A stretch of DNA of 64,000 nt from Phenylobacterium sp. SCN 70-31. Its GTDB lineage: Bacteria > Pseudomonadota > Alphaproteobacteria > Caulobacterales > Caulobacteraceae. Made by a program: the position numbers and the translations under genes. Numbering within the stretch: position 1 is the first letter of the stretch; each line of letters opens with the position of its first letter. Of the stretch, positions 1-64,000 are shown piece by piece. The notes beneath the pieces were generated by a model. It made no database searches. It was not told where the DNA came from and was given only the letters and a program-made list of their open reading frames with translations. The DNA lies in assembly GCF_001724605.1 (NCBI RefSeq), contig NZ_MEEX01000014.1, forward strand, positions 34,241 to 98,240, written 5' to 3'.

Positions 1-55
1 TGTCCCTGGCCTGAACGCCTGGGCCGTCGCCCCTGGAAGGTTTTCTCAAGCGCCC

Positions 56-979
56 ATGCTGCGATTCATCGGCCGGCGTCTCCTGGTGGCGATCCCCACC
101 CTGTTCCTGGTGATCACCGCGGCGTTCTTCATGATGCGGGCTGCGCCCGGCAGCCCGTTCGACATGGACCGCAAGCTGCTCCCCGAGATCGAGGCCAACG
201 TGCTGGCCCAGTTCGGGATGAACAAGCCGCTTCACGAACAGTACGTGGACTACCTGGCCGGGGTGGCCCGCGGCGACCTGGGGCCGTCGCTGAAGTACCG
301 GGACAAGTCGGTCGCCGACATCCTGAAGGAGAACTATCCCGTCTCGCTGAAGCTGGGCCTTTCGGCCATCGGCATCGCGGCCGTGATGGGCGTCAGTCTG
401 GGCGTGATCGCGGCGCTGCGACAGAACGGGACCGCCGACCATGTCGTGATGGGCGTCGCGATCCTGGGGGTCTGCATTCCCACCTTCGTCACCGCGCCGC
501 TGCTGGTTCTGGGGATCGCCTCGAAGCTCGGCTGGCTGCCGACGGCCGGCTGGAACGACGGCGCGCTCGCCAACATGGTGCTGCCGGTGACGGTGCTGGC
601 CCTGCCGCAGATCGCCATCATCTCGCGGCTGACGCGGGCGGGGATGATCGAGGTGCTCCACGCCAACTATATCCGCACCGCCCGCGCCAAGGGCCTGCCC
701 GAGGGGCTGATCGTGCGCAAGCATGCGCTGCGCGCGGCGATCCTGCCGCTGGTCAGCTACCTGGGCCCGGCTTGCGCCGGCCTGATCACCGGCTCGCTGG
801 TGGTGGAGAAGATCTTCAACCTGCCGGGCCTCGGGAAGTTCTTCGTCATCAGCGCGCTCCAGCGCGACTACACCGTCGTGATGGGCATGGTGATCGTCTA
901 CGCGGCGCTGATCCTGGTGCTGAACCTGATCGCCGACCTGCTGTACGCGGCCCTGGATCCGCGGGTGAGGCTGTCATGA
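56..979 (+). CDS. ABC transporter permease, OppB/DppB family
   Basis: Multi-TM protein starting MLRFIGRRLLVAIPTLFLVI, with a typical DppB N-terminus and EAA-loop-like ARAKGLPEGLIVRKHALRAAILP. Confidence 0.93.
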   Translation: MLRFIGRRLLVAIPTLFLVITAAFFMMRAAPGSPFDMDRKLLPEIEANVLAQFGMNKPLHEQYVDYLAGVARGDLGPSLKYRDKSVADILKENYPVSLKLGLSAIGIAAVMGVSLGVIAALRQNGTADHVVMGVAILGVCIPTFVTAPLLVLGIASKLGWLPTAGWNDGALANMVLPVTVLALPQIAIISRLTRAGMIEVLHANYIRTARAKGLPEGLIVRKHALRAAILPLVSYLGPACAGLITGSLVVEKIFNLPGLGKFFVISALQRDYTVVMGMVIVYAALILVLNLIADLLYAALDPRVRLS

Positions 980-1854
980 GCGACGCCGTCGTTCCGCTTT
1001 CCGCCGTCCGCGGCCGCAGCTTGTGGGACGACGCCCTGCGGCGCCTGCTCCGCAATCGCGCGGCGACCGCCAGCCTGGCGGTGCTGGGCTTTCTGATCGT
1101 GGCGGCGGTCTTCGGCCCGATGCTCTCGCCCTACGCCTACGATCAGGTGGACAAGGCCGGGGTCTGGCTGCCGCCCCTGGCGGAAGGCCGGGTCATGGGC
1201 ACCGATGCGCTGGGCCGCGATCTCCTGGTCCGGCTGCTGACGGGCCTGCGCGTGTCGCTGGCCATCGGGCTGGTGGCGACGCTGGTCTCACTGGTCATCG
1301 GCGTCGCCTGGGGCGCGGTGGCGGGCTACGTCGGCGGCAAGGTGGACGAGGCCATGATGCGGGTCGTGGACGTCCTCTACTCACTGCCCTTCATCTTCTT
1401 CGTCATCCTGCTGACGGTCACATTCGGCTCGAACATCGTGCTGATCTTCGTGGCGATCGGGGCGGTCGAGTGGCTGACCATGAGCCGGATCGTCCGTGGC
1501 CAGACCCTGACGCTGAAGAACAAGGAGTTCGTCGAGGCGGCCCGCGCGGCCGGCCTGGGACGGGGCGGGATCATCCTGCGCCACATCGTGCCCAACCTGC
1601 TGGGGCCGGTGGTGGTCTATGTCACCCTGACCATCCCGGCCGTGATCCTGGCGGAGAGCTTCCTGAGCTTCCTGGGCCTGGGCGTCCAGCCGCCGATGGC
1701 GTCGCTGGGCACGCTGATCGCCGGAGGCGCGCAGGACATGGAGCTGGCGCCGTGGCTGCTGATCTTCCCGTCGCTCGCGATGGTGGCGACCCTGATGTGC
1801 TTCAATTTCCTCGGCGACGGCCTGCGTGACGCCATCGACCCGAAGGACCGCTGA
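976..1854 (+). CDS. ABC transporter permease, OppC/DppC family
   Basis: ATG at 976 overlaps the stop of the upstream permease. Contains GTDALGRDLLVRLLTGLRVSL and ARAAGLGRGGIILRHIVPN, typical of DppC. Confidence 0.93.
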   Translation: MSDAVVPLSAVRGRSLWDDALRRLLRNRAATASLAVLGFLIVAAVFGPMLSPYAYDQVDKAGVWLPPLAEGRVMGTDALGRDLLVRLLTGLRVSLAIGLVATLVSLVIGVAWGAVAGYVGGKVDEAMMRVVDVLYSLPFIFFVILLTVTFGSNIVLIFVAIGAVEWLTMSRIVRGQTLTLKNKEFVEAARAAGLGRGGIILRHIVPNLLGPVVVYVTLTIPAVILAESFLSFLGLGVQPPMASLGTLIAGGAQDMELAPWLLIFPSLAMVATLMCFNFLGDGLRDAIDPKDR

Positions 1855-1880
1855 CGGCCTGGGCCGAAACGCACCGGCCC

Positions 1881-2414
1881 CTACTCGACTCTTCTGGCGC
1901 GATAGGCGCGGCGGCCCTCGACGCTGAGAAGGAAGCTGCCGAGAGAGGCGCGGCGCACACGCACCTCCATCCCCGGCTTGGGCGCGAGCATCCCCATCGC
2001 CGTGTCGGCCTGGGCCCAGACGGCGCCATCCTCCAGCCGCAGTGTCCAGCGGCCGGTGGAGTCCTGCCGGGCCGAGGCGATCCGGCCCGTGACGCTCTCC
2101 AGCTCCTCGCGCGCCTCGCCGCGCTCGAAGAACGTCATGGCGGGAAGCGAGAAGCCGAACGCCTGACGCCGCACCTGGCGGGCCTGATCGCGATCCATGA
2201 CCACCACGTCGCCTCCCGCCTCGGCCTGGTCCAGCGCGCGGACAGCCTGGTCGTAGCAGCCCAGGCGCGCCGCATCGTCGGCGATCTTCTGGCAGTCGAC
2301 GAGGCGTTGCACGGCGCCCGCGCGGGTCGGCTCGGCCGCCGCTCGAGCCGGCGCGGCCGACGTCGCCACAAGGCCTGCTAAGCCGAGGGCCAGAATTCGA
2401 AGATCCGGTGTCAT
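1881..2414 (-). CDS. Hypothetical secreted protein with signal peptide
   Basis: N-terminus MTPDLRILALGLAGLVATSAAPARAA is signal-peptide-like. 177 aa with coding-like composition. Confidence 0.7.
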   Translation of the reverse strand: MTPDLRILALGLAGLVATSAAPARAAAEPTRAGAVQRLVDCQKIADDAARLGCYDQAVRALDQAEAGGDVVVMDRDQARQVRRQAFGFSLPAMTFFERGEAREELESVTGRIASARQDSTGRWTLRLEDGAVWAQADTAMGMLAPKPGMEVRVRRASLGSFLLSVEGRRAYRARRVE

Positions 2415-2716
2415 GGTCCACCTCTTTCAGCGATCAGCTCTACCATAAGTGTAGGTTCCGACCTCGTCGGCCCAGGGAGCCGCATATTGCTTCCAATGGT
2501 CAAGCTTCGACAAAAATGCTAACCGAACAAGCTTCACCGTAATATGTGTCCCCAAAGATACACATTCTGGACATAAATATTCGACCTCCGGAATGGTCGT
2601 TGACCGTTTTCCCAGACAATCCGTAACTCGGAAACAACCGAGGGGCGTATCCCCCGGGACCTTGTTTTCCTTGTGGGATGCGGCCGCCGACCGGCAGAGC
2701 CGCTGGAGGTAAGATC

Positions 2717-5700
2717 GTGAAAACCAAGCTCATGCGGGAGCGCCTTCTGGCGTCTTCGATGATCTGTGGCGCGGCCATGCTGGCCCTCGCCACGCCCGTC
2801 TCGGCTCAGGACACCGGAACGGCGGAAGTCTCGGAACTCATCGTCACGGGGTCGCGTATTCCGACCCCGAACCTGACGAGTGTCAGCCCCGTGCAGGTGG
2901 TCGGCGCCGAAGAGGTGCTTCTGGGCGGACGTCCCGACACCGCCGATGTCCTGAACCAGCTGCCTCAGGTGACCCAGAACAGCCAGACCGGCCTTTCAAG
3001 CACCTCGAACCCGCTGTCCGGGCCGGGCGGCGTGGCGACGGTGGACCTCCGGGGCCTGGGCCAGCAACGCACCCTGGTTCTGATGGACGGCCGCCGCCTC
3101 GGCGTCGGCGACCCCAACACGGGCAATCCCAACGCGTCGCCCGACATCAACCAGATCCCCTCGCAGCTCATCGAGCGCATCGAGGTCCTGACGGGGGGCG
3201 CCTCGTCGACCTACGGCTCGGATGCGGTCGCGGGGGTCGTGAACTTCGTGATGAAGCGCAACTACGAGGGCGTCCAGATCGACGCGCAGTGGGGCGTCTA
3301 TCAGCACAACCAGCACAACGAGTTCGTGCAGGGCCTGCTGCGCTCGAACGCCCCGGCCATCAACGTCCCGAAGCGGGCGTGGGACGGCAAGTCGCGCGAC
3401 CTGAGCCTGGTCTTCGGCCTCAACAGCCCGGACCGCCGCGGGAACGTCACGGCCTTCTTCACCTATCATGACCAGGACCCGGTCACCCAGGGCAAGCGCG
3501 ACTACTCGGCCTGTCAGGTGAACACGAACGCCGCCGGCATTGCGGGGTGCGCAGGCTCGAGCAACTCCAACATCTTCTACCTGGCCGACGGCACGGGAGA
3601 CGACTTCGCCGTGCTGGGCAATGCATTCGTCCCGTACGATCCGAACGCTTCGACCACACCGGTTCCGCGGTTCAACTCGAACGACTACTCGTACCTGATG
3701 CAGCAGAACACCCGCTACACCGCGGGCTTCTTCGCGCATTACGAGGTGAGCGACAAAGTCGAGCTGTATTCCGACTTCAACTTCATGGACAGCCGGTCCA
3801 ACGTCCAGATCGCCCCCACCGGTCTGTTCCAGGGCAGCGGCGCGACCGACACGGGCGGTTTCCTGGTCAACTGCGACAACCCGTTCCTCAGCGGGCAGCA
3901 GCGGGGCGCCATCGGCTGTACGGCCGACGAGATCGCCGCCGGGGCCACCAAGGACCTCTACATCGGCCGCCGCAACATCGAGGGCGGCGGGCGCAACTCG
4001 TACTACCAGCATCAGAACTACCGCATCGTGGGCGGCGCCCGCGGAAGCATCGTGGATTCGTGGAAGTTCGACGTCTACGGGTCGTACTACTACACCAGCC
4101 TGTACCAGGCCTCGGAGAACTACCTCTCCATCTCGCGCATCCAGGAGGCCCTGCTGGTGCAGCCCGGCGCGAGCGGCCCCGAGTGCATCTCGGGCGGATC
4201 TTGCGTGCCCTACAACATCTTCCAGGACGGCGGCGTCACCGACGCGGCCCTGGCCTACCTGGACGTGACCGGGACCTCGCGCGGCGTCACGACCCAGCGG
4301 ATCATGGAAGCCGTCATCAACGGCGACCTGGGCGACTACGGCGTGAAATCGCCCTGGGCCACCAGCGGCGTGGGCGTGGCCTTCGGCGTGCAGAACCGTC
4401 GGGATCATCTCGAATACGCCCCCGACGTGGCTCAGCTCAGCGGCGACCTCTCGGGCGCGGGGGGCGCGTCGACGCCGATCGACAACAGCATCTCGGTGAC
4501 TGAGGGCTTCGGCGAGATCCGTGTCCCGCTGGTCGAGGACATGGCCTTCGCCCGGGAACTGATCCTGGAAGGCGGCTATCGCTACTCGGACTACTCGACC
4601 GGCGTTTCGGCCGACACCTACAAGGTCGGGCTGCAGTGGGCGCCGACGTCCGATCTGCGGTTCCGCGGCTCGTTCCAGCGCGCCATCCGGGCGCCGAGCA
4701 TTCTCGAACTCTACACGCCCCGCTCGGTGACCAACACCAGCCAGCTGGGCGTCGACCCCTGCGCGCCCAACGGCGGCGCGGCGGCCACGGCGAGCCTCGA
4801 ACAGTGCCTGCGCACCGGCGTCACCGCCGCCCAGTACGGCAACGGCGGCACGACCAACACGATCGTACAGTGCCCCTCGGGCCAGTGCGCCGTCCTCAAC
4901 GGCGGCAATCCGGTTCTCGATCCCGAGAAGGCCAAGACCGTCTCGTTGGGCTTCACCCTGACTCCCGGCTTCCTGCCGCGCTTCGTGGCCAGCATCGACT
5001 ACTACCGGGTCAAGCTGGACGGCTCGATCGGCTCGGTGCCGCTCGGGATCACCATGGACAAGTGCCTGACCACGGGCGACCCGGCGTTCTGCGACCTGAT
5101 CCGCCGCGCGCCGAACGGCACTCTGTTCGGCACCAGCGTGGTCGGCGGCGGCTATATCGACGGCTCGAACGTCAACATCGGCGCGGGCAAGGTGGAGGGC
5201 CTCGACTTCCAGGCCAGCTACGCCCTGCCGCTCGAAGACTGGGGCGTCGACAGCTGGGGCGGTCTGTCGCTCAGCTTCGCGGGCAGCTATCTGCTCAAGA
5301 ACACCACGGTGCCGCTGCCGGGCGATCCCGAGTACGATTGCGCGGGCCTGTTCGGGCCCACCTGCCAGACGCTGAACCCGCGCTGGAAGCACAACCTGCG
5401 CCTCAACTGGACCACCCCGTGGGACGCCACCATCTCGCTGGCCTGGCGCTACATCGGCGGGGTGAAGTTCGAGCGTGACTCGGACGAGCCCACGATCGGC
5501 TCCAACACCACGCCCGAGCTGTTCAATCCACGACTGCCCGCCCGCAGCTATGTGGACCTGTCGGGCGTGTGGCACGTGCGCGAGAACTTCAGCCTCCGCG
5601 CCGGGGTGAACAACCTGTTCGACCAGGATCCGCCGCTGGTGCGCAACACCATCGCCGAGACAGGGCTGCCGAACACCTATCCGGTCTACGATCTGCTGGG

Positions 5701-5737
5701 CCGGCGGCTGTTCATCGGCTTCACGGCCGATTTCTGA
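2717..5737 (+). CDS. TonB-dependent receptor
   Basis: GTG start at 2717 preceded by GGAGGT. Signal peptide, then a SELIVTGSRIPTPN plug, VDLRGLGQQRTLVLMDGRR, and a C-terminal beta-strand ending in F (RLFIGFTADF). Confidence 0.93.
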   Translation: MKTKLMRERLLASSMICGAAMLALATPVSAQDTGTAEVSELIVTGSRIPTPNLTSVSPVQVVGAEEVLLGGRPDTADVLNQLPQVTQNSQTGLSSTSNPLSGPGGVATVDLRGLGQQRTLVLMDGRRLGVGDPNTGNPNASPDINQIPSQLIERIEVLTGGASSTYGSDAVAGVVNFVMKRNYEGVQIDAQWGVYQHNQHNEFVQGLLRSNAPAINVPKRAWDGKSRDLSLVFGLNSPDRRGNVTAFFTYHDQDPVTQGKRDYSACQVNTNAAGIAGCAGSSNSNIFYLADGTGDDFAVLGNAFVPYDPNASTTPVPRFNSNDYSYLMQQNTRYTAGFFAHYEVSDKVELYSDFNFMDSRSNVQIAPTGLFQGSGATDTGGFLVNCDNPFLSGQQRGAIGCTADEIAAGATKDLYIGRRNIEGGGRNSYYQHQNYRIVGGARGSIVDSWKFDVYGSYYYTSLYQASENYLSISRIQEALLVQPGASGPECISGGSCVPYNIFQDGGVTDAALAYLDVTGTSRGVTTQRIMEAVINGDLGDYGVKSPWATSGVGVAFGVQNRRDHLEYAPDVAQLSGDLSGAGGASTPIDNSISVTEGFGEIRVPLVEDMAFARELILEGGYRYSDYSTGVSADTYKVGLQWAPTSDLRFRGSFQRAIRAPSILELYTPRSVTNTSQLGVDPCAPNGGAAATASLEQCLRTGVTAAQYGNGGTTNTIVQCPSGQCAVLNGGNPVLDPEKAKTVSLGFTLTPGFLPRFVASIDYYRVKLDGSIGSVPLGITMDKCLTTGDPAFCDLIRRAPNGTLFGTSVVGGGYIDGSNVNIGAGKVEGLDFQASYALPLEDWGVDSWGGLSLSFAGSYLLKNTTVPLPGDPEYDCAGLFGPTCQTLNPRWKHNLRLNWTTPWDATISLAWRYIGGVKFERDSDEPTIGSNTTPELFNPRLPARSYVDLSGVWHVRENFSLRAGVNNLFDQDPPLVRNTIAETGLPNTYPVYDLLGRRLFIGFTADF

Positions 5738-5782
5738 GGCCAGGGCGGACGTTCGCGCCCGTCGGGGGCGGAGGTCTTGAGG

Positions 5783-5818
5783 GAAGGGCGGCGGGGAGAC
5801 CCGCCGCCCTTCTTCCTT
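5783..5818 (+). terminator. Rho-independent-like terminator hairpin
   Basis: GAAGGGCGGCGGG-GAGA-CCCGCCGCCCTTC, a 13-bp perfect stem followed by TTCCTT, just downstream of the TonB receptor. Confidence 0.8.
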
Positions 5819-5864
5819 GTCGGCAAGGCTGGGCGTCGCGGCGAGGGCCGTCGGTCCTCAGCGG

Positions 5865-7643
5865 TCAGCGGAACGGGGTCGGCGCCAGGACCATCCCCTG
5901 GCCTTCGCCGCGCAGCCTTGCTGCGGCCACCTCGTCGATGACGGCCTGGGCGCGCGGGTCGCCGAAGATCCAGGCCGCGGCCATCAGGGTTCGGGCGGAA
6001 CTTCCCGAGACGCCCAGCGCCTTGCGCAGCGTGTCGAAGGCGCCGCTCGACGGCGTCATGCGTCGCAGCGGGATCTCGCCCTCGATCTTGGCCAGGGCCT
6101 TGGCGCGGGCCACCGCCTGGTAGAAGCCTCCCACCTCGTCCACCAGGCCGATCCCCTTGGCCTGGGCGCCGGTCCAGACGCGGCCCTTGGCGATCTCGGC
6201 CACCTGTTCGGGCGGCAGCTTGCGTCCGGCCGCCACCCTGCCCAGGAAGTTGGCGTAGATGCGGTCCATCCAGCCGCCGAAGGCCTCGCGCTGGGCGTTG
6301 GTGAAAGGCTGGCCCATGCCGAACGCCCCGGCGTAGTCGCCGCCCACGCCGATCTGGCGCATGTCGACGCCATAGCGCGCGAGGGCCGGACCCAGGGCGA
6401 ATTTGCCGCCGTACACGCCGATCGATCCCGTGAGCGTCGTCGGCTGGGCGACGATGGCCGAGGCCTCCGAGGCGATCCAGTAGCCGCCGGACGCGCCATA
6501 GGTGCTCATCGAAACCACCACGGGCTTGCCCTTGGCCTTGGCGAAGCGCACCGCATCCAGAATCTGCTCCGAGGCCGTATCCGACCCCCCGGGTGAATTC
6601 ACCCGCAGTACGATGGCCTTGATCTTGTCGGACCGGGCCGCGCGCAGGATCGCCTTGGCCAGATCGTCGGAATAGATCGCCGAGCCGCCCGTGAAGGGAT
6701 TCGCCCCCCGGTCCTCGCCGGTCACGATCGGCCCCTCGGCCTCAATCAGGGCGATGGCGTCGGTCAGTCCGCGGTCGGTTTCGGGCCGGGCGTCGACATA
6801 GTCGTCGAAGTCCACCGTCTTGGCGCCGGCGCCCGCCTTGGCCAGCAGGGCCTCCTCGGCCTCGCGCACCTGGCCCACCTTGTCGATGAGCTTGAGAGTC
6901 AGCGCCTCCTCGGCGCCGTGCGGCCCCGCCTCCAGGGCTGCGCGCAGGGCCGCGGGTTCGGCCTTCCGGTCCGTGGCGGCGGCGGTGAGGTTCGACTCGT
7001 AGACGGACGACAGCCACGAGACCGTCGCCTCCCGATGGGGGGGGGTGTAGTCCGAGAACAGGAAGCCGTTGACGGCGTTCTTGTATTCCTGGCGCTGCTC
7101 GTACTGCGGGACGACGCCGTACTTGTCGAAGAACCGGCGCAGGAACAGGTCCTCGGTCGCGACCCCGGTGACCTGGAGCGAGGCGCCCGGCTGCATCCAG
7201 AACTCGTCGGCGGCGGCGCCCAGCATGTAGGTCGTGGTCACGACGCCGGCGGGATAGACGCCCTGGCTATGCGCGTAGACCGGCTTGCCCGCCGCGCGGA
7301 AGCGGGAGAAGCCCTGGCGGATCTCGTCGGCCATGCCCGGCTCCAGCCCGCGCTCGGGCAGGCGGACCAGGAGGCCCTTGATGCGGTCGTCGCGCTCGGC
7401 GCGGCGCAGGGTCTCGATGATCGCCATGACCGACGTCGAATTGCGACCGAGCCCCCACAGCGGGTTGTTCGGCGACTGGTCCGAGAGCGACCCGCGCAGA
7501 TCGAGCTCCAGCACCGTGTTCGCGGGCACGGGTTGGGGCGCTGCGGCGGCCAACGCCATGCCGACCAGCACGACGGGCACGCCGATCAGGAAGACGACCA
7601 GGCCCGCGAACACGCCCGCCATGGTGATCAGGAACTGTTTCAT
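5865..7643 (-). CDS. sppA: Signal peptide peptidase SppA (protease IV, long form)
   Basis: Start [21 protein letters not shown]. Contains [31 protein letters not shown] and [10 protein letters not shown], an S49 peptidase signature. Confidence 0.93.
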
Positions 7644-7755
7644 CGCCCGCTTTCGCGCACCGCAAGTCCGAGGGTGTGGCCAGGGCTTCGCACACATTCG
7701 CCTGCCCGCAAAGCGGCGACGCCCAGGGCTCGGCCCGGCCGGCGGATCCAGGCGG

Positions 7756-8124
7756 TCAGGGGCGCCGGCGGGTCTGCAGCGCCGAGCGCAGGGCGTGCTC
7801 CAGGGCCCGGGCGTGATAGGGCTTGTCCAGCACCGCGCGGCCGCTGTGCCGCTGGGCCACGCCGGCGGCGCCGTAGGCGGTGGCGAAGACGAGAGGCAGG
7901 TCGCGTTCGGTCAGCGCGTCGGCCACCGGAAAGACCGGCGTGCCCGCGATGTTCACATCCAGGACCGCGGCGTCGATCTCCTCGGTGTCGAGCAGCGCGA
8001 GGGCTTCCTCTACCGTCGCTGCGGGCCCGACCACGTCGCAGCCGAAGCCGCGCAGCACGTCCTCCAGCAAGGCGGCCACGAGGAATTCGTCCTCGACCAC
8101 CAGGATGCGGGCGCCGTCCAGCAT
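7756..8124 (-). CDS. Response regulator receiver-domain protein
   Basis: MLDGARILVVEDEFLVAALLEDVL...DAAVLDVNIAG...VLDKPY; single receiver domain with conserved D and K. Confidence 0.88.
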   Translation of the reverse strand: MLDGARILVVEDEFLVAALLEDVLRGFGCDVVGPAATVEEALALLDTEEIDAAVLDVNIAGTPVFPVADALTERDLPLVFATAYGAAGVAQRHSGRAVLDKPYHARALEHALRSALQTRRRP

Positions 8125-8400
8125 GTCCCGCCGCCGAGCGCCGCCGGTCCGAGGAAGGCTCGCCGCCCCCCGGCCCGCTATCGCGCCCGACATCCACCCT
8201 GCCGCGCCCAACTCAACCTCCGGACTCTCCGGCCACACGCCGACACTGAACCACATCACAACTTGCGCGGGAACAGGGGCGATCAAAGATGATTGACGCA
8301 AGGTAAGGGACGGGCCGGCGGCGGGCGACGCGCGGGCTCTCTTCGCAAACCTGGGTCCGGTGCGCGCTGAACAAGCATCCTCACCCCCTTCGAGCATTGA

Positions 8401-8712
8401 TTTCCCTGTTGGCAGGGAAAGGGGCGGCCAGAACGCACACCTCAGCTTTGGGCTTGGGGCGAAAGCCGGAGAAACGCCGCTAAAGCGCGACTTCAGGCGG
8501 TCCGGAGAGGCATGCGCGCGAGGCGTATCCGCCTAAGAGGCGGATTTCGTACACCTATTGGCAGGACAGGATTTCCGCGGTTGTCGCGGAAATGAATGGT
8601 CGTGCGTGCAGTCGGTAGGCAAAAACTCTCCCGATAAATGGGAGACAAATCCGGCTGAATCGCGCCAGCGTGCCTTGTAGCCAGCAGGGAACTGCCTCGG
8701 CCATATTCCCTG
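8401..8712. repeat. Cluster of five short perfect inverted repeats in an intergenic region
   Basis: TTTCCCTG-TTGG-CAGGGAAA (8401-8420); ATCCGCC-TAAGA-GGCGGAT (8527-8545); ATTTCCGCG-GTTGT-CGCGGAAAT (8571-8593); TCTCCC-GATAAAT-GGGAGA (8627-8645); CAGGGAA-N14-TTCCCTG (8685-8712). Confidence 0.8.
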
Positions 8713-9141
8713 TTTGTTCTCGGCGGGGGCGAAATGCGGTACTCTTGCGTACTTTAGTGAGTTGACGAGCTCCTCAGGTGGGAAATCAGTTTGGGGAAGG
8801 CCGACGCCTGGCTATCGATCGGGTGAGCCCGGGTCATATTCGCTTGGGGCGACCCGAGCCCGAAGCTGTAGCCCCAAGGTCACGCTGCGCGTCTTCCAGC
8901 AACATGTGAAGAGCAACGGATTATCGGACGCACAGCTCGATCTCGCGCTGGCCGAGCAGTCCAGGGAGGGTCACCCGACGCGCCTGAAGCTATTCCTGTC
9001 GATCTAGTTGTTGGCTTCTGGAGCGACCTAGCCCCGTTTCGCCTCGGCGATATGGGGCCGGCCAGCTCCACCACAAGCTGGTCAAGGACCGGCCAAACGG
9101 CGTCGACGTGGAGCTCCGCGCAGGCGGCGCGGGGGTGGCGC

Positions 9142-10326
9142 TCAGGAGGCTCTCCCGTTCGCGGCGGCCATCCGGCTGGCGAGCGTGGGCAGGGCGCGCT
9201 GCGCCATGCGGACATCCCGTGCGCGGTCGACGCCGATCACCGCTGCCACTGCGCCGTTGCGGCCATACCGCCAGACCGGCTTCTCGCCGGCCTCCGCGTC
9301 CATCAGCTCGAGGTCGGGGTCGGGGAGACCGGCGATCTGGATCAGCCGGCCGAACTGGTCCGACCAGAACCAGGCGGGTTCGTCATAATCTCGCGGCTCA
9401 CCGACGATCGCCGCCGCGGCCAGGCGGGCCTGGGTCTCGGCATGGCGCCAGGACTCCAGCCGCAGGCCCGGACCGGCCGCGGATGCGCAGAGCCTGGCCA
9501 CATCACCGATCGCGAAGATGTCGGGGTCCGCGGTGGCTCCGTTGCAGTCCGTCAGCACGCCGTCAGCGGTGGGCAGCCCGGCCGCCACGGCGAGTTCGTC
9601 ACGCGCCGCGATCCCGACGGCGACCACAGCCAGATCATAGGGCTGGGCGTCCGGGGGCAGGGTCAGGCCGTCTTCCCCAAGGACGGGCTGCACACAGGCG
9701 CCGAGACGTACATCGACGCCATGGCCGCGGTGCAGCTCGAGGAGGTATTCGGACACCTCTGACGGCGCTGAACGCGCGCACAGGCGGGGCGCGGCCTCGG
9801 CCAGGGTGACCTCCAGGCCTTGCTGGCGGATCGCGGCGGCGACTTCCAGACCGAGCCAGCCGCCTCCGATCACCAGAACGCGGCGCGCTCCCGGCAAGGC
9901 CGCGTGCAGCGAGAGCGCATCCGACAGCGTCCGAAGCTCGAAGACGCGTCGGCCGTCGACGGGAAGGTCCGGAAGACCCCGCGCCGTCCCGCCGGTCGCC
10001 AGCACCAGGGTCTCATACGGGATCACCTCTCCTGCGTCCGTCATCACCTCGCGGGCGGCCCGATCGATCGCCGTCACGCGGGTGGAGGTGGAGAGCGTCA
10101 CGCCCTGGGCGCGCTGGGCGTCATCGCCCAGCAGCCACAAGGCGTCCGGCGCGCGACCTTCGATCAGCACCTGCTTGGAGAGCGGCGGCCGCTCATAGGG
10201 CGGCTGCGGCTCCTCGCCCAACATGCGGATCGAACCTGCGAACCCATTCTCTCGCAGCCCGCGGGCCAGAGCCGCGGCCGCCTGGCCGGCCCCAACGATG
10301 ACGACGGGGCCCGTGCGACGCTTCAA
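9142..10326 (-). CDS. FAD-dependent ferredoxin reductase of a ring-hydroxylating dioxygenase system
   Basis: VVIVGAGQAAAALARGLRENGF, PYERPPLSKQVL and IFAIGDVA; BphA4/rhodocoxin-reductase-like. Confidence 0.9.
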   Translation of the reverse strand: MKRRTGPVVIVGAGQAAAALARGLRENGFAGSIRMLGEEPQPPYERPPLSKQVLIEGRAPDALWLLGDDAQRAQGVTLSTSTRVTAIDRAAREVMTDAGEVIPYETLVLATGGTARGLPDLPVDGRRVFELRTLSDALSLHAALPGARRVLVIGGGWLGLEVAAAIRQQGLEVTLAEAAPRLCARSAPSEVSEYLLELHRGHGVDVRLGACVQPVLGEDGLTLPPDAQPYDLAVVAVGIAARDELAVAAGLPTADGVLTDCNGATADPDIFAIGDVARLCASAAGPGLRLESWRHAETQARLAAAAIVGEPRDYDEPAWFWSDQFGRLIQIAGLPDPDLELMDAEAGEKPVWRYGRNGAVAAVIGVDRARDVRMAQRALPTLASRMAAANGRAS

Positions 10327-10341
10327 GCTGACTCTCCCAGA

Positions 10342-11169
10342 TCAGGCGAGGCGGGCGATGAAGTTCAGCGTCTGTTCGACGAACTGATCCTGCCGCTCGA
10401 TCTGAACCCAGTGACCGCACTTGCCGAAGACATGCAGCTCGGCGTTGGGCACGTGCTCGGCGATGCGCAGGCTGCACTCCAGCGGGATCATCTTGTCCTC
10501 CCGGCCGTGCAGGGCGAGCACCGGCGTCGTCACCTGCTCGAGGGTGGACGGCGGCAGCCCGCGGACGGTCCGCTGCTCGCCGGCGGGGCCGGGTTCCGGG
10601 AACAGGGCGCGGTAGGCGTCGAGCCCGCCGGCCAGCATGGTGACCTCGTGACGCGAGGCGACCATCTCGTCCGTGACGATGGACTTGTCGTACGGGAACT
10701 CTCGCAGCAGCGCGCCCATGTTCTCCACGGACGGCTCGTAGTACCAGGCGCTCGAGCCCGAGGTGCGCGTGAAGTCACCCGCTGGGGTGCCCATCAGCAC
10801 CATGCCCGAGAGCTTGTCCGACTGGCGCGCGGCATAGGCCAGCGCCAGGCTGCCGCCGAAGGAGTTGCCTACCAGGACCGGCTTTTCGAGGCCCAGGGCA
10901 TCGATGAAGCCGGTCAGGTGCTGGACCCAGAACTTGATGTTGTACTGGGCCTCGGCCGGACGCTCGGTGAAGCCGAAGCCCACGATGTCGGGCGCGAGCA
11001 CGCGGTGCTGCTTGGCGAGCTCGGGCATTACCCGATGCCAGTTCTCCCATCCTGAGACGCCCATGCCCGAGCCGTGCAGCAGGATCACCGGCCGGCCGGA
11101 GCCCATCTCGTGGTAGTTGGTCTTCAGGCCGGCGGCGACGACGGACTTTCCGATGGCGGGGTGGCTCAA
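10342..11169 (-). CDS. Alpha/beta-fold hydrolase, meta-cleavage-product hydrolase type (BphD/HsaD-like)
   Basis: VILLHGSGMGVSGWENWHRVMPELAKQHRVLAPDIVGFG, nucleophile elbow GNSFGGSLA, C-terminal GKCGHWVQIERQDQFVEQTLNF. Confidence 0.9.
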   Translation of the reverse strand: MSHPAIGKSVVAAGLKTNYHEMGSGRPVILLHGSGMGVSGWENWHRVMPELAKQHRVLAPDIVGFGFTERPAEAQYNIKFWVQHLTGFIDALGLEKPVLVGNSFGGSLALAYAARQSDKLSGMVLMGTPAGDFTRTSGSSAWYYEPSVENMGALLREFPYDKSIVTDEMVASRHEVTMLAGGLDAYRALFPEPGPAGEQRTVRGLPPSTLEQVTTPVLALHGREDKMIPLECSLRIAEHVPNAELHVFGKCGHWVQIERQDQFVEQTLNFIARLA

Positions 11170-11196
11170 GGTCTCGTTTCCTTCCAGGTGCTCAGG

Positions 11197-12030
11197 TCAG
11201 GCGGCGGCGTGGATTTCAGCGAAGCCGAGGCCCGCCACCCAGTCCGGTTCATTGTGGTAGGCGATCAGCGCGCCGCTCCGGCCTGGCAGGGCGCCCATGG
11301 CGCAGGCCAGGTTGCGGATCTCCAGGCCTCCATTGCCCGCCTGCTCGATGATCTCGGCGTCGGACAGGGCGAACAGGGGTTCGGGATCGCCGCGGACGAC
11401 GCAGTCCAGAACCATACGGTCGAAGCCCTCGTTGTGGTCGCCCATGCGCGGCATGCCGACCCAGTGGCTGATGCCGCCGGAGCCGATCACCACCACGCGT
11501 TCGTCGGCGTCGGCCGCCTCGACCGCCGCGCGGATGGCTCCACCGACCTCATAGGCCCGGCGGATCGGGATCAGCGGCTCCACGCCGCTGGCCAGATAGA
11601 CCGGAATGACCCCCTTTACCGTGGAGTTGGGCAGGGCGCAGATCCGCGCCGGCAGGCCCACCGAGTGGTCGACCCGCAGCGACTTCGACGCCGACCAGTC
11701 GAACCCGTGGACGCGGCCGTGCTGCAGGATGTGGCGGGCGAGCTCTCGGTTGTTCGGGATCTCGTCCTGGCGGACGCCCGGGAATTTCTCGTACGGGCCG
11801 GTGACGTCGCCGATCCCGATCAGGAAGTTCGGCAGGCACTGCGGGCCGAACAGGACATAGTGATCGGCGCCGATCACCACGACCGTGGTGGCCTGCAGTT
11901 CTCCGATCCGGTCGCGCACCCGGTCGTAGGCCGCGTGGACCTCCAGCAGTTGCGGCTTTGCGGCCTCCTTCGGCGTGAAGAAGAGGCCGGGTTCATGCGG
12001 CAGGACGAAGCCGCCGACGATCTTGCCCAT
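11197..12030 (-). CDS. Class III extradiol ring-cleavage dioxygenase, LigB-family catalytic subunit
   Basis: MGKIVGGFVLPHEPGLFFTP...VVVIGADHYVLF...VDHSVGLP...VVVIGSGGISHWVG...AYHNEPDWVAG; LigB-like histidine placements. Confidence 0.87.
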   Translation of the reverse strand: MGKIVGGFVLPHEPGLFFTPKEAAKPQLLEVHAAYDRVRDRIGELQATTVVVIGADHYVLFGPQCLPNFLIGIGDVTGPYEKFPGVRQDEIPNNRELARHILQHGRVHGFDWSASKSLRVDHSVGLPARICALPNSTVKGVIPVYLASGVEPLIPIRRAYEVGGAIRAAVEAADADERVVVIGSGGISHWVGMPRMGDHNEGFDRMVLDCVVRGDPEPLFALSDAEIIEQAGNGGLEIRNLACAMGALPGRSGALIAYHNEPDWVAGLGFAEIHAAA

Positions 12031-12041
12031 GGTTTGAGCTC

Positions 12042-12302
12042 CTATTGGCAAGCGCGCAGATGGGCGAGGTAGTCGCGGAGCGACCGGCTAGGATGGTTCA
12101 TCGTCCAGAAGCCCATGGTCAGCAGCGGGCTCACCTTCCGCGCCTGCAGTCCCGCCACGTCGAAGTCGCGGATCATCGCCGCTTCCTCCGATGTGAGGGC
12201 GTAGCGGGCGAGGAAGGCCTCCGGGTCGCTGGCGAACCCGGTGCGCGCCTCGCGTTTGACGCCGAGGTCATACAGGGCGACCTCCACGGCCTCTGAGCTC
12301 AT
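12042..12302 (-). CDS. LigA-like small subunit of extradiol dioxygenase
   Basis: MSSEAVEVALYDLGVKREARTGFASDPEAFLARYALTSEEAAMIRDFDVAGL resembles the protocatechuate 4,5-dioxygenase alpha subunit. Sits directly upstream of the LigB-like gene. Confidence 0.8.
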   Translation of the reverse strand: MSSEAVEVALYDLGVKREARTGFASDPEAFLARYALTSEEAAMIRDFDVAGLQARKVSPLLTMGFWTMNHPSRSLRDYLAHLRACQ

Positions 12303-12377
12303 CGATTTTTCCTCCCGCGGCTCGAACGCCGCCATGCGCCACAGCGGCGCCGGTACGCCCGTTCTTGGCGGCTTGAA

Positions 12378-12393
12378 CATGCAGTACTGTATG
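12378..12393. promoter_or_regulatory. Candidate TetR operator (subclass A) between divergent genes
   Basis: CATGCAGTACTGTATG is a 16-bp palindrome with one mismatch pair, between 12302(-) and 12495(+). Confidence 0.65.
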
Positions 12394-12494
12394 GATATGA
12401 CTGCCGCGCGGGCTTGTCAAACGAGGCTTCCGGCGCGTGTGCGGCCGGGGGCGGGAAGGCGGGCCGCGCGCGTATAGGTGCAGAGGTCCGGACG

Positions 12495-14102
12495 ATGCCG
12501 TTTCCCCATTGGTTTGAAGACCGCCCGGCCACCGCCGACACCTGCGTCGTCCCCACCTTGCTGGCCCGCCGGGCCTCCGAGACGCCGGACGCGGTCTGCG
12601 CAACGTTCGCTGACGGCTCGCGCTGGACCTACGGCGAGGCCTGGACGTACGCGCGCCAGGCCGCGGCCGGGCTCTCAAAGGTCGGTGTCCGGGAAGGCGA
12701 CCGGGTGCTGCTCTTCCTGCCGAACGGGGCGGCCTTCCTGCGCGCGTGGTTCGGGGCCAGCGCCCTGGGCGCGGTGATCGCGCCGCTGAACGTGGCCCTA
12801 CGCGGGGAGATCCTGCGGCATGCGGTGGTCACCGCCGACGCCGCAGTGATGGTCTGCCATCCAGAACTGGCCGATCGGCTTGCGGAGTTCGACGCCGGGC
12901 GCCTCGAGACGGTGATCCTGGCGGGCGCCGGAACGGCGCCTTCGCTTGCCCTGCGCACCCTCGGCGAGGAGGTTCTGTGGGGAGAACCGCTTGCGGAGAC
13001 CGCGTCGCCGGAGCCCTGGGACATCGGGGCGGTGCTGTTCACCTCCGGCACGACCGGGCGGGCGAAGGGCGTACTCTGCCCCTACGGGCACCTCGGCGCG
13101 GCGGGAGCAGTTTCACACGGCTACCTGGGCCCCGAGGACCGGATCTACATCTACACCCCGCTGTTCCACACCCTGGCTCTCGGCGCAGCGCTCTCCGCCC
13201 TGGCGGGCGGGGCGCCCATGCACCTGGCGCCGAGCTTCAGCGCCCAGACGCTCTGGGCCGACGTGCAAGCGGCCGGCTGCAACCGGCTGGTGGGGCTGCT
13301 GAGCTCGATCACCAGCTACCTGGCCGCTTCGGTCGACCCGGGCGCCAAGGCGCCCTTCGACTTCACCATGATGTCGCCGATCACGCCCGACACCGCGGCC
13401 TTCGCCAAGCGCCAGGGCTTCTCCTACTTCGCCGCCTTCAGCATGACGGAGGTGTCGGTGCCGATTCTGACGCCGGTGGACAGTCAGACGTATGGCAGCT
13501 GCGGCCGGGTCCGCGACGGGATCGAGGCGCGGATCGTCGACGCCCACGACCAGCCGGTGGAGGTGGGCGCCGTGGGCGAGCTGATCCTGCGCGCCAACCA
13601 GCCCTGGACCATGAACGCTGGATACCTAAACGATCCGGCCGCCACGGCGGCGGCCTGGCGCAACGGCTGGTTCCACACCGGCGACGCCTTCCGCTGCGAC
13701 GCGGCCGGCAACTTCTACTTCGTCGACCGGCTGAAGGACGCCATCCGCCGACGGGGTGAGAATGTCTCCTCCCAGGAGGTGGAGCGCGAGATCGCCGCGT
13801 TCCCGGGCGTGCTGGAGGTGGCGGTGATCGGGGTGCCGTCGCCGCACGGCGATCAGGAGGTGATGGCGGTGATCGCGCCGGAGCAGGGGGCGGACGTCTC
13901 GCCGAGGGCCCTGACCGAGTTCCTGGCGGCCCGCTGCGCCCACTTCATGGTGCCGCGCTTTGTCCGCCTCGTGCCGGCCCTGCCGAAGACCAGCACCAAC
14001 AAGGTCACCAAGGATCAGCTCCGGCGTGAAGCGGTGACGCCCGACACCTGGGATCGCGAGGCCGAGGGTCTGCGCCTGCGCGGGCAGGTCCTGTCCGCCT
14101 GA
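12495..14102 (+). CDS. AMP-dependent acyl-CoA ligase/synthetase
   Basis: GAVLFTSGTTGRAKGVLCPYGHL; GWFHTGDAFRCDAAGNFYFVDRLKDAIRRRGENVSSQEVE; C-terminal PKTSTNKVTKDQLR. Confidence 0.92.
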   Translation: MPFPHWFEDRPATADTCVVPTLLARRASETPDAVCATFADGSRWTYGEAWTYARQAAAGLSKVGVREGDRVLLFLPNGAAFLRAWFGASALGAVIAPLNVALRGEILRHAVVTADAAVMVCHPELADRLAEFDAGRLETVILAGAGTAPSLALRTLGEEVLWGEPLAETASPEPWDIGAVLFTSGTTGRAKGVLCPYGHLGAAGAVSHGYLGPEDRIYIYTPLFHTLALGAALSALAGGAPMHLAPSFSAQTLWADVQAAGCNRLVGLLSSITSYLAASVDPGAKAPFDFTMMSPITPDTAAFAKRQGFSYFAAFSMTEVSVPILTPVDSQTYGSCGRVRDGIEARIVDAHDQPVEVGAVGELILRANQPWTMNAGYLNDPAATAAAWRNGWFHTGDAFRCDAAGNFYFVDRLKDAIRRRGENVSSQEVEREIAAFPGVLEVAVIGVPSPHGDQEVMAVIAPEQGADVSPRALTEFLAARCAHFMVPRFVRLVPALPKTSTNKVTKDQLRREAVTPDTWDREAEGLRLRGQVLSA

Positions 14103-14109
14103 GCCCCCG

Positions 14110-14727
14110 TCAGTCTGGCGTCTTCAGGGCCGCGATCTGCTGGTTGAGGATATGGGCGCGGCAGCTGCGGATCTGCTCCTCGGTGATGACCTCCTGAAGC
14201 ATGGATTCGCCGATCGTGTAGGCGTAGCCGAGGAGTCCCAGGTAACGAGCCTCGGTCTCGTCTGCGCCGCCCTCCAGCATCAGGCCGATGGTGAACTCCA
14301 GCCGCTCGCGGTCCACCTCGGCCACGATCCGCTTGGCGAGCTTGTCTCGCCTGGCCCAGGCGCGGATCGCCAGTTCCAGGGCGGCGGCGGCGTCGGCCTT
14401 GCGGCTTCCGGGGAGGGTGCGCAGCTGAGTCAGCTGTTCGCGGACGCCGAGACGCCGATCCTGCTTGATGCGTTCAACGATGCGACGCGTTTGGTTCTCC
14501 CGCCACTTGGCGAGGATGCCCTCGAGGAGCTCCTTGCGGCTCTTGAAGTGCCAGTAGAAGCTGCCGCGGCTGACCCCGATCTCGGCGGCCAGGGGCTCCA
14601 CCCGGACGGCGTCCACGCTCATGTTGACCAGCCGTTGCGTCGCCGCGTCAATCCAGTCGTCGCGGGTCAAGGAGCGCTTCTCCGCGGGGCTCCCCGCCCC
14701 GGCGCCTTGGGCTTTGGGTGTCGCCAA
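14110..14727 (-). CDS. TetR/AcrR-family transcriptional regulator (TetR-1)
   Basis: HTH AAEIGVSRGSFYWHFKSRKELLEGIL. Probable TTG start at 14727 preceded by GGAGG. Confidence 0.9.
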   Translation of the reverse strand: MATPKAQGAGAGSPAEKRSLTRDDWIDAATQRLVNMSVDAVRVEPLAAEIGVSRGSFYWHFKSRKELLEGILAKWRENQTRRIVERIKQDRRLGVREQLTQLRTLPGSRKADAAAALELAIRAWARRDKLAKRIVAEVDRERLEFTIGLMLEGGADETEARYLGLLGYAYTIGESMLQEVITEEQIRSCRAHILNQQIAALKTPD

Positions 14728-14916
14728 CTGCGATCCCTCCTTCAATCTGCTTCGGATCACGCAAGTGATCGTCGTTCGGAGTTCATAAGGCCGCTCTCGG
14801 ACGAACGCGACTCTGGGACCTATCTCTGCACGATAGTCGACGGTTGTGTACGGAATTCCTTCCCGGAAGATTTCCCCACACGGTGATTGATCTGCACCAC
14901 GCCAGACGGTACCAAA

Positions 14917-14932
14917 AAGACAGAACTGTATG
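14917..14932. promoter_or_regulatory. Candidate TetR operator (subclass A) between tetR-1 and the MFS gene
   Basis: AAGACAGAACTGTATG. The right half-site ACTGTATG is identical to the sites at 12378, 17602 and 20760. Confidence 0.5.
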
Positions 14933-14970
14933 GCGCAAGGTTCCGGTGGAGCCTTTAGGGGGAGACAGCC

Positions 14971-16341
14971 ATGGCCGACCACGCTGCGCGCTTGGGCGAC
15001 GACGCCGCGCGGACGGCGCCGCCGCCGGTCGGCGAGGGCGCTCTGATGTCGGCGAGGGACCGGCGCTACGCCATGTTCCTGCTCCTGCTGATCTACACCT
15101 TCAACTTCCTCGACCGGCAGGTGATCAACATCCTGGCCGAGCCGATCAAGGTCGAGCTGGGTCTGGCCGACTGGCAGATCGGGGTGATGACGGGGCTCGC
15201 CTTCGCCCTCCTCTACAGTGTCCTGGGCATCCCCATCGCCCGAGTCGCCGAACACGGCGACCGGCCGCGGATCATCGCGCTCTCCGTGCTGATCTGGAGC
15301 AGCTTCACGGTCGCCTGCAGCTTCGTGACCAACTTCTGGCAGCTCGTCCTCGCCCGCTTTGGCGTAGGCGTCGGAGAGGCGGGCTGCACCCCGCCGGCGC
15401 ACTCGCTCATCTCCGACTACATGCCCCGGGAGAAGCGCGCATCAGGACTGGCCTTCTATGCCATGGGCACGCCGCTGGGCTCGCTGCTGGGCATGGCGCT
15501 CGGCGGCGTCATCGCCGATGCGTATGGCTGGCGCGCCGCCTTCCTCGCAGCCGGCGCGCCGGGGCTGCTGCTGGCGATCCTGGCCGCCACCACGCTTCAC
15601 GAACCCCGGCGCAAGCTTAGGGCGGCTCTCGCCGCGAAGGCGGCGCAGCGGCCGAAGTTCGCCGACGCCTGCCGCGAGCTGGCGACCAAGCGGACGTTCT
15701 GGCTGATCGCCTTCGCAGCCGCCGTCCAGGCCTTCGTCACCTACGGGCAGACGGCCTTCACCGCATCCTTCTTCCTGCGCAGCCACGCCGCCGAACTGGC
15801 GTCGCTGGGCGCCGCCTTCGGCCTCAAGTCCGCGGGCTTCCTGGGCATCGCCCTGGGTCTGACGAGCGGGCTGGCCGGGATCCTGGGCGCGGTGCTCGGC
15901 GGGCGCCTGTCGGACCGGCTGATCGCCAAGGACCTGCGGGCCCACGTCTACCTGCCGGCCGTGTTTGCGGGCCTCGCCCTGCCATTCGTGGTCAGCGCCA
16001 TGCTGGTCCCCTCGGCCGTCCTCGCGATCTTCCTGCTGGCCGGCGCGGCCTTCCTCAACACTGCCTGGTTCGGCCCCGTCTACGCCTCCATCCAGGGCCT
16101 AGTACGCCCGCAGACCCGGGCCACGGCCGCGGCGGTGCTGCTGTTCATCCTGAACCTGATCGGCCTGGGCTTTGGGCCGCTGGCTGTGGGCGCGATCAGC
16201 GACCTGCTGGCCACGTCCGGCGGCATGGGCGCGGCCGAGGGCCTGCGCTGGGCGAAGATCATCGGAGAGCTGGTGATCGTCGTCTCCATCGTCCTCTTCG
16301 GGTTGGCGGCCCGGACCATCCGCGACGAGACCGTGAGCTAG
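14971..16341 (+). CDS. MFS transporter
   Basis: FNFLDRQVINILAEPIKVELGLADWQIGVMTGLAFALLYSVLGIPIARVAEHGDRPRIIAL; 12-TM MFS pattern with FGVGVGEAGCTPPAHSLISDY. Confidence 0.92.
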   Translation: MADHAARLGDDAARTAPPPVGEGALMSARDRRYAMFLLLLIYTFNFLDRQVINILAEPIKVELGLADWQIGVMTGLAFALLYSVLGIPIARVAEHGDRPRIIALSVLIWSSFTVACSFVTNFWQLVLARFGVGVGEAGCTPPAHSLISDYMPREKRASGLAFYAMGTPLGSLLGMALGGVIADAYGWRAAFLAAGAPGLLLAILAATTLHEPRRKLRAALAAKAAQRPKFADACRELATKRTFWLIAFAAAVQAFVTYGQTAFTASFFLRSHAAELASLGAAFGLKSAGFLGIALGLTSGLAGILGAVLGGRLSDRLIAKDLRAHVYLPAVFAGLALPFVVSAMLVPSAVLAIFLLAGAAFLNTAWFGPVYASIQGLVRPQTRATAAAVLLFILNLIGLGFGPLAVGAISDLLATSGGMGAAEGLRWAKIIGELVIVVSIVLFGLAARTIRDETVS

Positions 16342-16345
16342 GGGC

Positions 16346-17560
16346 ATGGCTGGAACCTGCAAGGAGAAGCCGGGCGAGGGACCCCTCGCCGGGCTGAAGG
16401 TCCTCGACCTGGCGCGGTTCGTCGCCGGACCCTACTGCGCGATGATCCTCGGCGACATGGGCGCCGAAGTGATCAAGGTGGAGAGCGGCGCTGGCGACAG
16501 TCTGCGCCACTACCCGCCGGACCTGGGCGGTACGAGCCTCAACTTCCACGTCATGAACCGCAGCAAGCGCGGCCTCTCGCTGGATCTGCGCAACCCTGAG
16601 GGGCAGGCGGTGCTCAAGGCGCTCGTCGCCGAGGCCGACGTATTGGTGGAGAACTTCGTCCCCGGCACCATGGAGAAGATGGACTGCGGGTGGGAGGCGC
16701 TCAGCGCCATCAATCCCCGGCTGGTGATGGCCCGGATCAGCGGCTTCGGCCAGGACGGGCCCTACGCGTCGCGCCCCTGCTTCGACTCCGCGGCCCAGGC
16801 AATGAGCGGGCTGATGGACCTCACAGGACCAGCGGACGGGCCCCCGGTGCTGATGGGTGTCTTCGTCTGCGACCATGTGGCGGGCCTCTATTCGACGGTC
16901 GGCATCCTGGCCGCCCTTCAGGCTCGCGAGCGCACGGGCCGCGGACAGGTGGTGGACATCTCGCTGCTGGAAAGCGGCGCCTCGCTGCTCATGACCGCCA
17001 TCCCCAACCAGATCCTGAACGGGGTCACCGCCACCCGGAACGGGGCGCGCGGACGCACCGTGGCGCCCAGCAACGCCTTCGAGTGCGGCGACGGCGGCTG
17101 GGTTCTGATCCTCTGCGGGGGCGACGACATGTTCGAGCGCTTCCTAAAGGCTGCGGGCCGCCTCGAGCTGCTGGAGGATCCACGCTTCGCCACCAATTCC
17201 GCGCGGGTCGCCAATCTCGCGGCGACGGAAGCCGTCGTGCAGGCCTGGACGGCCCAGCATTCGGCGAGCGAGGTGGAGGAGATCCTGGGACGGGCCGGCG
17301 TGCCCAGCGCCCGGATCGCCACGGTCGCCGATGTGGTGGAGAACCCCCAACTTCGCCATCGCGGCTTCATCGTCGAGATCGACCAGGGGGGCGGGGCCGT
17401 GCTGCCGATGCAGGGGCCGGTCACCCGGCTCTCGGACACCCCCGTGGCGCCCCGCAGCCCGACCCCGCTTCCCGGCGAGCACAGCGACGAGATCCTGCAG
17501 AGCTGGCTGGGCTACGACGCCGGCCGGATCGCGGCTCTGCGCGCCAAGGCCGTGATCTGA
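16346..17560 (+). CDS. CaiB/BaiF family (class III) CoA-transferase
   Basis: PLAGLKVLDLARFVAGPYCAMILGDMGAEVIKVESGAGDSLRHYPP; NRSKRGLSLDLRNPEGQ; catalytic-Asp region and family III pattern throughout. Confidence 0.93.
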   Translation: MAGTCKEKPGEGPLAGLKVLDLARFVAGPYCAMILGDMGAEVIKVESGAGDSLRHYPPDLGGTSLNFHVMNRSKRGLSLDLRNPEGQAVLKALVAEADVLVENFVPGTMEKMDCGWEALSAINPRLVMARISGFGQDGPYASRPCFDSAAQAMSGLMDLTGPADGPPVLMGVFVCDHVAGLYSTVGILAALQARERTGRGQVVDISLLESGASLLMTAIPNQILNGVTATRNGARGRTVAPSNAFECGDGGWVLILCGGDDMFERFLKAAGRLELLEDPRFATNSARVANLAATEAVVQAWTAQHSASEVEEILGRAGVPSARIATVADVVENPQLRHRGFIVEIDQGGGAVLPMQGPVTRLSDTPVAPRSPTPLPGEHSDEILQSWLGYDAGRIAALRAKAVI

Positions 17561-17601
17561 TCGCCGGCGCTGATTGACAGACCCGGGCGGCCTCCCTAAA
17601 C

Positions 17602-17617
17602 CGTACAGAACTGTATG
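17602..17617. promoter_or_regulatory. Candidate TetR operator (subclass A) upstream of the dioxygenase operon
   Basis: CGTACAGAACTGTATG; 6/8 half-site symmetry to ACTGTATG. Confidence 0.6.
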
Positions 17618-17634
17618 GTGAGTTTTGTGGGGCT

Positions 17635-18015
17635 TTGGTGGTGACGGAGTTGTCTGCCGAGAGCGCGGAGGCCGCGGGGATGACGCGGCTGCTGGCGCTT
17701 GACGAGGTGCCGGAAGGCGAGGTGCGTCGGGTGCGGCCGCCCGGCGTGGAACCGATCGCGGTGGTTCGGGTCGGCGGGGCCTGCTTCGCGACCCAGGACG
17801 GTTGCAGTCATGCGAAGGCGTCGCTCAGTGAGGGCTGGGTGGAGGGGCACGAGCTCTGCTGCCCGGTGCATGACGGCCGTTTCGACATCCGCGACGGCCG
17901 GCCGATGTGTTTCCCGGCCACCGATCCGATCCGCACCTTCCCGGTGCAGGTCGTCGATGGCGTGGTCTTCGTCGATCTCCGCGGCGCGCGGACGGACCAA
18001 GAGGTGTCAGGATGA
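17635..18015 (+). CDS. Rieske-type [2Fe-2S] ferredoxin
   Basis: CSHAKASLSEGWVEGHELCCPVHDGRFDIRDG (C-x-H...C-x2-H). TTG start at 17635, or ATG at 17680. Confidence 0.9.
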   Translation: MVVTELSAESAEAAGMTRLLALDEVPEGEVRRVRPPGVEPIAVVRVGGACFATQDGCSHAKASLSEGWVEGHELCCPVHDGRFDIRDGRPMCFPATDPIRTFPVQVVDGVVFVDLRGARTDQEVSG

Positions 18016-19340
18016 CCGTGCAGGTTCAGCAGGAGGAGTGGGCCCGTCCATCGGCCCAGGCGCTGCGCGAGATGGTCGACGTTGGCCGCGGGCGGATTTC
18101 GCCCCGGATCTTCTGGGACGAGGCGATCTACCGGCTCGAGCTCGAGCGGATCTTCGCCCGGTGCTGGATCTTCGTGGCCCATGAAAGCCAGATCCCCAAT
18201 CCCGGCGACTTCCTCACCACCACCATCGGCGAGGACGGGGTGATCGTCTCCCGCGCCAACGACGGCCAGGTGAAGGTGCTGCTGAACGCCTGTCCGCACC
18301 GCGGCAACCGGGTCTGCTTCGCAGAAGCCGGCAACGCCCGGCGCTTCACCTGCAACTACCACGGTTGGGCCTTCGGTCGGGACGGCGCCTTCCTGGGCAT
18401 GCCGGCCGAGGAGATCTACGAGAAGACCTGCCCGGATTTCGACAAGTCGGAGCTGGGCCTGATCCAGGCGCGGGTGGCCGGCTACAAGGGCCTGCTGTTC
18501 GCCACCTTCGATCCCGAGGCCCCGACCCTTGACGAGTTCCTCGGCGACTACCGCTGGTACCTCGACGTGCTGCTCGACAATGACGAGGGCGGCACGGAAT
18601 TCCTGACCGGCAACATCAAGTCGTGGATCGACTGCAACTGGAAGGTCCCGGCCGAGAACTTCGTGGGCGACTCGCTGCACGCCCAGTGGACCCACAACTC
18701 CGGCGCCGTGGCGATGCTCGGCATGGGCGTGGGCAAGGCCAAGCAGGACAGCGTCTACCAGGCCAACGTCAACGGCCACGGTATGCAGTTCGGCTTCGAT
18801 ATGGTCGGCAACGCCATGACCCTCGGCGAGCCCGAGGTGGTCCAGTACATCCGCGAGCGCGAGGCCATCATGGCCGAACGACTGGGCAAGCTCCGCTCGC
18901 GCATGGTGGGCGCCATGGGGTCGGCGACGCTGTTCCCGAACTTCTCGTTCCTCGCCGGCCTGAACACTGTGCGCACCTGGAACCCGCGCGGCCCGCATCG
19001 GACCGAGCTGCACACCTGGGTGCTGGTCAACAAGAACGCGCCGGACTCGATCAAGGAGAAGTACCGCAAGGGCGTCATGCGGACCTTCTCGCCTTCGGGC
19101 ACGCTCGAAATGGACGACGGCGAGAACTGGGAGGCCGCGACCCGCACGGCCGCCGGTGTGGTCGCCCGCCGGCAGAAGCTCCACTACAGTCTAGGCCTGC
19201 ACAGCCAGGTGGAGCACGAGGAACTCCCCGGCAACGTGCACCAGCGGAAATTCAACGATTCCAACCAGCGGGCCTTCTACGGCCGCTGGCTGGACCTGCT
19301 GTGCGCCGAAACCTGGTCGAACCTCCCGGAGGGCCGCTGA
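18012..19340 (+). CDS. Aromatic ring-hydroxylating dioxygenase alpha (Rieske) subunit, copy 1
   Basis: CPHRGNRVCFAEAGNARRFTCNYHGWAFG Rieske site; ENFVGDSLHAQWTH mononuclear iron site. ATG at 18012 overlaps the ferredoxin stop. Confidence 0.95.
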   Translation: MTVQVQQEEWARPSAQALREMVDVGRGRISPRIFWDEAIYRLELERIFARCWIFVAHESQIPNPGDFLTTTIGEDGVIVSRANDGQVKVLLNACPHRGNRVCFAEAGNARRFTCNYHGWAFGRDGAFLGMPAEEIYEKTCPDFDKSELGLIQARVAGYKGLLFATFDPEAPTLDEFLGDYRWYLDVLLDNDEGGTEFLTGNIKSWIDCNWKVPAENFVGDSLHAQWTHNSGAVAMLGMGVGKAKQDSVYQANVNGHGMQFGFDMVGNAMTLGEPEVVQYIREREAIMAERLGKLRSRMVGAMGSATLFPNFSFLAGLNTVRTWNPRGPHRTELHTWVLVNKNAPDSIKEKYRKGVMRTFSPSGTLEMDDGENWEAATRTAAGVVARRQKLHYSLGLHSQVEHEELPGNVHQRKFNDSNQRAFYGRWLDLLCAETWSNLPEGR

Positions 19341-19341
19341 C

Positions 19342-19920
19342 ATGAGCCAAGCGCAAGCCCAGAACCCGGCGGACGCCATCCGCGATCCCCGGCCGCCCCA
19401 GTTTCCGCCGCTTCCCGACCGCGACCTGGTCTTCGAGGTCGAGCAGTTCCTGTACCGGGAAGCCCGGCTGCTCGACCAAGAGCGCTACGAGGAGTGGCTG
19501 GGGCTGATGACCGAGGACATCCACTACTGGATGCCTGGCGTGCAGGCCCGCTTCCGCAATGACACCTCGAGCGGTCCGCTCATCGAACGCATGGCGTTCT
19601 ACGACGACGACCTGCTCAACCTGCGCCGGCGGGTGACGCGCTTCATGCACGCCACCGCCTGGGCGGAGGATCCGCCCACCCGGGCCTGCCACATCATCAA
19701 CAATGTGGAGGTCGAGCTCACCGACAACGCGCGCGAGTACCGGGTCTATTCCACCTTCGTGAACTGCCGCGGGCGGAACGAGGCGGAGGAGACCTGGATT
19801 GCGGGGCGGCGGACGGACCTGCTGCGTCGGGACGACGCGGGCGCGCTCCGCCTGGCCCGGCGCGAGATCCACATCACCCAGGCCGTGCTGTTGGCCAAGA
19901 ACCTCAACGTGTTCCTGTGA
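19342..19920 (+). CDS. Aromatic ring-hydroxylating dioxygenase beta subunit, copy 1
   Basis: EVEQFLYREARLLDQERYEEWLGLMTEDIHYWMPG; C-terminal ARREIHITQAVLLAKNLNVFL. Confidence 0.93.
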   Translation: MSQAQAQNPADAIRDPRPPQFPPLPDRDLVFEVEQFLYREARLLDQERYEEWLGLMTEDIHYWMPGVQARFRNDTSSGPLIERMAFYDDDLLNLRRRVTRFMHATAWAEDPPTRACHIINNVEVELTDNAREYRVYSTFVNCRGRNEAEETWIAGRRTDLLRRDDAGALRLARREIHITQAVLLAKNLNVFL

Positions 19921-20723
19921 CCGGCTGGCTGACCGATCAGGTGGCGATCGTCACCGGCGCGTCAGCCGGCATCGGCCGGGCCGTGGTCGACCGCTACATC
20001 GCCGAGGGCGCCCGCGGCGTGGTGGCGGTGGACCGCGACGCCGCCGGGCTCGAAGCCCTGTCGGCGGCGCACGGCGACCGGCTCCGGGTGGTGGTCGGCG
20101 ACGTGCGCGAATGGGCCACCCATGAGGCGGCCGTGACCGCCGCCCGCACAGCCTACGGGCGTCTCGACGCCGCCGTCGGCAACGCCGGGGTGTTCGACTT
20201 CCACCGTCCGCTGGCCAAGTACACGCCCGAGAGCCTCGTGTCGGCCATGGACGAACTCTTTGCGATCAATGTCCGCGGCTACCTGCTGCTGGCGCTGGCC
20301 GCCCGGGAGGCCCTGGCGGAGAGTCGCGGCAGCTTGGTGTACACGGCGTCGGTGGCCAGTCAGGAGGCCGGCGGGGGCGGGGTCCTGTACGTGTCGTCGA
20401 AGCACGCGGTGCTGGGCGTCATCCGGCGCCTGGCGATGGAGTTCGCGCCGGACATCCGCGTCAATGGCGTGGGACCGGGCGGCACGCTCACCCAGCTGCG
20501 CGGGACCGAGAGCCTGGGGCAGGCGCAGCGCTCGCTGGGCGCGGACCGCGAGGCGTCTGCGGCGCGTATCGCTCCCACCAACCCCCTGCGCCTGGCGCAG
20601 GAGCCCGAAGACCATGCCGGACTGTATGTTCTTCTGGCGAGCCGTCGCGACTCCAGGGCCATGACCGGGCAAGTCCTGTACAGCGATGGCGGCGTTGGCG
20701 TGCGCCCGATCGCGGCCTTCTAG
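19917..20723 (+). CDS. SDR-family oxidoreductase, cis-dihydrodiol dehydrogenase-like
   Basis: GTG start overlaps the stop of the beta subunit. WLTDQVAIVTGASAGIGRAVVDRYIAEGA, NAGVFDF, Y-x3-K (YVSSKHAV). Confidence 0.9.
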   Translation: MTGWLTDQVAIVTGASAGIGRAVVDRYIAEGARGVVAVDRDAAGLEALSAAHGDRLRVVVGDVREWATHEAAVTAARTAYGRLDAAVGNAGVFDFHRPLAKYTPESLVSAMDELFAINVRGYLLLALAAREALAESRGSLVYTASVASQEAGGGGVLYVSSKHAVLGVIRRLAMEFAPDIRVNGVGPGGTLTQLRGTESLGQAQRSLGADREASAARIAPTNPLRLAQEPEDHAGLYVLLASRRDSRAMTGQVLYSDGGVGVRPIAAF

Positions 20724-20759
20724 GTCGCTGGTTGACAGCCCGGTGACGCTCCCCTAATC

Positions 20760-20775
20760 CAAACAGAACTGTATG
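20760..20775. promoter_or_regulatory. Candidate TetR operator (subclass A)
   Basis: CAAACAGAACTGTATG; 6/8 symmetric to ACTGTATG; upstream of the hydratase/aldolase operon. Confidence 0.6.
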
Positions 20776-20843
20776 GTCAAGCCTGCGGCGGCGGGGCGAC
20801 GGGCGGGCCGCCAAAGTCCCGCGTCCAGGAAGGAACTGAGCGA

Positions 20844-21644
20844 ATGGACCAGGCCCAGATCGCCGAAGTCGCACGACGGCTCGACGACGCTGAGAAGACG
20901 GGCCGACCCATCCGGCAGCTGTCCCTCGAGTATCCGGACGTCACCTTCGCCCAGGCCTATGCCGTCCAGGAGGCGTGGGTGGCCCTGAAGCTCGCCGCCG
21001 GCCGCGAGGTCCGGGGGCACAAGATCGGGCTGACGTCCAAGGCGATGCAGCAGCTGGCCCGCATCGACGAGCCGGACCACGGCGTGCTGTTCGACGACAT
21101 GATGCTGGAGAGCGGCGCCCAGATTCCGCTGTCGCGCTTCATCGAGCCCCGGCTGGAGGTGGAGCTGGCCTTCCACCTGAAGAAGCCTCTGCAGGGCCCC
21201 AACTGCACCCTGTTCGACGTGCTCGACGCCACATCCTATGTGACGCCCGCCCTGGAGATCATCGATGCGCGCATGCAGCGCGTCGATCCCGAGACCGGCG
21301 CCACCCGCAAGGTGTTCGACACCATCGCCGACAATGCGGCCAATGGCGCGGTGGTGCTTGGCGGGCAGCCCAAGCGTCCGGACGACCTGGACCTCCGCTG
21401 GATCTCCGCCCTCATGTTCCGCAACGGCGAGATCGAGGAGTCGGGGGTCGCTGCGGCGGTGATGAACCACCCGGCCAACGGCATCGTGTGGCTGGCCAAC
21501 AAGGTGGCCCGGTTCGGCGGCCGCCTGGAGGCTGGCGAGGTGGTCCTCGCCGGCTCGTTCACCCGCGCGGTGCCGATCGGCGTCGGCGACACCTTCCACG
21601 TCGAGTACGGCCCGCTGGGCTCGGTCTCCTGCCGCTTCCTCTGA
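20844..21644 (+). CDS. 2-keto-4-pentenoate hydratase (MhpD-like)
   Basis: [55 protein letters not shown]. Confidence 0.93.
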
Positions 21645-21646
21645 CC

Positions 21647-22435
21647 ATGGACGATCGTCTCACCAACCGGTTCAAGGCGAGGCTGCTGGCCGGCGAGTTG
21701 CAGGTGGGCCTGTGGTCCGTGCTTGGAGACGCCCTGGCTGCGGAGGTCTGCGCCGGGGCCGGCTTCGACTGGATGCTGCTGGATATTGAGCATGCGCCCA
21801 ACGACCTGCGGAGCATCCTCGGGCAGCTGCAGGCGCTGGCGGCCTATGACGCCCATCCCGTGGTGCGCCCCCGCTCAAGCGATCCGGACGTCATCAAGCA
21901 GCTCCTCGACATCGGCGCGCAGACCCTGCTCGTGCCGATGGTCGAGAGCGGCGATCAGGCCGCGCGGCTGGTGCGCGCCATGCGCTACCCGCCCGGCGGG
22001 ACCCGCGGCGTCGGCGCCGGGCTCGCCCGAGCCTCCCGCTGGGGGCGGATCGGCGGCTACCTCCAGCGGGCGGACGCGGAGGTCTGTCTGCTGGTGCAGA
22101 TCGAGTCCCGCCGGGGCCTCGAGAACCTGGAGGCGATCGCCGCCACCCCTGGCGTGGATGGGGTGTTCATCGGCGCCGCCGACCTGGCCGCGGACCTTGG
22201 TCGGCTGGGGCAGGCGAACCATCCGGAGGTGGTCGCCGCCGTCGAGGACGCCATCGCCCGCATCCGAGCGCTCGAGAAGCCGGTGGGCGCCCTGTCCGTC
22301 GACGAGGGCGTCGCGCGCGGCCTTGTCGCCCAGGGCTGCCGCTTCGTGGCCGTTGGCGCGGATGTGCAGCTCCTCGCCCGGGGCGCGGACCGCCTCGTCC
22401 GGGCGTTCCGGCAGGGGGGCGGTGGCCAGCCTTAA
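21647..22435 (+). CDS. HpaI/HpcH-family class II aldolase
   Basis: [35 protein letters not shown]...[47 protein letters not shown]. Confidence 0.93.
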
Positions 22436-22456
22436 GCCGTCAAAGGCGTTCTAAAA

Positions 22457-22472
22457 CATACGCATAAGTATG
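22457..22472. promoter_or_regulatory. Candidate operator, CATAC-N6-GTATG
   Basis: CATACGCATAAGTATG, upstream of the TonB receptor gene. Confidence 0.6.
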
Positions 22473-22515
22473 GTCTGAAAACGCAGACTTACGACAGCCA
22501 ACGGCGAGATTGCAA

Positions 22516-22531
22516 AATACGACGGCGTATG
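22516..22531. promoter_or_regulatory. Second candidate operator upstream of the TonB receptor
   Basis: AATACGACGGCGTATG; same ATAC-N6-GTAT geometry, 59 bp from the first site. Confidence 0.6.
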
Positions 22532-22594
22532 TTGTATTCCGCCTCAACCACGCAGAGCCGGCATAAGCCGCAAGACAACCTCCAGGGGGGACTC

Positions 22595-24913
22595 ATGAGA
22601 TTCCGACGGCAAGCCCATCTTTCGAGCGCGGCGCTCTGCGCCACCCTGATGGCGAGCTTGGGGACTGGGGCGACGGCGCAGACGGTCGCCGCGGCCGGCG
22701 CCGGCGGCGACAGCGTGGCGCTCGAGGAACTGGTGGTCACCGCCCGCAAGCGGGTGGAGACCCTGCAGGACGTGCCCGTGTCGGTGGCGGCCGTGAGCGG
22801 CGAGGCCCTGCGCGACGAAAAGATCGTCAACCAGGTGGACCTGGCCATGCGCGTTCCTGCGTTCAAGCAGACGACGGCGGGCGTCAACACCTACACCTTC
22901 ATCCGCGGCGTCGGCTCAGGCGGCAACCCGTCCTTCGAGCAGTCGGTGGCGAGCTTCGTGGACGGCGTCTACGCCGGCCGCGGCCAGCAATCGCGGATCC
23001 CGTACTACGACCTGGAGCGCGTTGAAGTCCTGCGCGGCCCGCAGGTGGCGCTCTACGGCAACAGCGCCATCGCCGGCGCCATCAGCGTGGTCAGCCGCAA
23101 GCCGGGCGACGTCTTCGAGGGCGACCTGACGGTCAGCTACGAGACCCAGCACCAGGAGACTGTGCTGCAGGGCGGGGTCACCATCCCGATCAGCGAACGC
23201 TTCCGGATCCGCGCCGCGGGCTACTACGCCGACCTCAACAAGGGCTGGCTGAAGACCATCCGGCCCACCGGCGTCACTCACGATCCGCGCCGGCGCGACC
23301 GGGCGGGCCGCATCATCGCGGAGTTCGACGCCACCGACGACCTGACCGTTGAGCTGAAGTACGACTCCTATTCGCTCCTCGGTCTCGGCGGCTCCAACCA
23401 GGCCACCGCCAACATCGGCAACGGCTCTGTGACCGAGTTCCGGTTCGACCGGGTCCGCTATTTCGGCAACGGTCCGCCGCAGAACGGCAAGACCGAGGAC
23501 ACCTCCCGGATGAACAACCAGGCCGTCCAGGCCACGGTGAACTACGAGATGGGCCTGGGCACCATCACCTCGGTCACCGCCTACACCTGGTACGGCTTCT
23601 CCCAGGACACCGAGGGCGACATGAGCCCTCTGCCGATCTTCGACTATGACCACCACGAGCACTACAATCAGTTCAGCCAGGAGATCCGGCTGACCTCGGC
23701 TGGCGACCAGCGCTTCAACTACATCGTCGGCGCATACTTCCAGCAGGACGACCTCAATCCGTCCGCCCTCAACAAGCTGAACTTGGCCGCTCAACCGGCC
23801 CCGTTCGGCGCGCCGCTGCCGCCCATCTCGCGGCTGAGCTACCTCGACCAGCGCACGAAGAACTACTCGGTGTTCTTCGACACCAACTACCGGATCACTG
23901 ACGCCCTGAAGCTCAACGTGGCGGCGCGGTACATGCACGTGGAGAAGGACGCCGAACAGGGCTCCTACTCGGTCCGGATCAACACGACGATCCCGGATCC
24001 CAGCATCGAGCAGTCGCCGGCGCCGGGCGTGCCGTCCATCTACTCGCGGGTCTATGGCGTGCCGCACATCTTCCGCGACCTTGAGATGTCGGAGTCGCAC
24101 TTCATGCCGGAAATCGGCCTGCAGTACGACGTCGGCAACGGCATGTTCTACGCCAAGGTCGTCCGCGGGGCGAAGGCCGGCGGCTTCGACTGGGTCTATG
24201 CCGGCGCCGACCGCAACGCGCTGAAGTTCCTGCCGGAGAAGGCGACGTCCTACGAAGCCGGCTACCGCGGCACGCTCTTCGACGGGCGGCTGTTCTTCGG
24301 AGCGACCATCTATCGGATGGACATCGAGGACCTGCAGGTCAGCGTCTTCGACGGCCGCACGGCCTATGTGGTGGGCAACGCCGCAGAGCAGCGCGCCCAG
24401 GGCTTCGAGACCGACTTCAGCTGGCGGCCGATCTCGTCGCTGCGGATCAACGGCGCCCTGGCCTACAGCGACTCCTATTGGGAGAAGTACGAGGACGCCG
24501 CCTGCTACGTGGAGCAGCGACTGGCCACGCCGGCCGGCACCGTGTGCCGGCAGGACCTGACGGGCAAGCCCGCGCCGGTGAACGCGAAGTGGTCAGCCGC
24601 GCTGGGCGTGACCCACACGGCCGACCTCGGCCCCTACGTGCTCACCAGCCAGGCCAACTACAACTACCGCACGAAGTCCAACCTCGGGCTCTCCAACGAC
24701 CCGATGCAGGTCCAGAAGGCCTTCGGGATCCTCGACGCCCGGGTGGCGCTCTCGACCCCGGACAAGCGCTGGACCCTGGCGATCTTCGGCAAGAACCTGA
24801 CCGACGAGCTCTACAGCGACTACGGCACCGACGCACCGAGCGTCACCGGCGTCCGCTTCCGCGCCACCCAGCGCACCCGACAAGTGGGCGTGGAGCTCTC
24901 GACGCGCTTCTAG
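22595..24913 (+). CDS. TonB-dependent receptor
   Basis: ATG at 22595 preceded by AGGGGGG. Signal peptide, LEELVVTARKRVETLQDVPVSVAAVSG plug, C-terminal QVGVELSTRF. Confidence 0.94.
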   Translation: MRFRRQAHLSSAALCATLMASLGTGATAQTVAAAGAGGDSVALEELVVTARKRVETLQDVPVSVAAVSGEALRDEKIVNQVDLAMRVPAFKQTTAGVNTYTFIRGVGSGGNPSFEQSVASFVDGVYAGRGQQSRIPYYDLERVEVLRGPQVALYGNSAIAGAISVVSRKPGDVFEGDLTVSYETQHQETVLQGGVTIPISERFRIRAAGYYADLNKGWLKTIRPTGVTHDPRRRDRAGRIIAEFDATDDLTVELKYDSYSLLGLGGSNQATANIGNGSVTEFRFDRVRYFGNGPPQNGKTEDTSRMNNQAVQATVNYEMGLGTITSVTAYTWYGFSQDTEGDMSPLPIFDYDHHEHYNQFSQEIRLTSAGDQRFNYIVGAYFQQDDLNPSALNKLNLAAQPAPFGAPLPPISRLSYLDQRTKNYSVFFDTNYRITDALKLNVAARYMHVEKDAEQGSYSVRINTTIPDPSIEQSPAPGVPSIYSRVYGVPHIFRDLEMSESHFMPEIGLQYDVGNGMFYAKVVRGAKAGGFDWVYAGADRNALKFLPEKATSYEAGYRGTLFDGRLFFGATIYRMDIEDLQVSVFDGRTAYVVGNAAEQRAQGFETDFSWRPISSLRINGALAYSDSYWEKYEDAACYVEQRLATPAGTVCRQDLTGKPAPVNAKWSAALGVTHTADLGPYVLTSQANYNYRTKSNLGLSNDPMQVQKAFGILDARVALSTPDKRWTLAIFGKNLTDELYSDYGTDAPSVTGVRFRATQRTRQVGVELSTRF

Positions 24914-24960
24914 CGTACCGACTTCGGCTCCACCTTCTCCCCGATAAGGAGCTGACCTGG

Positions 24961-24985
24961 CCCCGGGCTCACGCCCGGGGTCTTT
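24961..24985 (+). terminator. Rho-independent terminator candidate
   Basis: CCCCGGGC-TCAC-GCCCGGGG followed by TCTTT, 48 bp after the TonB receptor stop. Confidence 0.75.
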
Positions 24986-25591
24986 CCGCGTCAGCGTCGC
25001 GGACGCCGCCGGCGTCGCGGGCGCACGAGGGTCCGGACTTATTCCGGGCGAAGGCGGACGGCCAACCCGCGCGGTCACCGCTGCGAGCTCCCGCCTCCAG
25101 CCCGTAACGTTCCCGCCCCCCAAGCTGCCGACATCGCGCCCCGCCAACACCGAGAGGGGGAGGCTTCTGTCGCAACTCCGGGACTTAGGGCGTCGCCGGA
25201 AGCTGCGGCGGGCGGGGCGACATCTCGGACTGGAAGCGCAGGAGGTGGTCTTTCAGCGTTCAGAGCAGGCGTCCGTCGCCGCGCCCCGCAGCGCCAGGGC
25301 GTAGCCGTAGCAAACCGCCACATCGAGGTCCTCGATGGCGAGCTCGCCCAGGAGCCAGTGCAGCATCCCCGACGGGAAGGTGAAATCCAGTTCCTGCAGC
25401 AGCAGTTCGAGATTCACCGCCCTTTGGCTACGCGGGGCGGCCGGGGCTGGGTCCGAGCCCCTTCGTCGTGGCAGGGCACTGCCGGCTTCGCCCTCCCCAG
25501 GGCTTCCATCCGGAAGCCCTGGATCGGCAAGCCCGCTGCACTGGGAGACCCGATCGGGGGCGAACGCCCAGATCGGGTGCGAACGCCTGGC

Positions 25592-28500
25592 CTACTCGGC
25601 GGCGATGGTGTGGGGCGAGGTGAGGTTCGCCAGCAGGTCGGCGCGCAGCCGTTCCGCTTCCGCCACCCGGGCGTCCTTGATGTAACCGAATCCGTAGATC
25701 TCAGCAGGCAGCTCGGCCAGCTTCACCACGATGGCGATGTTGCCGGCGTCCAGCACTTCCAGGGCCCGTTCCATGTCGGCGCGATAGGTGCGGATCAGCT
25801 GCCGCTCCATCCGGCGCTCGGCTGTGCGGCCGAACGGATCGAGCGGCGTGCCGCGCAGCCCTTTCAGGGCGGCCAGGACCTTGAAGCCGGTGAGCATCCA
25901 CGGGCCGAAGGTCATCTTCCGGGGCCGACCGTTGTCCGGGTCCTTCGGCGCGATCATCGGCGGCGAGAGGTGGAAGGTGAGTTTCAGGTCACCCTCGAAC
26001 TGCGCCTTCAGCTTCTCGGCGAACTCGCCGTTGGTGTAGAGCCGCGCGACCTCGTACTCGTCCTTGTAGGCCATCAGCTTGAAGAGGTTGCGCGCTACGG
26101 CGCCGGTGAGGGCCTCGCTGTCCGGGGAGACGGCCTGTTCGGCCTTGCGGACGGCCTCGACGAAGGTTCGGTAGCTCTCGGCGTAGGCCTGGTTCTGGTA
26201 GCCGACCAGGAATTCGACGCGCCGGGCGATCAACTGGTCCAGGCCGCCGGAGAGCGCCAGGGAGCCGCTGGCCGCAGCGCCCGGCGCAGGGGCGGCGAGC
26301 GCCGCCACCGCCTGCGGGTCGATCGCCGCCCAGCGACCCAGGGCGAACGCCAGCAGGTTCTGCTCCACCGACACCCCATTGAGCCGCACCGCCTCCTCGA
26401 TCGAAGCGCGGCTCAAGGGCAGGAGGCCCAGTTGGCAGGCGGCGCCCACGATCATCATGTTGGCGGCGATGGAGTCGCCCATCAGCCGTTCGGCCAGCGC
26501 CGTGGCGGGGACGAAGGCGGTTCCTGCGGGATCGAGGACGTCCTGCAGCTTCCGCGCGGTCTGCGCCTCGTTGAAGTTGATCGTGCGCTGGACGGTGAAG
26601 GCTGCGGTCGGCGTGACGTTGCTGTTCACGATGCCTGCGGTCACGCCGGGACGCAGCATCTGCGCGGCTTCACCGCCGCCGGCTGTGATCATGTCACAGG
26701 CCAACAGCACGTCGGCGGAGGCGGTGTCGACCCGGGCGGCGTAGACCGTATCCACGCTCGGCGCGATCTTCAGATGGCTGAGCACGGCCCCGTTTTTCTG
26801 CGACAGCCCAGTCATGTCGACGATCGAACAGCCCTTGCCCTCCAGGTGGGCGGCCATGCCGAGCACGGCGCCCACGGTGATCACCCCGGTGCCGCCGATG
26901 CCGGTGATCAGGATCGACTTGGCGCCGGTCGCTTCGACGGGTTCGGGCAGGGCCGGCACGGCGACCCCGCCGGAGACCGGCGCGCGCGCCCGCGGCTTGC
27001 CGCCCTCGACGGTCACGAACGAGGGGCAGAACCCGTTCACGCAGCTGAAGTCCTTGTTGCAGGAGGACTGGTCGATGCGGCGCTTGCGGCCGAACTCGGT
27101 TTCCAGCGGCTGCACGCTGACGCAGTTCGATTTCACTCCGCAGTCGCCGCAGCCCTCGCACACCAGGTCGTTGATGAAGACCCGCTGCGGCGGATCCGGG
27201 AACTCGCCGCGCTTGCGTCGGCGGCGCTTCTCGGCGGCGCAGACCTGGTCGTAGATGATCACCGTCACGCCGGGGACCTCGCGCAGCTCCTTCTGGATGC
27301 CGTCGAGCCGCTCGCGGCCGTACAGGGCCACATCGCCCAGCTGCGCCTTGACCTCGTCATAGCGGCCGAGATCGTCGGCCACGATCAGCACCCTGGCCGC
27401 GCCTTCGGCCTTCAGCTCGTGGGCGATCTGCAGGGTGGTGAGCGTGCCTTCCACCGGCTGGCCGCCGGTCATCGCCACCGCGTCGTTGTAGAGCAGCTTG
27501 TAGGTGATGTTCACGCCGGCGGCGATCGCGGCGCGGATGGCCAGCACGCCCGAGTGGAAATAGGTCCCATCGCCCAGGTTCTGGAAGACGTGCGGGGTCT
27601 CCGTGAATGGGGCGGCCCCGATCCAGTTGGCGCCTTCGCCGCCCATCTGCACCGGCCAGGCATGCTTGCGGTGGGGCATCAGCGCCGCCATCACGTGGCA
27701 GCCGATCCCTGACAGGCCGACGCTGCCCTCCGGCACCACGGTCGAGGTGTTGTGGGGGCAGCCGGAACAGAAGAAGGGCGCCCGGGCGTGCTCGGTCAGC
27801 GGCGCGGCCACCACCCCGGCGCGGCGCGACCTCGCCTCGGCGATCTGGGCGCGGGCCGGGTCGTCGAGCAGGTCGTGGGCTTCCAGGCGATCGGCGATGG
27901 CGGCGAGGATCGATCCGGGGGAGAGCTCCCCGAAGCCCGGCAGGAGCGGGGCGCCCTCGGGCGTGGTCTTGCCCGAGACCGTCGGTCGGCGGTCTGCCCG
28001 GAGGTGGAAGAGCGCGTCCTTGACCTGCGTCTCGATGAACGCGCGCTTCTCCTCGACCACGAGGACCTCGCGGCAGCCGTCAGCGACGGCGCGAACCGTC
28101 TCGCCGTCCAGCGGCCAGGTGAGGCCCAGCTTGAGCAGGCGGATGCCCAGCTTCCGGGCCCGTGTCTCGTCGATCTGCGCTGCGGCCAGGGCCTCGCGGA
28201 CGTCGAGATAGGCCTTGCCCGCCGTGATGATGGCCAGGCCACCGGCGGGGGCGTCGAAGATCACCCTGTTGAAGCCATTGGTTCGGGCGAAGGCCTGCGC
28301 CGCCGGCAGCCGGAAGTCGACGGTGCGGCGTTCCATGCCAAGCTGAGACTCGCCCACCAGGATGTTCAGGCCCTCGGGCGGGATGACCACGTCGTTGGGG
28401 ATGCGGAAGTTGCGCGGCACCGTCTCCAGCCGGGCGCTCATGGTGGCGTCGGCGGTGTCGTTCACGCACTTGAAGCCGGCCCAAAGCCCGGTAAAGCGGG

Positions 28501-29065
28501 ACAGCGCAAAGCCGAACGCGCCGAACGCCAGGAACTCCTCGACGTTGGCGGGATAGAGGACCGGGATCAGGGCGGCGGCCAGCGCCTGCTCGGACTGGTG
28601 GGCGGTAGTGGAGGACTTGGCGCCGTGATCGTCGCCCGCGAAAACCAGGACGCCGCCGTGGCGAGAGGCGCCGGCGAGGTTGCCATGCTTCAGCGCATCG
28701 CCCGCCCGATCGACCCCCGGGCCCTTGCCGTACCAGGCGCCAAAGACGCCGTCGTACTTGGGCCCCTGGAAGAACTCGAGCTGCTGGGAGCCGTACACCG
28801 CCGTGGCGGCGAGCTCCTCGTTCACCCCGGGCTGGAAGACGATGTCATGGGCCTTCAGCTGCTTGCGCGCGCGCCACAGGGCCATGTCGAACCCGCCGAG
28901 CGGCGACCCCCGGTACCCGGAGATGAACCCCGCCGTCTTCAGGCCGGCGGCCGCGTCCGCGCGCTTCTGGCTCAGCAACAGGCGGGTGAGGGCCTGGGTG
29001 CCGGACACGAAGACGCGGCCCTCGTCGAGTTCATACTTGTCTTCGAGGGTGACGTTCTGCAGCAT
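25592..29065 (-). CDS. Fused indolepyruvate/2-oxoacid:ferredoxin oxidoreductase (IorA-IorB-like)
   Basis: N-terminal SGTQALTRLLLSQKRADAAAGLKTAGFISGYRGSPLGGFD; TPP part CSGCPHNTSTVVPEGS and GGEGANWIG; 4Fe-4S region CEGCGDCGVKSNCVSV; gamma-like GIGGTGVITVGAVLGMAAHLEGK. Confidence 0.9.
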   Translation of the reverse strand: MLQNVTLEDKYELDEGRVFVSGTQALTRLLLSQKRADAAAGLKTAGFISGYRGSPLGGFDMALWRARKQLKAHDIVFQPGVNEELAATAVYGSQQLEFFQGPKYDGVFGAWYGKGPGVDRAGDALKHGNLAGASRHGGVLVFAGDDHGAKSSTTAHQSEQALAAALIPVLYPANVEEFLAFGAFGFALSRFTGLWAGFKCVNDTADATMSARLETVPRNFRIPNDVVIPPEGLNILVGESQLGMERRTVDFRLPAAQAFARTNGFNRVIFDAPAGGLAIITAGKAYLDVREALAAAQIDETRARKLGIRLLKLGLTWPLDGETVRAVADGCREVLVVEEKRAFIETQVKDALFHLRADRRPTVSGKTTPEGAPLLPGFGELSPGSILAAIADRLEAHDLLDDPARAQIAEARSRRAGVVAAPLTEHARAPFFCSGCPHNTSTVVPEGSVGLSGIGCHVMAALMPHRKHAWPVQMGGEGANWIGAAPFTETPHVFQNLGDGTYFHSGVLAIRAAIAAGVNITYKLLYNDAVAMTGGQPVEGTLTTLQIAHELKAEGAARVLIVADDLGRYDEVKAQLGDVALYGRERLDGIQKELREVPGVTVIIYDQVCAAEKRRRRKRGEFPDPPQRVFINDLVCEGCGDCGVKSNCVSVQPLETEFGRKRRIDQSSCNKDFSCVNGFCPSFVTVEGGKPRARAPVSGGVAVPALPEPVEATGAKSILITGIGGTGVITVGAVLGMAAHLEGKGCSIVDMTGLSQKNGAVLSHLKIAPSVDTVYAARVDTASADVLLACDMITAGGGEAAQMLRPGVTAGIVNSNVTPTAAFTVQRTINFNEAQTARKLQDVLDPAGTAFVPATALAERLMGDSIAANMMIVGAACQLGLLPLSRASIEEAVRLNGVSVEQNLLAFALGRWAAIDPQAVAALAAPAPGAAASGSLALSGGLDQLIARRVEFLVGYQNQAYAESYRTFVEAVRKAEQAVSPDSEALTGAVARNLFKLMAYKDEYEVARLYTNGEFAEKLKAQFEGDLKLTFHLSPPMIAPKDPDNGRPRKMTFGPWMLTGFKVLAALKGLRGTPLDPFGRTAERRMERQLIRTYRADMERALEVLDAGNIAIVVKLAELPAEIYGFGYIKDARVAEAERLRADLLANLTSPHTIAAE

Positions 29066-29101
29066 CGACAAGCCTTTGCAATTCGCTCTTGGGAGCCACA
29101 A

Positions 29102-29117
29102 CATTCGGACCCGTATG
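29102..29117. promoter_or_regulatory. Candidate TetR operator (subclass B) upstream of the oxidoreductase gene
   Basis: CATTCGGACCCGTATG; 6/8 half-site symmetry. Confidence 0.6.
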
Positions 29118-29262
29118 TTTCCGCGTCGGGCGCGGGCATTCGGTTGAGAATGGGGGGTTCCAGGTCCTCGGAGATTGAACTTGAGATTTTCGCTATTGAA
29201 GGAGCCGGCGCGCGGCACCGTTCAGCCTTCGGTTCAGCCTAGGCGCCGGGGCTGGTTCGGTC

Positions 29263-29278
29263 AATACGGTGCCGTATG
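29263..29278. promoter_or_regulatory. Candidate TetR operator (subclass B) overlapping the tetR-2 start codon
   Basis: AATACGGTGCCGTATG; the final ATG is the predicted start codon at 29276. Confidence 0.6.
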
Positions 29279-30025
29279 AACATTGGACTTGAGTCGCGGA
29301 AGCGGCTGGATCGGGAGGATTGGATCCGGGCGGCCCTTGAGGTGCTGGTCGACCAGAGCGTGGAGTCGGTGGCGGTGGAGCCGCTCGCTCGGGCGCTGAA
29401 GGTCAGCAAGGGCAGCTTCTACTGGCACTTCAAGGATCGCGAGGATCTTCTGGAGGCCGTGATCGAGTACTGGCGCGACAACTCCACCCGCAACATCATC
29501 CGCTATGTGGAGACAAAGGGGGACAGTCCCGCCGAGAAGCTGCACCTCCTGTCGAAGATCGCCATCGACATGTCGCCGGGCAATCCTCTGGCGAGGATGG
29601 AGGTGGCGATCCGCGCCTGGGCCCGCCGCGACCCGCGGGTGCGCGCGGTGCTCACGGAATGCGACCGGGAGCGGATCTCGTACCTGGCGCAGCTCTTCCG
29701 GGAGTGCGGTCTCGAGGCGGACGAGGCCGAGGCCCGGGGCGCGCTGCTGTTCGGCTTCGCGGTCGGCGAGCGGAACATCTTCCGCGAGGAGGCCAGGCGC
29801 GCGCAGCGCGGCCGGCTCGACCGGCTGCTGGAGTTGCTGATCGACGAACCGGTGGGGCAAGCCGCGCCGAAGGCCGGCGCGCGCAAGCCGGCGCCGCCCG
29901 AGACGGCGAAGGCGCCCAAGGCCGCGAAGGCGGCCGAGACCGCGAAGGCGGCCAAGGCGCCGCCGCCGCGTGCGCGCGCCCCGCGGCGGGCCCCCTCCAG
30001 GAAGCTGCCTTCGGCCGAAGACTAG
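29276..30025 (+). CDS. TetR/AcrR-family transcriptional regulator (TetR-2) with Ala/Lys/Pro-rich C-terminal tail
   Basis: HTH ARALKVSKGSFYWHFKDREDLLEAVIEYW; tail APKAGARKPAPPETAKAPKAAKAAETAKAAKAPPPRARAPRRAPSRK. Confidence 0.9.
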   Translation: MNIGLESRKRLDREDWIRAALEVLVDQSVESVAVEPLARALKVSKGSFYWHFKDREDLLEAVIEYWRDNSTRNIIRYVETKGDSPAEKLHLLSKIAIDMSPGNPLARMEVAIRAWARRDPRVRAVLTECDRERISYLAQLFRECGLEADEAEARGALLFGFAVGERNIFREEARRAQRGRLDRLLELLIDEPVGQAAPKAGARKPAPPETAKAPKAAKAAETAKAAKAPPPRARAPRRAPSRKLPSAED

Positions 30026-30084
30026 CGACGTCCGTCCCGCGGGACTGCGGTGGCCGGCCCGGGGCAGGCGCAGCCTTGGCTCAA

Positions 30085-30104
30085 ACAATACGCCGGCGTA
30101 TTGT
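30085..30104. promoter_or_regulatory. Perfect 20-bp palindrome; strongest candidate operator
   Basis: ACAATACGCCGGCGTATTGT, upstream of the acyl-CoA ligase at 30211. Confidence 0.7.
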
Positions 30105-30210
30105 CTGGGCCGGGGCGCTGAGCTAGCCTCGGCGCTGGTCGCACCTGACGCGGGAGCGCTCGGCCCGATGCCGAGGCGCCGAGGCGCCGGGCGACGGCGG
30201 AGGAGCGTAC

Positions 30211-31935
30211 ATGTCTCAGGTCATCGATCAGCCCAGCCCACCCGTGACGAGCCCGGCCGCGGACTACGCGGCCGAGCCCTGGCGGGTCCATTACGGCAAG
30301 GCGGCGATGCGCGCGGACAGGCTGCGCCCGTTCCCGCTGTTCGACATGCTGCTCTGGGCCGAGCGGCACTTTCCCGACCGGCCCTATGTGACCTTCCAGG
30401 ATCACACCATCACCTATGCGGATGCGCTGGCGATGGTCGATCGTCTGGCCGCGGGGCTCGCCGACCTCGGGGTGGGGAGGGGCGATCGCGTGGGCTACTG
30501 CATGGCCAACCATTCCGCCTTCGCGGTGCTCCACTTCGCGCTCTGGAAGATCGGCGCCGTCGTCGTCAGCATGAACCCGCTGTACCCGGTGAGCCGGCTC
30601 GCGGACCAGGCGGCCGACGCCGGGGTCAAGGCGATCCTGACGACGGACGAACCCGAAGTCAGCGACCGCTTCCTGGCTCTGGCGAAGGTCGAGCCGCAGC
30701 GGCCCCGGATCATCCTGGCGCGGCATGACGCCGGCGACCTGGAGGCGGCCCCCCGGCTTTCGGAGCAGGCCCGCGCGACCGGCGCGGTGCGGCTCTCCGA
30801 CCTGCTCACCGTGGGGAGCGACGTTCCGACGGCTCGGGTCGATACCGACGACCTCGCAGCCCTGGCCTACACCGGCGGCACGACCGGTGCGCCCAAGGGG
30901 GTGATGCTGACCCACGCCAACCTCTCGATGAACTGTCAGCAGATGAGGAGTTGGTACCCGCAGCTGAGCGCGGGCGTGGAGGCGACCTGCGTCGGCGCGC
31001 CCATGACCCACATCGCCGGGATCAGTCCGATCCTCAACTTCATGACCCTGCTGGGCGGCGAGATCATCATCCAGCCGCGCTTCGATCCGGCGGGCCTGCT
31101 GCAGGCGGTGGACGAGGGGCGGGTCACCCTGCTGCTGCTCACCCCCACCATGCTGGTGGGAATGCGAGATCTGATGGAGAGCCGCCCGATCGACTGGTCG
31201 CGGGTGAAGCTGATCCAGTGCGGCGCCGCGCCCCTGACGCCGGAGCTGACGCGGGTCTTCCGGGCCATCACCGGGCAGCCCATCGTCAACCTATTCGGCA
31301 TGACCGAGACCTCGCCCGCAGTGGTCTACGGAATGCCCGCCGCGCCGGGAGGCGAGCTGGCCACGGGATGCCCGCTGCCGCTCACCCGGGTGCAGGTGCG
31401 GGCCAAGGACGACCCCAGCCGCTGCGTGCCGCTGGGCGAGGCGGGCGAGCTGTGCTTCGCCGGCCCGCAGGTGACCCGGGGCTACTGGAACCGGGAGGAC
31501 GAGAACGCCACCTTCTTCGTCGACGGCTTCTTCCGCACCGGCGATGTGGGCTACGTCACCGCCGATGGCTTCGTGCACGTCGTCGACCGCCTGAAGGACG
31601 TGATCATCGCCGGCGGCAACAACGTCTATCCCACCCAGGTCGAGAGCGTGCTCGCCGAGCACCCCGCGATCGCCGAGGCGGCGGTGATCGGCACGCCGCA
31701 TCCCTACCGCGGGGAGACAGTGAAGGCCGTCGTGCGTCTCCGCCCAGGGGCCGAGCTCACCCTCGACGAGCTGCAGCAGGATCTGGCCGGCAGGCTGTCT
31801 CCCGTGGAGATGCCGAAGGTGCTCGAGATCCTCGAGGACCTTCCGCGGACGCCGAACATGAAGGTCTCCCGCCAGGCGCTGCGCGAGCGCGAGCGCCAGC
31901 TGACGGGCGTCGACGGGCCGGGCGCAGCCGGCTGA
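30211..31935 (+). CDS. AMP-dependent long-chain/aryl acyl-CoA ligase
   Basis: LAALAYTGGTTGAPKGVMLTHANLSMN; FFRTGDVGYVTADGFVHVVDRLKDVIIAGGNNVYPTQVE. Confidence 0.93.
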   Translation: MSQVIDQPSPPVTSPAADYAAEPWRVHYGKAAMRADRLRPFPLFDMLLWAERHFPDRPYVTFQDHTITYADALAMVDRLAAGLADLGVGRGDRVGYCMANHSAFAVLHFALWKIGAVVVSMNPLYPVSRLADQAADAGVKAILTTDEPEVSDRFLALAKVEPQRPRIILARHDAGDLEAAPRLSEQARATGAVRLSDLLTVGSDVPTARVDTDDLAALAYTGGTTGAPKGVMLTHANLSMNCQQMRSWYPQLSAGVEATCVGAPMTHIAGISPILNFMTLLGGEIIIQPRFDPAGLLQAVDEGRVTLLLLTPTMLVGMRDLMESRPIDWSRVKLIQCGAAPLTPELTRVFRAITGQPIVNLFGMTETSPAVVYGMPAAPGGELATGCPLPLTRVQVRAKDDPSRCVPLGEAGELCFAGPQVTRGYWNREDENATFFVDGFFRTGDVGYVTADGFVHVVDRLKDVIIAGGNNVYPTQVESVLAEHPAIAEAAVIGTPHPYRGETVKAVVRLRPGAELTLDELQQDLAGRLSPVEMPKVLEILEDLPRTPNMKVSRQALRERERQLTGVDGPGAAG

Positions 31936-32001
31936 CCGGCCGACCCGCGACTGCCGCGAGATCTGGCTTGACATCTGTCAAGGCGCGGCTGCAATCAAAC
32001 C

Positions 32002-32017
32002 ATACGGTTGCGAATGT
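32002..32017. promoter_or_regulatory. Candidate operator (subclass B) upstream of the second dioxygenase operon
   Basis: CATACGGTTGCGAATG; 5/8 half-site symmetry. Confidence 0.5.
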
Positions 32018-32050
32018 TTTCATTCGCCAGTTCGAAGCGAGGGAACGAGG

Positions 32051-32896
32051 ATGGCCAGCCCGCAGGGATCGTTCGTCACGGTCGGCGATGTCCGGACGCA
32101 TTATCACGACGTGGGCGCAGGCCCCCCGGTGGTCCTGCTGCACGGCTCCGGCCCCGGCGTCAGCGCCTGGGAGAACTGGGGCAGGGTGATCCCGCGCCTG
32201 GCCGACACGCACCGAGTGATCGCGCCCGACATGGCCGGGTTCGGCCTCACCGAAGGGCCGGCCGGCCAGCCGCTCGATATCAAGCTCTGGGTGGCCCAGC
32301 TCACCGAGCTCCTGGACGCGCTCGATGTCGGCCCGGCGGTGCTCGTCGGCAACTCGTTCGGCGGCGGGCTGTCGCTTGCCACCACCTTCAGGGATCCGTC
32401 GCGAGTCCGCGGTCTTGTGCTGATGGGGACGCCGTTCGGCCGTTTCGAGCAGACCGCGGCCCTGCACCAGGGGACCGAATACACGCCCTCGCTCGAGAAC
32501 ATGCGCGCGATCCTAGGCCGCTTCCCGCACGACCCCGCGATCGTCACCGACGAGATGGTGCGCACGCGCTACGAGATGAGCCTGCGCCACCCCGACAACG
32601 CCGCGCTGCGGGCGCTGATGCCCGAAAAGCCGACCGACGGGCAGCCGGTGATCGTGCGCGGCGCGCCGTTCGAGCGGCTGGCGACGCTCACCCAGCCGAC
32701 CCTGGTGCTGCACGGGCGTGAGGACATCGTCATCCCGATGGAGGTGGCGGTGGACGCAGCCCGCCACATCCCCGACAGCGAGCTGCACCTGTTCGGCCGC
32801 TGCGGACACTGGGTGCAGTTGGAGCGGCCCGAGGCTTTCGTTCTCCTGGTGCGCGACTTCCTCGCCCGTCGGTTCCCCGCAGATGCGCCGGCCTGA
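32051..32896 (+). CDS. Alpha/beta-fold hydrolase, meta-cleavage-product hydrolase type, copy 2
   Basis: VVLLHGSGPGVSAWENWGRVIPRLADTHRVIAPDMAGFG; GNSFGGGLS; FGRCGHWVQLERPEAF. Confidence 0.9.
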   Translation: MASPQGSFVTVGDVRTHYHDVGAGPPVVLLHGSGPGVSAWENWGRVIPRLADTHRVIAPDMAGFGLTEGPAGQPLDIKLWVAQLTELLDALDVGPAVLVGNSFGGGLSLATTFRDPSRVRGLVLMGTPFGRFEQTAALHQGTEYTPSLENMRAILGRFPHDPAIVTDEMVRTRYEMSLRHPDNAALRALMPEKPTDGQPVIVRGAPFERLATLTQPTLVLHGREDIVIPMEVAVDAARHIPDSELHLFGRCGHWVQLERPEAFVLLVRDFLARRFPADAPA

Positions 32897-32946
32897 GCAA
32901 GCCTTGCGCACCCTCTCAACTCGCCAAATCGGTGAAGGACATCCCC

Positions 32947-34263
32947 ATGGCTGACATCCTCCAAGCGAGGGCCCCCTCCGCGGCGGACCTGGACTTTCAT
33001 CGCCTCGTCGATGCGGAGAACGGCTGGATCGACCGCCGCATCTTCTGGGACGAAGGCATCTACCAGCTGGAGCTTGAGCGCATCTTCGCCCGCTGCTGGG
33101 TGTTCGTGGGCCACGAGTCGCAGTTCGCCGAGCCGGGCGACTTCGTCACCACCTACATCGGTCAGGACGCGGTGATCGCCGCCAAGGACCGGAAGGGAGG
33201 CGTCAACGTCTTCCTGAACTCCTGCTCCCACCGGGGGAACCGGGTGTGCTTCGCCGAGGCCGGCAACGCGCGCCGGTTCACTTGCAACTTCCACGGCTGG
33301 GCCTTCGGCCTCGATGGCGCGCTGCTGGGCGCCCACGAGGAGGAGCACTACGAGCGGTGCAGCACCTTCGACAAGTCCAAGCTGGGCCTACACCGCGCCC
33401 GGGTTGGCATCTACAAGGGCCTGGTCTTCGCCACCTTCGATCCCGAGGCGCCCTCGCTCGACGACTACCTGGGCGACTACCGCTACTACCTCGACGTCCT
33501 CCTGGACAATGACCCCGGCGGCACGGAATTTATCGAAGGCAACGTCAAGTCGCGGCTGGGCTGCAACTGGAAGTTCGCGGCCGAGAACTTCGTGGGCGAC
33601 GCCTATCACGCCGGCTGGACCCACGCCTCTGCGGCCCGGGCGATCTTCGGCAAGGACGTGAAGGTCAATGTCGAGCGCTCCTACCAGGCCAACATCAACG
33701 GCCACGGCACGGAGTTCGGCCTCGACCTGATCGGCAACGCCATGGGCCTGGCGGAGCCCGAGGTGGTCGAATACCTGAAGGAGAACGAGGCGCGCTTCGC
33801 GGAGCGTCTGGGCAAGCTGCGTTCGCGGATGGTCGGCGCGATGAGCTCGTCCAACGTGTTCCCGAACCTCGCCTATCTCACCGGCTTCAACACCTGGCGC
33901 ACCTGGACGCCGAAGGGGCCGCACGAGATCGAGCTGCACACGTGGGTGCTGGTGAACAAGGACATGCCCCAGCGCCTGAAGGACGCCTACCGGCGCGGCG
34001 TGTCGCGCACCTTCTCGCCGACGGGCATGTTCGAGTCCGACGACGGGGAGAACTGGGAGCACTGCACGCGCTCCAACGCCGGCGTGGTGACCCGCCGGCA
34101 GAAGCTGCACTACGGCCTGGGCATGGACTCGCGCATGGAGCACGAGGAGTTCCCCGGCGCCGTCTACAAGGTGCAGCTCAACGATGCCAACCAGCGCGCC
34201 TTCTACCTGCGCTGGGCCGACCTGATGTCCGCGGCCAGCTGGGCCGAAGTTCCGCAGCGCTGA
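32947..34263 (+). CDS. Aromatic ring-hydroxylating dioxygenase alpha (Rieske) subunit, copy 2
   Basis: CSHRGNRVCFAEAGNARRFTCNFHGWAFG; ENFVGDAYHAGWTH. Closely resembles copy 1. Confidence 0.95.
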   Translation: MADILQARAPSAADLDFHRLVDAENGWIDRRIFWDEGIYQLELERIFARCWVFVGHESQFAEPGDFVTTYIGQDAVIAAKDRKGGVNVFLNSCSHRGNRVCFAEAGNARRFTCNFHGWAFGLDGALLGAHEEEHYERCSTFDKSKLGLHRARVGIYKGLVFATFDPEAPSLDDYLGDYRYYLDVLLDNDPGGTEFIEGNVKSRLGCNWKFAAENFVGDAYHAGWTHASAARAIFGKDVKVNVERSYQANINGHGTEFGLDLIGNAMGLAEPEVVEYLKENEARFAERLGKLRSRMVGAMSSSNVFPNLAYLTGFNTWRTWTPKGPHEIELHTWVLVNKDMPQRLKDAYRRGVSRTFSPTGMFESDDGENWEHCTRSNAGVVTRRQKLHYGLGMDSRMEHEEFPGAVYKVQLNDANQRAFYLRWADLMSAASWAEVPQR

Positions 34264-34273
34264 GGAGCCGTCC

Positions 34274-34822
34274 ATGAGCGTCAACACCCTGGAGCCGGCC
34301 GCCGCCGGCGGCCGTCAGGCTTCGCTGGAGCTGTTCCACGATATCGAGCAGCTCCTCTACAAGGACGCCCGTCTGCTCGACGAGCAGCGCTACGACGACT
34401 GGTTCGAGCTGATGACCGAGGACTTCACCTACTGGGTCCCGGTTCCGCAGTCCCGCTACCGCCGGGACAGGAAGGGGCTCTACGAGCCGGGGCGCATGGC
34501 CCACTTCGACGACAGCCTGGCGGAGCTGAAGCTGCGCGCCTCGCGCTGGAAGGAGACCACCGCCTGGAGCGAGGACCCTCCGACCCGCCACGTCCACTAT
34601 GTGACCAACATCGAGGTGGAGCCAGCCGAGGCCAGCAGCGAGTGGCTGGTCCGCTCGGTGGTGATCAGCCTGCGCAATCGCAACGAGGACGAGGAGAACT
34701 GGCTGGGAGGGCGCCGGGAAGACCTGGTCCGCGAGACCCCGGCCGGGCTGAAGCTGGCCCGACGCAAGGTGTTCATCGCCCAGTCGGTGCTGCTGGCCAA
34801 AAACTTCAACACCTTCCTTTGA
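34274..34822 (+). CDS. Aromatic ring-hydroxylating dioxygenase beta subunit, copy 2
   Basis: FHDIEQLLYKDARLLDEQRYDDWFELMTEDFTYWVPVP; C-terminal ARRKVFIAQSVLLAKNFNTFL. Confidence 0.93.
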   Translation: MSVNTLEPAAAGGRQASLELFHDIEQLLYKDARLLDEQRYDDWFELMTEDFTYWVPVPQSRYRRDRKGLYEPGRMAHFDDSLAELKLRASRWKETTAWSEDPPTRHVHYVTNIEVEPAEASSEWLVRSVVISLRNRNEDEENWLGGRREDLVRETPAGLKLARRKVFIAQSVLLAKNFNTFL

Positions 34823-35802
34823 TGACTATTCCTGAAGAGATGCAGGCCTGGGTTCTCTCGGGCTTCGGCGACCGCGCCAATCTCGCCTTCACCACCTGCC
34901 CGACGCCGATGCCGGCGCCGGGCGAGGTGCTGGTGGAGGTGTGCGCCGCCGGCATGAACTTCGCGGACGGTCTGATGATCGCCGGCCGCTACCAACTGCG
35001 GCCGACGCCGCCGTTCGTGCTTGGTGCCGAGCTCACCGGGCGAGTGGTGGCGGCAGGGCCGGACTCGGCCTTTCGGCCCGGTGACCGAGTGGCCGCCCAG
35101 GTATGGAGCGGCGCATACGGCCAATACTGCGCGGTGGAGGAGGGGCGGCTGATCCGGCTGCCGGACGCCATCAGCTTCGCGGAAGGCGCAGCGCTGCCCG
35201 TCTCCTACACGACCGCGCACATCGCCCTGTTCCACGAAGGCGGGTTGACGGCGGGCAAGACCGTCCTGATCCACGCCGCGGCCGGGGGGATCGGCGTGGC
35301 CGCCACCCAGCTGGCCAAGGCCGCCGGGGCGCGGGTGCTGGCCACCGCCAGCTCGGATGACAAGCTGAAGATCGCCGAAGCCAACGGCGCTGACGTGCTG
35401 ATCAACTATCGCCGCGAAGGCTGGATGGACGAAATCCGCCGCGTCTGCCCTGACGGCGTCGATCTCGTCGTCGACCCGGTGGGCGGACAGACCACCCTGG
35501 ACAGCCTGCGCTGCCTGGCCTGGCGCGGCCGCATCCTGCTGATCGGCTTCGCCTCGGGCGGTCCCGCCCAGATCCCGGCCAACCGGCTGCTGGTGAACGC
35601 CGCCGCGGCCGTGGGCATCTACTGGAACTACGAGAAGGATGGCCCGCTGGTGACCGCCGTGCAGGCCGAACTGGCCGCGCGCTTGGCCGCCGGCGAGCTC
35701 CGCCCGCGGATCGGCGCGCGCTACCCCGTCGCCGACTTCCTCACGGCGCTCGACGCGCTCGAGGGTGGTCGGACGACGGGGAAGGTGGTCCTCGACTTCT
35801 AA
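34822..35802 (+). CDS. NADPH:quinone oxidoreductase / zinc-type alcohol dehydrogenase-like (MDR family)
   Basis: ATGA overlap with the beta subunit. AAGMNFADGLMIAGRYQLRPTPPFVLGAELTGRVVAAG; VLIHAAAGGIGVAATQLAKAAGARVLATAS. Confidence 0.92.
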   Translation: MTIPEEMQAWVLSGFGDRANLAFTTCPTPMPAPGEVLVEVCAAGMNFADGLMIAGRYQLRPTPPFVLGAELTGRVVAAGPDSAFRPGDRVAAQVWSGAYGQYCAVEEGRLIRLPDAISFAEGAALPVSYTTAHIALFHEGGLTAGKTVLIHAAAGGIGVAATQLAKAAGARVLATASSDDKLKIAEANGADVLINYRREGWMDEIRRVCPDGVDLVVDPVGGQTTLDSLRCLAWRGRILLIGFASGGPAQIPANRLLVNAAAAVGIYWNYEKDGPLVTAVQAELAARLAAGELRPRIGARYPVADFLTALDALEGGRTTGKVVLDF

Positions 35803-35805
35803 GCC

Positions 35806-35825
35806 GCCCCCGCTTAGGCGGGGGC
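35806..35825. terminator. Bidirectional terminator-like hairpin between convergent genes
   Basis: GCCCCCGC-TTAG-GCGGGGGC overlapping the stop of the minus-strand ligase; no strong T tract. Confidence 0.5.
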
Positions 35826-37463
35826 AGGGGCGGCCGTGCTGAACATCGCCCGGATCGCCTGCCGCGACAGCTTGGCGTTCTCCGTCTTGGGGATGGCGTC
35901 AAGGATTTCCAGCCGCTTCGGCATCTCGATGGGCGACAGCTTCTCGCGCAGGAAGTCCTGCAGTTCCGGCAGCGAGAGACTGGCGCCGGGACGCAGGGTG
36001 ACCACGCTGAGAACGGTCTCCCCCCGGTAGTCGTCGGGCGCGCCCACCGCGACGGTCTCGGCCACGGCGGGGTGCTCCAGCACCGCATCTTCGATCGTCC
36101 GAGGGTAGACGTTGTAGCCGCTGCAGATGATCACATCCTTCAGCCGGTCCACCACGTAGAGCGCGCCATCCTCGCTGAGGTAGCCCACGTCGCCGCTGCG
36201 GAAGAGGCCGTCCGGGGTCAGTTCGTTGTCCGTCAGGGGCCGGTTCCAGTAGCTCGCGATGACGTTCGGCCCACCAAAGCAGACCTCCCCCGGCTCGCCC
36301 GGCCCCATCCGGCGGCCCGGATCGTCCACCGACCGGATCTCGATCGGCACGTCGTGCATGGGGAGGCCGGTGGCGCACTCGTGGCCCGGGACGGCGGAGC
36401 TGGGCATGGCGACACCGCTGCCCGACGTCTCGGTCATCGCGTAGCCCTGCTGCGGCCACAGGCCCGTCAGATCGTGGAAACGGCGCGCGAGTTCCAGCGG
36501 AACCGGAGCTCCCCCCACCAGGACGTGGATCACCCCGCTCCAATCCAGCTCGCCAGCGTCGGGTTCTGCGACGATGGCGCTCAGCATCGTGGGAATGGCG
36601 GTCAGGATCGTCAGCCGTCCCTGGCGCACCAGTTCGAGCAGCTCGCGGGGCGAGAAGCGCTCGGTGAGAATGGCTTCCCCGCCGACGATGGCGGGCTCGA
36701 CGATGTAGTTCACCAAACCCGTGATGTGCGAGAACGGCGCGGCCGCATACCAGGCCTCGCGCCCGTCCCGGATCCGATGCAGCCAATTCCGGATCTGGTG
36801 GGCGGCGAACCAGATGTTCCTGTGGCTGAGCATGGCGCCCTTCGGGGCGCCCGTCGTGCCGCCGGTGTACTGGATCATGGCCAGCGCCTCGACCTCGGGT
36901 TCTCCCCACCCGCGCGCCGGTGCGGCCTCCAGCAGGTCGCTAAGCGCAACTTCCCCGTCACAGAGGTCCGGCGGCGGACCTCCGGCGAGGTCGGCGGCGT
37001 CCGCCCGGCAGACGATCAGTCGACAGCCTACCTGCGCGGCGAGCTCGCGCAGCTTGCCGATCGACGCGGGGTGGTCGGACGTCACCACCCACCGGACGCC
37101 GGAATCAACGGCGATCCCGCTCAGCTGGCGGAGCGAGTAGAGCGGGTTCATGCCGACGCCCGCGGCGCCCAGCCCCCAGAGCGCGAAACAGGCGAGGGGA
37201 TAGTGCGGAAGATTGGCCAGGCAGACGCCGACCCGGTCGTCCGCGCCCACCCCATGCGCCTGAAGGCCTGCGGAGAGGCGACCGGCCAGGTCGTGGGTTT
37301 GCTCGAAGGTCCAGGTGCGGTTCAGGAAGGTCAGATGGGGTCGCCTGCCGAACCGCTCGGCGGCCCGCGCGAGAAGCCGGCCGAGGGGCTCGGGAGGGGG
37401 AGTCCGCCGCTGGAACTCAGCGAGATTGGCAAACTTGGACGTTTCGCTGTTCGTGGAGTCCAT
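35814..37463 (-). CDS. AMP-dependent acyl-CoA ligase
   Basis: ALAMIQYTGGTTGAPKGAMLSHRNIWFA; LFRSGDVGYLSEDGALYVVDRLKDVIICSGYNVYPRTIED. Confidence 0.93.
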   Translation of the reverse strand: MDSTNSETSKFANLAEFQRRTPPPEPLGRLLARAAERFGRRPHLTFLNRTWTFEQTHDLAGRLSAGLQAHGVGADDRVGVCLANLPHYPLACFALWGLGAAGVGMNPLYSLRQLSGIAVDSGVRWVVTSDHPASIGKLRELAAQVGCRLIVCRADAADLAGGPPPDLCDGEVALSDLLEAAPARGWGEPEVEALAMIQYTGGTTGAPKGAMLSHRNIWFAAHQIRNWLHRIRDGREAWYAAAPFSHITGLVNYIVEPAIVGGEAILTERFSPRELLELVRQGRLTILTAIPTMLSAIVAEPDAGELDWSGVIHVLVGGAPVPLELARRFHDLTGLWPQQGYAMTETSGSGVAMPSSAVPGHECATGLPMHDVPIEIRSVDDPGRRMGPGEPGEVCFGGPNVIASYWNRPLTDNELTPDGLFRSGDVGYLSEDGALYVVDRLKDVIICSGYNVYPRTIEDAVLEHPAVAETVAVGAPDDYRGETVLSVVTLRPGASLSLPELQDFLREKLSPIEMPKRLEILDAIPKTENAKLSRQAIRAMFSTAAPAPA

Positions 37464-37590
37464 TCCGTCGACCCTCGTTGTCGTTGTCGGTCCGTGCGAG
37501 CACGGTAGTGTATGGATTATTTCAAGGGCGCGATGCCGGACTCGAACCCTAAGAAACCAGGGTAATAGATGATCGTCCTGCGGTCGCAAA

Positions 37591-37606
37591 CAGACAGTAG
37601 CGTATG
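37591..37606. promoter_or_regulatory. Weak candidate operator between the divergent ligase and acyl-CoA dehydrogenase
   Basis: CAGACAGTAGCGTATG (5/8). A still weaker GTATG half-site lies at 37510-37514. Confidence 0.35.
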
Positions 37607-37664
37607 CATTTGGGCTCGGCTACAGGAGAGCCCGCGCCAAGTTCCGGCGCAGCAGGGACAAGCC

Positions 37665-38852
37665 ATGCCGCTCGATACAGCCCCGCAAAAGACGTTCCGC
37701 TGGGACGACCCGCTGGACCTGTCCTCGCGCCTCTCCGAGGAGGAGCGCATGGTGTGGGAGGCGGCCCGCCAGTACGCCCGCGAGAAGCTGTTGCCGCGGG
37801 TGGTTTCGGCCTACGCCGAAGAGCGGTTCGACCGCGAGATCATGACCGAGATGGGCGAGCTGGGCTTCCTGGGCCCGACGCTGCCCGAGGAGTACGGCTG
37901 CGCGGGCGTGAACCACGTGGCCTACGGCCTGATCGCCCGCGAGATCGAGGCGATCGATTCCGGCTACCGCTCGGCCATGAGCGTGCAGAGCTCGCTGGTC
38001 ATGTACCCGATCTACGCCTTCGGCTCGGAAGACCAGAAGCGCAGGTTCCTGCCCGGCATGGCGGCGGGGAAGATCGTCGGCTGCTTCGGCCTGACCGAAC
38101 CCGACGGCGGCTCCGATCCCGCCTCGATGCGCACCACCGCCCGTAAGGTCGACGGTGGGTATGTGCTGAACGGCGCGAAGATGTGGATCACCAACTCCCC
38201 GATCAGCGACGTGGCGCTGGTCTGGGCCAAGCTGGACGGCAAGATCCGCGGCTTCCTGGTCGAGCGGGGGACCGAGGGCTTCGAGACGCCCCAGATCAAG
38301 AACAAGCTGTCCCTGCGCGCCTCGGTGACCGGCGAGATCGCCCTCTCCGACGCCTTCGTCCCCGAGGACATGATGCTGCCGGGCGTCGAGGGCCTGCGCG
38401 GGCCGTTCTCGTGCCTGAACAAGGCGCGCTACGGCATCGCCTGGGGGGCCATGGGGGCCGCCGAGTTCTGCCTGCACGCCAGCCGCGACTACGTCTCCAG
38501 CCGCAGCCTGTTCGGCCGCACCCTGGCCTCGCGCCAGCTGGTGCAGAAGAAGCTGGCCGACATGCAGACCGAGATCGCCCTGGGCTTCGAGGGCGCCCTG
38601 GCGCTGGGCCGGCTGATCGACGAAGGCGCCTGGGTGCCCGAGGCCATCTCGATGCTGAAGCGCAACAACTGCGGCAAGGCGCTCGACATCGCCCGCGTCG
38701 CCCGCGACATGCACGGCGGCAACGGCATCTCCGGCGAGTACCACGTGATGCGCCACGCCTCGAACCTCGAGACGGTGAACACCTACGAGGGCGCCCATGA
38801 CGTGCACGCGCTGATCCTGGGTCGAGCCATCACCGGCGAGAGCGCGTTCTAG
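37665..38852 (+). CDS. Acyl-CoA dehydrogenase, glutaryl-CoA dehydrogenase-like
   Basis: [70 protein letters not shown]. Confidence 0.92.
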
Positions 38853-39086
38853 GCGCTGAACCACTGCAGAACGCAGGTTCTCAATCCGGCCTGTTGGCGC
38901 CCCAGCGTTACAAGCTTGACCGCACGAAGCTCCCGATCTGCGGTCGGCTAGGCCGGCTCGGCTACACCACGGCATCCCACGTACCGCCCTGCGGGACAGG
39001 CCACACTCCCCCAGCCCCGCGACCGCCACGGAATGGACGTGTGTCGGCGGAGTGAGCCGTTTGAGAGCCGGAGCTTGGTGTGAGCT

Positions 39087-39392
39087 GTGCGAAGGCAACG
39101 CAAGGTGCACTTCGCGTACGTCGGACTCCCGCTTGTTCGAGCGCACTACTATCACCGCGACATGAGGGGATCGTACTCCATCAAGGCGGTGCTCCCGGTG
39201 GTGGCGCCGCATCTCTCCTACTCGGACCTGGAGGGTGTGCGGGATGGGCAGGGCGCGCAGATCGCATATCTTGAAGCCACCGCGCCGGAAACGACGCTGC
39301 AACGCCGAGTCCAGCTGCATGGCCAGCTCAGCAGCTATTGTGGACTCGATACCCTGGCCATGGTCGAGCTGGTGCGGGCGCTTTCGGCATGA
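39087..39392 (+). pseudogene. C-terminal remnant of a DUF2779-family protein
   Basis: HYYHRDMRGSYSIKAVLPVVAPHLSYSDLEGVRDGQGAQIAYLEATAPETTLQRRVQLHGQLSSYCGLDTLAMVELVRAL matches the DUF2779 C-terminal pattern from memory; the N-terminal part is absent. Confidence 0.7.
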
Positions 39393-39429
39393 AACGCTTG
39401 GATGAGGTGGTGGTCCACCTCCTTCGGCC

Positions 39430-40335
39430 TCATCCGAGCAGAATATTGAAGAGGATTGGCCTGGCCGTCCAATCACCCTCAGCGAGGCGCGCGGCAGGGT
39501 TCTGGATTGCCTGCACCTGCGCGCGATCGGTCAAACAATTTGCCACAAGATAGAGCCAGAATTTATCGCCATGAGTTTGGGCCGCACGAAGTTCGCCGGC
39601 GGTGAAGTCGATGCTGGTGAAGGCTGCGGACACGGTTCCTTTCACCTCGACGCGCTGCAGTTCACCGGATGAGTCGACATAGTCGATGTCCCAGCCCGGC
39701 CTTTCGCCCTCGGCGGCTCGGTGCACCAAAGTTGCTGGGCCCAGAGTATGACGAATGAAGGCGAGGGCGGCGCGTTCAGCCCAATCGCCAACTTCCTTAG
39801 CGCGCTTGGATTTCCGGTAGCCACCATTGGCTCCGCCGCCCACAGTTTTGCCTCTGGGTACGATCAGGTTATCGGCGGCTTGCGGCGTGGCTGGCTGTGG
39901 AACGATGGTCGGGGCGCTTGTGCCCGTCGGGCGTCCGGCGGCCGCGACAATCCGTTCAAACACGTCCTGATCGAGGGTGCGGACGCCGTTGCGCCACATG
40001 TTTGGGGCGATCTGCTCGTAGAAGACGCCATCCGGCTTGGCGGGGACGGGCGGTGTAAACGGCACATAGTCTTCAATGGTGCAGAACCAGGACGGCCGCG
40101 AACTCCCCGTTGTTGCAGGATCTTGCCGGATTTCCCCGATCCGGCCGCGACCAAAGTATTCGGCCTGGCCGCGAGGACCATCCTTCCGGTGAACGCCGCG
40201 GTAGTAGACGAATGGTTCGCCCGTCCGGATCTTGTTCTTGTACTGATTGGGGTAGTGATACTGGACGCCCGTGATGTCGTTCCAGGCGTGGTCGGGATTG
40301 AGAACAACGTCGTTGGTGGTCAGGACAATCGGCAT
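39430..40335 (-). CDS. DUF3883 (NOV-like) domain protein, probable restriction-type nuclease
   Basis: N-terminal TTNDVVLNPDHAWNDITGVQYHYPNQYKNKIRTGEPFVYYRG; C-terminal RPGWDIDYVDSSGELQRVEVKGT...FTAGELRAAQTHGDKFWLYLV (PD-(D/E)xK-like D...E-x-K). Start codon uncertain (40386 is possible). Confidence 0.75.
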   Translation of the reverse strand: MPIVLTTNDVVLNPDHAWNDITGVQYHYPNQYKNKIRTGEPFVYYRGVHRKDGPRGQAEYFGRGRIGEIRQDPATTGSSRPSWFCTIEDYVPFTPPVPAKPDGVFYEQIAPNMWRNGVRTLDQDVFERIVAAAGRPTGTSAPTIVPQPATPQAADNLIVPRGKTVGGGANGGYRKSKRAKEVGDWAERAALAFIRHTLGPATLVHRAAEGERPGWDIDYVDSSGELQRVEVKGTVSAAFTSIDFTAGELRAAQTHGDKFWLYLVANCLTDRAQVQAIQNPAARLAEGDWTARPILFNILLG

Positions 40336-40575
40336 CAGGCGGTTCTGTATGAGAATGGCGGACGCCAAATGGGCAACCGTATTCATTACAGTGGCACGTC
40401 GATGTGAGGCGGCGCCAGCCTCTGAACTGGCCAGCACGGGTGGCTGACGGTTGCAGGCGTAGACGTCACACGCGCTGTTCGCTTGCCCGCCTGCCCACCG
40501 GCTGCCCGATGGGTTCGTTCATGCTATGTCCCGGAAGCGCAACTCGCGCCCTGCTTGATTCGGAATTGAGCGTCG

Positions 40576-41103
40576 GTGACGGATTTCAGCTTCTACGAGT
40601 TTTTCGCCGGCGGCGGCATGGCGAGAGCTGGCCTAGGGCCGGGCTGGACGTGCCTGTTCGCCAACGACTTCGATCCGATGAAGGTTCGCGCCTATGCTGA
40701 CAATTGGGGCGACGAGCATCTTGTCTGCGAGGATGTGGCCAAGATCGCTGTGGCCAACCTTCCGGGTCTAGCCGACCTCGTCTGGGCCTCGTTTCCTTGC
40801 CAGGACCTTTCGCTAGCCGGGGACTACAAGGGACTTGGTCGTCACGATGCCAACGAAGTCACCCGTTCGGGAACCTTCTGGCCGTTCTGGCGACTGATGC
40901 AGGACCTGAAGAGGGAGGGGCGTGCTCCGCCCGTCATCGTACTCGAGAACGTGCTCGGCGTGCTGACCTCAAAGCGGGGCGCCGACTTCGCTGCGATCGC
41001 AGAGACCTTAGCAGCCAGTGGATATTGCTTTGGTGCGCTCGTGCTCGACGCCCGGTGGTTTGTCCCCCAGTCGCGGCCGCGGGTGAGCCCATGGGCTTCT
41101 TGA
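40576..41103 (+). pseudogene. DNA (cytosine-5) methyltransferase, 3'-truncated
   Basis: FYEFFAGGGMARAGLG (motif I), ASFPCQDLSLAG (motif IV), VIVLENVLGVLTS (motif VI), WFVPQSRPRV (motif VIII), then SPWAS-stop. Target recognition domain and motifs IX/X are missing. Confidence 0.85.
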
Positions 41104-41285
41104 AACGTCCCTTCGGCTTGGATCGTCCGCAATCCCGCGACGCCTCCGAATCCTCCCAACGCTCAATGATCGTCCAAAGCTCCAGCGAACAGAGCGGCGA
41201 CGTGATGGATCGCTACTATGACAGTATGGGGCGCATCCAGGCGGCTAGGCATGCCTCCACGACCATCCCAGCAGGGAAGCCTTGA
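41091..41285 (+). CDS. Small hypothetical protein (64 aa)
   Basis: MGFLKRPFGLDRPQSRDASESSQRSMIVQSSSEQSGDVMDRYYDSMGRIQAARHASTTIPAGKP; overlaps the end of the truncated methyltransferase. Confidence 0.35.
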   Translation: MGFLKRPFGLDRPQSRDASESSQRSMIVQSSSEQSGDVMDRYYDSMGRIQAARHASTTIPAGKP

Positions 41286-41330
41286 GCCAGATCATTAGCG
41301 GGAGCGGGCCTGGCCCCTAAGTTTTTATGT

Positions 41331-41528
41331 ATGAAGCGCATTCTCTTCCTTTGCGTCACCAACTGCGTCGCTTACCACACCAAGATGGCGCACCAGCACG
41401 GCGCCACCCGGGAAGAGGTCGCCGAGACGGCCGCGCTGGCCATCTACATGGGCGGCGGCCCGGCGGCGGTGTACGGGGCCGACGCGCTGCGCGCTTATGA
41501 CCAATTCAGCGCCATCGGCGGTGGCTAG
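41331..41528 (+). pseudogene. Truncated carboxymuconolactone decarboxylase/AhpD-like domain with an LMW-phosphatase-like N-terminus
   Basis: MKRILFLCV (ArsC/LMWP-like start) joined to TNCVAYHTKMAHQHGATREEVAETAALAIYMGGGPAAVYGADALRAYDQF (CMD C-terminal half). Confidence 0.6.
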
Positions 41529-41554
41529 ATGCGCCCGTGTGCGCGGCACGGCCA

Positions 41555-43345
41555 ATGACCAGCAAATCGCGCCCACAGACGCTGCTGGAGGTGCTCGACC
41601 GGGGGCCTAGGCACCTGTTCTTCACCGGCAAGGGTGGCGTCGGCAAGACCTCGCTGGCCTGCGCCAGCGCGGTCCAACTGGCCGACGCCGGGCGTCGCGT
41701 GCTGTTGGTGAGCACCGATCCGGCCTCAAATCTCGACGCGGTTCTGCAGACGGAACTGGCAACCGCCCCGAGAGCGGTCGCCGGCGTCGAGAACCTTCAG
41801 GCGATGAACATCGACCCTGAGCAGGCGGCCCGAGACTATCGGGAGCGGACGACCGCACCCTATCGCGGCGTCCTGCCGGCCCACGACCTGGCGGCGCTTC
41901 AGGAACGGCTGTCCGGGGCCTGCACGACCGAGGTCGCCGCCTTCGACGAGTTCGCGCTGCTGGTCAGCGACCCCGAGAGAACAGCGGCGTTCGATCACAT
42001 CATCTTTGACACTGCGCCCACGGGGCACACCCTACGGCTACTCGAACTGCCGGCGGCCTGGAGTGGGTTTCTGGAAACCGCGCCGGGGGACGTCTCCTGC
42101 CTGGGCCCCCTGTCGGGCCTGAAGACGCAGCACGACCGCTATGCGCAGACGCTCGCGGCCCTGGCTGATCCCGCCCTGACGGCGATGGTCCTGGTCGCGC
42201 GCCCCGATCGTATCGCCCTCCTCGAAGCCGCCCGGACCCGGACCGAACTGCACGGCCAGGGTATGGACAACCAGCTGCTGGTCATCAACGGCGTCTTTCA
42301 CGCGACCGATCCCAGCGATCCGCTGGCCGTCGCCTTCGAACGCCGCGGCGCTTCCGCCCTGTCGCAGATGCCGCACGAGCTGATCGGGCTGCCGCGAACC
42401 GACATCGCGCTGCGTCCCACCAACATGGTGGGGCTCGACGCCCTGCGCTCGCTTCTGAAGCCGGCGGAACGGCTGACGCCGAGTCCACCCGCGCCCGTCA
42501 CCGTGCCGTCCGGCGTGTCCAGCCTGTCCGCACTGGTCGACGAGATCGCCCGGTCCGGGCATGGCCTGGTGATGGTCATGGGCAAGGGGGGCGTCGGGAA
42601 GACCACCGTGGCCGCCGCGGTCGCCATCGGCCTGGCCAAGCGTGGACTGCCGGTGCATCTGACCACTACCGATCCGGCGCAGCACATTCGCGAGACCCTG
42701 CAGTCCGAACTCGTCGGGCTGCGCGTGAGCTACATCGACCCAAAGCAGGAAGTGCAGCTCTACCGGGCGCGCACGGTAGAGGCGGCGCGATCGACGCTGT
42801 CCGCCGAGAAACTCGCGCTCCTTGAAGAGGAGTTGAGATCACCCTGCTACGAGGAGGTCGCCGTGTTCCAGGCGTTCTCCCGCATCGTCATAGCCGGACG
42901 CAAAGAGTTCGTGGTCATGGACACGGCCCCGACCGGCCACACGCTTCTGCTTCTCGATACGGCGGGAGAATACCACCGACAACTGACCCAGCACCCGGTC
43001 AGAGGCGTCCGAATCCGAACGCCTCTGATGCTGCTGCAGGATCCGGACTTTACGAAGATTCTGATCGTCGCCCTGCCTGAAACGACCCCGGTGCTTGAGG
43101 CGAGCGCCCTCCAGGATGATCTCCGCCGAGCGCAGATCGAACCGTTCGCCTGGGTGATCAACGGGAGTCTCGCCGCCGCGCATCCGAGCGATCCGGTGCT
43201 GCGAGCTCGGGCCGCCGCCGAAATATCGCAAATCCGCAAGGTCAGGGGGCACCTCGCGCGACGGGTCGCCCTGATCCCGTTCCAGATTGAGGAGCCGGTC
43301 GGCATCGACCGCCTGGGCGCTCTCGCCATTGACGGAGGGTCATGA
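41555..43345 (+). CDS. arsA: Arsenical pump-driving ATPase ArsA (tandem)
   Basis: Two P-loops FTGKGGVGKTS and VMGKGGVGKTT; two DTAPTGHTLRLL/DTAPTGHTLLLL motifs. Confidence 0.95.
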   Translation: MTSKSRPQTLLEVLDRGPRHLFFTGKGGVGKTSLACASAVQLADAGRRVLLVSTDPASNLDAVLQTELATAPRAVAGVENLQAMNIDPEQAARDYRERTTAPYRGVLPAHDLAALQERLSGACTTEVAAFDEFALLVSDPERTAAFDHIIFDTAPTGHTLRLLELPAAWSGFLETAPGDVSCLGPLSGLKTQHDRYAQTLAALADPALTAMVLVARPDRIALLEAARTRTELHGQGMDNQLLVINGVFHATDPSDPLAVAFERRGASALSQMPHELIGLPRTDIALRPTNMVGLDALRSLLKPAERLTPSPPAPVTVPSGVSSLSALVDEIARSGHGLVMVMGKGGVGKTTVAAAVAIGLAKRGLPVHLTTTDPAQHIRETLQSELVGLRVSYIDPKQEVQLYRARTVEAARSTLSAEKLALLEEELRSPCYEEVAVFQAFSRIVIAGRKEFVVMDTAPTGHTLLLLDTAGEYHRQLTQHPVRGVRIRTPLMLLQDPDFTKILIVALPETTPVLEASALQDDLRRAQIEPFAWVINGSLAAAHPSDPVLRARAAAEISQIRKVRGHLARRVALIPFQIEEPVGIDRLGALAIDGGS

Positions 43346-44656
43346 CGCGCACACGGGAAGGGGGCCGGGCCGCGCATCCCCGGCGCTCAGGGTCTTCATG
43401 ACGACCACGGGCGCAAAGCCCCCGCCCGGCGTGCGGAAATTGGTCGTCTGCCCCTGGTAGAGGCGCGCGGCCGCTAGGAGCGTCTCGCCGGCATAGGTGT
43501 AGAGCCGGACGTCCAGCTTCCGGGTCTGCGGGTCGCCCTCCACCTGGACCCGCCGCGCACTCGGCGCGGCGAAAGCCTGGGCGATGAAATCGCCCTCCAG
43601 GATGCCCGCCCAGGCCCCGCGCGTCAGCTTGTCGCCGCGATAGACCGCCTTGCCGGCATGGCCGCCGGCGGGCTTAAAGAACAGCGACTTCCGTTCCGCC
43701 CAGAGCTCCGCGGCGTTGCCCGCCGTCACCCGCTTCGCCTTCGGAAGCGCTGCAAGGATCCGACGCTGCTCGGCGTCGACACCTAAGGCTTCGAGTTGCT
43801 CGGGATCCGAGAGGAGGGTGAGGTTGCGCTTGTCGGCTAGCAGCGCGTGGTTGCGCGGGTTGGGCGTCACGACGACGGCGTCGGCGAGATAGGCCTGCTT
43901 CAGCGCGGCAGACTGCGGGCGGTCGAAGGTGAAGTCGACGAGGCGGTTGTAGACGAGGTCGATATTGAGCTCCCCCAGGACCAGACGTCCTCTGTCGAAG
44001 CGAAGATCACCCGGATCGGCGATCACCGCTTCGAGGCCCTGGCGCGCGAAGAACGCCTGGGCCAGCAGGAACTCGGGATAGAGGTATTGGTCTGCTGGAG
44101 CATCATCGACGATGGCGACGACCCTCGGGCGGCCGGTTCGACCTTGCAGTTCCCATTCGGCCGAGAACATCCCCCACACTGCAGCTTCGAAGTCCGCCAG
44201 GGGATCGGCAGCGGGGACCAGCGCGCGGACCTCGGGACAGCAGGCGACCTGGGCCTGCGCCAGAAGCGCATTCAGGAAGGCCCCGCCGGCGTTGGTATTG
44301 ACCTCAATCAGCTTGGGGCCGGTTGGCGTCAGGTGGAAGTCGTAGCCCATGAACGCGCCGCGTGGGCCGGTGGCGACCTTGGCGATTTCCGGCGCCCAGG
44401 CGAGAACCGTCTCTTGATAGCTCGCGAGTTGGGCCGTTGCTTCGATGGCCTGGACGATCTTGCTCATCGCCGCCAGGTCGGCCTCGGACAGGAAGACCGG
44501 CGCGCTGGAGAAGAGATGGGCCCGGTGCTGCTTGAGCAAGTTGACGGGCACGACGTCGGCCGCCGCCTGCTCGACCGCGGCCCAAACCTGGGCTTGGTCG
44601 ATGTCGATGCAGAAGCAATCCTGGTTGAGCCGCTCCTCCAGGGTGAGCGAGTTCAT
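43340..44656 (-). CDS. ATP-grasp-like protein of unknown function in the ars island
   Basis: GYDFHLTPTGPKLIEVNTNAGGAFLNALL; LVLGELNIDLVYNRLVDF; LFFKPAGGHAGKAVYRGDKLT; ATGA overlap with the arsH stop. Confidence 0.65.
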   Translation of the reverse strand: MNSLTLEERLNQDCFCIDIDQAQVWAAVEQAAADVVPVNLLKQHRAHLFSSAPVFLSEADLAAMSKIVQAIEATAQLASYQETVLAWAPEIAKVATGPRGAFMGYDFHLTPTGPKLIEVNTNAGGAFLNALLAQAQVACCPEVRALVPAADPLADFEAAVWGMFSAEWELQGRTGRPRVVAIVDDAPADQYLYPEFLLAQAFFARQGLEAVIADPGDLRFDRGRLVLGELNIDLVYNRLVDFTFDRPQSAALKQAYLADAVVVTPNPRNHALLADKRNLTLLSDPEQLEALGVDAEQRRILAALPKAKRVTAGNAAELWAERKSLFFKPAGGHAGKAVYRGDKLTRGAWAGILEGDFIAQAFAAPSARRVQVEGDPQTRKLDVRLYTYAGETLLAAARLYQGQTTNFRTPGGGFAPVVVMKTLSAGDARPGPLPVCAS

Positions 44657-45393
44657 CAGCCGGCCTTGCGCTCATGGATCATCGCCATGGCTCCCAGTTC
44701 ATCGCCAGCCGTGACGCGGCCGTCGGCCTTACGCTCACTGTAGCGGTCGACGAGGTAGTCCGCGCGGTCGCGCGTCAGCAGGGTGAATTTGTAGAGTTCC
44801 TCCATCACGTCCACGACGCGGTCGTAGTAGGCCGACGGCTTCATCCGGCCGTTCTCCTCGAACTCCAGATAGGCCTTGGCCACCGAGGACTGGTTCGGGA
44901 TGGTGATCATCCGCATCCAGCGGCCGAGCAGCCGCAGAGTGTTCACGGCGTTGAACGACTGCGACCCGCCGCTGACCTGCATCACCGCCAGGGTCCGCCC
45001 CTGGGTCGGTCGCACGCTGCCGACCTCGAGCGGAATCCAGTCGATCTGGGCCTTCATCACGCCGCTGATTGCGCCGTGGCGTTCGGGGCTGCACCAGACC
45101 TGTCCCTCCGACCACTGTGACAGCGCCCGCAGTTCCTGCACCTTCGGATGGTCCGGCGTCTCGGCGTCCGGCAGCGGCAGGCCGCGCGGATCGAAAATCC
45201 GGGTCTCGGCGCCGAACCGCTGTAGGATGCGCGCGGCCTCTTCGGTTAGGAGGCGGCTGTAGGACCGTTCCCGCAAGGAGCCGTAGAGCAGCAGGATCCG
45301 GGGCGGATGGGTCGAGACCGCAGGCGGCTCCAGCTTCTGCAGCGTCGGCGTGTCGAGGAACTGCGGCTGCAGGGCGGGGAACTCGGACATCAT
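44656..45393 (-). CDS. arsH: ArsH, NADPH-dependent FMN reductase/organoarsenical oxidase
   Basis: [52 protein letters not shown]-like [53 protein letters not shown] at 45393 or 45390. Confidence 0.95.
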
Positions 45394-45452
45394 GGCCTCA
45401 AAAGAAACGCGAGCGACTTCCAACTGTCGCAATATTCTTATATCGTGGAAAT

Positions 45453-45806
45453 ATGGAAACGAAACCTGCCGTCGCAATCCTCGCCGCCCTCGCGCACGAG
45501 GGCCGCTTGGCCACCTTCCGCCTGCTGGTGCAAGCCGGATCGCAAGGTTTGGCCGCCGGCGAAGTCGCGAGGCGGCTCGACGTGCTGCCGAACACACTTT
45601 CCGCCAGCCTCAGCGTGCTGAGCCACGCGGGCCTGATCACTTCGCGCCGGGAGGGCCGCTCGGTGATCTACTCCGCCAACTATGACGCCATGCGCGAGCT
45701 GCTCGCCTTCCTGATGGAGGACTGCTGCGCAGGCACCCCCGAAATCTGCGCGCCGCTTGCCGCCCTCGCCAGCCAGGGCTGCAAGGCCGAAGCCCTGCGC
45801 GCTTGA
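45453..45806 (+). CDS. arsR: ArsR-family regulator
   Basis: [65 protein letters not shown]; vicinal CC in MEDCCAG. Confidence 0.94.
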
Positions 45807-45815
45807 GGAACCGCC

Positions 45816-46334
45816 ATGACCGACAAGATCTACAACGTCCTCTTCCTCTGCACCGGCAACTCGGCGCGCTCGGTGATTGCCGAGGCGCTGATGAACCGAG
45901 AGGGCCGCGGCCGCTTCAAGGCCTTCTCGGCCGGATCGATGCCGACCGGGCGCGTCAATCCTCATACGCGACCGATCGTCGAGAGCCTGGGTTTCGACTT
46001 CGGCGATTTCCGCTCGAAATCCTGGGAGGAGTTTGCCCAACCCGGCGCGCCTGTGCTCGATTTCATCTTCACCGTCTGTGACAACGCCGCCGGCGAGGTC
46101 TGCCCGGTCTGGCCGGGCCAGCCGATGACCGCCCACTGGGGCGTGCCGGACCCGGCGGCGGTCGAGGGTTCCGAGGCCGAGATCGGCGCGGCCTTTTCCG
46201 AGACCGCTCGGCTGCTGGGCAATCGGATCCGCCTGTTCCTGAACCTTCCGCTCGACAAGCTCGACCGGATGTCCCTGCAAGCTAGGCTTCGCCAGATCGG
46301 CGAAGCCGCCCATGAGACGAATCCCGCCCAATGA
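45816..46334 (+). CDS. arsC: Arsenate reductase, low-molecular-weight phosphatase family
   Basis: YNVLFLCTGNSARSVIAEALMNREGRGRFKAFSAGSMPTGRVNP. Confidence 0.94.
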   Translation: MTDKIYNVLFLCTGNSARSVIAEALMNREGRGRFKAFSAGSMPTGRVNPHTRPIVESLGFDFGDFRSKSWEEFAQPGAPVLDFIFTVCDNAAGEVCPVWPGQPMTAHWGVPDPAAVEGSEAEIGAAFSETARLLGNRIRLFLNLPLDKLDRMSLQARLRQIGEAAHETNPAQ

Positions 46335-47443
46335 CCATCGCAACGCCGGCCGTCGCCGAGGCCCCCAAGCCCATGTCCCGCTTCGAGCGCTTCCTCACCG
46401 TTTGGGTGGCGTTGTGCATTGTGGCCGGGGTCGGCCTCGGTCACCTCTTCCCAACCGCTTTCCAGTCGATCGGCTCGGCCGAGGTCGCCAAGGTCAACCT
46501 GCCGGTAGCGGTGCTGATCTGGCTGATGATCATCCCGATGCTGATGAAGGTCGACTTCGGCGCCATGCGCCAGGTCGGCCGGCACTGGCGGGGTATCGGG
46601 GTGACCCTGTTCGTCAACTGGGCGGTAAAGCCGTTCTCAATGGCGGCCCTGGGCGCCTTCTTCATCGGATACCTATTCCGGCCCTACCTGCCGGCCGGAG
46701 AGATCAACAGCTACATCGCCGGCCTGATCCTACTGGCGGCGGCGCCCTGCACCGCCATGGTGTTCGTCTGGAGCAATCTGACGCGCGGCGAGCCCAATTT
46801 CACGCTCAGCCAAGTGGCCGTGAACGACGCGATCATGATCGTGGCCTTTGCGCCCATCGTCGGCCTGCTGCTCGGCCTCTCGGCGATAACGGTGCCGTGG
46901 GAGACCCTGCTGATCTCGGTGGGCCTCTACATCATCGTGCCCGTCGTGATCGCCCAACTGCTGCGCACGGCGCTCATGCGGCGTGGCGGCGAGGCGCACC
47001 TCCTGCAAGTCCTGGGCAAGATCGGTCCGGTCTCGCTGACGGCACTACTTGCCACCCTGGTGCTGCTGTTCGGTTTCCAGGGCGAGCAGATCATTTCGCA
47101 GCCGGCGATCATCGCGATGCTCGCCGTGCCGATCCTCATCCAGGTCTACTTCAACTCGGCCCTGGCCTATTTCCTGAACCGGTTCACCGGCGAGGCGCAC
47201 TGCGTGGCCGGCCCTTCGGCTCTGATCGGCGCCAGCAACTTCTTCGAGCTCGCCGTCGCCGCCGCCATCAGCCTGTTCGGCTTTACCTCCGGCGCGGCGC
47301 TCGCCACCGTGGTCGGCGTGCTGATCGAGGTGCCGGTGATGCTCACTGTCGTCGCCATCGTGAACCGGTCGAAGGGCTGGTACGAGCGCGGCGGCGCAGT
47401 TCAACGGGTGGCGGCGCAAAGCGCCCCGCCGATCATACGGTGA
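46331..47443 (+). CDS. ACR3-family arsenite efflux transporter
   Basis: MSRFERFLTVWVALCIVAGVGLGHLFP; LPVAVLIWLMIIPMLMKVDF; AAAPCTAMVFVWSNLTRGEPNFTLSQVAVND. Confidence 0.95.
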   Translation: MTIATPAVAEAPKPMSRFERFLTVWVALCIVAGVGLGHLFPTAFQSIGSAEVAKVNLPVAVLIWLMIIPMLMKVDFGAMRQVGRHWRGIGVTLFVNWAVKPFSMAALGAFFIGYLFRPYLPAGEINSYIAGLILLAAAPCTAMVFVWSNLTRGEPNFTLSQVAVNDAIMIVAFAPIVGLLLGLSAITVPWETLLISVGLYIIVPVVIAQLLRTALMRRGGEAHLLQVLGKIGPVSLTALLATLVLLFGFQGEQIISQPAIIAMLAVPILIQVYFNSALAYFLNRFTGEAHCVAGPSALIGASNFFELAVAAAISLFGFTSGAALATVVGVLIEVPVMLTVVAIVNRSKGWYERGGAVQRVAAQSAPPIIR

Positions 47444-47448
47444 CAGCC

Positions 47449-47862
47449 ATGTCCGATTTCCCGATCACCATCTTCCACAATCCGGCTTGCGGCACCTCCC
47501 GCAACACGGTGGCCATGGTCCGGGCCGCCGGCTACGAGCCGGAAGTCGTCGAGTACCTGCAGGCCGGTTGGACGAAGCCCCAGCTTAAGGACCTGCTCGC
47601 CGCCATGGGCGCAGGTCCGCGCGACATCCTGCGGGAGAAGGGTACGCCCGCGGCCGAACTCGGACTCCTGGCCCCCGGCATGTCGGATGAGGCGATCCTG
47701 GATGCCATGGTCGAGCACCCCATCCTCGTGAACCGGCCGATCGTCGTCACGCCCAAGGGCGTGAAGCTTAGCCGCCCGTCGGAAGTGGTGCTCGACCTGC
47801 TGGAGCGGAAGCCTGAGAGCTTCATCAAAGAAGACGGCGAGGTCGTGCGACTGCGCGCATGA
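47449..47862 (+). CDS. arsC: Arsenate reductase, glutaredoxin-dependent ArsC type
   Basis: ITIFHNPACGTSRNTVAMVRAAGYEPEVVEYL; ILVNRPIVVTPKGVKLSRPSE. Confidence 0.95.
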   Translation: MSDFPITIFHNPACGTSRNTVAMVRAAGYEPEVVEYLQAGWTKPQLKDLLAAMGAGPRDILREKGTPAAELGLLAPGMSDEAILDAMVEHPILVNRPIVVTPKGVKLSRPSEVVLDLLERKPESFIKEDGEVVRLRA

Positions 47863-48455
47863 CGCGCTTCGCCTCGACCGCAATGGCGTCGGCCGCTTGG
47901 GGCGTGGCGGGTGTCGCGGCGGCGCTGCTCCTGGTTCAGCTTCTCGCGCCCTTGGGGGCGACGGGGTCGTTACTGGCGTTGTCGGCGGCGGCCGGTTACG
48001 CAAGCCTGACGGAGTTCGGCGCGCGGCGGGGGCGGGATCCGGCGCTCGGCTCGCTGGCCGAGGCCGCAGCGGCCGGTCTGGTCCAGTTTCTGGGTGTCTG
48101 GACGCTTATAGCGCTTACCGGGCCCTGGGCGGCCCAGGCCGATGAGTTCCTCACGACCACGCGCTTTCGATTCTACGCCGCCGTGGCGCTGGGCGGCGCC
48201 TTCACCGTTTCGCTGCTGCTGCGGCTGGTCGCGCAGCGGCGCCCGGATCTTCCGGGACGACTTCTCGTCCAGGGCATGACCTTCTGGGTGAGCCCGTTCT
48301 TTGGCTTCTTCAGCCCGGTGGTGTTCGCGGCCATGTCGGTCTCTGGCTTCGGCGGAGCGCCGACTGGTTTGGCCGGGCTTGGTGTCGCGGCGGGTATGGT
48401 CGCGACGCATCTCGCCGGCCGCTTCCTGGCCGATTGGTTCACCGAAGCCCGCTGA
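47859..48455 (+). CDS. Uncharacterised membrane protein in the ars operon
   Basis: 198 aa with several hydrophobic segments; ATG overlaps the arsC stop (ATGA). Confidence 0.7.
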   Translation: MTRFASTAMASAAWGVAGVAAALLLVQLLAPLGATGSLLALSAAAGYASLTEFGARRGRDPALGSLAEAAAAGLVQFLGVWTLIALTGPWAAQADEFLTTTRFRFYAAVALGGAFTVSLLLRLVAQRRPDLPGRLLVQGMTFWVSPFFGFFSPVVFAAMSVSGFGGAPTGLAGLGVAAGMVATHLAGRFLADWFTEAR

Positions 48456-48467
48456 CCTTGAGGTGCC

Positions 48468-49538
48468 CTAAGCCGGCGCAAGCGCCTCGGCGATCTGGCG
48501 CGCGGTGTCACGTGCGGATCGCATGACGCCCGTCAAGGTCGCGGACGCAAAGCCCGTCCACTCGCCATAGCCGACTAGCCACAGGCGCGGCTCCTTGACT
48601 GAGCGCGTGCCCTCGACCGCCACACGTCCGGACGGTTCAACTACGTTCAGGTCGGCCAGATGCTGCAGGGCCGGTCGGAAGCCGGTGCACCAGATCACTG
48701 CATCCACCTCGGTTTCCCGCCCGTCGGGCCACACGACACCGCGAGGGGTGAAGCGCCCGAAAGGACGGACCGCCTTCAGCACGCCGCGGTCGCGGGCCGC
48801 CCTCACGGGCGGCACCATGACGACATCGCCGAGCCCGCCCGGAGGCGGCGCGTCGGCGCCGATCCCTTGCTTTGCCTGCCAGCGAGCGGTGGCCCGCTCG
48901 AACAGCACGCGGCCGTCCACGTCATCCGGGAGGAAGGTCGGCGGTTCCGGTGTCACCCAGGTTGCGTCGGCGACCTGCGACACCTCGGCGAAAATCTGCG
49001 CCCCGCTGTTGCCGCCGCCGACCACCAGTACCCGTTGGCCCTTGAAGACCTCGGGGTTTCGATATTGCGCCGAGTGGATCTGCACGCCTTCGAAGCGCGG
49101 CTGGTCGGGATAAGGCGGCCAGTAGGGCGCGCGCCAAGTGCCGGTTGCGCTAACCACGGCTCGAGTTCGCCATGTGGCGGGGCAGGTCTCGACCACGAGC
49201 GCACCCGCCTCCGCGTGGACGAGGTCAACCTCGGCAGGCCGGATGACCGGCAGTTCGTAGCGCGCCTCATACGCGGTGAGATATGCGATCACCTCATCGC
49301 GGGTCGGATAGGCTTCGCCGCTTGACGGCATGGGCCAACCGGGAAGCGAGCTCCACTCAGCGGGCGAGAACAGCCGAAGCGAGTCCCAGCCGTGGCGCCA
49401 AGCCCCGCCGGGGTCGGGCTCGCCATCGACGATCGCAAAGCGCAGGCCAGTCCGGCGCAGGAAATATCCTATGGCGAGCCCAGCCTGGCCGCCGCCGATG
49501 ACGATGACGTCGAAGCTCGTTGGAGAGGACTTCGTCAT
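48468..49538 (-). CDS. ArsO-like flavin-containing monooxygenase
   Basis: [61 protein letters not shown]; second GxGxx[19 protein letters not shown]. Confidence 0.85.
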
Positions 49539-49709
49539 GCGTATTTGCCTCCTGTAGTCGGCAATACCTCAAGATGGAGCCTGGGGCGCTGCTCAGCATC
49601 CCCCGCCGGTCTCTCGATTTTCTGAGACTGGAAGTTGATAGTTGACCCCGAGCGCCGGCGGTAGCGGCCGGCTGGCCGAAGCCGGCGCGATGCTTCGCGA
49701 CCCAAATAC

Positions 49710-49913
49710 CTAGCCGACGAGCTCTGCCAGCGGCGCGGCCAGAGCCCCGGCGATCTTCTCCAGCACAGTGATCGTCGGATTGCGAACGCCCCGCTCGACG
49801 CCAGAGACGTAGGTGCGATGCACGCCTGCGCGGTCGGCGAGGTCCTCCTGCGAGATGCCCTGAGCCTCCCGCAGCCGCTTCACGTTGAGCCCCACTCGCC
49901 GACGCACGTCCAT
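49710..49913 (-). CDS. XRE-family HTH regulator, R-M controller-like
   Basis: MDVRRRVGLNVKRLREAQGISQEDLADRAGVHRTYVSGVERGVRNPTITVLEKIAGAL. Confidence 0.9.
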   Translation of the reverse strand: MDVRRRVGLNVKRLREAQGISQEDLADRAGVHRTYVSGVERGVRNPTITVLEKIAGALAAPLAELVG

Positions 49914-49951
49914 GGCCCGAAGGGGCCGGGACGCAGCCTTTTGATCTACAG

Positions 49952-50022
49952 CCTATGAGTCTCAATTGAGTTGACTGCTCGCCACTGCGTATGGCTGCTC
50001 AACCTCCAGTGAGACTCATAGG
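49952..50022. promoter_or_regulatory. Inverted-repeat pair between divergent XRE and membrane-protein genes
   Basis: CCTATGAGTCTCA (49952-49964) and TGAGACTCATAGG (50010-50022) are perfect 13-bp inverted arms. Each contains its own 9-bp palindrome TGAGWCTCA. Confidence 0.7.
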
Positions 50023-50036
50023 ATACGGAGAAAGCA

Positions 50037-50672
50037 ATGGGTGCGGGCGGCCAGAGCCAAGACGAACAGGCGAAGGGGATACTGGCGCCGGCCAGCCAGA
50101 AGGTGTGGGTGATCACCATCGGGGTCGCCTGCCTGATCGCGGGCGTCATTATCACCAACACGCGGAATGGCGGAGACGAGCATAAGAGCGTCGTCGGGAG
50201 CGCAGACACCTCGGCGGCCTCCGCCACCCTGACAGAGGAAGCGACCGCCATCTGGACGCAGTTCGAGACTTCGGCTCAGGCTTGCGATCAGGCGAGCGAC
50301 CGGGTGAAGGCCGAACTGCAATCGCCGGACGGGACGCCCTATTCGACCTATCCCCTGGCGAAGGACGCCGTCTATGCCTGCGACGCCGCCACGAGCGCCA
50401 TCTTCGCGCTTGAGCCGCCGAAGGGCGCGCCGGACGCCCTGAAGGCGGAGTTTCAGACTGCGCTCAGCGCCTGCTACCGGGCCTACCGGGGCAAGCAAAA
50501 CGTCTTCCAGCGCCTCACCAAAGTCTTGGACGGCGACGCGCGGCCATCGACCATGCAGGCGGTTCAGAACGAGATGCAGACGGCCGAGGGCCACATGGTA
50601 ACCTGCGTGCCCGGCCTGATGGCCGCCGTCGAACAGGCGACCGGCAAGTTCCCCGAACCCGCACAGCGGTGA
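50037..50672 (+). CDS. Hypothetical membrane-anchored protein
   Basis: Single N-terminal TM (VWVITIGVACLIAGVIITNT) followed by a soluble helical region. Confidence 0.65.
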   Translation: MGAGGQSQDEQAKGILAPASQKVWVITIGVACLIAGVIITNTRNGGDEHKSVVGSADTSAASATLTEEATAIWTQFETSAQACDQASDRVKAELQSPDGTPYSTYPLAKDAVYACDAATSAIFALEPPKGAPDALKAEFQTALSACYRAYRGKQNVFQRLTKVLDGDARPSTMQAVQNEMQTAEGHMVTCVPGLMAAVEQATGKFPEPAQR

Positions 50673-52121
50673 TCACCGCCGCACCACCTCTCGGCGCTCG
50701 ACCACCTGTCTTCGCTCAGGCGTTCGGCGCACCAGCGGCCCGCTACGGGCGTTGCGGCCGGTAAGATAGTCGAGCGCCTGGCTGGTCGCATCGACCTGGT
50801 CGTCGTGCTTGCCAGCAGGGAAGGCGAGCAGCTCCCTCACATACTCCCCCAGCCAGGGCGCTTCCTGGGGCAGGTGTACCTGTCCCGCTTCGAAGCGCGC
50901 GGACTGCGCCTCCAGTCGCACGCGCTTCTCATGATAGGGCCGGATCAGGATCGGGCGCAGAAGGCCGGCCCGCCGCAAGTCCTGCCCCAGCGCCCGCCCA
51001 AGCTCGGTGTCTTCGATGATGGTCGTGTCGGCCTCCCAGCGCATGGCGACATCAACGATGGTGCGACGCAGATCCGGCGCCTCCAGCCGGTCGCGCACGA
51101 CATCGAGCAGATAGTAGTCGAGCCCCTTGGCGCCCCACACCTGACCGACCGACCAGTCCGAGGTCTCGTTCAAGGTCGAGGCCGTATCCCAGGAGACGAT
51201 GACCCGGTCGAAGGTCTCGGGCAGGGCGTCGCAGTACCTCAGCCACTCGCGCCGAATGACGTTGCCGCCAGCCGGCGCCGGCTGCTGCTGGTACTGGGCC
51301 TGGAAGAGCAGACTGCCCTGGGCGCGGCGAAGCTCGTTCAGCACCTCGATCGGTTCGCGCTCGGGCATGAGGAGATCGCCAGCGCGCCGACAATGCATGT
51401 CGCCGCGACGACCACTTAACGGGTGGACCGTGTCCTCGGTGGCGATGGCGGGGAAGGAGACCACCTCCCAGTCACCGCGCTCCAGCACGTGGCCGACGAG
51501 ATCGTCTTCGTGCAGCCTCTGCATGATGATCACTACCGCCCCGCGGGTCTTGTCATTGAGACGGGTGATCAGGGTGTTGTCGAAGAAGTCATTGACCCGC
51601 CGGCGCGACGCCTCCGAGAGGGCGTCCAAGCCCTTCAGAGGGTCATCGACAATGATGACGTCCGCTCCGCGGCCGAGGATTGCGCCGCCCACGCCCGAGG
51701 CGAAGCAGGAGCCGAAGCGCGAGGTTCGAAGCTCCAGATCCCGGAGCCGGGCCATCTGGGTGTCGGGGAACAGCGACTGATACCAGTCGCTCTCGGCGAT
51801 TGCCCGACGCTTGATGCTGAAATCCCGCGCCAGGTCCTCGGTGTGCGAGACGCAGATCATCTTCAGGGTCGGATCATGCCCCCAGAGGAACATCGGCCAG
51901 GCGATGGTCGCCAGGACCGATTTTCCCGACCTAGGCGGGACATTAATGATCAGCCGGCGGCATTCGCCGCGCATGACGCGGGCGAGCTGCCAGGCGATCG
52001 CCTCGTAATGCCAGCCCATGACGAACTGGGTTCCGGGATCGATGTCCCGGAACACGCGCTGTACGAAGGCCAGCAGATCCTGACGTAGAACGGCTTCGAG
52101 AAGCCTTGTCCGATCAGACAC
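50673..52121 (-). CDS. Phage terminase large subunit
   Basis: RLIINVPPRSGKSVLATIAWPMFLWGHDPTLKMICVSHTEDLARDFSIKRRAI; GGAILGRGADVIIVDDPLKG; VIVSWDTASTLNETSDWSVGQVWG. Confidence 0.93.
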   Translation of the reverse strand: MSDRTRLLEAVLRQDLLAFVQRVFRDIDPGTQFVMGWHYEAIAWQLARVMRGECRRLIINVPPRSGKSVLATIAWPMFLWGHDPTLKMICVSHTEDLARDFSIKRRAIAESDWYQSLFPDTQMARLRDLELRTSRFGSCFASGVGGAILGRGADVIIVDDPLKGLDALSEASRRRVNDFFDNTLITRLNDKTRGAVVIIMQRLHEDDLVGHVLERGDWEVVSFPAIATEDTVHPLSGRRGDMHCRRAGDLLMPEREPIEVLNELRRAQGSLLFQAQYQQQPAPAGGNVIRREWLRYCDALPETFDRVIVSWDTASTLNETSDWSVGQVWGAKGLDYYLLDVVRDRLEAPDLRRTIVDVAMRWEADTTIIEDTELGRALGQDLRRAGLLRPILIRPYHEKRVRLEAQSARFEAGQVHLPQEAPWLGEYVRELLAFPAGKHDDQVDATSQALDYLTGRNARSGPLVRRTPERRQVVERREVVRR

Positions 52122-52536
52122 AGGCGCCTCCGCGGCCGAGCCGTCGCAGCGCTTCGGCGAGGAGTGCGGCGTCCTCGTCGGTCATGCCCTCGCCGTCGGC
52201 GTCGGTCTTCGGCTCCAGGGCCGAGAGCATGTCGACGATCATCGGAAAGGTCCTGATCGCGATCTTTGGATCGTTGACGGCGGCCCCCATCATGCGGCGA
52301 AGGACCGCTTCCATGACCGTGAGTTCCCGGTCGCCCGCTGAGATTGAGCTTTTCAGGACCTCGACGAGGATCTGGTGGAGCTCGTCCTTTAGCGACGGCG
52401 GCTTCTTCGCCCGCCGTCCCGCGGGGTTAGGGGATGGGCCGCCCTTCTTCCACTGGTGCTCCTTGCCGATGTTCTTGTAGCCGGGCTTGCCGTCACCGGG
52501 CTGACGGCCGGCAGGCTGATTGCGGTGCTTTCCCAT
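52114..52536 (-). CDS. DUF5681-like protein, terminase-associated
   Basis: GYKNIGKEHQWKKGGPSPNPAGRRAKKPPSLKDEL; stop overlaps the terL start. Confidence 0.75.
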   Translation of the reverse strand: MGKHRNQPAGRQPGDGKPGYKNIGKEHQWKKGGPSPNPAGRRAKKPPSLKDELHQILVEVLKSSISAGDRELTVMEAVLRRMMGAAVNDPKIAIRTFPMIVDMLSALEPKTDADGEGMTDEDAALLAEALRRLGRGGACV

Positions 52537-52546
52537 GACGGCGACC

Positions 52547-53974
52547 TCACGCGGCGGCCGCGGACGAGGCCGCGCGCTGGTCGAGGAGGGCCTCCAGGGT
52601 GAGGCCGGTCTCCTCATGGATCATGGGGCGATCCACGACCGCCTGCAGCCGGCGAACCGCCACCTCGAAGTAGATCGGGTCGATCTCGACGCCGACGCCC
52701 ACCCGGTTCACCCGGTTGGCGGCGACGACCGTGGAGCCGGTGCCCATGCAGGGATCGAGGATCACGTCGCCAACGTTCGTCACGTCCAGGATCGCCTCGG
52801 AGAGGAGCTGGACCGGCTTGACGGTGGGGTGGGCATCCAGCGCGGCCTTTCGGTCGACGCCGAACTGAGCCATGCCACTGCTGGACCACAGGGTCGTCCG
52901 ATTGCGGCCGTGCTTGCCGAGCTGGACGTTGTTGACGGCGATGCGCTCGCCCTTGGCCAGCACCAATACGAACTCCACCTGGTGGCGATAAAGGCCGCCC
53001 ATGCCGCCGGCGGTCTTATCCCACGCCACCGTGCAGATGTGGCTCAAGCCCAGCGATCGCGTGGCCTGGGTAAGGCCGTACATTCCGCGGTGGTCGATGA
53101 AGAGGAAGACCGCCCCGTTCCGGACGACATGCGGCGCCGACGCTCCCAGCAACTCGGTGAAAAAGCCGATCGCCTCCGGCTCGCTCATGGAGGCGCCTTC
53201 GACGAAGTCCTTATGCTTGGCGCTGACGACGCCCTCGATCGGCACCAGGCCGTAGGGCACGTCGGAAAACAGCATCTGCACCGCCTTGCCGCCCACGGCC
53301 TGGGCGATGACGGTCGGGTCCTTCGCGTCGCCGCAGACCAGCCGGTGCATCGGTGCGCCATCGGCGGGCCCGAAGATGAAGGCGTCGCCGTGTTGTAGGA
53401 GGGAGGTCTTCTCCGCCGTGGGGATGTCTGCGTCGGCCGGCTGGTCGAAGCCGGAGAGAAGCAGGCCGTCGATCTTGCCCATGGGAAGCAGGGTGTGGGC
53501 GACCAGATCTGGGTCGATCTGGATCAGTCCTTCGACGCTGAGCTTGAGCTGCTCGACGTCCCATTGCCCCATCTCGAGGAGGGCGTGATGGGCGATGCGG
53601 AACGTCTCGACCTCAGCCTCGCTCAGGTGGTCGGCGCGCTGGACGTAGACGGTGGTGTGGCCGAGCGTCTTCAGCGCCTCCCAGAGGAGGTGGCCGTCGA
53701 TGATGCGATTGTCCTTATCGACCAATATCGGGGCGACTACGCTGAATCGGCGGATGGTCGAGACGAGTTTGTCGAGCTTGCCGCGCGGATGCTTCCGCAC
53801 CCGGCGCTCGGCGGGTTTCAGCTGATCGATGGGGATCTGTGTGAAGGTGGAAGGACGCTCAGTTTGCAGAGCTGTCGAGGTCTGGGGGCGCTGACGAACG
53901 CGCACGGCGTTCGAGTTTGGCTGGGGCATTTGGGCCTCCGAGAAGACGTGAACCCGGCCATCGACGTCGTTCAC
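52547..53974 (-). CDS. ParB-like nuclease domain / DNA methyltransferase fusion
   Basis: N-terminal PIDQLKPAERRVRKHPRGKLDKLVSTIRRFSVVAPILVDKDNRIIDGH (ParB-like). C-terminal HPTVKPVQLLSEAILDVTNVGDVILDPCMGTGSTVVAANRVNRVGVGVEIDP (N6/N4 MTase motif I). Confidence 0.92.
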   Translation of the reverse strand: MNDVDGRVHVFSEAQMPQPNSNAVRVRQRPQTSTALQTERPSTFTQIPIDQLKPAERRVRKHPRGKLDKLVSTIRRFSVVAPILVDKDNRIIDGHLLWEALKTLGHTTVYVQRADHLSEAEVETFRIAHHALLEMGQWDVEQLKLSVEGLIQIDPDLVAHTLLPMGKIDGLLLSGFDQPADADIPTAEKTSLLQHGDAFIFGPADGAPMHRLVCGDAKDPTVIAQAVGGKAVQMLFSDVPYGLVPIEGVVSAKHKDFVEGASMSEPEAIGFFTELLGASAPHVVRNGAVFLFIDHRGMYGLTQATRSLGLSHICTVAWDKTAGGMGGLYRHQVEFVLVLAKGERIAVNNVQLGKHGRNRTTLWSSSGMAQFGVDRKAALDAHPTVKPVQLLSEAILDVTNVGDVILDPCMGTGSTVVAANRVNRVGVGVEIDPIYFEVAVRRLQAVVDRPMIHEETGLTLEALLDQRAASSAAAA

Positions 53975-54514
53975 CTCCTTTCAGAGGCGCCTGTTCGTCG
54001 ATTGGCCAGCTTCGCCGCTGCTCGGAACCATTCGGTCCCAAAATGCCGCTCGCTGTCCGTTGGGTGTTCAGACCCACGCATACTGGCGACGATTCGGCGA
54101 ATTGAGAAGATAGGGGCAGTTCATGCGTCAACTCGGCCCCTGCGCCACCCGAGGTGCCGTCGATGTGGGCGCAGTGGGCTCATCGATGAACTCGGCAACG
54201 TCCGCTGTGGGGGAAGGGGCTATCCACGCGACGTCAGCTTCACGGTCTCAGCACCTTGAACTATGAGCGGGTTCCTACTGGACGGACTTCCGAACCTCAT
54301 AACCGACCCGGCCAGCCGCGAAGCCCCGCCGGCGATCATGATCGGCCTGTTCGGAGAAGTTCCCTGCGAGTAAGGACCGGTGGCACAGTGACCCGGGGCG
54401 TAATTGTTAGAACTTGCGAACACCACGTCGGGATGCAGCTTTGACGCTCCGAACACCGGCTTGTCTTTCGTTCGCGTCCGCGATCTCTTTTCGCGCTGAT
54501 CGGACGGGCGGGGC

Positions 54515-55294
54515 ATGGTGCAGTTCAACGATTGGTGTGTCTCGGTCGACCAGCCGGTCGGAAACCATTTCCGCCGAGTGATGACCGGCCAGGCCGCAAG
54601 GCTGCCGACCGGCATTCAGGCGACGGCGGCGATCGTCCGCGGCCACTATGCCTCGGAGGAGCAAGTCGCTCGTGCGCTGGCCCGTCTTGGCAAGCCTGCG
54701 GCTGCCGCGCTGATCGAAGGCAAGCTCCCGACGACCAAGGCCATACGATCCGGTGACCTTGGCGAGATCTACGCCACGGAATGGATCGACGCCCACAGTG
54801 GCGGCTATTGCGCACCGATCAAGCGGCTGCGCTGGAAGGACCACCGCAACATGGCGATGCGCGGTGACGACGTGATCGGCATTCTGCAGGATCCGCAGAG
54901 CCAGCGTCTCAGTTTCCTGAAGACCGAAGCGAAGAGCCGGGCCGCGCTTACGACGCAGGTGCTCACCGACGCCCGCGTCGGCCTCGACAAGGATGGCGGC
55001 CTGCCATCCGCCCACGCGCTATCCTTCATCTCGGCGCGACTGCTCGAGCTGGGCAATCTGCCCCTGGCCGATGCGATCGACGATGCGCTGCTGAAGCATG
55101 GCATCCCGACTCAGAGTGTCCGGCACCTGTTGTTCACCTTCTCGGGCAACGCCCCGGAAGCTCTGCTGACCGCCTCGCTCCAAGCCTATCCTGGCCCCTT
55201 CAACCAATGGGGCATCGGCCTGCACGTGGAGGGACACGCCGCCTTCATCGGCGCCGTATATGACCGAGTGATCGCCGATGCCAACAACGCCTGA
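54515..55294 (+). CDS. HamA-like (DUF1837-type) putative nuclease of a Hachiman-like defence system
   Basis: GDLGEIYATEWIDAHSGGYCAPIKRLRWKDHRNMAMRGDDVIGI...FLKTEAKSRAAL; PD-(D/E)xK-like, immediately upstream of and overlapping a large SF2 helicase. Confidence 0.72.
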   Translation: MVQFNDWCVSVDQPVGNHFRRVMTGQAARLPTGIQATAAIVRGHYASEEQVARALARLGKPAAAALIEGKLPTTKAIRSGDLGEIYATEWIDAHSGGYCAPIKRLRWKDHRNMAMRGDDVIGILQDPQSQRLSFLKTEAKSRAALTTQVLTDARVGLDKDGGLPSAHALSFISARLLELGNLPLADAIDDALLKHGIPTQSVRHLLFTFSGNAPEALLTASLQAYPGPFNQWGIGLHVEGHAAFIGAVYDRVIADANNA

Positions 55295-58200
55295 GGCAAT
55301 CGCCGCCGAGATAGCCGAAGCCGCGACCGCCGGTTTCCGCGGCCGCCTGATCGCCCGTGGCCAGGCGCGCGCCATGATCTGGCGCGACGGTGCTCTGCCG
55401 GCGGATGCGCCAGCCTTCGCGCCGCAGCTCAGCTACGATCTGCATTCCTATGGCTATGCGCTTCTCGGGCTCGGTCTGCGGCTTCGAGAATTAGGTGGCG
55501 ATCCGGCGCGCGCCCGCACCGCCTTCGAGCAGGCGGCCACCGCGCTCGAGGCCGTTATGGCCAAGGGTGATCGCCTGGAGGTGGACCGCGACTTCCACTT
55601 CGTCATGGCGGCGGCCAGCTATCATCTCGCGCATCTGTCCGCTCGCGCCTACTCGCTGCTTGCGATCGTCCAGGCGGACGAGAACTTCGCGCCGGCGGAA
55701 CGGATGCTCGCCCTCCTGATGCGGAGAGACTTCCGCGCCCTCCAGGCCAGCGTGCTGGATTATCGCGCTACAGGCCGCGGCAGTGATCAGCGGATCTCGG
55801 CTGACCTCCAGGCGCAGCTCGATCAGGCGGCGGACGCGGCCGATGGCGGCAATGATTTTCTCTTCGAAGGTCTCGACACCGCGCTGACCGACGGCTTCAT
55901 GGCCGCGATGTCTCTGTTCCTCCTCGCGCTCGAACGTGGAGAACGGCCATTGGTCGATCTGGCGCTGGAGCGTCTGCGGACAGGGCTCGCGGTTTGCAGC
56001 GAATTGAACATGCTGCCGCAATGGTGGAGCCACCGCGTCGCGATCCACCTGCTGTCGGATCTCTGGTCCAGCACGTTCCATGAGAAGGTCCCGCTCCAGC
56101 CCGCCGGCGGCGGCGCGGCTGATTGGCCCAAGCTGCGCGAGTTGTTCATCGCGCTGCTGCAACGGCGATCGAAGGCCGAGGTCGACCTGTGGCCATCGCA
56201 GATCGAAGCCGCGATCCGCGCCGTCGATCAATCCGACGACCTCGTGGTTTCGCTCCCGACCAGCGCCGGCAAGACGCGCATCGCCGAACTGTGCATTCTG
56301 CGCTGTCTCGCGTGCGGTAGGCGGGTCGTCTTCGTCACTCCGCTTCGCGCGCTCTCGGCTCAAACCGAGACGACCTTGCAGCGGACCTTCGGTCCCCTCG
56401 GAAAGACGATCTCGGCGCTCTACGGCAGCATCGGGGCCAGCGGCTTCGACGAGGATGCGCTCCGCGAGCGCGATATCGTCGTCGCCACGCCGGAGAAGCT
56501 CGACTTCGCGCTGCGCAACGATCCCTCCCTCCTCGACGATGTCGGCCTGCTCGTGTTCGACGAAGGCCACATGATTGGCGTCAACGAACGCGAAGTTCGA
56601 TACGAAGTGCAGATTCAACGGCTGCTTCGCCGTGCGGACGCGCAGCAGCGGCGGATCGTATGCCTATCCGCGATCCTGCCTGACGGCGACCAGCTCGAAG
56701 ACTTCGCCGGTTGGCTGCGGCGCGATCATCCCGGCGGACTTATCAAGCTCGACTGGCGCCCAACCCGATTGCGCTTTGGCGAGGTCGTCTGGTCATCCTC
56801 CAGCGCCCGTCTCAACTTGCGCGTCGGAGAAGAGCGCCCTTGGGTCCAGCGTTTCCTGACAGGCGCCGCGCCTCCACATTGGATCCCGCCCAAGCGTCGC
56901 CGCACCCGCCTGTTTCCCGACGACCAGCGTGAGCTGTGCCTTGCGACCGCCTGGCGCCTGGTCGACGACGGCCAGACGGTTCTGATCTTTTGCCCGGAAC
57001 GACGAAGCGTCGAACCGTTCGCGGACGTGATCGTCGACCTTCACGAACGTGGCGCGCTGCGCTCGCTGCTCGAGGCCGACCCCGTTGTCCTCGACACCGC
57101 GATCGCGCTCGGTACGGAATGGCTTGGTGCCGATAACGCGATCCTCAAATGCCTGCGTCTTGGCGTCGCCCTGCATCACGGCGCGCTTCCGACCGCGTAT
57201 CGCAAGGAGGTCGAGCGCCTGCTGCGCGACAATGTGCTGAAGGTGACGATCTCCTCGCCGACGCTCGCCCAGGGCCTCAACCTGTCGGCTACGGCCGTCA
57301 TCATGCACTCGCTTCACCGCTTCGGGGAGCGGATCGACGTCTCCGAATTCAAGAACGTTATCGGCCGCGCCGGGCGGGCCTATGTCGATGTGGAGGGCTT
57401 GGTGCTTTTCCCCATGTTCGACGACATCGCCAAGAAGCGCCGCAATTGGGAAGCGCTCATCGACGATCTCGGCGCGCGCAACATGGAAAGCGGGCTCGTG
57501 CAACTCGTCGGCGCGCTCCTGTCGCGCATGTACGCTCGGATCGGCGGCGACGTGGCCCAGCTCGTCGAATATGTAGTCAACAACGCCGCTGCGTGGACCT
57601 TCCCCGAAGTCGCCTACGAGAGGCCTGAGGACCGCGAGCGCGCGCTCGCGGATTGGCAGCGGCATGTCGCCACGCTCGACACGGCAATCCTCAGCCTCAT
57701 TGGCGAGAGTGACATACCGGACGAGGGAATCGAGGCAGCGCTCGATGACATCCTTCAATCCTCGCTCTGGCACCGACGGTTGCTTCGCCAGAATGAGCCG
57801 GTCCAGCAGGCTCTCAAGGCCGGTCTCTTGTCGCGCAGCCGGCTCATCTGGAACCAGTCGACCGCGGCTCGCCGCCGCGGCTATTTCCTTGCCGGCGTTG
57901 GACTGACCACCGGCCAGGCGCTCGACGCGATCGCGGCGGAAACCAACCTCCTGCTCATCCAGGCCAACGGCGGCATCCTCGCAAATGATGCCGAGGCCGC
58001 GATCACCGCGATCACCGGCATCGCCGAACGCGTGTTCGCCTTCTACCCTTTCACGCCCGACCCCATGCCTGCCAACTGGCGCGACATCCTCCGCGCCTGG
58101 TTGCTCGGCCAGCCGCTTTCCGAGATGGCCGTCGGCCAGGAGTCTGAAACCCTGCAATTCGTCGAGGGCGGTCTCGTCTATCGTTTGCCGTGGGCCATGG

Positions 58201-58787
58201 AAGCGATCCGCGTCAGGGCCGCCGCCAACGGCGACACGGTCGGCATGTTCGACCTGCCGCTTGAAGATCATGAACTTGGCGTTGCTGTGCCGGCAGTCGA
58301 AACCGGCACGCTGAACCGCTCCGCCGCGATCCTCATCCAGGCAGGTTTCAATTCAAGGCTCGCCGCCATCAAGGTCGTCACCGACACCGGCGCGACGTTC
58401 GCGACGGGACAGGAACTTCGGCAGTGGCTCGGCTCGGACGCCGTCGCGGCCTGGAGTGCGCTGCCCGATTGGCCGACGGCCGAAACGCGGGCGATGTGGA
58501 CCGAGTTCGCGCAGAGCTTCACCCCGCGTGCCAGTCGGACCTGGGCCGACCGCCGCTATTGGGCGAATGTCACCTGGCTCGGTGCTCCTCCGCCCCCTGG
58601 CACGCCGGTCAACGTGCATGATTGGGATGGCCAGCCGCGTGTCCTCGCCGCCGACGGAGGGCCGCTCGGCACAGTCCAGGCCGCGCTGAACCCCAACCGC
58701 GCCGGCCAGCTTCGCGCGCAAGTCGCCGCGGACGTCGCCCGAATCGACATCACTTACCTCGGACCGGATGATCTCACTGGCGCCTAA
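55278..58787 (+). CDS. HamB-like superfamily 2 helicase
   Basis: Motif I LPTSAGKTRIAELC; motif II VFDEGHMIG; SSPTLAQGLNLSATAVIMHS and NVIGRAGRAYVDVEGLVLFP; 1169 aa; start overlaps the HamA-like stop. Confidence 0.8.
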   Translation: MPTTPEAIAAEIAEAATAGFRGRLIARGQARAMIWRDGALPADAPAFAPQLSYDLHSYGYALLGLGLRLRELGGDPARARTAFEQAATALEAVMAKGDRLEVDRDFHFVMAAASYHLAHLSARAYSLLAIVQADENFAPAERMLALLMRRDFRALQASVLDYRATGRGSDQRISADLQAQLDQAADAADGGNDFLFEGLDTALTDGFMAAMSLFLLALERGERPLVDLALERLRTGLAVCSELNMLPQWWSHRVAIHLLSDLWSSTFHEKVPLQPAGGGAADWPKLRELFIALLQRRSKAEVDLWPSQIEAAIRAVDQSDDLVVSLPTSAGKTRIAELCILRCLACGRRVVFVTPLRALSAQTETTLQRTFGPLGKTISALYGSIGASGFDEDALRERDIVVATPEKLDFALRNDPSLLDDVGLLVFDEGHMIGVNEREVRYEVQIQRLLRRADAQQRRIVCLSAILPDGDQLEDFAGWLRRDHPGGLIKLDWRPTRLRFGEVVWSSSSARLNLRVGEERPWVQRFLTGAAPPHWIPPKRRRTRLFPDDQRELCLATAWRLVDDGQTVLIFCPERRSVEPFADVIVDLHERGALRSLLEADPVVLDTAIALGTEWLGADNAILKCLRLGVALHHGALPTAYRKEVERLLRDNVLKVTISSPTLAQGLNLSATAVIMHSLHRFGERIDVSEFKNVIGRAGRAYVDVEGLVLFPMFDDIAKKRRNWEALIDDLGARNMESGLVQLVGALLSRMYARIGGDVAQLVEYVVNNAAAWTFPEVAYERPEDRERALADWQRHVATLDTAILSLIGESDIPDEGIEAALDDILQSSLWHRRLLRQNEPVQQALKAGLLSRSRLIWNQSTAARRRGYFLAGVGLTTGQALDAIAAETNLLLIQANGGILANDAEAAITAITGIAERVFAFYPFTPDPMPANWRDILRAWLLGQPLSEMAVGQESETLQFVEGGLVYRLPWAMEAIRVRAAANGDTVGMFDLPLEDHELGVAVPAVETGTLNRSAAILIQAGFNSRLAAIKVVTDTGATFATGQELRQWLGSDAVAAWSALPDWPTAETRAMWTEFAQSFTPRASRTWADRRYWANVTWLGAPPPPGTPVNVHDWDGQPRVLAADGGPLGTVQAALNPNRAGQLRAQVAADVARIDITYLGPDDLTGA

Positions 58788-58830
58788 GCCCGTTGACGCC
58801 CTTCCTGATCTGCGGAAGTGAAAGGCGACC

Positions 58831-59739
58831 ATGACCGACCACTACGCGCAGCTCGATCTCGAAGGTTCGCGGGTCGGAACCTGGGAGTTCACCGACACCG
58901 AGTGTTATCGACTCGACAGCGAGCCGCGGCGCGGCGGCCTCCATCACTACACCGCCGCCGACCAGGACGCCCTGTGGACGCTGCTAGGCGAGAAGAACGG
59001 CTGGTACAAGGAGGGGCCGACCGCCACGTTCCACCGCCTGGACCTTTTCGCCGGCAAATTTCACCGGCGCATGGCCCGTCCCGAACAGCCTGGCCGCGGC
59101 CGAGACAACATTTGGTATCCCGGTGAGGCGGAGGAACGCACAACCATCGCCAAGGCGCGCGGTCAGTTGGCTGTGCTGACGCGGAAGCTTGAGGAGCTCT
59201 GCCAGACCGTCCATCCAGAGGGCACCAACCTCGACGTCTACGGCCACGACATCCGCAACCTGTTGATCCTGGCCAGCACCGAGGTGGAGGCGCATTGGCG
59301 CGGGGTGCTGACCGCCAATGGCCAGGTGCTGGAGCGTCCGAACACGGCGGACTACGTGAAGCTCGCCGCCCCCATGCGCCTCCGCGAGTATTCGATTTCG
59401 ATCGGCGCCTTTCCTTGGCTCGGGCCCATCGCCCCGTTCGGGAACTGGGGCACGACGGGTAAGCCGACTCAGGAGTTGGCTTGGTATGCGGCCTACAATG
59501 AGACCAAACACGACCGTGACGGTCAGTTTCCGCGCGCGACGTTGCGACATGCCATGGAGGCCGTCTGCGCCAGCGTGGTCATGACCGTGGCGCAGTACGG
59601 CCTCGAGCGCGCCCTAGGCGATGGGTCGCTGCTGATTGCGAATTACGCGCTCGTGGACACGCCCGATTGGAAACCGGCCGATCTCTATACGCCACCCTAC
59701 GATGCTGCGGGGTGGACGGGCGTGCCGTTCGCCTTCTGA
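58831..59739 (+). CDS. Uncharacterised protein in the defence-like locus
   Basis: 302 aa ORF; YGHDIRNLLILASTEVEAHWRGVL and LAWYAAYNETKHDRDGQFPRATLRHAMEAV; no family confidently recognised. Confidence 0.65.
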   Translation: MTDHYAQLDLEGSRVGTWEFTDTECYRLDSEPRRGGLHHYTAADQDALWTLLGEKNGWYKEGPTATFHRLDLFAGKFHRRMARPEQPGRGRDNIWYPGEAEERTTIAKARGQLAVLTRKLEELCQTVHPEGTNLDVYGHDIRNLLILASTEVEAHWRGVLTANGQVLERPNTADYVKLAAPMRLREYSISIGAFPWLGPIAPFGNWGTTGKPTQELAWYAAYNETKHDRDGQFPRATLRHAMEAVCASVVMTVAQYGLERALGDGSLLIANYALVDTPDWKPADLYTPPYDAAGWTGVPFAF

Positions 59740-59749
59740 CCGCCGGTCG

Positions 59750-62374
59750 TTACGCGGCCTTCTCCTGCCGGCTCCGGATGTCTGCGATCCACTTTTCCAG
59801 CGCTCCGATTTCGGCTGTGATCACCGATGGCGCGGGCAGCCGCGGATTGATTTCGCCGGGCTGACTGTGAAGGAGCGCCGAGCACCGCCCGAACGCGTCG
59901 CGCATGGCGGTACAATCGGTATCGGTGAGAACGGTGAGCTTGATGAGTCCCGTCGTATCCACCTTTCGGGACAGGCGGCGGATCACCGGCATGATCACTT
60001 CCTCGACGGCGCGTTCCCAGGTCGTGCGGAGCTGGTCCTGGAAGGATGTCACCTCGCGCAGCCATTTGGCCTGATCGCCGCGTTCGTGATGGATTTTCAC
60101 GTTGGCGAGGTGGGCCTTCATTCCGTCGATCACCTTGTCGAGCGGCATGACATTTGCGGGCGGATCCTGATGGCAGTAGCCGGCGTTCTCGGCGCCCCGG
60201 CTGATCAGGCGGTACGCCACCGGTGTCGCGTCCCGGTCCTTGGTCGCCCGACACGCCTCATCAAGGAGAAGCAGGAACGCCATGTCGTGGGTGAACACGA
60301 TCACCTGGCGGGTCTGGCCGGCCTCGGCCAATCGAGCGGCGACCTTATCGCGATGCAGATGGTCCAGCGACGAGACGGGGTCGTCGAACACGATCGCCGA
60401 CTGCGCATCGATCGTCGACAGCTCCGCGAGAAAGGCCGCCAGCGCGACGCAGCGATGTTCTCCCTCGCTCAGGACTTTGCCGACCGGCTCGGTCGGCTTG
60501 TTGATCAGCTGGACCTGGAAAAACGGGACGCCGGCGGAGGTCTTGGCCTGCTGCAGTTCGATGGCGAGACCGGCGACTCCGAGCTTGTCCACCTCGATCG
60601 CGAACCTTCCCCGCAGGCGATTGGTGACGAGGGCCTGCGCGATGCGGGCGCTTTGGGTCGTGATCTTGTTGGTGGCGGTGTCCTTGCTGGCTTTCTCCGT
60701 CGTCTCGATGGTCCTGAGGCGATCGATCTGGGCGAGCACGTCGGCCTTCACCACGCCGAGCCATTTGCGGTCAGTAAGGCCGTCACGCTCGGCGATGAGC
60801 GCCGCGCGCTGAGGGGAGTTGGCCTCTGCCTGCAGGCCATCGATACGCGTGGCGATCCCGCGGAGGGCCGTGCGTAGGGGATCGAGGGAGACGGTGACTG
60901 AAGCCGGAAGAGCTGGCTGGGCCGCGAGGCAGTGGGTTCGCAGGATGGCGCGCAGTCGCCAAGCCAGCTGCAGGGTGTCGCGGCGAAGGGTCCTAGCGGC
61001 TTCCTCCTGACCGACATCATCGCGCATCGTCGCGACGATCGCGATAAGCGCCTTCATCGAGACGGCCTTTGACGAGACCTCCTCCAGCTTGTGGTCATAC
61101 GCGTTCGCGGCTTCCTGCTCGCGCCGCTTGCTTTGGTCCTGCACGAACGCTTCGAAGCTGCTCAGCCTCTTTGCGGTCTCCTCACTGAGCGGCTGCTGAC
61201 ACAGAACGCAATGATCTCCTGTCGTGGCCGCGGGGAATGGCCGGTCAGGATAGGCGGACGCGCGAGAATAATCGCGGGCCGCTTCCCACAGAGCCTTCCA
61301 GACGTCGGAGCCGACGTCGGGGAGCGGCTCGTCGGCGAACAGGTTGGCGGAGGCGGCCGCGGCGGCGGAACGCGCGGTCGCGAGGTGCGTATGGGCCTCG
61401 CGCAGCGCTGCCTGATTTTCGTCCGTGGCGGCGGCCATGAGCTGGTCGAGCTTTTCGATCGCCGACCTGATACGGGCTTCCTGGCTCTGGAGCTGGCGAA
61501 CCGTGCGCGCAGGGTCGCTGGCCAGGTCGGTGTTGAGCGTTTGCAGCCGAGCTTCTTCGTCGGCCGTCAGGCCCGCGAGCTTTTCGACGGCGTCCTGTTT
61601 CGTCTTTCCGGACAGGCCGGCGACCAGCTTGCCGACGGGCGTGTCTGGCTTGCATTCGGGCTTCGACAGGACCGCGGGGGTCTGCTCCTGCAGCGCCTTG
61701 ATCTCGGCAGCCAGTTTAGCCCTCACATCCTGGCATGTCTGCGCGAGGCCTGCGAGGATCCGGAGCGGCAGTGGCGTGTAGGCGAGATCGTTAGTGTTCT
61801 CGACGTGGACATTGGCGGTGCGGGAATCGAAGACGCTGACAGCCGAGAGCATTGGGTCGGGCGCTTCCCCCTGCGTCCAGGATGCGCTTCGCTTCTGTCC
61901 GCCGATGAAGAAGTCGATGCTGGCGCTGGGGGTGCCGGAGCTAGCCGCGTAGATGTTCGGGAGGATCGCGTCGCCCTTCGGCGAGCGAGCCCGACAGAGT
62001 TGCTTCAGAACACGAGCATAGCCGGATTTGCCGGCGCCGTTGTCGCCGTAAATGACGGTCAGGCCCGCTTTGCCGAATGAGAGGCGCTCGCCCGGCGCCA
62101 GCGCGTTGACATGGGACAGGCCGTGAAGGGCACCGAGGCTGACGACAGCGTGGCTGGCTGAAGGGTCCCTGATGTGACTCGCGTCGAGCGGGACGGCGGC
62201 CGCATCGCCCTTGCAGATCGCGACGAGGGCCGTGATGTCGGCTGTCTCCAGCTTGGGCTGGCTGCATAGCCGCCGCAGCGCATCGCGTTGCCATGCCGGC
62301 AGGTCCGTCGACCATTTAAGGACGTCGGCGAGCGCCGCTGCCTCATTCGAGAGATCGTTCTCCTGCGCATCCAT
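59750..62374 (-). CDS. Rad50/RloC-like AAA (AAA_13-type) ATPase
   Basis: Walker A IYGDNGAGKSGYARVLKQLCRAR; CVLCQQPLS CxxC between coiled-coil-like regions; signature LSEGEHRCVALAAFLAEL; Walker B AIVFDDPVSSLDHLHRD. Confidence 0.82.
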   Translation of the reverse strand: MDAQENDLSNEAAALADVLKWSTDLPAWQRDALRRLCSQPKLETADITALVAICKGDAAAVPLDASHIRDPSASHAVVSLGALHGLSHVNALAPGERLSFGKAGLTVIYGDNGAGKSGYARVLKQLCRARSPKGDAILPNIYAASSGTPSASIDFFIGGQKRSASWTQGEAPDPMLSAVSVFDSRTANVHVENTNDLAYTPLPLRILAGLAQTCQDVRAKLAAEIKALQEQTPAVLSKPECKPDTPVGKLVAGLSGKTKQDAVEKLAGLTADEEARLQTLNTDLASDPARTVRQLQSQEARIRSAIEKLDQLMAAATDENQAALREAHTHLATARSAAAAASANLFADEPLPDVGSDVWKALWEAARDYSRASAYPDRPFPAATTGDHCVLCQQPLSEETAKRLSSFEAFVQDQSKRREQEAANAYDHKLEEVSSKAVSMKALIAIVATMRDDVGQEEAARTLRRDTLQLAWRLRAILRTHCLAAQPALPASVTVSLDPLRTALRGIATRIDGLQAEANSPQRAALIAERDGLTDRKWLGVVKADVLAQIDRLRTIETTEKASKDTATNKITTQSARIAQALVTNRLRGRFAIEVDKLGVAGLAIELQQAKTSAGVPFFQVQLINKPTEPVGKVLSEGEHRCVALAAFLAELSTIDAQSAIVFDDPVSSLDHLHRDKVAARLAEAGQTRQVIVFTHDMAFLLLLDEACRATKDRDATPVAYRLISRGAENAGYCHQDPPANVMPLDKVIDGMKAHLANVKIHHERGDQAKWLREVTSFQDQLRTTWERAVEEVIMPVIRRLSRKVDTTGLIKLTVLTDTDCTAMRDAFGRCSALLHSQPGEINPRLPAPSVITAEIGALEKWIADIRSRQEKAA

Positions 62375-62860
62375 CGCTCTGCCCCCTTTGCGCCGCGTCT
62401 GGTGAGGCCGGCCGCTTCCCCGTATTGCTCAAAGCTCGATGGCTGGCGTCGCTCCGGACCGAGTGGGACAATCCAGCCGCCGGCGGTCAGTGCCAGCAAA
62501 TTCATCCGAGCGCGCAGTCTGGGTCAGACGAGTTCGCACGGGCTGAGGCTCAGGAACATTGGATCACTATAACAAGCGTGCGACCGCGAACTACCCATGG
62601 CGATCTTCGCCAGGTCCGCTCCGAGAACCCCGCAGCTGAGCCGTGCGAACGTCCCGAAATTGGAGCAGTCTCAACGTCTGTAGATGGTGCGCGCCGACCA
62701 TTGGGCGGCAAGAAAATCCAGCTCGACGTTCCAGGCAGCGTGGTCCTGAACACCGCTGGACTTCGGCCCGGAAGGGAGCGGTAGTGCACACACGCCCGGG
62801 GAGCCGGGCTCGTCTCAGTACGGGGACCGCGATGGGCGGCCTCGATGAACGGAGGCGAGT

Positions 62861-63136
62861 ATGACCAAGCCAAAGACCAAGACCCAGTCCGCCGAGACCG
62901 CGCGCGCAGCCGGTGACGTCGCAGGCCCGAAGGGCAAGCTCGGCGCCCTGGTGGCGCTGCTGCTGCGCCCAGAGGGCGCGACGCTCGAAGCCATGCAGGC
63001 GGCGACCGGCTGGCAGGCGCATTCTGTGCGTGGCGCCATCGCGGGCTCGATCAAGAAAAAGCTCGGCTTCGACGTCACGTCGGAGAAGGCCGACGGCGGT
63101 CGAGTCTACCGTATCGCGAAGGGAGCCGGCGCGTGA
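62861..63136 (+). CDS. DUF3489-family protein
   Basis: GKLGALVALLLRPEGATLEAMQAATGWQAHSVRGAIAGSIKKKLGFDVTSEKADGGRVYRI. Confidence 0.88.
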   Translation: MTKPKTKTQSAETARAAGDVAGPKGKLGALVALLLRPEGATLEAMQAATGWQAHSVRGAIAGSIKKKLGFDVTSEKADGGRVYRIAKGAGA

Positions 63137-63564
63137 GCGCCGGCGACCACCTGGCCGGGCTGGATGCTATGTCGCTTGCCGACTTGCGTGCCGCCTGGAC
63201 CGAACGACTCGGCGGCGAACTGCCGAAGCTGCGCACACGGGAGCTGATGGCGCTGGCTCTGGCGCATCGACTGCAGATCCGGGCCGACGGCGATTTGTCC
63301 GGATCGTCAAAGCGCCGAATGGCCGAGCTGGCGCGAAGGTTCCGCGAAGACCGTGGCTACATGCCCACGCCCGGCCCGAACCTGAGACCTGGCACGACCC
63401 TGATCAAGGAATGGCGCGGCGTGCGTCATGAGGTCTGGGTTCTGGAGGAGGGTTTCAGCTACCTGGGACAGCGGTTCGGCTCTTTGAGCGAGGTCGCCCA
63501 GCACATCACAGGCACAAAGTGGAACGGCAGGGTGTTCTTCGGCCTGAAGGAGCGGCGCCGATGA
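63133..63564 (+). CDS. DUF2924-family protein
   Basis: DLRAAWTERLGGELPKLRTRELMALALAHRLQ...PGTTLIKEWRGVRHEVWVLEEGFSYLGQRFGSLSEVAQHITGTKWNGRVFFGL. Confidence 0.9.
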   Translation: MSAGDHLAGLDAMSLADLRAAWTERLGGELPKLRTRELMALALAHRLQIRADGDLSGSSKRRMAELARRFREDRGYMPTPGPNLRPGTTLIKEWRGVRHEVWVLEEGFSYLGQRFGSLSEVAQHITGTKWNGRVFFGLKERRR

Positions 63565-64000
63565 GCGTCGTGCGCCTGCGCTGCGCCATCTACACCCGCA
63601 AGTCCTCGGAGGAGGGGCTGGAGCAGAACTTCAACAGCCTGCATGCCCAGCGGGAGGCCTGCGAAGCCTATGTGCTATCCCAGGCCGGTGAGGGCTGGAA
63701 CGCCGTCAAAACGGCTTACGACGACGGTGGCTACTCGGGTGGCTCTATGGATCGGCCTGGGCTGCAGCAGCTCATGGCCGACATCCAGCGCGGCCTGGTC
63801 GACGTCGTGGTGGTCTATAAGGTCGACCGTCTGACCCGCTCGCTGGCCGACTTCGCCAAGATCGTCGAGCTGTTCGACACCAAGGGTGTCTCCTTCGTTT
63901 CGGTCACCCAGGCCTTCAACACGACCTCCAGCATGGGGCGCCTCACGCTCAATGTGCTGCTCTCCTTCGCCCAGTTCGAGCGGGAGGTGACCGGCGAGCG
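63561..64000 (+). CDS. Serine recombinase (resolvase/invertase family), truncated by window end
   Basis: CAIYTRKSSEEGLEQNFNSLHAQREACEAYV...YDDGGYSGGSMDRPGLQQLM...VVYKVDRLTRSLADF; ATGA overlap with the DUF2924 gene; open at 64000. Confidence 0.93.
   Translation, partial: MSVVRLRCAIYTRKSSEEGLEQNFNSLHAQREACEAYVLSQAGEGWNAVKTAYDDGGYSGGSMDRPGLQQLMADIQRGLVDVVVVYKVDRLTRSLADFAKIVELFDTKGVSFVSVTQAFNTTSSMGRLTLNVLLSFAQFEREVTGE

Follow-up and report, generated by a model that had tools for sequence, protein, structure and literature searches.

A Hachiman (HamAB) gene pair of the ECOR31 clade occupies the cargo slot of an alphaproteobacterial mobile element

The Hachiman system of E. coli ECOR31 has the structures nearest to the gene pair that we describe here, and its mechanism has been reported by Tuck et al. 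2024 (PMC12278908). In ECOR31, E138A/K140A in HamA or D431A in HamB abolishes defence (Tuck et al. 2024, PMC12278908), and defence is likewise blocked when an (R/K)xx(R/K) interface motif carries a double mutation (PMC12278908). Other Hachiman variants have acquired extra genes (PMC12799240). For AbpAB, another helicase-containing abortive system, PMC10732053 gives phage SSB or DNA damage as the trigger. Against this background we analysed a 64,000-nucleotide stretch of DNA (the window) from the alphaproteobacterium Phenylobacterium sp. SCN 70-31. Almost certainly, the gene pair at 54515-58787 of the window is a canonical Hachiman (HamAB) system for abortive infection, comprises two genes of the ECOR31 clade and sits in the cargo slot of a mobile element that has a serine recombinase.

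The upstream gene, hamA (54515..55294, forward strand), starts with ATG and encodes a 259-aa protein of the DUF1837/PD-(D/E)xK type, a putative effector nuclease in which the motifs GDLGEIY, RGDDVIGI and KTEAKSR can all be read. Directly downstream, hamB (55278..58787, forward strand) also starts with ATG and encodes 1169 aa. Homology marks its product as a Ski2-like SF2 sensor helicase, with motif I TSAGKT at residues 328-333, motif II DEGH at 428-431, SPTLAQG at 660 and GRAGR at 696. This gene order, with hamA upstream and hamB next to it, is the Hachiman two-gene layout. The original prediction had placed the overlapping pair at exactly these coordinates and had quoted its motifs without error. 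The overlap is 17 nt long (55278..55294, forward strand) and is the same in 77 of the 81 relatives with a readable junction, an arrangement that would fit translational coupling. A sigma-70 promoter scan upstream of hamA returned no convincing candidate.

Profile and structure searches place both proteins in the same system, and do so over their full lengths. HamA matches the PADLOC profile PDLC00159 with 383 bits (E 1.6e-115; residues 1-258 on positions 1-257 of 257), and a PDB search aligns its residues 1-258 with ECOR31 HamA (8vx9_A; 1.8e-87, 296 bits) at 54% identity over 258 aa and with no gap. HamB matches PDLC00174 with 1864.7 bits (residues 1-1167 on positions 1-1160 of 1163) and ECOR31 HamB (8vx9_B) with 1729 bits over residues 1-1166; its Pfam DEAD and Helicase_C domains both score over cut-off. 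The Hachiman assignment, which the original prediction had made from motifs, is thus borne out: HamA and HamB are the models that score best for the two proteins, with matches from end to end, and neither PADLOC score (383 and 1865 bits) fell outside those families, the outcome that the prediction had named as counting against it. The Pfam HamA model (PF08878) gives only 29.3 bits for a cut-off of 25, and NCBIfam gave no match for the HamA protein. In view of the PADLOC and PDB matches, we attribute this weakness to the clades from which those models were built, which is the probable explanation.

The residues on which defence depends in ECOR31 are also present. D119, E138 and K140 of HamA, the predicted catalytic residues, lie at ECOR31-equivalent positions and do not vary among the 82 relatives read, so that by residue content the PD-(D/E)xK active site is intact. 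K103 and R106, which lie inside the 102-117 interface segment, are equally invariant (82/82). From the segment named in PMC12278908, we infer that K103xxR106 is the interface motif meant there. In HamB, K332 of motif I is identical in the 79 relatives aligned at that position and D428/E429 of motif II in the 78 aligned at theirs; D428 is the counterpart of ECOR31 D431, the numbering being offset by a 3-residue gap.

Scanning a genome collection of 84,980 species gave 98 loci, and we kept 80 of them. These HamAB loci belong to Alpha-, Beta- and Gammaproteobacteria and to a few Acidobacteriota MAGs, with HamA identities of 60-91%, and hamB sequence adjoins hamA in 79 of them; the remaining locus stops at a contig edge. 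Comparisons with four relatives (L145, L146, L148 and L151) gave dN/dS values of 0.06-0.16, with synonymous sites near saturation in three of the four, and both genes are under purifying selection. The end-to-end profile matches, the full-length PDB matches, the presence of hamB beside hamA in relatives and this selection together argue that the two open reading frames are not there by chance. A pair from E. coli strain H15 is closer than that of ECOR31, at 70% (HamA) and 72% (HamB) identity, and a DNA search of 5426 complete E. coli genomes gave matches in 64; in 40 of these the match spans 80% or more of the query. In RefSeq-type annotation, the homologues from E. coli and Aminobacter bear the name "Hachiman antiphage defense system protein HamA". 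Among viral sequences, the INPHARED phage records yielded no HamA relative and one IMG/VR contig carries one. Within the genus, HamAB is present in G067, and in two genomes DNA homology spans 54465-58772 and 54474-58767, that is, hamA to hamB and almost nothing more. The locus shows the ECOR31-like clade travelling between classes of Proteobacteria, with a few Acidobacteriota MAGs besides, as a cassette of nothing but the two genes.

The genes that follow hamB raise the possibility of a larger Hachiman variant with three or four genes, where one or both of these downstream genes would serve as an added effector or regulator. An uncharacterised 302-aa protein is encoded at 58831..59739, 43 nt past hamB and on the same (forward) strand, and the acquisition of extra genes by other Hachiman variants gives this reading a precedent. 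Convergent with that gene, on the reverse strand at 59750..62374, lies the gene for an 874-aa AAA ATPase of the PADLOC candidate defence family PDC-S06 (PDLC04891, 632.8 bits, end to end). Neither gene was seen next to HamAB at the other 80 loci; in 67 of these, downstream sequence of 3.5 kb or more is available. In the two same-genus loci with DNA homology, the match runs out no more than about 20 nt from the hamB stop codon. Genes related to the one for the 302-aa protein occur near AbiEii genes, without HamAB. On this comparison of neighbourhoods we reject a third Hachiman gene, and we regard a larger variant as very improbable. Given the overlap kept in relatives, the low dN/dS and the absence of these neighbours from the other loci, the Hachiman system of the window is a unit of two genes, complete in itself, with the 302-aa gene a neighbour outside it and the ATPase a separate cargo gene.

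The 302-aa protein itself has no Pfam, NCBIfam or PADLOC family, and its sole family match is phrog_19461, of unknown function. A PDB sequence search gave no significant match, a single-sequence AlphaFold model was unusable (mean pLDDT 34.7), and the viral contigs searched held no relative. Our impression from reading its sequence is that it may be HEPN-like.

The pair could alternatively be a decayed, non-functional copy. Such decay does happen in this clade, where the HamB frame is truncated or interrupted in 6 of the 80 relatives. The window copy is intact, with both frames unbroken and every motif present, and its pairwise dN/dS values speak against decay; the probability that we give to decay is accordingly very small, on a par with that of the larger variant.

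The remaining alternative, a divergent helicase-nuclease system related to Hachiman and distinct from it, as AbpAB would be, was suggested by a remark on helicase length in the original prediction and by a weak PDB match to AbpB, and it can be set aside as extremely improbable, since AbpB scores 34 bits against 1729 for ECOR31 HamB, HamA and HamB lead the PADLOC models with end-to-end matches, and HamB has the length of its ECOR31 counterpart. The next-best PDB matches to HamB after ECOR31 are Hel308, SLH1 and Brr2, at about 115-125 bits. That the helicase is long holds for SF2 helicases in general and not within the HamB clade, where ECOR31 HamB has 1174 aa. The further suggestion of a divergent subtype does not survive: 1169 aa is a normal length, the PADLOC model has 1163 positions, and the protein agrees with ECOR31 HamB in length and, from end to end, in sequence, which rules such a subtype out.

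If the canonical HamAB pair works as in ECOR31 (Tuck et al. 2024, PMC12278908), HamA and HamB would form a complex in which HamB scans DNA and restrains the HamA nuclease as long as the duplex is intact. DNA that is damaged or aberrant, as produced during phage replication, would set HamB to work as an ATP-driven helicase, and HamA would thereby be activated. HamA would then degrade phage and host DNA, that is, all cellular DNA, and the cell would die before phage release, which would stop phage production and may give protection against phage. This mechanism is proposed by homology, and the window sequence contradicts none of its steps.

The Hachiman pair itself is ordinary, a well-placed addition to a family that is already characterised. 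The more interesting part is its vehicle, an element that carries defence genes. On the left of the pair, on the reverse strand, the element scaffold encodes a terminase large subunit (50673..52121; phrog_38, 7.1e-106; Pfam Terminase_6C), a DUF5681 protein that is small-terminase-like by position (52114..52617; PF18932, 36.1 bits for a cut-off of 27.5) and a fusion of ParB-N with an N6_N4 DNA methylase (52547..53974; PF01555, 4.4e-21; phrog_498, 2.2e-68). On the right, on the forward strand, it encodes DUF3489 (62861..63136; PF11994, 5.3e-25), DUF2924 (63133..63564; PF11149, 2e-40) and the N-terminal part of a large serine recombinase (63561..64000; PF00239 Resolvase, 2e-35), which is cut where the contig ends at window position 64000. 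The left end of the element lies at 50656, where two copies at different sites of the same-genus genome G098 start matching exactly, at AACCCGCACAGCGG. Between the two halves of the scaffold, blastn homology to the two G098 copies and to a copy in a second same-genus genome, G204, stops and resumes around a cargo slot at 54141..62684, whose edges shift with the copy compared (left 54025-54171, right 62685-62756).

What fills this slot differs from copy to copy. The G098 chromosome matches the window at 98.9% over 41363-54140, continues into unrelated DNA and resumes its match at 62685 (94%). The 8.9 kb in between hold Thoeris, with two ThsB genes (232 and 221 bits) and a ThsA gene (614 bits), plus other genes. 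By sequence reading, the second G098 copy, at its other site, carries a TetR-type regulator and an ABC-efflux operon in its slot. G204 shares the left flank of the window and has yet another cargo, with genes for an SMC-like ATPase, a histidine kinase and a response-regulator protein, for which PADLOC gave no confident assignment. A search for an empty site found this left flank in common with G098 and G204 only, both of which are occupied. The claim in the original prediction that the pair is cargo of an element thus gains support from the comparison of element copies with different slot contents: one scaffold, at one chromosomal site, holds different gene sets in sister genomes.

Relatives of the terminase, at 38-48% identity, were found in 26 of 384 other sampled alphaproteobacterial genomes (E < 1e-100). 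Fifteen of these loci were fetched; the ParB-methylase gene lies beside the terminase gene in 14, and DUF2924 and a serine recombinase lie within about 10 kb of it in 10. Beside the scaffold, one locus (L159) has a CBASS set (JAB, E1-E2, cyclase and phospholipase effector) and another (L152) has a PglW gene (1537 bits). Capsid, portal and tape-measure genes were not detected at the fetched loci with probes from a single phage, which make this a weak test. The literature found on DUF2924 or DUF3489 with a recombinase consisted of Wolbachia papers only. We tentatively raise the possibility that the vehicle is a new, recurrent alphaproteobacterial element, with ParB-methylase, DUF5681 and terminase genes on one side, DUF3489, DUF2924 and a large serine recombinase on the other and apparently no capsid genes, whose interior is a slot for swapping defence systems (Hachiman with PDC-S06; Thoeris; CBASS or PglW next to distant relatives). 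The wider defence-slot pattern is a lead only. If the element reading is true, copies at one insertion site would show directly how Alphaproteobacteria exchange defence systems, and the terminase, ParB-methylase, DUF2924 and serine recombinase would form a marker set for finding more defence genes in such slots.

Compared with described systems, the locus resembles AbpAB (PDB 8ZUE for AbpB) in being a two-gene, helicase-containing abortive system; unlike the close match to HamB of ECOR31, the AbpB score against window HamB is 34 bits. With HamMAB (PMC12799240) it shares the helicase family and the logic of the locus. The HamA of HamMAB is a fusion with a protease and no longer has an active site of its own, whereas window HamA, at 259 aa, is unfused and retains its site, which rules out the protease-fusion form. 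The H15-type HamAB of E. coli (NZ_CP010178, L147) is alike in its 70%/72% identity (HamA/HamB) and in the same 17-nt overlap, and differs in its neighbours, which are a metallophosphoesterase, a HAD hydrolase, IS remnants and fimbrial genes. Like ECOR31 HamAB (PDB 8VX9; PMC12278908), the window pair has the same gene order, similar protein lengths (259/1174 aa in ECOR31, 259/1169 aa here), full-length homology and the same catalytic and interface residues. It differs from ECOR31 in the sequence of HamA, at 54% identity, and in its host and setting, which here is a mobile element of an alphaproteobacterium.

The Hachiman pair hamA and hamB (window 54515-58787) is cargo of a mobile element whose scaffold spans window 50656-64000 and recurs in the fetched loci L100, L102 and L143. 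Genes for a terminase, a DUF5681 protein and a ParB-methylase stand on one side of an interior slot, and those for DUF3489 and DUF2924 proteins and a serine recombinase on the other. At one chromosomal site, three genomes of the same genus carry three different cargos in this slot, and a second copy of the scaffold carries a fourth. More distant scaffold relatives, in other alphaproteobacterial families, adjoin a CBASS set (L159:3040-7577) and a PglW gene (L152:2991-7115). Left of the element lies a set of arsenic-type genes (window 41537-48452) encoding an ArsA-like ATPase, an ArsH-like FMN reductase, a low-molecular-weight phosphatase and an Acr3-like SBF family transporter.

Downstream of Hachiman, an uncharacterised 302-aa protein (window 58831-59739; phrog_19461, unknown function) has matches in 7 of 199 family genomes, counting the source genome, and on two plasmids its relatives lie near AbiEii nucleotidyltransferase genes. 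The PDC-S06 candidate defence ATPase that follows (window 59750-62374) moves independently of Hachiman, because a gene with ~80% DNA identity to it is found on Methylocella tundrae plasmids.

Relatives of the Hachiman pair also occur elsewhere. The viral contig IMGVR_UViG_3300048839_001776 (L151:5330-9629) has a phage-borne Hachiman gene pair: HamA and HamB (87% and 82% identity) are encoded between a phage tail-terminator gene and head genes, on the strand opposite to these. Among other relatives, the HamB frame is interrupted or ends early in L003, L008, L050, L062, L067 and L080, and L067 has the distal portion of its hamB displaced by ~3 kb, as by an insertion.

The cargo trio at L143:10669-14805, an SMC-like ATPase, a histidine kinase and a response-regulator protein, is a candidate for an uncharacterised defence system purely by its position, the same slot that Hachiman and Thoeris occupy in sister elements.
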